DNA from: Bdellovibrionales bacterium
GTDB lineage: Bacteria; Bdellovibrionota; Bacteriovoracia; Bacteriovoracales; Bacteriovoracaceae
DNA length: 31,076 nt
NCBI GenBank assembly: GCA_005791855.1
Contig: SXUH01000401.1
Coordinates: 1 to 31,076 of the forward strand
Direction: 5' to 3'
The position numbers were made by a program, and so were the translations under genes. Below, piece by piece: positions 1-31,076 of this stretch; the first letter of the stretch is position 1, and the number at the start of each line of letters is the position of its first letter. Under the pieces are notes generated by a model. The model did not search any database. It saw nothing but the letters and a program-made list of their open reading frames with translations, and was not told the origin of the DNA.

Positions 1-233
1 ACGACCGCCTTCCCGAGAAGACTCTTGCTGTAGACGTCTCCCATCTTCACCACCATCGCCTTCCACCGCTCCTGGCGCTCACTGGGTCTGACGTCCAGGG
101 CGTGCTTGAAGAATTCCTGGGAACTGCCTTCGGTGGCCAGGACCTCCAGGTCCCCCAGGGTGTAGGTGTGCTGGGCAAACACCGCAGCGGTGTTTGAAAG
201 CAGAAATGCCATGAATAATAAAAGTTGGGGCAT
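1..233 (-). CDS. Secreted protein, N-terminal part only (runs off the window)
   Basis: The first 77 codons are present. Residues 1-20 (MPQLLLF...AAVFA) form a Sec signal peptide with an AVFA cleavage site, and the mature protein starts QHTYTLGDLEVL. The mature part includes an acidic/amphipathic stretch with FFKHALDVRPSERQERW. I do not recognise the family. The start was chosen by the signal peptide: the ATG at 240 is in another frame that soon stops and lies inside the predicted -10 box. No Shine-Dalgarno sequence sits at normal spacing before ATG 233 (AGAGG is 14-15 nt away), and the promoter geometry puts transcription start at about this ATG. Divergent from putA. Confidence 0.7.
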   Translation of the reverse strand, partial: MPQLLLFMAFLLSNTAAVFAQHTYTLGDLEVLATEGSSQEFFKHALDVRPSERQERWKAMVVKMGDVYSKSLLGKAV

Positions 234-238
234 GCTTC

Positions 239-267
239 ATTTTATGACCTCTCATGATGGGCGTCAA
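239..267 (-). promoter_or_regulatory. Sigma70-type promoter for the secreted-protein gene, probably leaderless
   Basis: On the minus strand there is TTGACG (267-262), a 17-bp spacer, and TAAAAT (244-239). Counting seven bases on from the -10 box puts +1 at about 232, one base from the ATG at 233. The boxes and spacer are seen directly; transcription start is inferred. Confidence 0.55.
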
Positions 268-338
268 ATATCTACGCGAGATACTATGCTGGAAGGCTTT
301 TTGGGGGTAAAACTGTAAGACAAATTCGGAGGCATACA

Positions 339-3300
339 GTGAGCGAATCGGGGATCCCAGTCATCGTCAGAGGCCGCGCCCTTGAGCAGTGGCAAGTTTC
401 TTACTACAAAGAGTTTTCCGAGCTGATCTTCCCCGGGGGGAAGCTCCAGGAGAAGATCCTCGAGCTCATCGACTTCGCCGAGGCGACGCACCCCCACGGA
501 TTCCGTCGGGAGGTCGTCGTCGGCGCCTACCCGCTGCTGTGTGCGCTGAGGCCCGAGGAGAAATGCGTCTACGTCGGCACCCGCCGGCTCTCCCGGGAAC
601 TTTCCCTCCTGAGGCTCCACGAGATGAACCCCGTCCTGAGGACCCAGGAAGACGAGAAGCTCCTCTTCCAGTTAAAGGACCACGTCGAGCGGCTCGGGAC
701 CCTGGCCCCGGGCCACTTCCCGTCGGAGATCGAGTGGGTCACCCATGAGAACCGGCTCCCGGAGTTCTGGAACACGGACCAGTGGAAAGATGTGGACGCC
801 CGCGCTCAGGTGATCCAGAAGGCCCTCGTCGGGAAGGTCTCCGACTACAGCTCGAGCCTCTTCGAGAAGTTCTCCGACTACGGTCTCTCACTCACGGCCC
901 AGTTCGACGTGATCCGGATCCACCTCTTGAAGTTCCTGGCGGTGCTCCCGTCCCTGGACCACGATAAGACGGGAAAAGAAGTCAAGCGCAACCTCCTCGA
1001 GAGCCTCCGGCGCCTGCGCCAGGACACCAAGTCCATGGGCAAGGAAGGCAAGCGTATGATGCGGCAGCTGCCGTACTACCTGGTGGTGCTGTTCAACTTC
1101 GGCGGGGCCCTGGCCTCCTACCTGCCGGCACCCGTCCTCGCCGTGATCATCCGCTACCTCGTGCGGATGATGGCCAAGCGGTTCATCGCCGGAGAGAGCA
1201 TCTCCACTTCCCACCACACGCTGCGGGAGCTGCGCCTCACCAAGCGCGACGCCACCCTCGACCAGTTGGGCGAGCTGGTGGTCTCTTCCCGCGAGGCCGA
1301 CGAGTACTTTGAAAAAGTGCTCCAGCTCGTCCATGGCCTCAAGGAACACATCCCGCGGGGAGAGAAGAACTCCGCGGGGATCCTCTGCTCCCACGTCTCG
1401 ATCAAGGTCTCCGCCCTCTCGCACGACTTCAGGCCCCAGGCCTTCGAGGCCACCTACGCCAAGGTCGCTCCGAGGCTCAAGCGCATCCTCCAGGAGGCCG
1501 TGCGGGAGCAGGTCTTCATCAACGTCGACGCCGAACACTACCACTACCGGGACCTGGTCTTGAAGATCTACGGCAAGGTCCTCCTCGAGACCCCCGAGCT
1601 CCGGGACTTCGACCAAACCGGGATCGTCGTGCAGGCGTACCTGCGGGACGGGGCCCGGCATCTCCAGGACGTCATCGAGCTGGCGAGGAAGCGCGGGATC
1701 CGCATGCCGATCCGGCTGGTGAAGGGGGCCTACTGGGACGCCGAGACCATCGAAGGCGAGGCCCACCAGTTCACCCCGCCGCAGTTCCTCAATAAGGAAG
1801 AGTCGGACATCCACTTCCGGCAGCTCGCGTACCTCTCGCTCCAGAACCACCAGCACATCCACCTGGCCATCGGGTCCCACAACATCCAGGACCACGCCTT
1901 CGTCGAGGGCCTGCGAGAACTGCGCTTCCCGCAGGCGCCGGTGATCGAACACCAGTGCCTCCACATGACCTACGAAGCCCTCTCCCATGGCCTGGCGGGG
2001 ATGGGGTGGCCCACCCGGAACTACATGCCCATCGGCAACCTCCTGGTGGGGATGGCCTACCTGGTCCGGCGGATCATGGAGAACTCCTCGCAGGTGGGGG
2101 TCCTCTCCATCATGCGGTCCCACCAAAAAGCAAACGGCCTCCTCTCGCCCATCGACGTCCACACCCAGAAGAAGAAGGCCGGGGCCTTCGCCCTGGATTC
2201 CTTCGTCTCGCAGACCAAGAGTGACTTCGCTCCGGTGCGACCGCTGCGGCTCCACCTGCCCCAGGAGCTCGAAGCTCTGCAGAGTGCGCTCGCGGCGTTC
2301 GAGAAGAAAACCACCTCCCAGCAGGAAGCGTTTAACTCCAGCCGGGACACCAAGGTCGTCTGCAGCTCGAGGCCCTCGCTGATCCTCGGGACCTACCGCG
2401 AGAGCACCTCCACGGAGGCCACCCAGGCCGTGGACAGCGCGGTGGAAGCTCTCTCGAAGACTCCCTGGTCAAAAGCGTCTCACACCATCTACCGGGTGGG
2501 AGTCCTCCTCAAGGCGGCCGACCTCATGCTGCTGCGGAGAAACGAGCTCGCCGCCCTGATGATCTACGAGGCCGGGAAGACCATGACCGAGGCCCTGGCC
2601 GACGTGGACGAGGCCATCGACTTCATCAACTACTACGCCCGGCAGGAGATCTCCCTGCAGCTCTCCCATGAGAAGCTCACCAATCGGGGAGTGGTCACCG
2701 TCATCGCTCCGTGGAACTTCCCGCTGGCCATCCCCTGTGGCATGGCCGTCGCCCCGCTGGTCGCCGGGAACGCCGTGATCCTCCAGCCCGCGGAGCAGAC
2801 GCCGCTCATCGGGATCGAACTCTACAACCTCCTGGTGGAGGCCGGGGTTCCGAAGGAGGTGTTCCACCTCATCCTCGGGGACGGGGAAAAGGTCGGGGCC
2901 CCGCTGGTCACCCACCCCCGGACCAGCGGTGTGGTCTTCACCGGCTCCAAGAGTGTCGGCCAGTGGATCTACCGCCACTCGGCCCAGGAGATCAATCTCC
3001 ACTACCACCACCAGATCCCGATGCAGAAGAAGATCATCACCGAGATGGGCGGCACGAACGCCATCATCGTCACCAACAACTGCGAGCTCGACGAGACCAT
3101 CTCCGGCATCCTCTACGCGGCCTTCGGGCACTCGGGGCAGAAGTGCTCCGCGGCCTCCCGGGTGATCGTCCACCGGGAAGTCAAGGACGCCCTGGTCTCG
3201 AGGCTCGTGGGCGCCATCGCGGACCTGAAGGTCGGGGAGTCCCTCGACCCGGCGACCTCCGTGAGCCCCCTCATCAGCGAGGAGGACCAGAAGCGCGTCC

Positions 3301-4493
3301 GCCGGTGCGTGGAGGAGGCCAAGGACGAGGCCATCCGGGTGAACGGGAAGATCCACATCGACCGCTCCTTTGAAAAGCTCCCCGGCTTCTGCGTGGGCCC
3401 CGCCCTCTTCGAGCTCCCCGTCCACCAGGCGAAGAACAAGGACTCCTGGTCGCAGCGGGAGATCTTCGGGCCCGTGATCCACCTGGTGGAGTACGACTCC
3501 ATCCTCGAGGCCATCGAGCTCTTCAACGGCACCGAGTACGCCCTCACCGGCGGCGTCTACTCCCAGTCCCAGGATGACATCGACTTCCTCCTGCGCTTCC
3601 TCCGGGCCGGGAACCTCTACATCAACCGGCCCAACACGGGTGCGAGGGTCGGCATCGAACCCTTCGGCGGGTTCAAGCTCTCCGGCACCGGGCCGAAGGC
3701 GGGGGGAGCGGAATACGTGCGGCAGTTCCACTTCCCGCTCTCGGCCGTGGAAGCCGATGACCTGGAGGCCAACTGGTGCCAGGACAGCGGCTACGAGCTC
3801 ATGATCCCTCGCACGTCGCTCGTCGGGGTGCCGGCGCGGGTCCAGCGCTTCGGGGCCTTCGCCCAGGGCTTCCTCGATCAGTACGAGATCTTCATGGGCT
3901 CGGTGAACGAAAAAGACAAGGCCCTCCTCGGGAACTTCGCCGCTTGGATCCGCACGGGGCTCGACGGCTACCTCACCGGCCGGCATCCGAACTTCCACAT
4001 CCCGGGCCAGCTGTCCTACAACGACCTCTCTCTCATCAAGGAGGCCGGGCTGTTCGTGAACATCACCGCCCACCCGACTCCCAAGGCCATGCACTACCTC
4101 TTCGCGGCCCTCGCCCTCGGATCCGGGGTTTCCGTCGCGTGCCTCACAACGGAGGCCTACCAGACCTGGAAGAGCATCCTCGATCTCGCCTGGAAGGCCG
4201 GGTACTCGAAGACAAACCTCGACATCACCTTCCTTTCGAAGCAGCGGCTCCAGACCGTCTTCAAAGAAGCGCAGTATACCTACGTATATGCCGGTAACTT
4301 CGTCCGCTACAAAAACGACGTCTACAGGGAGCTCCTTTCCGGAAGCGCACTCTCCGAGAGCATGCGACTGATCCTCTCGGAGATCGACGGGGTTTCGCTG
4401 GCCGAGCCGGCGCACGTGCTCGATCAGTTCGTCTGGACGAGGTCCATCGCCGTGAACACCATGAGGCACGGGGCTCCGCTGGAGATGAGTTAG
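339..4493 (+). CDS. putA: Bifunctional proline dehydrogenase / P5C dehydrogenase PutA
   Basis: Oxidises proline to P5C with FAD, then glutamate semialdehyde to glutamate with NAD. The protein is 1384 aa, starting at GTG 339 with GGAGG six bases upstream. The FAD-binding PRODH barrel spans roughly residues 290-600, with IKVSALSHDF, VKGAYWD (about 461) and a closing RRIMEN (Arg577, Arg578). The ALDH domain spans about 660-1140, with APWNFPLAIP, catalytic Glu902 in ITEMGG and Cys936 in GQKCSAASR; the Glu-Cys spacing of 34 is the family norm. Residues about 1150-1384 form the extra C-terminal domain of long PutAs. There is no N-terminal ribbon-helix-helix, so it is unlikely to be an autorepressor. 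Its stop overlaps by 4 nt the stop of the last gene of the convergent beta-lactam-like operon, whose CarB-like enzyme is expected to use P5C. A second role in precursor supply, like CarD in Pectobacterium, is inference. Confidence 0.95.
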   Translation: MSESGIPVIVRGRALEQWQVSYYKEFSELIFPGGKLQEKILELIDFAEATHPHGFRREVVVGAYPLLCALRPEEKCVYVGTRRLSRELSLLRLHEMNPVLRTQEDEKLLFQLKDHVERLGTLAPGHFPSEIEWVTHENRLPEFWNTDQWKDVDARAQVIQKALVGKVSDYSSSLFEKFSDYGLSLTAQFDVIRIHLLKFLAVLPSLDHDKTGKEVKRNLLESLRRLRQDTKSMGKEGKRMMRQLPYYLVVLFNFGGALASYLPAPVLAVIIRYLVRMMAKRFIAGESISTSHHTLRELRLTKRDATLDQLGELVVSSREADEYFEKVLQLVHGLKEHIPRGEKNSAGILCSHVSIKVSALSHDFRPQAFEATYAKVAPRLKRILQEAVREQVFINVDAEHYHYRDLVLKIYGKVLLETPELRDFDQTGIVVQAYLRDGARHLQDVIELARKRGIRMPIRLVKGAYWDAETIEGEAHQFTPPQFLNKEESDIHFRQLAYLSLQNHQHIHLAIGSHNIQDHAFVEGLRELRFPQAPVIEHQCLHMTYEALSHGLAGMGWPTRNYMPIGNLLVGMAYLVRRIMENSSQVGVLSIMRSHQKANGLLSPIDVHTQKKKAGAFALDSFVSQTKSDFAPVRPLRLHLPQELEALQSALAAFEKKTTSQQEAFNSSRDTKVVCSSRPSLILGTYRESTSTEATQAVDSAVEALSKTPWSKASHTIYRVGVLLKAADLMLLRRNELAALMIYEAGKTMTEALADVDEAIDFINYYARQEISLQLSHEKLTNRGVVTVIAPWNFPLAIPCGMAVAPLVAGNAVILQPAEQTPLIGIELYNLLVEAGVPKEVFHLILGDGEKVGAPLVTHPRTSGVVFTGSKSVGQWIYRHSAQEINLHYHHQIPMQKKIITEMGGTNAIIVTNNCELDETISGILYAAFGHSGQKCSAASRVIVHREVKDALVSRLVGAIADLKVGESLDPATSVSPLISEEDQKRVRRCVEEAKDEAIRVNGKIHIDRSFEKLPGFCVGPALFELPVHQAKNKDSWSQREIFGPVIHLVEYDSILEAIELFNGTEYALTGGVYSQSQDDIDFLLRFLRAGNLYINRPNTGARVGIEPFGGFKLSGTGPKAGGAEYVRQFHFPLSAVEADDLEANWCQDSGYELMIPRTSLVGVPARVQRFGAFAQGFLDQYEIFMGSVNEKDKALLGNFAAWIRTGLDGYLTGRHPNFHIPGQLSYNDLSLIKEAGLFVNITAHPTPKAMHYLFAALALGSGVSVACLTTEAYQTWKSILDLAWKAGYSKTNLDITFLSKQRLQTVFKEAQYTYVYAGNFVRYKNDVYRELLSGSALSESMRLILSEIDGVSLAEPAHVLDQFVWTRSIAVNTMRHGAPLEMS

Positions 4494-5461
4494 AAGTCTC
4501 CGAACTCCTGGGTGTCGAGGAGCCGCCGCCGGACTCGCACGATGGGAGCGTCGTAGGCCTCGAGCTTCATCCCGGAGAAGTCCTTCCGGTTAACGAGGAT
4601 GTGCTCCAGGAGCCCGGCGTCTTCTCCGATGAGGTCCCGGGTGAGGTAGGAGAGCAGCGGCCGGAGGAGTTTCTTCATTGGCCTTTGCCAGGCGGGCAGC
4701 TTCTGGAAGAGCAGGCACGGTGACATGGTCACGCCCTCTCCGGCCGGGTAGAAGTAGAAGGTGTTGGCGTTGGTGTCGTTGACCCTGCGCTTGGTCCCGG
4801 GCCGGTACTAGTAGATGGTGTAGGTCACGCGGATCGGATGGAAGTCCACGGAGGCCTTCACGTACCAGCGCGTCCGGAGGAAGTAGTTGAACAGGGAGTT
4901 GATGGTCCAGGGCCTCTGCGGGTAATCGAAGACGATGTCGATCCCGTCCTCCCGCTCTTCCCATTCGAACTTCGTGTCCGGGGCCAGGGCTTCGTTGGCC
5001 CCGTTTCTGCGGTGGACGTAGGGGAGGTGGCCCCCGTCGCAGAAGTTATCGACGGTGACGTGGAGCGGAGCCTTGAAGGTGAAGAGGACGACGCCGATGA
5101 AGTCCCCGCGCTGGGCTTCGAGCGCAGCGAAGTACGAGTCGTCGCCGTTGAGCCAGAGGAAGCCGAAGCGAGGAGTCAGCCGGTAGACGGGGACCGTGCC
5201 CTTCGATTTCTGTTCCGCGGGGCTCGTAACCTTCCCGTCTGCACCCAGAGTCCAGCCGTGGTACGGACACTGGAGGGCCTTCCCGCAGACCCTTCCCTTG
5301 GAGAGGTCCGCGCCACGGTGCGGGCAGGAGGCGCTTGCGGCGAAGTACCCTTCGGAGGTCTTCCAGGCGACGTAGGGCGACCCGGAGAAGGTGAACTTCA
5401 CCGGAACGTCCTTGACCTTCGAGGCTTCGAGGAGCGGAAGGGGAGTCGTGATCTGGTTCAT
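4490..5461 (-). pseudogene. Rieske non-heme iron oxygenase A, interrupted by an in-frame amber codon
   Basis: The frame runs MNQITTPLPL to QEFGDF with one TAG at 4810-4808 (codon 218). The upstream part holds the Rieske [2Fe-2S] motif (Cys46, His48 in CPHRG; Cys65, His68 in CPYHGW) and the D-x2-H-x4-H iron site (Asp142, His145, His150). The downstream part, still intact and homologous to the neighbouring paralogue, carries the Asp expected as third iron ligand (EDAGLLE, codon 4621-4619). The amber aligns with Trp217 (TGG) of paralogue B, so a single G-to-A change explains it. A protein ending at residue 217 would lack the third ligand and should be inactive. The start ATG directly follows the TGA of gene B with no gap. 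The frame downstream has not decayed, so this is a recent mutation, an assembly error, or a suppressed codon. TAG serves as an ordinary stop elsewhere here, so recoding is unlikely. Confidence 0.85.
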
Positions 5462-6433
5462 TCAGTCGTCTCCCGCGAACTCCCGCGACCTGAGGTAGCG
5501 CTCGCGCACCCGCACCAGCGGGACGTCGGCCGCCTCCAGGCGCAGACCGCCGCGGTCGAGCTTGCGCACGAGCATGCTCTGGGCGACCTCGACGTCTTCG
5601 GTGAGAACCGAGAGGAGCAGTCGCTTGGAGACGGCGGCGAAGAGGCGCCGGAAGGGCCGCAGGTGCTTCGGGAGCCGGTGGAACAACAGGCACGGGACCA
5701 CGGTGGTCTCGCGGTCCGCCGGGTAGAGGTAGAAGGTGTTCGTGTTCACCCCGTTGGGGACCTTCTTGTCCGAGGCCCGGTACCAGTAGTTCTGGTAGCG
5801 GATCCGAACCGGAGCGAAGTCCACCGTCGGCGAAACCACCCAGCGGAAGGGAACGAAGAAGTTCAGGAAGCCGATGAGGGAGAACCGTCGCTGGGGGTAG
5901 TCCGAGGTGATGGTGACGCTCGTGTCGTCTTCGCTCCAGCTGAACTGCAGGTCCCCCGTCGGTTCGAAGAGAGCGTTCCGCCGGTGCACGAACGGGAGGT
6001 GGGTCCCGTCGACGAAGCTATCCAGGGTGATGTGGAGCGGGGCCTTGAGGGTCACGGTGAGGGCGCCCAGGAAGTCCCCCCGCTCGCGCTCCAGCTCCGC
6101 GAAGTAGGCGGCGTCCCCGCCGAGCCACAGGAACCCGAAGCGGTCGGTGAGCGGGAAGGTCTGCTGGTGCCCCTTGGCCTTCCCCTCGGAGGGACTGGTG
6201 ACCTTCCCGTCGCCGGCGATCGTCCAGCCGTGGTACGGGCACCGGAGGAACTTCTCGCACGCCTTCCCCTTCGAGAGGTCGGCCCCCCGGTGCGGGCAGA
6301 CCGCGCTGGAGGCGAAGAACCCCTCGCCGGTCTTCCAGACCACGTAGGGCCTGCCCTCGAAGGAGATCCGCCGCGGGGCCTTCCGCACGAGCCTGGTTTC
6401 GACGAGCGGGAGCGGAGTGGTGATGTGGTTCAT
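5462..6433 (-). CDS. Rieske non-heme iron oxygenase B (oxygenase component)
   Basis: A 323-aa protein with an N-terminal Rieske domain (Cys46, His48; Cys65, His68) and a C-terminal mononuclear iron domain with Asp142-x2-His145-x4-His150 and probable third ligand Asp280 (LTEDVEVAQ). Such enzymes use electrons from a ferredoxin/reductase to activate O2 for hydroxylation, desaturation or cyclisation; no reductase or ferredoxin is seen in this window. Close tandem paralogue of gene A (same MN-ITTPLPL start and collinear motifs), so the pair arose by duplication. The ATG at 6433 overlaps the TGA of gene C (ATGA), which fixes the start; the frame is open further upstream but that part only shadows gene C. 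In the cluster it is a candidate for tailoring or desaturating the bicyclic beta-lactam (inference). Substrate unknown. Confidence 0.88.
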   Translation of the reverse strand: MNHITTPLPLVETRLVRKAPRRISFEGRPYVVWKTGEGFFASSAVCPHRGADLSKGKACEKFLRCPYHGWTIAGDGKVTSPSEGKAKGHQQTFPLTDRFGFLWLGGDAAYFAELERERGDFLGALTVTLKAPLHITLDSFVDGTHLPFVHRRNALFEPTGDLQFSWSEDDTSVTITSDYPQRRFSLIGFLNFFVPFRWVVSPTVDFAPVRIRYQNYWYRASDKKVPNGVNTNTFYLYPADRETTVVPCLLFHRLPKHLRPFRRLFAAVSKRLLLSVLTEDVEVAQSMLVRKLDRGGLRLEAADVPLVRVRERYLRSREFAGDD

Positions 6434-7410
6434 TCGTCTTCCCCGAACCCGACGAAGTAGGACGGGTCCACCTTCTTCCGGATGGCTACCAGGGGATGGT
6501 CGAACTTGTCGAGCCGCAAGCCCCGGAACGAGAACGGGAGGTCGCTGATGGCCGGGTAGAACTTCTCGTCTTCGACGATCTGGTTCCTGGTGAGGGCGTT
6601 GGAGAAGAGCTTGATGAGGAAGGAGAAGGGCCTGAGGTGCCGGGGGATCTCCGTGTAGGTGAAGGCGTGGAGCCAGGTCTGCTCCTTCCCGCAGGGGACG
6701 AGGAAGTAGACGTTCTCGTTCTCCAGCCACCACTTCCGGCCCGTCCGGCGGGTGACCCACTTCGAGTGGTAGACCATGCGCACGGGATCGACGTAGGTCT
6801 CCCAGTGGATGTCCCAGTTGAGGTAGGTCTTCCAGAAGGGACCGTTGTAGACGAGGTTGGGCCTCTGGGGGCCCAGGTACTTCACGTGGACGTGGTCGCC
6901 TCGGTCTTCCCAGGAGAAGTCGATCTCCTTCACCTGGCTCTCCTTGGATCCCATGACCCGATGGACGAAGGCCGTGTGCGAGCCTTCGTTGAAGTTGTCC
7001 AGCACCACGTGGAACGGGGCCGAGAGCTTGATGGACTGGGCACCGGTGAAGGTCACGTGGGCGGACGGAGAGAGCGGCAGCGGAAGCTTGTTCCGGTTCA
7101 TCCACAGGCAGTCGAAGTGCTCCTCGAGCTTCACCACGGCCACCGAGCAATTCACCTTCTCACCGTAGGGATGCTCCACCTTCCCGTCGGTCTGGATCTT
7201 CCAGCCGTGGTACGGGCACTGGACCCCGGCGTCCTGGACCGTGGCGAAGCGGAGGTCCGTTCCCCGGTGGGGACACTTCTGCGGATAGGCGTAGTAGCCG
7301 TCGGCGTTCTTCACCACGAGGTAGGTGGCGGCGCCGGCCCGGACCTCGGTGAGCTTCCCGGTGAGGTTCTTCTTGGCGATCAAGGGGAAGCAGGAATCGA
7401 GGAAGTTCAC
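6430..7410 (-). CDS. Rieske non-heme iron oxygenase C, with Glu at the bridging position
   Basis: A 326-aa protein starting at GTG 7410, whose GTGA overlaps the stop of the synthetase gene; GGGAGGG lies just upstream. Rieske ligands are Cys46, His48 (CPHRG) and Cys65, His68 (CPYHGW). The iron-site motif reads NEGSHTAFVH: His145 and His150 are kept, but the position that is Asp142 in paralogues A and B is Glu142. Probable third ligand is Asp281 (IVEDEKFY). In this fold the acidic residue bridges the Rieske cluster of one subunit to the iron of the next; carnitine monooxygenase CntA also uses Glu there, from memory. More diverged than A and B, so it probably performs a different step. Part of the ten-gene operon. 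Confidence 0.88.
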   Translation of the reverse strand: MNFLDSCFPLIAKKNLTGKLTEVRAGAATYLVVKNADGYYAYPQKCPHRGTDLRFATVQDAGVQCPYHGWKIQTDGKVEHPYGEKVNCSVAVVKLEEHFDCLWMNRNKLPLPLSPSAHVTFTGAQSIKLSAPFHVVLDNFNEGSHTAFVHRVMGSKESQVKEIDFSWEDRGDHVHVKYLGPQRPNLVYNGPFWKTYLNWDIHWETYVDPVRMVYHSKWVTRRTGRKWWLENENVYFLVPCGKEQTWLHAFTYTEIPRHLRPFSFLIKLFSNALTRNQIVEDEKFYPAISDLPFSFRGLRLDKFDHPLVAIRKKVDPSYFVGFGEDE

Positions 7411-8762
7411 GGTGCCCTCCCGGTGAGCTCGGTGAGTCTTCTCTTCAGGTACTCCCACGCCCGCGCGGTCTTCGCCGGGTAGGCGTAGCCATCCCCGAGG
7501 CCCAGGGCCCGGGAGAGCAGGGTGTAGAAGTTCGTGCCGTTGCTCATGCCGATCTTCGCGCGGAAGGCGTGCTCTCTCTTGAGCCACCCGGCTTCCACCG
7601 CCAGGTCACGCAGGAGGATCTTCTGGACCTCGCCCTTGAAGTTGAGCGGGGTCGGGAGGTTCAGGGCGAGCTGGACCAGGGGCCGGTGCCAGTAGAGGTG
7701 GTAGAGCTCGACCCCGGAGCTCAGGTGGAAGAAGGGCCTGAACTCTCCACTCCAGGAGGTCCGCTCGATGAGCTCTTGTTCGTTGGTGACACCCACGGCC
7801 CGCATGTACTCGGTGTGCAGGAGCATGCCGCCGAAGAGGAGGTCCGATCCGTAGCCGGTGAAGAGCCGGCGGCTCGAAGTGCCACTGACCTTCACCAGCC
7901 CCTTGAGCTGGGCCAGGATCTCGGCGGTGAGGCCATCGAAGACCTCGTTCTGCCACACCACCGTCTCGAAGAGGCCCGGGGCTTCATCCTCCGACACGAA
8001 GATCCGGTTGGCCCTAAGCCCCAGGTGGGCGGCGAGGTCCTGGGCGTCGGCGTACTCGTCGCCCAGGGGAGTGCCGAGGGTGTAGACGTCGAACTTTTTT
8101 TCCCGGGAGGCGAGGAGGGCCGTGGCGACGGAGGAGTCGATGCCTCCGGAGAGCATGGAGCCCCAGGGGCCCGGCAGGCCTTCGCTCGTCGCGAGGGAGG
8201 CTTCGAGCTCTTTCCTGAGCTTCGCCATCGCCGCTTCCGGTGTGATGGAGACTTTCTGGTCGAACTCGAGGTAGGGGGCCCGGGCGACGGTGACTTCCCT
8301 GGTCCGGAGGTCCACCGTGACCGCGCTGGTGGCGAGGTTCCGCACGTCCTCGAGGAAGGAGAAGTCCCGGGGCCTTCGCTTGATGGCCAGGACGTCCTCG
8401 TCGGCCTTGAACCGGTAGCGGAAGCCGTCGATCACGCTCAGGGCCTTGAGCTCGGAGGTGAAGTAGGAACACGCTTCGGTCTCGAAGAACCAGAGTGGGT
8501 ACATGCCCATGGGGTCGTTTCCGATCCGAAGAACCTCGTCCCCGAGGTCGATCCGGAGCCAGGCGGTGATGGAGGACTGGGTCGTGCCCGCGGGGAAGAG
8601 AGCGTGGGAGCCGTGGAAGCTTCCGCCGCTACTGAGGTAGAGGGCGCCGTTTTTAAAGGTCCGCTTCTCGACGCTCCCGTGGTACGGGCACAGAAGGCCC
8701 TGGAGCCGTTGCCGGTAGTCCGGAGCAGAGGAGGTCTTATCGATCACTAGTAGAAATGACAT
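7407..8762 (-). CDS. CarA-like carbapenam / beta-lactam synthetase (AsnB superfamily)
   Basis: A 451-aa protein. The C-terminal adenylating domain has the PP-loop SGGIDSS (205-211), then QNEVFDGLTAEI (about 271-282), FTGYGSDLLFGG (301-312), RTSWSGEF (334-341) and FRAKIGM (400-406). In carbapenam synthetase CarA the corresponding segments hold the catalytic Tyr345/Glu380 pair and Lys443; here Tyr304, Glu340 and Lys403 fit with nearly the same spacing. The N-terminal domain starts MSFLLV, so the Cys2 nucleophile of glutamine-dependent asparagine synthetases is missing, as in beta-lactam synthetases. That domain looks shorter than in CarA (about 500 aa). Expected reaction: ATP-dependent closure of a beta-lactam on a carboxymethylproline-type beta-amino acid. 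The start at 8762 has AGGAAGGAAG directly before it and overlaps the AMP-ligase by 26 nt. The comparison is from memory. An amide-forming AsnB relative with another substrate is the alternative. Confidence 0.85.
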   Translation of the reverse strand: MSFLLVIDKTSSAPDYRQRLQGLLCPYHGSVEKRTFKNGALYLSSGGSFHGSHALFPAGTTQSSITAWLRIDLGDEVLRIGNDPMGMYPLWFFETEACSYFTSELKALSVIDGFRYRFKADEDVLAIKRRPRDFSFLEDVRNLATSAVTVDLRTREVTVARAPYLEFDQKVSITPEAAMAKLRKELEASLATSEGLPGPWGSMLSGGIDSSVATALLASREKKFDVYTLGTPLGDEYADAQDLAAHLGLRANRIFVSEDEAPGLFETVVWQNEVFDGLTAEILAQLKGLVKVSGTSSRRLFTGYGSDLLFGGMLLHTEYMRAVGVTNEQELIERTSWSGEFRPFFHLSSGVELYHLYWHRPLVQLALNLPTPLNFKGEVQKILLRDLAVEAGWLKREHAFRAKIGMSNGTNFYTLLSRALGLGDGYAYPAKTARAWEYLKRRLTELTGRAP

Positions 8763-10197
8763 CTTCCTTCCTAACCTTGCTTCTTAGAATTTTCCCCAGG
8801 GGACTCCGGGCGAACTGCTCGACGAGGTAGAACCGCTTGGGAACTTTGTAGTCGGAGAGGCGGGTCCGGAGACTCTCTCTGAGGTCCCGGACGATCGCCT
8901 CGAAGTCTGCTCCCGGACTCAGGAGCTCGAGGTAGGCGACCACTTCCTGTCCGGTGATGGCCGCGGGCTCCGCACCCACCACGCAGTCGCGGATCTGCTG
9001 GTGCTCTTTGATCAGGGCCTCCACCTCCAGCGGGAAGACCTTGGAGCCCCCGACGTTGACGAAGTCCTTCTTCCGTCCCGTGAGGTAGAACCGGCCCTTC
9101 CCGTCCACCTGGACCAGGTCACCGGTGAAGAGCTCCTGGTCCTGTGGGGTGAAGCTGTAGTCTCTTCCGATGAGGTACCCGGAGTAGAGCGCCCGGGAGG
9201 TGACGACGAGCTCTTCTTGCTCGATCCGAAAGCCCATCCCCTGGATGGGTTTTCCGACGGAGCCGTAGGCGAGGTCCCGGGGATCGGGCTGGAGGTTCAG
9301 GCAGATCACTCCGATCTCCGCGAGGCCATAGCCCTGCTTGATGGAGACCCCGAAGCGCTCGAAGAAGCTCTCGGCCGTCGCCTCGGAGAGGGCCGCGCTT
9401 CCGCAGAACGGGAGGCGCAGGCTCGAGAGGTCGTAGCTCTGTTTCTTTATGAGCTTCAGGCAGAGTTCGTAGAAGCTCGGGACGGAGCTGAAGAAGGTGA
9501 TCTTCTCCCGCTCGATGGTTCCGAGGATGCTGGTGGGAGCGGCGAGCTCCGGGGCCGTGATGAAGAGCGTGCCTCCCGCGAGGAGCGTGGGGAGGGTCAG
9601 GCAGTCGATGCCGTGGGAGTGGGACAGGGGGACCGCGCAGAGAGTCCGGTCCGCGGCGGTGAGGCCAAGGGACACTGTTAAGCCCAGGGCCCGGTCGTAG
9701 ACGGCGTCGTGGGTGAGGAGGATGCCCTTCGGCTCGCCCGTCGATCCGGAGGAGAACTGGATCATCCCAATGGACGCGAGCTCGGGCACAGTCTGCTGGC
9801 CCTGGAGGCGGTCGCTCAGGATCGCACCCCGGGGGGCGACCTCGAGGACGGAGGTCCCTTGCAGCTGGAGCAGTCCCGCGGTCGTCACCAGGTGGTGGCG
9901 GCCACCGAAGTTCGAGAGGATCTTCAGGAGCTCCTCTTCTTTATAGCTCGGATCGAGGGGCACGAAGCAGGCACCCGTCTTCCCGGCGGCGAGCAGGGTG
10001 GCGACGAAGGCCGGGTTGTTCCCGACGTAGCAGCCCACCACCGACCCGGGGCCGACCTCGTGTTCCTGGAGCACCTGGGCCAGCGCCGCACTCCGTTCAC
10101 ACAGTTCCTGGTAGGTCAGGGCCTGGGCCCCGAGCCGGAGAGCGATCTTCTCCGGTGCCTTAGATGAAATTTGCTCTACGCTCGTCCACAGTTTCAT
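8737..10197 (-). CDS. AMP-forming acyl/aryl/amino acid ligase (ANL superfamily)
   Basis: A 486-aa adenylating enzyme with the P-loop-like FSSGSTGEPKG (about 148-158), PLSHSHGID, GYGLAEIG, the hinge region FYLTGRKKDFVNVGG and a C-terminal catalytic Lys context (SPLGKILRSK). It activates a carboxylic acid as an acyl-AMP and passes it to CoA or a carrier thiol. The ACP two genes upstream is the natural acceptor, making this a free-standing loading pair. It is too short to contain a carrier domain of its own. Three nt separate it from the beta-helix gene, and only a weak Shine-Dalgarno is visible, so translation is probably coupled. Substrate cannot be read from the sequence. In the cluster it could load a side-chain acid or an amino acid for the P450 to oxidise (inference). 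Confidence 0.88.
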   Translation of the reverse strand: MKLWTSVEQISSKAPEKIALRLGAQALTYQELCERSAALAQVLQEHEVGPGSVVGCYVGNNPAFVATLLAAGKTGACFVPLDPSYKEEELLKILSNFGGRHHLVTTAGLLQLQGTSVLEVAPRGAILSDRLQGQQTVPELASIGMIQFSSGSTGEPKGILLTHDAVYDRALGLTVSLGLTAADRTLCAVPLSHSHGIDCLTLPTLLAGGTLFITAPELAAPTSILGTIEREKITFFSSVPSFYELCLKLIKKQSYDLSSLRLPFCGSAALSEATAESFFERFGVSIKQGYGLAEIGVICLNLQPDPRDLAYGSVGKPIQGMGFRIEQEELVVTSRALYSGYLIGRDYSFTPQDQELFTGDLVQVDGKGRFYLTGRKKDFVNVGGSKVFPLEVEALIKEHQQIRDCVVGAEPAAITGQEVVAYLELLSPGADFEAIVRDLRESLRTRLSDYKVPKRFYLVEQFARSPLGKILRSKVRKEDVISTSDR

Positions 10198-10200
10198 GAG

Positions 10201-11391
10201 TTACTTCTTGAGAAAGGCTTCGGGGATGGCGTGGAGCCGTCCCTGGTTCGAGATGAGGTGCTGGCCCTCGCGCTGCGGGACCTCGTCGATCATGTTCTTG
10301 TTGATGACGGTCGTCCGATTGGGGATCATCCTGCCGGGTTTGAAGATGAGGCCCGCGCCGATGGAGCAGTCGTCGCCCACCGCGCTGGCGAGGAACTTGT
10401 GGAAGGTTTCCCTCTTCCCCTCGCCGAGGTCGATGGTCGCCCAGTCCTTGAAGAAGTCGAAGTCGGAGAAGCCCGTGGCCCCGCCGACGAAGGTCCGGTC
10501 CCCGATCACGCAGTTCACGAGGAGCTGGGTGAAGATCATGCAGTCCTCGCCGATCAGGGCGTTGAAGAGGTTCGCGGTGGTGAGGAAGGTCCCCGCGCCG
10601 ATGGAGGAGAGTTTCACCGAGGAGTTCTCGCGGACGGTGGCGTTCTTCCCAACCCAGCTCGCCCGGAGGTAGCAGTAGGGCCCGATCTCCACGCCGTCTT
10701 CGACCACGCAGCCCTCGAGCACGGCCGTGGGATGGATGCGGCAGCCGCGGCCAATGCGGTTCATGCGCTTCGCGAGGGAGGGCCTACTGGTGAGGAACTC
10801 GAGGAGCTTCTGCGGGAGGAAGGCCTTGAGCGCCTCGACGGAGCCGAGGGTGAACTCGCGGTTGGCGAGCGACCCCGCCAGAAGGTAGGCGCTCCAGTCA
10901 TCCACCTCCACTCCCACAAGAGAGTTCACCGGGATGAAGGTATCGGGTTTCTTCAAGATGGCCGGGGGGAGGCCCGAGGGAACTCGCAGGAGCTCCGGCG
11001 TCTCCAGGGTCACGGGAACGCACTGGTCGGTCCGCTGTCCGGGCCGGAGATAGAAGAGCTTGAGCGGCACGCTGGCCTCGTCCGCGGTGGAACTGAAGAC
11101 GAGCAGGGCCCGTTTCTGGACGTGGCACTGGAGCGATCTCTCCGAGCCCCGGGCCGCTGCGACGAAGGCCTTGAGCAAGCCGCGGCTCAGGTAGCTCGCG
11201 GCGGAGCAGACGAGAGCTTCTCCGGTGAGGCCCGCGAGCTCGCCGGCGTCGCACGCCTGCACCACAAGGCCAAGCTCTCTGGCCTGGGCCGTCAGCCGGT
11301 CCAGGAGGCTCACGCCGTTGAGCCTCATCGCCTCGGCCGGTCGCCGCCAGGGTTCGAGGAGGCCCGCGGTCTTCACCAGGTAGAGCTTCAT
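10201..11391 (-). CDS. Left-handed beta-helix (hexapeptide repeat) protein, acyltransferase-like
   Basis: A 396-aa protein. Residues about 195-360 show imperfect hexapeptide repeats (IGRGCRIHPTAVLEGCVVEDGVEIGPYCYL, given here as positions about 200-229, then further turns to IGAGLIFKPGRMI) typical of trimeric beta-helix acyltransferases and of the C-terminal half of GlmU-like proteins. Residues 1-190 (MKLYLVKTAGLLEPWRRP...) resemble a degenerate nucleotidyltransferase-type domain, but I see no clear nucleotide-binding signature. ATG 11391 overlaps the TGA of the ACP gene (ATGA). Standing between the ACP and AMP-ligase genes, it may move the ACP-bound acyl group onto an amine or hydroxyl of the beta-lactam (inference). 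A purely structural role is the alternative. Confidence 0.7.
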   Translation of the reverse strand: MKLYLVKTAGLLEPWRRPAEAMRLNGVSLLDRLTAQARELGLVVQACDAGELAGLTGEALVCSAASYLSRGLLKAFVAAARGSERSLQCHVQKRALLVFSSTADEASVPLKLFYLRPGQRTDQCVPVTLETPELLRVPSGLPPAILKKPDTFIPVNSLVGVEVDDWSAYLLAGSLANREFTLGSVEALKAFLPQKLLEFLTSRPSLAKRMNRIGRGCRIHPTAVLEGCVVEDGVEIGPYCYLRASWVGKNATVRENSSVKLSSIGAGTFLTTANLFNALIGEDCMIFTQLLVNCVIGDRTFVGGATGFSDFDFFKDWATIDLGEGKRETFHKFLASAVGDDCSIGAGLIFKPGRMIPNRTTVINKNMIDEVPQREGQHLISNQGRLHAIPEAFLKK

Positions 11392-11609
11392 GAATTTTCC
11401 GAGATGATCTTTTCGAGGTCGGAGACGGTGTTCACCGGATGGCCCTCGGCGGCCTTCTCGCCCAGATCGATGCCCCATTCTTCGGAGAAGAACACGACGA
11501 GCTCGATGAGCTTCATGCTATCGAGTCCCAGGGTGGTCCGGAGGTGGTCGGAGCCCTTCACCTCTTTCTTGGAAGAGAGGCGTTGCAGCTCGCGGATGAG
11601 GTCTTTCAT
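11388..11609 (-). CDS. Free-standing acyl carrier protein
   Basis: A 73-aa acidic protein with LGLDSMKLIELVVFF; Ser31 in the D-S-M motif is the expected phosphopantetheine site. Helix II (SMKLIELVVFFSEEW) and the length match ACP/PCP carriers. It lies 12 nt after the P450 gene and overlaps the beta-helix gene by 4 nt. With the AMP-ligase it forms a discrete loading module. P450s that act on carrier-bound amino acids or acyl chains are well known, which makes the adjacent P450 a plausible partner (inference). No phosphopantetheinyl transferase is present in the window. Confidence 0.88.
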   Translation of the reverse strand: MKDLIRELQRLSSKKEVKGSDHLRTTLGLDSMKLIELVVFFSEEWGIDLGEKAAEGHPVNTVSDLEKIISENS

Positions 11610-11621
11610 CCTTAGATTGTT

Positions 11622-12965
11622 TCAGAGAGTACCCGGAGGTGAAACGGGGTAAATTTTTGCCCGCACGCGGAACTTCGGTTTCATGGTGACCAGGGCCTCG
11701 TACCGCTCCTCCGGCAGGTGGTCCGTGGCGAAGTCGAATCTCTGACAAAAATGCCGGACTACTGACAGCATCTGCACCAGGGCGAAGGAGGCCCCGATGC
11801 AGGAGCGGGTTCCGGCGGAGAAGGGGATGTAGCTCCCCGGCAGGGAGTTCACCGGATCCGAGGGATCGTCGTGGCGCTCGGGTCTGAGCTCCGAGGCACC
11901 GAGGTGGACCTTCTCCGAGCGGTGGATCCCGATGAGGTTGATCATCAGGAACTCTCCTTTCCGGATCTGCCTCCCGTCGAGGCTCAGGTCCTCCAGCACC
12001 GTCCGGCTGAGGAGGTAGACCGGCGGGTAGACCCGGAGGACTTCCTTGATCAGATTCGTTGTGTACGGCATCTGGGTTTCGTACTGCTCGGTGGAGGCCC
12101 GGGCCTCGGCGGTCACCCTGTCCCTGATCGCCGGGTGCTTCAGCAGGGTGTAGAAGATCCAGGTGAGGGCGGAGGCACTGGTCTCGTGGCCCGCGACGTA
12201 GATCCCCATGGCCTCGTTTCTGATGGCCACGGCGTCGAGGGTCTGGTCGTCGTTCCGGAAGACCTCCAGCAGGTGGTCGATCATGAGCTTGCGCTCCTCC
12301 TGCGAGCTCGCGAGGTGGGCCTGCCTTGAGGAGATGATGGTCGAGATGGTGTGGTCGATCTTCCCCAGGATCTTCCGGGCCCGGGCCCGGCCCGGGGTCC
12401 ACACCCACGGCGGGAGGGGTGCGGGTTGCAGGGTCTCCCCGAGGACGAACTTGTTCATGTAGCCGATGTCCCGCGCGAGCTCCCCGGTGCTCTGGCCCTG
12501 GCCGAAGAGGACCTTGCTCACCAGTTCCTGGTTTAGCGTCTCCAGGAGTGTGTTGAACTCGATCTCCCCGGCCCTGAGCTTCGCGAACTCCGCCACCACC
12601 AGGTCGTCGATGACGCCGCGGAAGAGGCGGACGTGGGCGGGCCTGAAGACCGGGATCATCTTCTTCTTGCGCTTGTTGTGGAGCTCGTTCTCGGCGGTGA
12701 GGAGGCCTTCCCCCAGGAACTTCTTGGCGAAGTGGTTGAGGATGGGTCCCTGGGCGAGCTTGCCGGAGAGGTTCACCAGCACCTCCTGCGCGAGGGCCGG
12801 GTCGTTGATCAGGACGAAGGACTTTCCGAGGAGGTTCAGGCGCTGGAGCTTGTGCGGCCGCTCCGTGGAGGCGGTGAGGAAACCGACGATCCCCAGGCGC
12901 AGAAGCGAGTAGAGGTTCCCCACCACGGGGACCCGGGAGAGGCTTGGGATCCCGCCGGGTTTCAT
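11622..12965 (-). CDS. Cytochrome P450 monooxygenase
   Basis: A 447-aa protein with all P450 landmarks: I-helix AGHETSASAL (258-267), K-helix EVLR (308-311), the PERH meander (about 362) and the heme loop FSAGTRSCIG with axial Cys389. There is a short hydrophobic N-terminus but no convincing membrane anchor. Overall it looks like the CYP102/CYP4-like bacterial branch, but without a fused reductase. ATG 12965 overlaps the stop of the crotonase gene by 4 nt. Redox partners are not encoded nearby. Possible roles are oxidation of the ACP-bound acid or oxidation of the beta-lactam nucleus, and the sequence cannot decide between them. Confidence 0.93.
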   Translation of the reverse strand: MKPGGIPSLSRVPVVGNLYSLLRLGIVGFLTASTERPHKLQRLNLLGKSFVLINDPALAQEVLVNLSGKLAQGPILNHFAKKFLGEGLLTAENELHNKRKKKMIPVFRPAHVRLFRGVIDDLVVAEFAKLRAGEIEFNTLLETLNQELVSKVLFGQGQSTGELARDIGYMNKFVLGETLQPAPLPPWVWTPGRARARKILGKIDHTISTIISSRQAHLASSQEERKLMIDHLLEVFRNDDQTLDAVAIRNEAMGIYVAGHETSASALTWIFYTLLKHPAIRDRVTAEARASTEQYETQMPYTTNLIKEVLRVYPPVYLLSRTVLEDLSLDGRQIRKGEFLMINLIGIHRSEKVHLGASELRPERHDDPSDPVNSLPGSYIPFSAGTRSCIGASFALVQMLSVVRHFCQRFDFATDHLPEERYEALVTMKPKFRVRAKIYPVSPPGTL

Positions 12966-13717
12966 TTAGTTTCTTTCAGGATGTTCTTGAAGTGCTTCTC
13001 CCCGCTCTTGGCCATGAAGGAATCCACGTGGGCCTTCGCCGCGAGGGGCCTAATGGCGTCGAGGTCGTCGATGAAGCGCTGGTTCTGGATGGACTTGGTG
13101 AGGGTGAAGGGGATCGCCGGGTAGGCGGCGTAGGCCCGCGCCTTGGCGAGGGCCCGCTCCAGGAGCTCGGGGACTTCGCAGGTTTCGTCCATGAGGCCCA
13201 GCTCGACGGCCCGGGAGGAGCTGATCTCCCCGCAGTCGATCACGTACCGGAGCATGAGGGCCCGGCCCAGCATCCGCTCGAGGATGATGGCCCCGAGCGG
13301 GCAGGCCACTCCGTTCTTCAGCTCCGGCATGGCGATGCTGCTCCGGTGCGAGCCGATGCGGTAGTCACCCATGAGGGCGACTTGCAGGCCCTGGCCGATG
13401 GCGAAGTGGTCGATGGCCACCACCAGCGGCTTGGAGAAGGCGAGGATACAGACGTAGAGGTCGATGATCTCGAGGAGGTACTCGCGGATGACGTCGACTT
13501 CGTTGAGCTTACTCACGTCTTTGAAGTCGCCCCCCACGCTGAAGGAGCGGTCGATCCCTCCGGTCAGCACCGCGCTCCTGACCTTCGGGTCGCGGCCGGT
13601 GGCGTCCAGGAGCTGCATGAGCTCCTGGGTCATGCGCCGGGAGAAGGGATTCTCTTTCTTCTCGTGGTTGAGCTGGATGAGAAGGAGGGAGTCGTCTATG
13701 AGCTGGGTCTTGAGCAT
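12962..13717 (-). CDS. CarB-like carboxymethylproline synthase (crotonase superfamily)
   Basis: A 251-aa crotonase, the same length class as CarB (250 aa). Besides the crotonase fold it has segments I recall from CarB/ThnE: NPFSRRM (23-29), RSFSVGGDF (57-65), IDLY (85-88), AIGQGLQVALM (106-116), MPELKNGV (130-137), AAYPAIPF (197-204) and a C-terminal HFKNILK (CarB ends HFKNVLGKK). Glu132 matches catalytic Glu131 of CarB and Gln112 matches Gln111. Met108 of CarB is Gln109 here and Trp79 is Tyr80, so the substrate pocket may differ. Expected reaction: decarboxylation of malonyl-CoA (or a homologue) to an enolate, attack on P5C, then thioester hydrolysis to carboxymethylproline. GAGGA lies upstream of ATG 13717, 8 nt after the carboxyltransferase stop. 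An ordinary enoyl-CoA hydratase is less likely given these motifs and the CarA-like neighbour. Confidence 0.87.
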   Translation of the reverse strand: MLKTQLIDDSLLLIQLNHEKKENPFSRRMTQELMQLLDATGRDPKVRSAVLTGGIDRSFSVGGDFKDVSKLNEVDVIREYLLEIIDLYVCILAFSKPLVVAIDHFAIGQGLQVALMGDYRIGSHRSSIAMPELKNGVACPLGAIILERMLGRALMLRYVIDCGEISSSRAVELGLMDETCEVPELLERALAKARAYAAYPAIPFTLTKSIQNQRFIDDLDAIRPLAAKAHVDSFMAKSGEKHFKNILKETK

Positions 13718-13725
13718 GGGGTCCT

Positions 13726-15132
13726 CTAGTTGATGCGGGCGCTGACGTCGCTTGCCTCCACCGGCGCTCCTCCGAGGAAGCCATCGATGAGGTAGGCCAG
13801 TTCCGACAGGCTTACGGTTTTATCAATTGTTCCAAAGTTAATCAGGTCTTGCAACCGTGGTAAGTGTTTGCTCTTGGTCTCTTCCCAGTCGGCCCGGAGG
13901 GATGGTTTGGACTGCACCACTCGGTCGAGCAGCGAGTCGCTCATGATCCCCAGGGAGCTGTCTTCCAGAGCGAGGAACCCCAGAGAGCCGTGGGACGGCG
14001 GGAGCGCGAACATGCCACTTCCACCGAAGGACCGTTTGAGGAGAAGGCCGAGCTTGGGGTGCGGATACTCGACGAGCTTCTCCACCAGGTCGATGGAAGC
14101 GAGGAGGATGTCCCGGTCGCTCTCCACCTGCCGCGGATCTCCCCCCGGGCTGTCGATGCCGGAGACGAGGGGGAGCCCCAGGGTGCGGAAGACCTGCAGG
14201 GCCATCTCGTAGCGCCGGACCATGGCGCGGTTGATGACGTTCTCCGGGTTCTTCAGCGGCTGGAGGATCGCTCCGAAGAGCTGGTGGTTCTTCTTCATGA
14301 GGTAGGTCTTCCCGACCTGGGAGAGCTCCGGGAAGATCTCGAAGGCGTCGTCGCAGAGGACCTCGAGGAAGCGGTGGTGCTCGTCCAGGGCCTTGGGGAA
14401 AACCGTGGCCCGGTCTTTTTTCTGCAGGGCCGAGAGGTGCTGGAGCTGGGGCTTACTTTTCCTATAGGAGAGGAAGTGCAGGAGCCCGTTGAGGCGGGCG
14501 ACGACGGAGTCGAAGTCCCGGTAGGCTTCCTGGATGAGCTCGTTGGTCTGCCACTGGTGCCCGGCCGAGGCGTAGTCCTTGTACTCCAGCTGGGGTTTGT
14601 CGGCGTCGCCGTAGAACTTCTTGATGATGGAGGGCCCGGTGAGGTTCAGGAGCGTGTCCTCGGCACTGGTGAGGCGGAAGGTTCCCTGGGCGAAGAACAC
14701 GGCCCCGGCCCCGAGGCATTTCTCATCGGCGATGGTGACGAGGAGGTGTTTCTTCCGGAGCCGGAAGAGCTCGGGCATGATCCCCCAGATGGGGTCGAAG
14801 ATGGTCCGGTCATGGGTGATGCGCACCCCACCGGTGCGAAGGTACAAGACGTACACGGCCCGCTCCTCGAGGCAGGCCTCGGTGATGGCCTTCTTGAACA
14901 GCCCGAGGTTCGGGTTATCGTAGGTGCCCCCTCTCACTGCCGGCACGGAGATGGAAAAGTAGCAGGCCCTGAAGGCGTCCTCACCGTAGCAGCGGAAGTG
15001 CCGGATGGTCTGGTTACTGGTTGAGAGGAGGGGGGCACGGAGCTCTTCTACCCTGCGGTAGCCAGACAGCAGAGCGCGGGCCTCTTGGGAGAGGTCCGGG
15101 CCTTCATCCAGGTCGATGTAGTTCCAGTTCAT
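13726..15132 (-). CDS. Carboxyltransferase-domain protein (ACC/PCC beta-like)
   Basis: A 468-aa protein with two crotonase-like halves. The first has YLRTGGVRI, then ADEKCLGAGAVFFA and NLTGPSIIKKFYG, matching the ...LTGP..V... signature of biotin-dependent carboxyltransferases. The second has LGLPLVSGIDSPGGDP and LLLKRSFGGSGMFAL, matching the ..PLV.LVDTPGF.P.. and K..GGA segments. Somewhat shorter than typical acyl-CoA carboxylase beta chains (about 510). First gene of the operon; ATG 15132 has GGAGG four bases upstream. It may make malonyl- or methylmalonyl-CoA for the CarB-like enzyme, but needs a biotin carboxylase and carrier protein from elsewhere in the genome. Decarboxylase or other acyl-transfer activity is possible. 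Confidence 0.8.
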   Translation of the reverse strand: MNWNYIDLDEGPDLSQEARALLSGYRRVEELRAPLLSTSNQTIRHFRCYGEDAFRACYFSISVPAVRGGTYDNPNLGLFKKAITEACLEERAVYVLYLRTGGVRITHDRTIFDPIWGIMPELFRLRKKHLLVTIADEKCLGAGAVFFAQGTFRLTSAEDTLLNLTGPSIIKKFYGDADKPQLEYKDYASAGHQWQTNELIQEAYRDFDSVVARLNGLLHFLSYRKSKPQLQHLSALQKKDRATVFPKALDEHHRFLEVLCDDAFEIFPELSQVGKTYLMKKNHQLFGAILQPLKNPENVINRAMVRRYEMALQVFRTLGLPLVSGIDSPGGDPRQVESDRDILLASIDLVEKLVEYPHPKLGLLLKRSFGGSGMFALPPSHGSLGFLALEDSSLGIMSDSLLDRVVQSKPSLRADWEETKSKHLPRLQDLINFGTIDKTVSLSELAYLIDGFLGGAPVEASDVSARIN

Positions 15133-15156
15133 GGGTCCTCCGGTACCCCGGATTTT

Positions 15157-15173
15157 TGCAAGCAGGGTGCCAA
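15157..15173 (-). promoter_or_regulatory. Sigma54 (-24/-12) promoter of the beta-lactam-like operon
   Basis: The minus strand reads TTGGCACCCTGCTTGCA: TGGCAC, 5 nt, TTGCA. The GG (15171-15170) and GC (15159-15158) dinucleotides are exactly 10 bp apart, as RpoN promoters require. Start would be near 15146, leaving a leader of about 14 nt that holds the GGAGG of the first gene. This implies an activator ATPase bound upstream, not seen in the window. Confidence 0.62.
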
Positions 15174-15204
15174 GCTCTCGGGCCCCTGGCCTCCACTGGA
15201 TCCC

Positions 15205-15218
15205 CCCAGGGCCCTGGG
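15205..15218. repeat. Perfect 14-bp palindrome in the operon/proC intergenic region
   Basis: CCCAGGGCCCTGGG is an exact inverted repeat, centred about 65 bp upstream of the predicted sigma54 start. It could be an activator or repressor site. In GC-rich DNA it may also be chance. Confidence 0.35.
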
Positions 15219-15241
15219 CCCGTAGACAGGTGTCAAGATTC

Positions 15242-15270
15242 TGGACATTGCACGCAACCCCCAATAGGAT
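15242..15270 (+). promoter_or_regulatory. Sigma70-type promoter for proC
   Basis: TGGACA (15242-15247), 17-bp spacer, TAGGAT (15265-15270). Predicted start about 15277. It lies back to back with the sigma54 element of the divergent operon. Confidence 0.45.
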
Positions 15271-15295
15271 AGAGACCTCTATGGGAGATGGGTCT

Positions 15296-16081
15296 ATGAA
15301 TGTTCTCGTTCTCGGCGCTGGGAAAATGGTAGAGGCCATCCTCCTTGGCCTTAAAAAAAATCAGGACCTCTCAAGCTGGCAGATCTACTCACCCTCCGGG
15401 ACCAGCGCCGAGCTCCTCGCCCGGAAAGTCGGGGCTTCTCCGGTCAAAGACCTCGGGTCGGTGAAGGATCCCTCCTGGATCCTCGTGGGCTGCAAGCCCC
15501 AGCAACTCAAGGACCTGAAGCTCACCCTCGCGGGGAGGTTCAAGGATTCTCTCTTCGTGAGTGTGCTCGCTGCCATCGACGAAGAAGCCCAGCTCAAGGA
15601 ACTCGAGGCCCGGCGCTTAGTCCGAGTGATGCCAAGCCTCGCCACCCAGTACGGCGAAGGGGTGAGTCTTCTGAGCTCCACCTCCGCCCGGGACCGCCTT
15701 CCGGAGTTCAAGACCCTCTTCGGCGGCCTCGGCACGGCCCTGGTGGTCTCGGAGCGAGAGCTCGACGAGCTCACCATCCTCACGGCGTCGGCCACGGCAC
15801 TTTTCTACGAGTTCAGTCAGAACCTCTTCGAGGCCTTCGATTCTCTCACCGCCCCAGACCGCGAAGCCCTGGTGCGCCAGGTGCTCACCGGCTCCGGCGT
15901 GAGTGCCAAGGAATCCTCTCTGCCACTCTCGGAGATGATCAAGCAGGTCACCTCCGAAGGGGGAGTGACCATCGCCGTCCTGGAGAACTGGCGACGGAAC
16001 GGGTTCAAGGGCCTGATCAAGGCCGGGGTGGCCGCGGGGAAGCTGCGCTCCGAAGAGTTAAAGAAACTCATTCGAGGCTAA
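15296..16081 (+). CDS. proC: Pyrroline-5-carboxylate reductase
   Basis: Reduces P5C to proline with NAD(P)H. The protein is 261 aa, with the Rossmann GAGKMVEAIL at the N-terminus, VGCKPQQLK, VRVMPSLATQYGEG and the C-terminal dimer region TGSGVSAKESSLPLSEMIKQVTSEGGVT; length is normal. I chose ATG 15296 (MNVLVLGAGK, with GGGAG eight bases upstream) over the in-frame ATG at 15281, which would add five residues before the Rossmann strand. It diverges from an operon containing a P5C-using CarB-like enzyme, and putA lies beyond that operon, so all three P5C enzymes sit together. Its stop is overlapped by 14 nt by the convergent lipoprotein gene. Confidence 0.9.
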   Translation: MNVLVLGAGKMVEAILLGLKKNQDLSSWQIYSPSGTSAELLARKVGASPVKDLGSVKDPSWILVGCKPQQLKDLKLTLAGRFKDSLFVSVLAAIDEEAQLKELEARRLVRVMPSLATQYGEGVSLLSSTSARDRLPEFKTLFGGLGTALVVSERELDELTILTASATALFYEFSQNLFEAFDSLTAPDREALVRQVLTGSGVSAKESSLPLSEMIKQVTSEGGVTIAVLENWRRNGFKGLIKAGVAAGKLRSEELKKLIRG

Positions 16082-16577
16082 AGGCCGCCTTCTCTTTGCT
16101 CAGTTCCTGGTAGAGCTCGCTCTGGCAGAAAGTTGACTGGACGTAGCTCAGGCACCGGTTGGTGGCCTTGTCGGATTTCTTCTTGTTCATGAGCTCTCTC
16201 TGGGCCTTCGAGAGGCCCACGAGGTTCTCCCGCATGAGGTCGTCCACGTAGTCGCAGATGCAGCTCTGGTCGCAGGTCTTGATGAGCTGGTCGACGTCCT
16301 TCGGACTATCGAGCATGTCTTCCATGTCGGCCTGGACCACCTCCATCCGGGGCCTGATGGTGGTGAGGAGGAGGGACGCTTCGTCGGTGGTCGGGACGCA
16401 GGGAAGCGGGGCCATCTCCCGGTCGAAGATCTTGGTCAAAAGCTGGGTCCCGAGGATGAGCTCGCCCTTGGAAAATTCTTTCGCCACGGTGGGGATCACC
16501 GGGGCCTTCGGCGCGGTCGACTCTTTATTGTGAGCGCAGGAAACGAGGGTCAGAAGGAGGAGAATTTTCAGGGACAT
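16068..16577 (-). CDS. Small lipoprotein, unknown function
   Basis: A 169-aa protein with a short signal peptide ending in lipobox LVSC (Cys14), followed by AHNKES, so it should be lipidated and exported. The mature protein is charged and helical, with several Cys (PLPCVPT, CDQSCICDYV, NRCLSYVQ, TFCQSELY) that could form disulfides. The start at 16577 was chosen for the lipoprotein signal; the frame is open upstream to 16628 but that would put 17 residues before it. The gene overlaps the end of the NodB deacetylase gene by 10 nt, so the two are likely co-expressed. Family not recognised. Confidence 0.75.
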   Translation of the reverse strand: MSLKILLLLTLVSCAHNKESTAPKAPVIPTVAKEFSKGELILGTQLLTKIFDREMAPLPCVPTTDEASLLLTTIRPRMEVVQADMEDMLDSPKDVDQLIKTCDQSCICDYVDDLMRENLVGLSKAQRELMNKKKSDKATNRCLSYVQSTFCQSELYQELSKEKAAFSLE

Positions 16578-17872
16578 ACTTTGGACGCACCTTGGTTCAT
16601 TTGAGAGACGATCTCCTTTAAGGTGCAACTCCTTCTTCCGTCCTGCTTCAGGTAATCCATGACGGCGGCGGCGGCGAGGGTCGTCCTTACGTGGATGTCA
16701 TGGAAAAGGATAACACCCGCATCACGACTTGTCTTTTGCATTAAACCTTTAGTTCTCTTAATAATTCTTTCCGGAGACTGGGCCATCCAGTCCAGGGAAT
16801 CGACGTTCCAGTACACATGGACGAGCTTGTTGGCGGCGATCTTCTGCCGGATGTGGGGCACGCTCACTCCCGCGCCGTAGGGGAGCCGGTAGAACTCCAC
16901 GTCCACGCCGTGGAGCTTTTCGATGACCCTCGTGGCCTCGGTGATCTCCCGGTCCAGGATGGTGCTCCCCACCTTGGTGAGCTGCAGGTGGGAATAGGAG
17001 TGGGCGCCGATCTCCATGCCCGCGCGGCGGATCTCCTTCGCCTGCGCTGGATAGTTCTTCACCTGGGAGGCGAGCTGGAAGAAGGTCGCCCGGAGCTTCT
17101 TCTCCTGGAGCGTGCGGAGGATCACCCGACTGGTGGAGCGGCCCGGGCCGTCGTCGAAGGTGAGGGACCAGACCTTGGCGGGGAACTCGTTTCCGGTGAT
17201 GTTCCCGCTCGCCTCGTCGCTGGGGTAGAAGTGCTTGTCCATGCCGAGCTCGCCGTTCTCCAGCATGTAGGAGAGGTGCTCGACGTTGGTCTCGAAGACC
17301 TGGAAGCTCCTGTGGCCCTGGAGCTCCTTGAGCTCGGCCTCGACCTCTTCCGCGCTCACGTCCTTGAACCGGAGCTTTTTCTCCTTGAGGTCCACCTGGT
17401 CTCCCATGTGGCCCCGGAGGTTCTCCATGGACATGGCGGCGAGCGCGGACCGGCGCTCGAAGGCCGCGATCTTCTCCTCGAGGGTCTTGAGCTTCGTCTG
17501 GTCGCTCCTCCCGGCCCGGGCCTTGAGCTTGAACCAGGTCTGCAGCAGCTCGTGTTCGATGAGGTCCACCTGGGTGCGGACGGCGAGGAGGTTCAGGTAG
17601 GCCTTCGAGCGGTAGACGTCCTTCATGGGAGTCTCCTCGAGGAGCCGGTCGAAGTCCCGGAGGTTCTTCTGGCCCAGGACGTAGTAGCTGTGGAGGGAGG
17701 AGAGCTTCTCCTCGAGGCTCTCGGCGAAGGAGAGCTCGTCCACCGCCAGGATCTCGATGGCGCCGACGGACGCGATCTCCCGCTTCCGCTGGGTGGCTTC
17801 CTGGTTCTTGCGCCAGTACAGACTATAGAGGCCCATGGAGATGGCCAGGACTAGGATACCGTTCTTAAACAT
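16568..17872 (-). CDS. Membrane-anchored polysaccharide deacetylase (NodB fold) with coiled-coil stalk
   Basis: A 434-aa protein. Residues 1-20 form an N-terminal membrane anchor (FKNGILVLAISMGLYSLYW). Residues about 30-210 are charged and helical, probably a periplasmic coiled-coil stalk. The C-terminal catalytic NodB domain (about 230-420) has the five motifs: TFDDGP, HSYSHL (the H-x3-H zinc site), RLPYG, DSLDW and LFHDIH. Such enzymes remove N-acetyl groups from peptidoglycan, chitin oligomers or exopolysaccharide. GAGGA lies six bases before ATG 17872. It is upstream of and overlapping the lipoprotein gene. The substrate is not evident; peptidoglycan deacetylation would fit a periplasmic anchor. 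Confidence 0.9.
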   Translation of the reverse strand: MFKNGILVLAISMGLYSLYWRKNQEATQRKREIASVGAIEILAVDELSFAESLEEKLSSLHSYYVLGQKNLRDFDRLLEETPMKDVYRSKAYLNLLAVRTQVDLIEHELLQTWFKLKARAGRSDQTKLKTLEEKIAAFERRSALAAMSMENLRGHMGDQVDLKEKKLRFKDVSAEEVEAELKELQGHRSFQVFETNVEHLSYMLENGELGMDKHFYPSDEASGNITGNEFPAKVWSLTFDDGPGRSTSRVILRTLQEKKLRATFFQLASQVKNYPAQAKEIRRAGMEIGAHSYSHLQLTKVGSTILDREITEATRVIEKLHGVDVEFYRLPYGAGVSVPHIRQKIAANKLVHVYWNVDSLDWMAQSPERIIKRTKGLMQKTSRDAGVILFHDIHVRTTLAAAAVMDYLKQDGRRSCTLKEIVSQMNQGASKVCP

Positions 17873-17961
17873 GCGAGGTCCTCACCCCGGGCTCATCGGT
17901 TAAGGCGGGGCCGGTCCTTAGGGGAGCGGAGGGAGAAGAATTTTCCTCTCAATGAGATCTA

Positions 17962-17990
17962 TTGAACAAAACGGAGAACTCCACCATAAT
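17962..17990 (+). promoter_or_regulatory. Sigma70-type promoter upstream of the winged-helix-like gene
   Basis: TTGAAC (17962-17967), 17-bp spacer, CATAAT (17985-17990). Start would be near A17997, followed by an AGGGGGA ribosome-binding site and ATG 18007. This argues against the in-frame TTG at 17962 and ATG at 17989 as translation starts, since both lie in promoter elements. Confidence 0.6.
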
Positions 17991-18006
17991 GGGGGTAGGG
18001 GGAAAT

Positions 18007-18432
18007 ATGGAAGATATCCGTTCAGTGCTTTCACAATTTCATTCTAAGAAGAAGCGGGAGAATGACCTGCAGAAATCCGGGAAGGGCCCCCACAGCGTGC
18101 CGTCTTCCTCCGAGATCCCGGACGTGTTCTTCGACGTGATCCTCCAGAAAGTTAAACTAAACCGCTCGGAGATCATCCTCCTCATGTACCTCTACCGGCA
18201 GGTCTGGTGCAGGCCCAACCTCTACCGCGCCCACGGCATCGGGCCCCTGAACTCCTACGCCGACATCTGCCAGGTCCTGGGGATGACCCCCGAGGAACTC
18301 GGGCAGCACCTGCGGGGACTCCAGAACTACGGCTTCATCGAGGCCGTCCGCGCCGGCCAGTATTTTGTGAGAAAGTATTTTACAGAAGAGCTGGATGCCC
18401 AGTTTAATCAGAACTATGACGAGTTCTTCTAG
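18007..18432 (+). CDS. Small winged-helix-like protein, unknown function
   Basis: A 141-aa protein, MEDIRSVLSQFHSKKKRE... The first 50 residues are charged and probably flexible. From about 57 (LNRSEIILLMYLYRQVW) there is a helix-turn-helix-like region with NSYADICQVLGMTPEELGQHLRGLQNYGFIE (positions about 83-113, helix-turn-helix then wing) resembling winged-helix DNA-binding proteins of the DnaD/replication-initiator type. The specific family is not recognised. The start is set by AGGGGGA and by the promoter just upstream. Its last 17 nt overlap the start of trmK. Confidence 0.65.
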   Translation: MEDIRSVLSQFHSKKKRENDLQKSGKGPHSVPSSSEIPDVFFDVILQKVKLNRSEIILLMYLYRQVWCRPNLYRAHGIGPLNSYADICQVLGMTPEELGQHLRGLQNYGFIEAVRAGQYFVRKYFTEELDAQFNQNYDEFF

Positions 18433-19063
18433 GCGCAGGGAAACCCTCTCGCTCCGGCTCCAGAAACTAAGAGACCTTCAGAGAGAGACAGAGGTCATCT
18501 GGGACATCGGCTGCGACCATGGCCTGCTCGGAACTTCCTTTGAGAATGAGCCACACATCAAAGAGATCAACCTGGTGGATCCCTCTTTGGAAGTCGTGGC
18601 GAAGCTAAAAGATTCGTATATTTCGAATACCAAAATCAAAGTCATCAATAAGAAAGGACAGGAGTTAAGCCTGGGCCGAGGATCGAAAACGATCTTCATC
18701 GCTGGTATGGGAGGGAAGGAGATCGGAGAGATCATCCGAAGCCTTCTCCCGGAGCTCACCCCGCTGGACCAACTGATCATCTCACCTCATCGGAAGATCC
18801 TCGAGCTGAGGGAATTTCTTTCCTCCACGAGCCTCGGATGCTTCCACGAGGACCTCGTCTACGAAGGTGGCCAGTACTACCAGATCCTCGGCCTCTCACT
18901 TAGAGATGACCTTCCGAAGGTCTCTCTTTATGGTGATTTGCTCTGGCAGTCTAAAGACGGTCCCGCGTACCGGGAGCACCAGGTGAAGTTCTTCTCCCTC
19001 CACAAAGACGAGGATTCCGTTCGGTACGTGGAGCACCTCCGGGGCCTTAAGTGCCGGAGATAG
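18416..19063 (+). CDS. trmK: TrmK-family tRNA (adenine-22 N1)-methyltransferase
   Basis: A 215-aa SAM-dependent methyltransferase with LSLRLQKLRDL near the N-terminus, SAM-binding motif I IWDIGCDHGLLG, INLVDPS, and IFIAGMGGKEIGEII followed by ISPH. This order and the MGG motif are typical of TrmK (YqfN), which methylates A22 of tRNA. ATG 18416 lies inside the preceding gene (17-nt overlap), suggesting translational coupling. The frame is open upstream but earlier starts would extend far into that gene. TrmK is commoner in Firmicutes, so its presence here is mildly notable. Confidence 0.8.
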   Translation: MTSSSRRRETLSLRLQKLRDLQRETEVIWDIGCDHGLLGTSFENEPHIKEINLVDPSLEVVAKLKDSYISNTKIKVINKKGQELSLGRGSKTIFIAGMGGKEIGEIIRSLLPELTPLDQLIISPHRKILELREFLSSTSLGCFHEDLVYEGGQYYQILGLSLRDDLPKVSLYGDLLWQSKDGPAYREHQVKFFSLHKDEDSVRYVEHLRGLKCRR

Positions 19064-19079
19064 CGTGTGACTAAACATA

Positions 19080-19088
19080 TGTTATACT
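19080..19088 (+). promoter_or_regulatory. Extended -10 promoter, leaderless transcript
   Basis: TG-T-TATACT (TG at 19080-19081, TATACT at 19083-19088) without a recognisable -35 box. Seven bases beyond the -10 box is 19095, exactly the A of the next ATG, and no Shine-Dalgarno precedes that ATG. Confidence 0.5.
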
Positions 19089-19094
19089 AATACC

Positions 19095-20726
19095 ATGGCA
19101 GAGAACTTCACATTCTTCTACTTCGGAGACGACGAAGCCTACTTCCGCGCCCTCCAGGGTGAGTTCCGGAAGAGCACCCGGATGGCCATCTCCTTCCAGC
19201 GCTTCTACGAAGTCGACGAGAGGAAGATCCAGTCCTTCTTCCTCAAGATCTACGAACAGAAAGCCGCCTGCGTCTTCATCGATTTCTCGCGGCAGAGCCA
19301 GGACTACCTCCACCTCGCGCGGATCCTCGCCCGCACACCCCTGGAGCACCCGCTGGTGACCGTGGGGCTCGTCGACTACCTCTCGCCACCGGAGGTCCTG
19401 GTCGAGAGCATCGCCACGGGGGTGAACCTCACCCACATCAAGAGTGTGGAAACCTACGACGTGATCTACGACGTCACCCGGCTCCTCTCCCCGGCGGACA
19501 TCGAAGCTCCGCCGTTCGCCACCGCGACCCTCTCCGAAGAGTGGGAGGCGGGCCTCACTTGCAAGATCGGCTACGTCCATTCTCTCGGGCTCCACCTGGA
19601 GACGAATCAGAGGCTCGCCGTCGGCGACCGGATCCGCCTGAGCCACCACTGGTCGAAGGCCCACGTCGTCCCGTCGCAGGAAGTGTTCGTGACGAGTGTC
19701 TCGACGAGTAACCTCTTCTACAACTTCAAGTACGCCGTGGACGTGGAGTTCGTCTTCGAGGACGAGTTCCTGCCGCCGGAGGGGATGGAGGAGGACCGGA
19801 TCCAGGAGAAGCTCGCCGACCGGGAGCACGCCATCAAGCAGAGTAAGAAGAAGCTCAGGGCCTGGCTCGAGGACCGGCGGGAACCGTCGCACGAGAAGAA
19901 GGCCAAGATCATGATCGTGGACAAGACCTTCCGCTTCTACGACCACCAGGGCCGGAGCGACAAGTACGCCTACACCATCCGCTGCGTCCCCTCGGGGGTC
20001 AAGGTGCTGGAGGAGTACGAGCGGCTCAGGCCCCAGGTGATCGTCTACGCCATGGAGAAGGTCGCCGCCGGGGAAGCCCCCTCGAAGGACAGCAACGACG
20101 AGCTCCTGAGCCTGGTGAACCGGATCAAGGACGGCGACCCGGAGGCAAGGCCCTTCCTCATCGTCTTCAACAACGAGCTCGGCTCCAAGGACATGCAGCT
20201 GGGGCTCGGGTACTCGCAGGTCCTGACCTCTCCCGGAGAGGTGGACCCGCAGACCGTGCTCAAGCTCGCAGAAGCATTCTCCAAGAAGATTAACGGGGAA
20301 GGCGCGTCTGACGAAGACCGGGTCTACATCAACAAGACGAACAGCATGTCCGTCTGCGAGATCCTCGTCCCGGTGCGGGCGCTGAAGCTCACCGAGTCCA
20401 ACATGATCTTCCAGTGCGAGACTGAGCTCGCGGAGGGATCGAACCTCCACCTCACCACCCCGGTGGAGATGTACGTGAACGTCCAGGCCTCGAAGCCGTC
20501 GGGGAAGGTCCCCGAGTACCTGGGCCTCATCCACTGCCTCGGGGAGACGCCGAAGAAGGACCTGCGCCGGTACGTCAACTCCATCTTCTTCCGGGAGCAC
20601 GACGCCAAGCTCTTGCAGGAAGCCGAGGAGTACAAGAAGCTCAACGAGGCCAAGCGGATCGAGAAGGAAGCACCGAAGGTCGAGGAGGTCGCCGCGGAGG
20701 GCGGGGAGCCGGAATCCGAGCAGTAG
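19095..20726 (+). CDS. Regulator-like protein with receiver-like and PilZ-like regions
   Basis: A 543-aa protein, not recognised as a known family. Residues 1-130 alternate strands and helices like a response-regulator receiver (FFYFGDDEAYFRAL, CVFIDFSRQS, LVTVGLVDYLSPPE) but lack the usual Asp/Lys set. Residues about 150-225 (LTCKIGYVHSLGLHLETN, then VGDRIRLSH) and about 430-470 (SNMIFQCETELAEGSNLHL) look like PilZ-type barrels. Residues 275-400 resemble a second degenerate receiver (AKIMIVDKTFRFYD, PQVIVYAMEKV). The C-terminal tail is highly charged (about 500-543). No signal peptide, so cytoplasmic. There is no Shine-Dalgarno; the promoter geometry predicts a leaderless mRNA. Confidence 0.7.
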   Translation: MAENFTFFYFGDDEAYFRALQGEFRKSTRMAISFQRFYEVDERKIQSFFLKIYEQKAACVFIDFSRQSQDYLHLARILARTPLEHPLVTVGLVDYLSPPEVLVESIATGVNLTHIKSVETYDVIYDVTRLLSPADIEAPPFATATLSEEWEAGLTCKIGYVHSLGLHLETNQRLAVGDRIRLSHHWSKAHVVPSQEVFVTSVSTSNLFYNFKYAVDVEFVFEDEFLPPEGMEEDRIQEKLADREHAIKQSKKKLRAWLEDRREPSHEKKAKIMIVDKTFRFYDHQGRSDKYAYTIRCVPSGVKVLEEYERLRPQVIVYAMEKVAAGEAPSKDSNDELLSLVNRIKDGDPEARPFLIVFNNELGSKDMQLGLGYSQVLTSPGEVDPQTVLKLAEAFSKKINGEGASDEDRVYINKTNSMSVCEILVPVRALKLTESNMIFQCETELAEGSNLHLTTPVEMYVNVQASKPSGKVPEYLGLIHCLGETPKKDLRRYVNSIFFREHDAKLLQEAEEYKKLNEAKRIEKEAPKVEEVAAEGGEPESEQ

Positions 20727-20811
20727 GCGACTCCGGCAGGCTTCAATAATTCTAAAATGTAGAGTCCGGGGGTTATCTTCTCGTTAATTCTATGAGAAGG
20801 TTGTTTCCTCT

Positions 20812-21009
20812 ATGGCCCTACTTAAGATCTTCGTCATCATTTTCCTGATCTATTTCATCCGGCGCTTCATCCAGCTCTACGGGGTGATGAAACGGCTCCA
20901 GGCCGAAGCCGAAGCCACCGCGAGGCAGGCGGAGTTGAACAAGCGCCAGGTGAGTAAGAAATCCGCCAACGCCGATGCCATCGAGGCCGACTACAAGGTC
21001 GTCGACTAG
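20812..21009 (+). CDS. Small single-span membrane protein
   Basis: A 65-aa protein with a hydrophobic N-terminal helix (LLKIFVIIFLIYFIRRFI, 3-20), then a charged amphipathic helix rich in Ala/Glu/Arg and a C-terminal IEADYKVVD. The layout resembles DUF4834-type small membrane proteins, which also end in an acidic D-[AE]-D-[FY]-like motif, but the match is not firm. AGAAGG lies about 11 nt before ATG 20812. Function unknown. Confidence 0.6.
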   Translation: MALLKIFVIIFLIYFIRRFIQLYGVMKRLQAEAEATARQAELNKRQVSKKSANADAIEADYKVVD

Positions 21010-21037
21010 GCGGGGGCGCCTTGCTGGGGACGCCTAG
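21006..21037. terminator. Hairpin between convergent genes
   Basis: CTAGGCG (21006-21012) pairs with CGCCTAG (21031-21037), with a GC-rich 18-nt loop. It begins at the stop codon of the small membrane protein gene and precedes the convergent transglutaminase stop. No T-tract follows, so termination is uncertain. Confidence 0.35.
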
Positions 21038-21043
21038 GCGGGC

Positions 21044-22909
21044 TTAGATCTTCCGGATCTGCTTCTTCAGCGACGCCACCAGATCCGAGCGCGTGCCGAA
21101 GCTCGCTTCCACGAGGCCGTCCCAGATCTGAAGGTACTTCTCCTTCTCCGGGTGGTCGAGCTCCGCGAGCTGGTGCTTGGCCTCGCTGACGGAGACCGTG
21201 GAGAGCTGGACTCCGCGCTTTCTAATCTTCCGGTAGAAGGCCCCCCAGAGCTTCTGGAGCTCGCTCTCGGAGACCTCCGAGGACTTGAGCTTGAGGTACA
21301 AAGAGTAGAGTCCCATGAAGGCCACCATCAGGAGCGGCAGGAGACTCAGGAGCCATTCCCGCTTGAAGCGGATCCGCGAGAACCAGGCGTCCTGGCTGTA
21401 GTAGTCCATCTGCTCCAGCCAGTTGTAGAAGCTGAAGTCCCACTGGCTGAACCACTGCTTGAGCTCGAGGAAGGCGGGCGGGAGCCGGAAGAGCCGCGCC
21501 CCCAGGAAGGAGCGGGCGTTGAGGTCCTGGTAGAAGGCCTCGGCACCGAGGCGAACCCGGTCCGGGGCGATCCAGGCGGTGGGATCGAGGCGCACCCAGT
21601 GGTCGTCGCTCAGGGCCTCCACCCAGACGTGGGCGTCGTTTTGTGTCACGAGGTAGTACTCTCCGAACTTGTTGAAGGTCCCTCCCATGAACCCGGAGAC
21701 GAGCCGGGCGGGGACGCCGCGGGCCCGGAGGATGATCGCGAGGGCCGAGGCGTAGTGCGAGCAGAAGCCGGTCTTCTTGGAGCGCATGAATTCGTTGAAG
21801 TCGCTGCTCTTCCCGGGGGAGAGGGAGTAGGTGAACCCTTCCCGCCGGAGGTAGGTCGTGACGTCCCGGGAGAGGAGCTTCAGGTCCCGCGCGGGGAAGG
21901 TCGCGTCGATCCACTCCTTCGTCTCCGGGGTGAGGTTCACCTGCAGGTAGTTCTTAAGGTGCTCGGTGGTGTCGAGGGAGTGGAGCTTCTGGCCGATGAC
22001 CTTGTAGCGCTGGTGCCACTGCCAGCGCTTCTGCGGGAGGGTTCCGTTCTTGTTGAACGCGAGGTAGTTCCCGCCGACGTGGAGGGCCCGGGGGTAGTCC
22101 AGGGAGAAGATGAAGTCCGCCTTCTCGAAGGTGCGGATGTCCTGCGTGAACTGGTCCTCGGTCTCGTTCACTCCGAGGATGAGCTCGCCGTCGCTCTTGT
22201 CGAAGTGGTTCGGGTGCCAGTTCCAGCCGTCGTTGCTGGAGAGGGTGTTCCCCCGCCAGTAGAGCTCCCCCTGGGGAAACTCTTCGGAGAGGAGGGCCTG
22301 GAAGACCGGCTCGGCGTTCGAGCTCAGGCTCTCGACCTCGGAGACCTTCACCTCCGTGGTGTAGCCCACCTCTCCTTCCCCGCGGGCGAGCTGCTTGAAG
22401 GGGATGGGGTTCATCATCCGGGGGACGAAGAAGAAGAGGACGAGGGTCAGCGGGAAGATCCAGAACACGAGGTACCCGAGGTCCCGGGGCTTCAGGCGCT
22501 GGCCCACGAAGGCGTAGAAGTCTCGCATGAGGACCACGAAGCTCCCGCCGAAGAAGAGCACGTAGGTGAGGGTCTTCTCGAAGAGGGACCCCGCGGAGAT
22601 GAGGAGCACGAGGCCCATGAAGACCATGTAGCTGTCTCGCACCGTCTCCTTCTCGAGGATCTTCAGGACGATGATGGAGGTGAGGAAGTTGATCCCGACC
22701 TCCGGGTCGATGATCTTCCCGTAGGTGATCCAGTAGGAGGCGAAAATCCCCAGGGCGAGGAGGTTCCGGACGAGCTTCGTGGTCCGGATCCCGGAGAAGG
22801 AGAGTCCGACGCCGAGGAGCACGAGGCCGATGGTGGTGCCGGTGAGCGTCTCGTGCAGCAAGAGGGCGAAGACCAGGAGGACCAGGTTCTGGCCCCGGTT
22901 GGCTAGCAT
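21044..22909 (-). CDS. TgpA-like transmembrane transglutaminase
   Basis: A 621-aa protein. Residues 1-180 contain several membrane segments (for example LVLLVFALLLHE, FPLTLVLFFFVP). A periplasmic part follows with the transglutaminase core: Cys in TGFCSHYASALA, ARLVSGFMGG, His in DAHVWVEA and Asp in RLDPTAW form the Cys-His-Asp triad. A final membrane helix (LLSLLPLLMVAFMGLYSLYL) precedes a cytoplasmic tail. ATG 22909 has AAGGAG eight bases upstream and overlaps the DUF58 stop by 7 nt. The moxR-DUF58-tgpA order is a widespread bacterial operon linked to envelope or complex assembly; the exact substrate is generally unknown. Confidence 0.88.
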   Translation of the reverse strand: MLANRGQNLVLLVFALLLHETLTGTTIGLVLLGVGLSFSGIRTTKLVRNLLALGIFASYWITYGKIIDPEVGINFLTSIIVLKILEKETVRDSYMVFMGLVLLISAGSLFEKTLTYVLFFGGSFVVLMRDFYAFVGQRLKPRDLGYLVFWIFPLTLVLFFFVPRMMNPIPFKQLARGEGEVGYTTEVKVSEVESLSSNAEPVFQALLSEEFPQGELYWRGNTLSSNDGWNWHPNHFDKSDGELILGVNETEDQFTQDIRTFEKADFIFSLDYPRALHVGGNYLAFNKNGTLPQKRWQWHQRYKVIGQKLHSLDTTEHLKNYLQVNLTPETKEWIDATFPARDLKLLSRDVTTYLRREGFTYSLSPGKSSDFNEFMRSKKTGFCSHYASALAIILRARGVPARLVSGFMGGTFNKFGEYYLVTQNDAHVWVEALSDDHWVRLDPTAWIAPDRVRLGAEAFYQDLNARSFLGARLFRLPPAFLELKQWFSQWDFSFYNWLEQMDYYSQDAWFSRIRFKREWLLSLLPLLMVAFMGLYSLYLKLKSSEVSESELQKLWGAFYRKIRKRGVQLSTVSVSEAKHQLAELDHPEKEKYLQIWDGLVEASFGTRSDLVASLKKQIRKI

Positions 22910-23805
22910 ACGCTGATCTCCTTCAGGCACTCGACGAGGTGCTGGTCGCTGCAGGCCGGGCCCCGGAAGCTCGCCGACGTCTTAAGAGTGAAGGCGATCC
23001 CCTGGGCCCGGCAGTCCACCAGCTGGGTCGCGAGCTTCGAGAGGTACTCTTCCTTCAGGGCCCCGGCCGGTGGCTCGAGGACGAAGTCGACCTTCGAGGA
23101 CCGGAGGGCCTCTCCTTCCTTGATGATGAGCTGTCCCGAGCGGGCGTAGTGCTTCCAGCTAATGCGGTTGGAGTGCTCCCCGTGGTAGGAGTTGAGGTGG
23201 GAGACCTCTCCGCTGCCGGCCCTCTCCACCGGGAGCTCTCCCTCCTGCTCCGAGGGCCGCACCTCTACCGGGGCCCTGGTCGAACTCAGCTCCGGGAACG
23301 CGTAGGTGGAGGAGGTCACCGGGAAGTAGATCCAGACCTGGTAGAGGCCGAAGGGCATGTCCGTGTGGACCTTGAGGTGCTCCCAGCGGTAGTGGCCCCG
23401 GCGCTTGAACCGGAGGGTCCCCTGGGACTCGTGCTCGGAGTGGAAGTGGGTGGCGACGGCCTCCGCGTGGTCCTCCCGCACCAGGGTGAGGTTCCACTTG
23501 AGGTTCCCCCGCGGCGAGCTCGCCCACCGGACCTGCACGGGGATGGAAGTCCCGACGTGCCCGTTCTGGGTCGCGACCGCTCCGGGGCGAAGCCCTCGGA
23601 GGAAGTAGTGGGTCTGGATCACCCAGATGAGGTTGAGCCCGAAGAGGAGGAGCGTGAAGATCAGGAGGAGGTTATTGCTGTACCCCACGGAGAGGAGGAA
23701 CATGAGGAAGATGAGGCCGTTGAGGTAGCCCCCCATCTTCGTCGGAAGGATGTAGACCCGGACCCGTTTCCGGAACTGCCGGAGGATGAAGCTCTTTAGG
23801 TTCAT
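22903..23805 (-). CDS. DUF58 membrane protein
   Basis: A 300-aa protein with two membrane helices near the N-terminus (GLIFLMFLLSVGYSNNLLLIF and the segment after it), an extracytoplasmic beta-rich middle and the DUF58 signature GEHSNRISWKHYARSGQLIIKEGE (about residues 215-238), followed by a shortened von Willebrand-like tail. DUF58 proteins work with MoxR ATPases. ATG 23805 overlaps the moxR stop by 4 nt (ATGA). Confidence 0.87.
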   Translation of the reverse strand: MNLKSFILRQFRKRVRVYILPTKMGGYLNGLIFLMFLLSVGYSNNLLLIFTLLLFGLNLIWVIQTHYFLRGLRPGAVATQNGHVGTSIPVQVRWASSPRGNLKWNLTLVREDHAEAVATHFHSEHESQGTLRFKRRGHYRWEHLKVHTDMPFGLYQVWIYFPVTSSTYAFPELSSTRAPVEVRPSEQEGELPVERAGSGEVSHLNSYHGEHSNRISWKHYARSGQLIIKEGEALRSSKVDFVLEPPAGALKEEYLSKLATQLVDCRAQGIAFTLKTSASFRGPACSDQHLVECLKEISVC

Positions 23806-24725
23806 TTCTCTCTAACGAAGGGAACGGATTTTACGAACTCCCGCGCCTTCTGCTCTTCGCTCGCGGCGGACAGGGAGTGGTGGGAGAACATCCGGTGGCC
23901 CGCTACGAAGGGGAAGACCGCGACCACGTCATCCGGAAGGACGAAGTTCCTCTTCTCGAGGAAGGCCCAGCCCCGCGCGGCCATCAAGAGGTCCAACCCG
24001 GCCCGGGGGCTAAGGCCCCAGTGGTCTTCCCGGGCCCTCGAGGATTGCAGGACCTCGGCCAGGTACTCGAGGAGCATCGGGCTCGTGGTCACCTTCTGGA
24101 CCTCTCCTTCCCAGTTTGTGAGCTCGGTCGCCGAGAGCAAGGGAGAGAGGGTATCGAGCTTCTCCAGGCGCGAGCCGCTGGCGAGGAGGTCGATCTCCTC
24201 ATTTTTGCTCAGGTGGCCCATGGGAAACTTGAAGAGGAAGCGGTCGAGCTGCGACTCCGGGAGCGGGTACGTTCCGTGCTGCCCGCGCGGATTCTGGGTG
24301 GCGAAGAGACAGAACCTCTCCGGCAGCGGGTAGGTCTGTCCGTCGACGGTGACGTGCTTCTCTTCCATCGCCTGGAGCAGGGCACTCTGGGTCTTCGGCG
24401 TCCCGCGGTTGAGCTCGTCGGCGAGGATTAGCTCACCGAAGATGGGCCCCGGCTTGAAGACGAACTTCTCCGACTCCTTCAGGAAGATGGAGACGCCCAG
24501 GATGTCGGAGGGGAGGAGGTCGTTGGTGAACTGCACTCTGCGGAAGACGAGCCCCGTCGCCTTGGCGAAGAACTTCACCAGGGTGGTCTTCCCCATCCCC
24601 GGGACGTCTTCGATCAAGACGTTGCGGTTGAGGAGAAGGGCGAGGAGTCCCAGGCGTAACTGGAGACTGTTTCCCGGGAGAAAGACTTCTCCGATCTTAA
24701 GAAATTCATCGATGTTTGTTGGCAT
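23802..24725 (-). CDS. moxR: MoxR-family AAA+ ATPase
   Basis: A 307-aa protein with Walker A EDVPGMGKTTL (about 39-49), Walker B ELILADELNR, sensor 1 LFATQNPRGQHGTYPLPESQLDRF (about 139-162) and C-terminal sensor 2 GLSPRAGLDLL. Members act as chaperone-like ATPases for partner proteins with von Willebrand-type domains such as DUF58. First gene of the operon. No Shine-Dalgarno precedes ATG 24725, and the predicted transcription start coincides with the ATG. Confidence 0.92.
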   Translation of the reverse strand: MPTNIDEFLKIGEVFLPGNSLQLRLGLLALLLNRNVLIEDVPGMGKTTLVKFFAKATGLVFRRVQFTNDLLPSDILGVSIFLKESEKFVFKPGPIFGELILADELNRGTPKTQSALLQAMEEKHVTVDGQTYPLPERFCLFATQNPRGQHGTYPLPESQLDRFLFKFPMGHLSKNEEIDLLASGSRLEKLDTLSPLLSATELTNWEGEVQKVTTSPMLLEYLAEVLQSSRAREDHWGLSPRAGLDLLMAARGWAFLEKRNFVLPDDVVAVFPFVAGHRMFSHHSLSAASEEQKAREFVKSVPFVREK

Positions 24726-24731
24726 GACATC

Positions 24732-24759
24732 ATCGTAGCATGCCTCTAGATTTTGTCAT
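24732..24759 (-). promoter_or_regulatory. Promoter of the moxR operon, leaderless
   Basis: The minus strand has ATGACA (24759-24754), a 16-bp spacer ending in TGC, and TACGAT (24737-24732), so it also fits an extended -10. Seven bases past the -10 box is 24725, the A of the moxR ATG. Confidence 0.5.
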
Positions 24760-24780
24760 TTTTATTAGATTCCAAGTCCT

Positions 24781-24799
24781 TGTTAAGATCCCGTTAACA
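24781..24799. repeat. Inverted repeat, possible operator
   Basis: TGTTAA, 7 nt, TTAACA forms a perfect 6-bp inverted repeat in the 137-bp region between moxR and the small gene at 24863. It is centred about 65 bp upstream of the predicted moxR start. The rest of this region shows only the moxR promoter. Confidence 0.3.
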
Positions 24800-24862
24800 C
24801 CCTCTGGATCGGCAAGCCATCGGAAAGACTTAAAACCGAGCTATTAGCACGGGAAACCAGTT

Positions 24863-25138
24863 TTGGGTATAGACTGGTTCGAAGTTCCGAATAACCTGGA
24901 GGTCTATTTGAATACCAAGAGCCAAGAGCATTTTCAGGAAACCCTCATTGCTCAGTACCGGGATCTGATCCACGACGCGGTCCTGGAGAGTGAAACCGAG
25001 CACAAGACGAGCCTGAACATCGGGAAGCTTAACTCGAAGTTGAAGGTCATCCTGAAAGCCGCTCAGTACGACGGTCTTCAGGAAAAAGAAATTGGCCAAT
25101 TGATCGACGAGGCCATACCTTTTACTAAGGCGGCATAG
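24863..25138 (+). CDS. Small protein, unknown function
   Basis: A 91-aa protein, MGIDWFEVPNNLEVYLNTKS..., starting at TTG 24863 with only a weak GGGA upstream; there is no later in-frame ATG near the N-terminus. It is mostly helical and charged, has no signal peptide or membrane segment, and is not recognised. The start is uncertain. It is followed by another small gene 22 nt downstream, with which it probably forms a transcription unit. Confidence 0.55.
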   Translation: MGIDWFEVPNNLEVYLNTKSQEHFQETLIAQYRDLIHDAVLESETEHKTSLNIGKLNSKLKVILKAAQYDGLQEKEIGQLIDEAIPFTKAA

Positions 25139-25160
25139 AAGTCGCAGGAGGAAAAGCGTC

Positions 25161-25361
25161 ATGGAACTGGATTCGGCCATCGCCCTTTTAAAGAACGCCG
25201 TGAAGTACACCGGCACCATCGATCAGAAGCACATCGACCTGACCCTGGTACCCTCGAAGGACCGGGCCAAGTTCGAGAAGGCCCTGGTGGTCTCCCAGGT
25301 CGCCATCAAGGACGGGAAGATCTCCCGTGACGAGTTCCTGAGGCGACTCGAGCTCGATTAG
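25161..25361 (+). CDS. Small protein, unknown function
   Basis: A 66-aa protein, MELDSAIALLKNAVKYTG..., with AGGAGG ten bases before ATG 25161. It is helical and has the segment AIKDGKISRDEFLRRLEL, which looks a little like an EF-hand or helical-hairpin turn without a complete calcium loop. No signal peptide. Not recognised. Followed by a strong hairpin. Confidence 0.62.
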   Translation: MELDSAIALLKNAVKYTGTIDQKHIDLTLVPSKDRAKFEKALVVSQVAIKDGKISRDEFLRRLELD

Positions 25362-25383
25362 GAAATTCATCTACGTCGGTTAA

Positions 25384-25431
25384 GGCAGCGATTCTAAGTT
25401 CGAAGGTTCCCCTTCGACGAGGATCGCTGCC
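25384..25431. terminator. Two-tier hairpin, probable terminator
   Basis: The outer stem GGCAGCGAT (25384-25392) pairs with ATCGCTGCC (25423-25431). Inside it TCGAAGG (25400-25406) pairs with CCTTCGA (25411-25417) around a TTCC loop. It follows the stop of the 66-aa gene by about 20 nt. Only a short T-rich run comes after, so factor-independent termination is likely but not certain. Nothing else is evident in 25362-25490 apart from a weak TAAAAT box at 25471-25476 before the next gene. Confidence 0.55.
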
Positions 25432-25490
25432 TCCATTTATCAGGTATCTTTCATCCTTTAAGTAACTCTTTAAAATTCCGATAACTCAGT

Positions 25491-28400
25491 ATGATCTTCC
25501 GTCATGCACTCCTTTCTGTGGGAGTGGCGCTACTATTTCAGAACATCATCACTGCCCGGAGCTTTGCTTCGGAGATCCAGTATGCGGGGAGGTGCACCCT
25601 CACCGCGACGCCGACGGGATCGAACACGCTCACACCTGCGAGCCGAGACTTCCTAGTGGGCTGGCCCTGGGAGATCAACGCCAGCTCGACGATCAAGACG
25701 AAGCTCATCGCCAACGGCTGCGGGAAACCGAGGACCTGTGACAAGGCCACGACCTTCTCCGTGGAGATCCACCAGGGCGGCATGAGTGTGGCGACCACGG
25801 CGAGGAAGGCGAACGCCAACGAGCCCGACGGGTACCGGGAGCTCACGCAGGTGAGCCTCAAGACCACGGAAACCTCGCGGGAGCTGGTGGTGAAGTCGGA
25901 GTTCCCGGAGATCGCTTCCCTTAGCTACTCGTGCCGGCGCATCCCGATCTCCGAGGTCCTCCGGATTGCCCAGGCAGAGAACATCGACAAGCTCCTCACC
26001 GACCTCAACTGCCAGACCGGAGACTCCGGGGTCGAGATCGGCAAGCGCCCGACGGATAACCGGAATCGCCAGCTGAACGTCACGTCGACGATCTCCTCCG
26101 GGAACTTCTCCGCCGAGGAGATCGCCCTCATGGAGCAGCGGGGCCGGTTCTACGACCGGGACCCGAAGGTGGTTGACGAGACGGACAAGTGGATCGCGCG
26201 GCTCTCGCCGATCATTCCGCTGCCGGAGAACTTCAAGCTCACCTGCGAAGCTCCCGCACCGGGGGCCCAGCGGGAGCAGCTCGACACCTTCATCACCGCT
26301 CAGTACAAGAAGCTCCAGGCGATCATGGTCAGCGGCCTGCAGATCCCGAGGGCCGACGCCGATCGGATCCCGCTCCGGAGGGACATGGACTGCAAGGAGC
26401 GCGACGCCCTCCTCTGGGCCAACGGCGAGAAGGCCATGACCCCAGCGCTGAGCCTCAAGCTCTCGAAGGAGGAAGCGCTCTGCATGCAGCGGCTCTGCGA
26501 GAAGACCCTCGCGTCCCGGGAGCTCGTCTTCCCGAACCGCTACTTCCGCACCATGGTCATCGACTTCCGGGTCGACCGGTGGCGGGCCCTCGTCTCCGGA
26601 TCGGTCCAGCCGTTCATGACCCTCCCGGACGGGGAGAGTTCCTTCATCGACGAGCAGTACGAGCTCCACTTCATCAAGGTCCCGGCGGGCTTCAGGCCCG
26701 ACGCCCTCGAGATCCAGATCCAGATCGCCATGGACCGGCTCAAGATCAGCCGGGAAGAACTCCTCGCCAGTGACTACTTCAAGAAGTACGTCCTCTCCGA
26801 CGAATGGAAGCAGAAGAAGGAGGCCATCGACCGCGAGCTCACCGACTGGCAGAACCTGCAGGGTGACCGGATGAAGAACCCGGGGGTCACGGCGATCGGG
26901 AAGGGCCAGGAAGTGATCCCGATCCTGAACCTGCGGACCGACATTCCCCGGGAGACCGTCGAAGTAGAAGTTCCGCCGCAGGGGAAGAAGCCGCCGACGG
27001 GCAACAGGACATCGTCCCAGACTTCAAAGAGCAAGACCAGGACGGCGAACAGGCCCGACCGGACCGTTCCGGATCCGTGTCTCATCAAGGGCTTCTCCGG
27101 CCGGTGCTACACCAAGCAACAGTACGACTCGAACGCGGACATAAAAGAAGACGTCGACATCCGGCTGACCTTCGGCGATGGCCGCTACATGGTTCCCTTC
27201 TTCCTGCGCGACGATTTCCCGTGCGGGACCCTCGACGAGCAGACCTTCAAGCGCGAGTTCCGGAACCAGAACGAAGCCCTCCTCGCCCCGGTGAACGCGC
27301 AGTTCTGGGGAGACACGTACATCCCCTCCTGGAACTACAAGGACGAGGAGACCATCAAGTGCCTCGAGACCCGAGGAGAGCAGGCGTACCGCCAGTGTAA
27401 CTGGGAGTACACCTGCCGGAAGGCCAAGGCCGGTGGGGAGTTCATGAGCGTTCCCATGGGCTACTACCGCGGGAAGCAGTACAAGGATAGCTCGGACGCC
27501 TACCGCCGGTACCTCCAGGACTCCGTGCTCATGGGGGACCAGAAAGGGGAGATCGAGGTCATCCCCTTCGGAACACAGTACGAAGACCTGAAGAAGAAGG
27601 CCCTGGCCTGCATCTACGACAAGAAGGCCTGCGACATCTCGATGAGCCAGGCCGAGCTCGATCGGATGCTCATGCAGGCGCACGGCTTCAGCACCATCGA
27701 CGAGTTCAAGGCCTTCGCGAGCGGGGAGTCCAACCGGGAGCGCTACCTCCCGTGGTACAACAACCTCCTCCGGATCGTCAGCGACCCGGCCCAGTTCTCG
27801 AAGTACCTCGTCGCCAACTACCGCACCGGGGGGCTTGCGGTGATGACTCCGCCGTCGCAGAAGGGAGTTCCCGAAGAGGGGATCCAGGCCCTGGAGAATC
27901 CCTTCCGGATGATGTCGGATACGGCGAAGTACCTGCGGTACTCCGCGGAGCTCGCCGCGGATAAGAAGTTCCTCGAAGCCCTCCGCACGACGAACCCGCT
28001 CATCCGCGGGATGCACTTACTAAACCTCCAGGACACCTGGGCGGGCCAGACCATCGAGCGGTCCAACGCGGAGTTCGTCCGCGGGTCCGTCCAGTACATC
28101 CAGTCCTGGACGACGATCCCGATGCAGAACTTCTACAGCGCGCTCGACGGCAACGACACCCTCCGGAAGGTCTTCGAGTGCACCAGTCCGACCCGGATGG
28201 ACGCCTGCCTCGGGCTGCGGGATAACCGGGCGGAGTACACGCGGTACGCGGGCCTCCTCGACACGTTCAACACCAAGATCGAGGCGGGGATCCAGAGACC
28301 GGAGAGTCTGTACTGTCCTCCGAAGAACACCATCTGTCTCGAGAACTGGGCGCGCATGGCCCCGGCCCTCCTCGGAGACACGGCGATCATGCTCCTCTCC

Positions 28401-31076
28401 GCCCCGATCCCGGGCGGGATCTACGCCAGCGGTCTGCTCCTGGCATCCCGGCAGGCGTCTGATTCCTACTACCAAACACTCCGGGCCCGGATGCGGGAAG
28501 AAGGGGTGAGCAACTGGAACCAGCTCTCCGAGGCGAAGAAGAAACTCATCGTCGACGAGAGTCTCCGGAACGGAACCCAGACCTTCATCGTCTCCGCCGC
28601 GGCCACCCTCGCGGGGATGAAGATCCAGGCCGCCGGGTCGGCGAAGATCGTCGGAGGAAACCTCCGGACCGCGAACATGAGCATCCTGAACACGACCAAG
28701 GAAACCGCGGAGGAGCTCACCCGGCGGCAGCTCGTGGTGCGAACCCTCCTCGGGGAAACGGTGATCGGGTTACCCGTGAACGCCGCCCAGACGATGACGG
28801 ACCTCGTGCTCAAGTGCAAGCAGCTCAACCAGTGTGACGAGGCGACGCTCAAGTCCGCGCTCGTCACCGGGATGTTCACCAACGCGGTCATGATCGGGCC
28901 CGCCATCGCTCGGGTGGGGAAGGCCGCGACGAAGACCGGCGGCGCGGACTCCGACCTCGTCCTCACCGTGGACCAGACCCGGATGGCGCAGATCCTCCAG
29001 CAGGCGACCCAGCAGAATGCCCGGCTCCGGGAGTTCCAGCAGAACTACTCGCCGGACCTCTCCTCCGCGGTCGGGGCCACCCGCTACGTGAACGTCGACG
29101 GGACCCTCGTCGCCCAGCGCCTGATGGAGATCGAGACGGGCTCGGGGAAGTTCGGTTGGTACGAAGAGAACGCCGCGGCCGTGAAGCTCGAGATCGAGGC
29201 CAATCCCCAGAAGTACCCGAAGGCGAAGAAGCCAAGGCCCGAGGTCGTGATCTCCTCGAAGGCCGACCTCCAGTCCGACGGGACGCCGAAGGGGTTCATC
29301 GGCCGGGTGAGCAAGAACTCCGAAGATCGGAGCAAGGTCGACAAGACAGAAGATAGGAAACCTCAGGAAACGGATCGGGTCGCAGAGACTCCCACCACCA
29401 CTCTTACGCTCGCGCAGAAGAGGGCCCTGGAGCTCGAAGCGACCCTCGGCGATCTAAGGCTGTCGGAGCTGAAGTTCACTAAGGGTGGAGAAAACCGTGG
29501 GATCATCCAGATCGACGGACCGAATGCTTCCGCAGGGAACCTCGCGTATACCCTTAGCGCCGACGGAACCGTCTTGACCGTGGACTCGATGTTCATCGAC
29601 GTCAACCACCAGGGCCGGAAGCTGAGCGAACTCCTCCTGGCGAAGGCCCTCGCGGAAAATCCACAGGTGACCCGCCTCGAGGGGGCCCTGGCCTTCGACA
29701 ACGTGACCGCTTACATCAACGCCCTGAAAGGCGAAGGGCCGAACTCCGCCGGAACGCCGAAGCGGAAGCTCACGAGGGAAGAAGCCCTCCAGCTGACTCC
29801 GATGTACAGGATCCGGGAGAAGCTCGGCTTCACCGACATCGACATGAGCTCCTTCAAGGTCGTGGTCAAAGAAAACCCGGACCGGGTGGAGATCGAGCTC
29901 GCCGTGAACAGGACCGGAACGCTTAAGAATCAGAAACCTGTTCCGCAGCCGAAGGATCCTCTCGACGAGATCCCGGAGCGGTTCCGAAACCCGAAGCTTT
30001 CGAGGGAAGTTCTCGAAGAAGGTTCCAAGAGTCCTTCCGGGAATGAAGGCGCGAAGAACGCAGAGGCGGAGCTGAGCTCTCAGATCAGTCAGCTCCAGAC
30101 GAAGTTCAAGGCCCTGGGCCTCCAACTCAGTAAGCCGGGGTCGAAAGCAGAACGGCAGAGGCTCCGGTTCGAGCGCGAAGGGATCACCCGGAAGATCAAT
30201 GCCCTCAAGGCGCAGATCAAGGCATCGCAGAATCCGAGTTCGCAGAACGGGAAGGGCAAGACGACGGTCAAGCTCAGCGACTACGAGGCGTCGATCACGG
30301 GCTCCGTCGAACCCCTGGGCCGGCCGGGGACCCTCACCGGGACTCGCTCGAAGATGGATAACTACGTCAACGGCGTGAGTGAGAAGAACCGCGCCGAGAT
30401 CGACTCCAAGAACCGGAACATGGAGTACGAGAACAGCTCGGCCGACGTCCTCACGGATGCCGGGTTCAACGTCGAACAGAATCCCGTGATCCCGGAGCTC
30501 CGGGCGAACCCCGACTACAAGATCAACGGCGCCGTCTTTGACCACTACTCCCCGCGGAACAGTAACTACGCCGGACTCAGCGACGCAGAAGTCGGGAGGG
30601 CCCTGGACAACATCCATAACAACATCATGAATAAGGTTTCTGCCGACCAGGCGGACCGGATCGTCCTGCGCCTCGACGAGAGTGTGACGGATGTGAACGT
30701 AAGCCAACTCCGCTCGCGCTTCGAGCTCCCGGACAGCACGAAGATCAAAGAGCTCATCATCATCCGCGGGACGAAGGTCGAGCACTGGAACTTCGGGCCC
30801 TCAAAGGTTGGAGAGAGAAGATCCATCGACGTGAGTGACATCGTTAGCCGGAGGAAGGTCCCGAGGACTCCGGGGAAGTCGAACCCGGCGGCCAATCTTC
30901 CGCTTCGCCAGACCGGTCCGGTGAGAGTGAAGGGACAGGACGCGGTCCTGGCCAATCAGATCGCGTCCACGAAGGAAGGCCAGGGCCTTGGGTTCAAGCC
31001 CGGGTCCACCGAGGCCGACATACCTTCCGCGAAGACCCAAGACGACTACTGGCAATCGGTCCAGCCGAACCGGGAG
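25491..31076 (+). CDS. Giant secreted polymorphic-toxin-like protein with GNAT-like and CdiA_C-type nuclease domains (3' end beyond window)
   Basis: The frame is open for all 1862 codons to the window end. Residues 1-26 are a Sec signal peptide (MIFRHALLSVGVALLF...ARSFA). Residues 27-about 820 are Cys-rich and unrecognised. A hydrophobic stretch lies near 970-990 (LLGDTAIMLLSAPIPGG). Residues about 1305-1480 look GNAT-like (VDSMFIDVNHQGRKLSELLLAKAL, then YRIREKLGF). Residues about 1550-1600 are coiled coil. Residues about 1604-1771 match the CdiA C-terminal tRNase type: GTLTGTRSKM, EYENSSADVL (Glu1645/1647), NPDYKINGAVFDHYSP with Asp1675 and Asp1684 nine residues apart, and ADQADRIVLRLDES. 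At least 90 more residues follow. No Shine-Dalgarno; the start is supported by the signal peptide. An immunity gene may lie just past the window. Toxin assignment is from remembered family motifs. Confidence 0.8.
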   Translation, partial: MIFRHALLSVGVALLFQNIITARSFASEIQYAGRCTLTATPTGSNTLTPASRDFLVGWPWEINASSTIKTKLIANGCGKPRTCDKATTFSVEIHQGGMSVATTARKANANEPDGYRELTQVSLKTTETSRELVVKSEFPEIASLSYSCRRIPISEVLRIAQAENIDKLLTDLNCQTGDSGVEIGKRPTDNRNRQLNVTSTISSGNFSAEEIALMEQRGRFYDRDPKVVDETDKWIARLSPIIPLPENFKLTCEAPAPGAQREQLDTFITAQYKKLQAIMVSGLQIPRADADRIPLRRDMDCKERDALLWANGEKAMTPALSLKLSKEEALCMQRLCEKTLASRELVFPNRYFRTMVIDFRVDRWRALVSGSVQPFMTLPDGESSFIDEQYELHFIKVPAGFRPDALEIQIQIAMDRLKISREELLASDYFKKYVLSDEWKQKKEAIDRELTDWQNLQGDRMKNPGVTAIGKGQEVIPILNLRTDIPRETVEVEVPPQGKKPPTGNRTSSQTSKSKTRTANRPDRTVPDPCLIKGFSGRCYTKQQYDSNADIKEDVDIRLTFGDGRYMVPFFLRDDFPCGTLDEQTFKREFRNQNEALLAPVNAQFWGDTYIPSWNYKDEETIKCLETRGEQAYRQCNWEYTCRKAKAGGEFMSVPMGYYRGKQYKDSSDAYRRYLQDSVLMGDQKGEIEVIPFGTQYEDLKKKALACIYDKKACDISMSQAELDRMLMQAHGFSTIDEFKAFASGESNRERYLPWYNNLLRIVSDPAQFSKYLVANYRTGGLAVMTPPSQKGVPEEGIQALENPFRMMSDTAKYLRYSAELAADKKFLEALRTTNPLIRGMHLLNLQDTWAGQTIERSNAEFVRGSVQYIQSWTTIPMQNFYSALDGNDTLRKVFECTSPTRMDACLGLRDNRAEYTRYAGLLDTFNTKIEAGIQRPESLYCPPKNTICLENWARMAPALLGDTAIMLLSAPIPGGIYASGLLLASRQASDSYYQTLRARMREEGVSNWNQLSEAKKKLIVDESLRNGTQTFIVSAAATLAGMKIQAAGSAKIVGGNLRTANMSILNTTKETAEELTRRQLVVRTLLGETVIGLPVNAAQTMTDLVLKCKQLNQCDEATLKSALVTGMFTNAVMIGPAIARVGKAATKTGGADSDLVLTVDQTRMAQILQQATQQNARLREFQQNYSPDLSSAVGATRYVNVDGTLVAQRLMEIETGSGKFGWYEENAAAVKLEIEANPQKYPKAKKPRPEVVISSKADLQSDGTPKGFIGRVSKNSEDRSKVDKTEDRKPQETDRVAETPTTTLTLAQKRALELEATLGDLRLSELKFTKGGENRGIIQIDGPNASAGNLAYTLSADGTVLTVDSMFIDVNHQGRKLSELLLAKALAENPQVTRLEGALAFDNVTAYINALKGEGPNSAGTPKRKLTREEALQLTPMYRIREKLGFTDIDMSSFKVVVKENPDRVEIELAVNRTGTLKNQKPVPQPKDPLDEIPERFRNPKLSREVLEEGSKSPSGNEGAKNAEAELSSQISQLQTKFKALGLQLSKPGSKAERQRLRFEREGITRKINALKAQIKASQNPSSQNGKGKTTVKLSDYEASITGSVEPLGRPGTLTGTRSKMDNYVNGVSEKNRAEIDSKNRNMEYENSSADVLTDAGFNVEQNPVIPELRANPDYKINGAVFDHYSPRNSNYAGLSDAEVGRALDNIHNNIMNKVSADQADRIVLRLDESVTDVNVSQLRSRFELPDSTKIKELIIIRGTKVEHWNFGPSKVGERRSIDVSDIVSRRKVPRTPGKSNPAANLPLRQTGPVRVKGQDAVLANQIASTKEGQGLGFKPGSTEADIPSAKTQDDYWQSVQPNRE

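What the first reader, a model, noticed from the sequence alone, without database searches (positions are those of the whole stretch)
4490..15132. Carbapenem-type beta-lactam biosynthetic operon
One tight minus-strand operon encodes both nucleus-forming enzymes of carbapenem biosynthesis: a CarB-like carboxymethylproline synthase (12962-13717) and a CarA-like carbapenam synthetase (7407-8762). CarB-specific motifs and catalytic Glu132 are kept, as are the CarA Tyr304/Glu340/Lys403 set and the missing glutaminase Cys. Known clusters come from enterobacteria, Photorhabdus and actinomycetes. The other eight genes here do not resemble car or thn gene order.
Basis: partly seen in the sequence, partly recalled or inferred. 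Interest (0 to 1): 0.95.

Follow-up and report, generated by a model that had tools for sequence, protein, structure and literature searches.

The report
New branch of carbapenam-making operon
A bacterium known from a partial metagenome genome carries an operon with relatives of the two enzymes that build the core of carbapenem antibiotics, but with a different set of helper genes, and it likely makes a beta-lactam with a side chain built in by a route not described for known producers.

Summary
A ten-gene minus-strand operon (15132 down to 4490) encodes a carboxymethylproline-synthase-type crotonase (CarB-like) and a carbapenam-synthetase-type enzyme (CarA-like). Trees place them with CarB and with CarA/beta-lactam synthetase, apart from other crotonases and AsnB (99/99 and 100/99); key catalytic residues are kept. 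They belong to a large branch, not described in the papers searched, seen in Myxococcales, other deltaproteobacteria, Planctomycetota and metagenomes. In four Myxococcales/deltaproteobacterial members carB is followed by a carrier protein, a beta-helix protein, crotonyl-CoA carboxylase/reductase (CCR) and an acyl ligase. The window has no CCR; an acyl-CoA-carboxylase-type carboxyltransferase precedes carB instead. These are the two known routes to alkylmalonyl-CoA, and two CarB positions that set alkylmalonyl use in engineered CarB are changed across the branch. I infer a carbapenam nucleus whose C-6 side chain enters as an alkylmalonyl unit, then oxidised by P450 and Rieske enzymes. The operon lies exactly between putA and proC, adjacent in 19 of 25 other genus genomes. 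No CarC was found, so a carbapenem proper is not shown. One Rieske gene carries an in-frame stop. No product is known.

The parts
13726..15132 (-). CT: acyl-CoA carboxylase-type carboxyltransferase (468 aa), first gene, 8 bp before carB
12962..13717 (-). CarB-like carboxymethylproline synthase-type crotonase
11622..12965 (-). Cytochrome P450 (heme motif FSAGTRSCIG present)
   Evidence: Pfam p450 220.5 bits; motif read
11388..11609 (-). Acyl carrier protein, 73 aa, GLDSMKL motif
   Evidence: Read; NCBIfam ACP models match below their cut-offs (best 30.7 bits), no Pfam hit; lies just before the beta-helix gene, as the carrier-protein gene does in L016-L020 (in those directly after carB; here the P450 gene lies between)
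10201..11391 (-). GlmU-like fusion: nucleotidyltransferase-like N half plus left-handed beta-helix C half (a fold of acyl/acetyltransferases and gamma carbonic anhydrases)
   Evidence: Pfam Hexapep; 33-36% identity to proteins after the carrier protein in L016-L020; weak PDB hits, carbonic anhydrases first, then LpxA-type; model poor, pLDDT 60, N half weakly like CobY/GlmU-type enzymes
8737..10197 (-). Acyl-activating AMP-forming ligase (fatty acyl/feruloyl-CoA ligase type)
   Evidence: Pfam AMP-binding 220.6 bits; best PDB 8wev 191 bits
7407..8762 (-). CarA-like carbapenam synthetase-type enzyme, no recognisable glutaminase domain and no catalytic Cys
6430..7410 (-). Rieske non-heme iron oxygenase 1 (GTG start overlapping carA stop)
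   Evidence: Pfam Rieske 49.6 bits; start read
5462..6433 (-). Rieske non-heme iron oxygenase 2 (323 aa)
   Evidence: Pfam Rieske 56 bits; best PDB SxtDIOX/SxtT, about 40 bits
4490..5461 (-). Rieske oxygenase 3, tandem relative of Rieske 2 (51% over 320 aa), interrupted by an in-frame TAG at 4808-4810
339..4493 (+). putA, bifunctional proline dehydrogenase/P5C dehydrogenase, convergent flank
   Evidence: NCBIfam PutA 552 bits, below its cut-off; full-length orthologues of 61-74% identity in the genus
15296..16081 (+). proC, P5C reductase, divergent flank
   Evidence: TIGR00112 123.9 bits, below its cut-off; adjacent to putA in 19 of 25 other genus genomes

Best explanation
This minus-strand operon encodes members of the carboxymethylproline synthase (CarB) and carbapenam synthetase (CarA) lineages with their key catalytic residues kept, and it is predicted to make a carbapenam-type bicyclic beta-lactam whose C-6 side chain would be brought in as a ready-made alkylmalonyl thioester rather than added later. 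Predicted steps: (1) the AMP-forming ligase activates a carboxylic acid and loads it on the small carrier protein or CoA; (2) the carboxyltransferase, with the host's biotin carboxylase, carboxylates it at C-2 to an alkylmalonyl thioester; (3) the CarB-type enzyme decarboxylates this and couples the enolate to pyrroline-5-carboxylate (P5C), giving a 6-substituted carboxymethylproline; (4) the CarA-type enzyme closes the beta-lactam with ATP; (5) the P450 and the intact Rieske oxygenases oxidise the product, in place of the 2-oxoglutarate oxygenases seen in relatives, and the beta-helix protein may acylate it. P5C is made by PutA and used by ProC, the products of the flanking genes. Shown by sequence: lineage membership, active-site residues, gene content, the insertion between putA and proC, and the carboxyltransferase fold (model). 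All reaction steps are inferred.
For: Trees: CMPS lineage 99/99 and the family 100/99; CarA/BLS lineage 100/99 and the family 100/99. Residues: CarB G62, Q111, E131, H229 equivalents in 31 of 31 family rows; Trp79 is Tyr in 28 of 31 and Met108 is Gln in 30 of 31, against Trp in 16 of 18 and Met in 12 of 18 canonical rows (three Chitinophagales rows were counted apart: Ala, Ala, Leu and Met, Met, Leu). In PMC6542682 (abstract and passages read) W79 variants, W79Y among them, take ethylmalonyl-CoA, W79A takes bulkier alkylmalonyl-CoAs, coupling with Ccr can improve stereocontrol, and some of the products are closed by CarA. Clusters L016-L019 of this branch run CarB-ACP-LbH-CCR-ligase; two of these CCRs were scored and both exceed the TIGR01751 cut-off (447 and 445 vs 378.55). 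The window shows no CCR match but has the carboxyltransferase, whose model matches 5ini/5ing, the CCR-independent alkylmalonyl-CoA-forming MccB that acts after an acyl-CoA ligase (PMC5187497, abstract and passages read; folds). Among 42 CMPS loci, CCR is in the fetched flanks of 10 of 18 without Trp79 and 0 of 24 with it; 0 of 26 non-CMPS crotonase loci have it. Two biotin carboxylase C-domain matches exist elsewhere in the genome. putA-proC adjacency in the genus.
Against: No product or assay. L020 of this branch keeps Trp79 and shows no CCR; L021 has Tyr but no CCR within 10 kb; the Chitinophagales loci lack both Trp79 and CCR. The second oxyanion-hole position (Met108 in CarB) is changed to Gln, whose effect is unknown. 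The carboxyltransferase is only 11-17% identical to known ones in the fold alignments, and no biotin carboxylase or biotin carrier is in the operon. The ligase's substrate and the beta-helix protein's role are unknown; the latter's model is poor. No CarC match; no transporter, resistance or redox-partner family was recognised in the operon. Rieske 3 has an in-frame stop, which may mean decay. The profile finds the family in 1 of 368 genomes of the phylum, the window's own (E <= 1e-40), and that genome is 59.8% complete.
Confidence: 0.55

Rival explanations
1. Plain carbapenam route: CarB uses malonyl-CoA and P5C as in Pectobacterium, the carboxyltransferase only boosts malonyl-CoA supply, and the ligase, carrier protein and beta-helix protein attach an acyl group to the finished or oxidised carbapenam.
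For: CarB/CarA lineage and residues. The beta-helix fold is shared with acyl-ACP-dependent LpxA-type acyltransferases (PDB hits at E 0.001-0.004, behind carbonic anhydrases at 3e-4), and its gene directly follows the carrier-protein gene in the window and in L016-L020.
Against: Change across the branch of two CarB residues that set alkylmalonyl use in engineered CarB, and CCR, which makes substituted malonyl-CoA, in four sister clusters.
Confidence: 0.25
2. The CarB/CarA pair has been put to another use: the CarB-type enzyme couples a different imine or aldehyde and the CarA-type enzyme forms a lactam or amide other than a beta-lactam.
For: The oxyanion-hole residue Met108 is Gln in 30 of 31 family rows; the accessory genes differ from those of the car clusters; one scanned Planctomycetota member (L139) sits among NRPS and PKS genes.
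Against: The Tyr-Glu pair of beta-lactam-forming synthetases is kept in every family row examined; the CarB residues Glu131, His229, Gln111 and Gly62 are invariant in the 31 rows; P5C genes lie on both sides here.
Confidence: 0.12
3. The operon is a recent, decaying acquisition in this lineage and makes nothing complete any more.
For: Found in only 1 of 368 phylum genomes; Rieske 3 carries an in-frame stop.
Against: The other nine genes are open, with start-stop overlaps or gaps of at most 12 bases; Rieske 2 is an intact relative of Rieske 3 and could cover for it.
Confidence: 0.08

Closest known systems
carABC(DE) carbapen-2-em cluster of Pectobacterium/Photorhabdus (L072, L033)
   Same: CarB-type carboxymethylproline synthase plus CarA-type carbapenam synthetase; P5C is the known precursor there and the inferred one here
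   Different: No CarC, CarE, CarF, CarG or CarH match in the window; the only CarD match is putA itself (54 bits; tblastn, E 1e-4). The order is CT-carB-P450-ACP-LbH-ligase-carA-Rieske x3, the CarA-like protein is about 50 aa shorter (451 vs 503), and the CarB pocket has Tyr/Gln for Trp79/Met108. Car gene names for L072 are assigned by order, from recall
Thienamycin cluster (thn) of Streptomyces cattleya
   Same: CarB/CarA homologues ThnE/ThnM; no close CarC (PMC6097109, passages read)
   Different: Thienamycin's C-6 ethyl is added by the radical SAM enzyme ThnK; here no radical SAM family was hit in the operon, and the side chain is inferred to come in as alkylmalonyl. Thn gene order was not compared with a fetched sequence
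Stambomycin MccB + SamR0482 and reveromycin RevT + RevS alkylmalonyl-CoA modules
   Same: Acyl-activating ligase paired with an acyl-CoA carboxylase beta subunit (window) or with CCR (L016-L019); the same two-way choice as described in PMC5187497
   Different: There the unit feeds a polyketide synthase; here it is inferred to feed a carboxymethylproline synthase, and a free-standing carrier protein is present. The carboxyltransferase is about 14% identical to MccB
Myxococcales/deltaproteobacterial relatives L016, L017, L018 (L137), L019 (L138)
   Same: CarB 49-53% identical; carrier protein, beta-helix protein and ligase after carB
   Different: They have CCR between the beta-helix protein and the ligase; three of four have a TauD-type oxygenase after it (L017's contig ends in the ligase gene) and two a P450 (L016, L018). 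The window has a carboxyltransferase before carB, a P450 after it and three Rieske genes, and no CCR or TauD match

Membership tests
Carboxymethylproline synthase (CarB/ThnE) | Groups with CarB and 5o34 rather than ordinary enoyl-CoA hydratases | tested here: met
   64-row tree: 12 crotonases 99/99 apart, family 100/99 inside the CMPS side
Carboxymethylproline synthase (CarB/ThnE) | Oxyanion-hole Gly62 and active-site Gln111, Glu131, His229 | tested here: met
   31 of 31 family rows keep all four
Carboxymethylproline synthase (CarB/ThnE) | Second oxyanion residue Met108 (CarB) or Val153 (ThnE), and Trp79 | tested here: not met
   Gln109 and Tyr80 in the window; Gln in 30 of 31 and Tyr in 28 of 31 family rows. 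Canonical rows also vary here (Met 12, Ile 3, Ala, Leu, Val of 18; Trp 16 of 18), so I read this as a subfamily mark, not exclusion
Carboxymethylproline synthase (CarB/ThnE) | Forms carboxymethylproline from P5C and a malonyl thioester | not testable with these tools
   needs enzyme assay
Carbapenam synthetase (CarA/ThnM, with beta-lactam synthetase) | Groups with CarA/BLS rather than AsnB | tested here: met
   53-row tree, 12 AsnB-type rows apart at 100/99
Carbapenam synthetase (CarA/ThnM, with beta-lactam synthetase) | Tyr-Glu pair and Lys for ring closure; SGG-D-S ATP motif | tested here: met
   Y304, E340, K403, S205-G207, D209, S210 kept in all 22 other family rows, 16 canonical loci, CarA and BLS. 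Only Y304 (0 of 12 AsnB-type rows) and, less sharply, E340 (2 of 11) discriminate; the Lys and the ATP motif are shared with AsnB
Carbapenam synthetase (CarA/ThnM, with beta-lactam synthetase) | No N-terminal glutaminase Cys | tested here: met
   Starts MSFLLV; none of the 24 aligned family rows shows Cys at residue 2 (P0190 lacks its N end)
Carbapen-2-em (car) cluster | CarC 2-oxoglutarate oxygenase beside carAB | tested here: not met
   No CarC or TauD match in the window by tblastn at E 1e-4
Carbapen-2-em (car) cluster | CarD proline dehydrogenase in the operon to supply P5C | tested here: not met
   No CarD in the operon; putA lies convergent next to it
Alkylmalonyl-CoA-forming acyl-CoA carboxylase (MccB type) | Acyl-CoA carboxylase carboxyltransferase fold | tested here: met
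   Foldseek and VIA matches over residues 9-463 of the model
Alkylmalonyl-CoA-forming acyl-CoA carboxylase (MccB type) | MccB specificity residues | not tested
   sequence too distant for residue-level transfer (13-14% to 5ini/5inf/5ing)
Lasso-peptide cyclase / AsnB | Intact glutaminase domain (AsnB) or precursor peptide plus lasso protease (lasso) | tested here: not met
   No glutaminase domain found and the lasso cyclase model is far below cut-off (30.8 of 525 bits); no protease family was hit in the operon. Precursor peptides were not searched for

The most novel reading that the evidence does not exclude
A widespread, undescribed branch of beta-lactam biosynthesis builds C-6-substituted carbapenams from polyketide-style alkylmalonyl units: an acyl ligase and carrier protein feed either CCR (Myxococcales and kin) or an acyl-CoA carboxylase (this genome), and a natural Tyr79/Gln108-type carboxymethylproline synthase joins the unit to P5C. 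It is nature's version of the engineered Ccr/CarB-W79 system, with Rieske and P450 oxygenases taking the place of CarC here.
Probability: 0.42. Interest if true: 0.9.

Novelty: new variant of a known kind. Interest (0 to 1): 0.78.

Why it matters
In thienamycin the C-6 side chain is put on by the radical SAM enzyme ThnK (PMC6097109, passages), and simple carbapen-2-em has none. If this branch takes the side chain in as an alkylmalonyl unit, it offers natural enzymes for a reaction so far reached by engineering CarB, and a source of new beta-lactam cores in bacteria outside the usual producers. It also makes a standing question testable: how carbapenam nuclei are tailored where CarC is missing. 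The literature searches run here (open-licence PMC text only) listed no paper that by title and abstract start describes these clusters; two of the lists were capped (20 of 231, 20 of 455).

Tried and rejected
Rejected: AsnB or lasso-cyclase reading of the synthetase and ordinary enoyl-CoA hydratase reading of the crotonase. Rejected: contig chimera or misbinning as the source of the operon, because putA, proC, the lipoprotein gene and the deacetylase gene around it keep the genus's order and orientation. Rejected: that P5C genes flank the operon because they came with it; the pair is adjacent in the genus without it, and the operon sits between them.

Led nowhere: the first genome scan with the single CarB sequence found nothing. 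The beta-helix protein's model was poor and its fold matches weak. rpoB was not found in the window's genome, so the host could not be placed with it. The host's taxon name is therefore not given; only genus and phylum codes are known. A tree-aware test of the link between position 79 and CCR had too few independent pairs (36 of 42 loci kept, dropped for short flanks: L015, L020, L023, L043, L048, L049). The cispentacin carrier-protein hit is below cut-off and I give it no weight. The search for beta-lactam biosynthesis with Bdellovibrio found no paper; that host guess was my own and is not used. In one search my first carrier-protein query was in the wrong frame and found nothing; it was set right and used.


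Full report
What is there. The window is a whole contig (G000:C366) of a 59.8% complete metagenome genome. On its minus strand, from 15132 down to 4490, ten genes follow one another with overlaps or gaps of at most 12 bases: CT (13726-15132), CarB-like (12962-13717), P450 (11622-12965), a 73-aa acyl carrier protein (11388-11609), a beta-helix fusion protein (10201-11391), an AMP-forming acyl ligase (8737-10197), CarA-like (7407-8762) and three Rieske oxygenases (6430-7410, 5462-6433, 4490-5461). The carrier protein is not named in the finding. The third Rieske gene has the same length as the second and is 51% identical to it over 320 aa, but it has an in-frame TAG at codon 218.

The nucleus-forming pair. 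By sequence search of the PDB the crotonase scores twice as high against 5o34 and CarB as against the next crotonase (174.9 and 173.6 against 84.0 bits), and the synthetase is closest to CarA, then beta-lactam synthetase, then AsnB (113.5, 69.2, 33.0 bits). A 64-row tree (25 of the 171 protein hits, 32 of the 68 loci, the window, three PDB chains and three crotonases of the same genome) places the crotonase in a starred clade of 31 rows (100/99) on the CarB side, with 12 other crotonases, the genome's own three among them, apart at 99/99. A 53-row tree of the synthetase domain places it in a clade of 23 rows (100/99) with CarA and BLS, and 12 AsnB-type rows apart at 100/99. Long branches are present in both trees (BLS, several crotonases), so the order of the deep splits is unsure. 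Tyr304, Glu340, Lys403 and Glu281 are invariant in family, canonical and BLS rows. In AsnB-type rows Tyr304 is in 0 of 12, Glu281 in 1 of 11, Glu340 in 2 of 11, and Lys403 in 11 of 11, so the Tyr carries most of the weight. CarB's Gly62, Gln111, Glu131 and His229 are kept in 31 of 31 family rows. The roles of these CarA and CarB residues are partly recalled; PMC6542682 (abstract and passages read) gives Gly62 and Met108 as the oxyanion hole.

A branch with its own mark. At the CarB Trp79 position the family has Tyr in 28 of 31 rows and at Met108 Gln in 30 of 31; canonical rows have Trp in 16 of 18 and Met in 12 of 18; three Chitinophagales rows, counted apart, have Ala, Ala, Leu and Met, Met, Leu. 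In PMC6542682 these two were among the positions changed to alter which alkylmalonyl-CoA CarB takes and the C-6 stereochemistry; W79 variants (F, A, Y, S) took ethylmalonyl-CoA, and pairing with crotonyl-CoA carboxylase/reductase (Ccr) enhanced stereoselectivity.

What travels with the pair. A scan of one genome per species found 68 loci, 42 of them CMPS relatives by score (L015-L055, L072, 158 bits or more; the other 26 score 76 or less). In L016-L019 (Myxococcales and deltaproteobacteria) the order is CarB, ACP, beta-helix protein, CCR, ligase; a TauD-type oxygenase follows in L016, L018 and L019 (L017's contig ends in the ligase gene), and a P450 after it in L016 and L018. L020, titled an uncultured Mycolicibacterium bin, has CarA, CarB, ACP, beta-helix protein, ligase, TauD. 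Two of the four CCRs were scored and both exceed the TIGR01751 cut-off (447 and 445 against 378.55 bits). A CarA-type match (E 1e-20 or better) was found in 10 of 10 genomes searched (G368-G377), on the carB contig or another one. The one Planctomycetota cluster scanned against Pfam (L139) lies among NRPS and PKS genes; another (L024) has a CCR just before carB. Bradyrhizobium loci with CarB-type genes have a CCR in 5 of 8 (L028, L032, L034, L036, L052; not L043, L046, L048, of which L043 and L048 have short flanks). Overall CCR (over 150 bits) is in 10 of 18 loci whose best CarB lacks Trp79, 0 of 24 with Trp79, and 0 of 26 non-CMPS crotonase loci. The plain Fisher value (3e-5) ignores kinship; on the tree there are only one to three independent pairs on starred branches, so the link is suggestive, not tested. 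Against it: L021 and the three Chitinophagales loci lack both Trp79 and CCR. L020 has Trp79 and no CCR, in line with the link but against a branch-wide Tyr.

Where it sits. putA and proC are adjacent and co-directional in 19 of the 25 other genomes of the genus; in 2 (G010, G004) putA is followed by the lipoprotein gene without proC, and in 4 (G007, G008, G015, G021) neither was found at the thresholds used. In the window the operon stands exactly between them, with its last stop overlapping putA's stop, and the genes beyond proC keep the genus's order. The CarB profile finds the family in 1 of 368 genomes of the phylum at E 1e-40, the window's own (at most 7 candidates scored per genome in the rows shown). 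So the operon was most likely gained in this lineage, between the two genes whose products make and use P5C, the partner substrate of CarB. Whether that place matters for supply or control is not known.

How it most likely works. See Best explanation. Shown: lineage, residues, gene content, insertion. Inferred: every reaction. I put about 0.85 on a carbapenam-type beta-lactam nucleus being made by the pair and about 0.6 on the C-6 alkylmalonyl route given that. A carbapenem proper, with the C-2/C-3 double bond, is open: no CarC is found, and thienamycin's cluster has no close CarC either (PMC6097109, passages read); the P450 and Rieske enzymes are the candidates for any such oxidation.

Limits. 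One species, one incomplete genome, no product. Only open-licence PMC papers were searched, and lists were judged by title and abstract start, so 'undescribed' means not in those listings. The host's name could not be found.

Noticed in passing
window 25491-31076 +: Very large protein (1862 aa, runs off the contig) with a CdiA_C contact-dependent inhibition-type domain near its C end (43.6 bits).
   Followed up: no
window 4490-5461 -: Third Rieske oxygenase is a tandem relative of the second with an in-frame TAG; putA next to it also ends in TAG, so TAG acts as a stop here.
   Followed up: partly
L028, L034, L036, L052: Bradyrhizobium loci hold two CarB-type genes, one of the two with Gly62 and Gln111 replaced, plus a CCR, and no CarA in the fetched flanks: an unexplained CMPS pair of their own.
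   Followed up: partly
L139 (G374:C20:60001-80000): Planctomycetota cluster joining CarB and CarA with an NRPS module and a PKS ending in a sulfotransferase domain.
   Followed up: partly
L137 7792-10392; L138 13853-16474; L142 14735-17359: Large FtsX/LolC-type ABC permease near carA in Myxococcales/deltaproteobacterial clusters, a possible exporter with no counterpart in the window's operon (L137 scored; the other two seen by similar sequence).
   Followed up: no
L051, L053, L054: Caballeronia car-like loci hold carA, carB, carC and a second, distant CarB-type gene.
   Followed up: no
window 21044-24725 -: Transglutaminase (TgpA-type), a 300-aa protein without a Pfam hit and a MoxR-type AAA ATPase in a row.
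   Followed up: no
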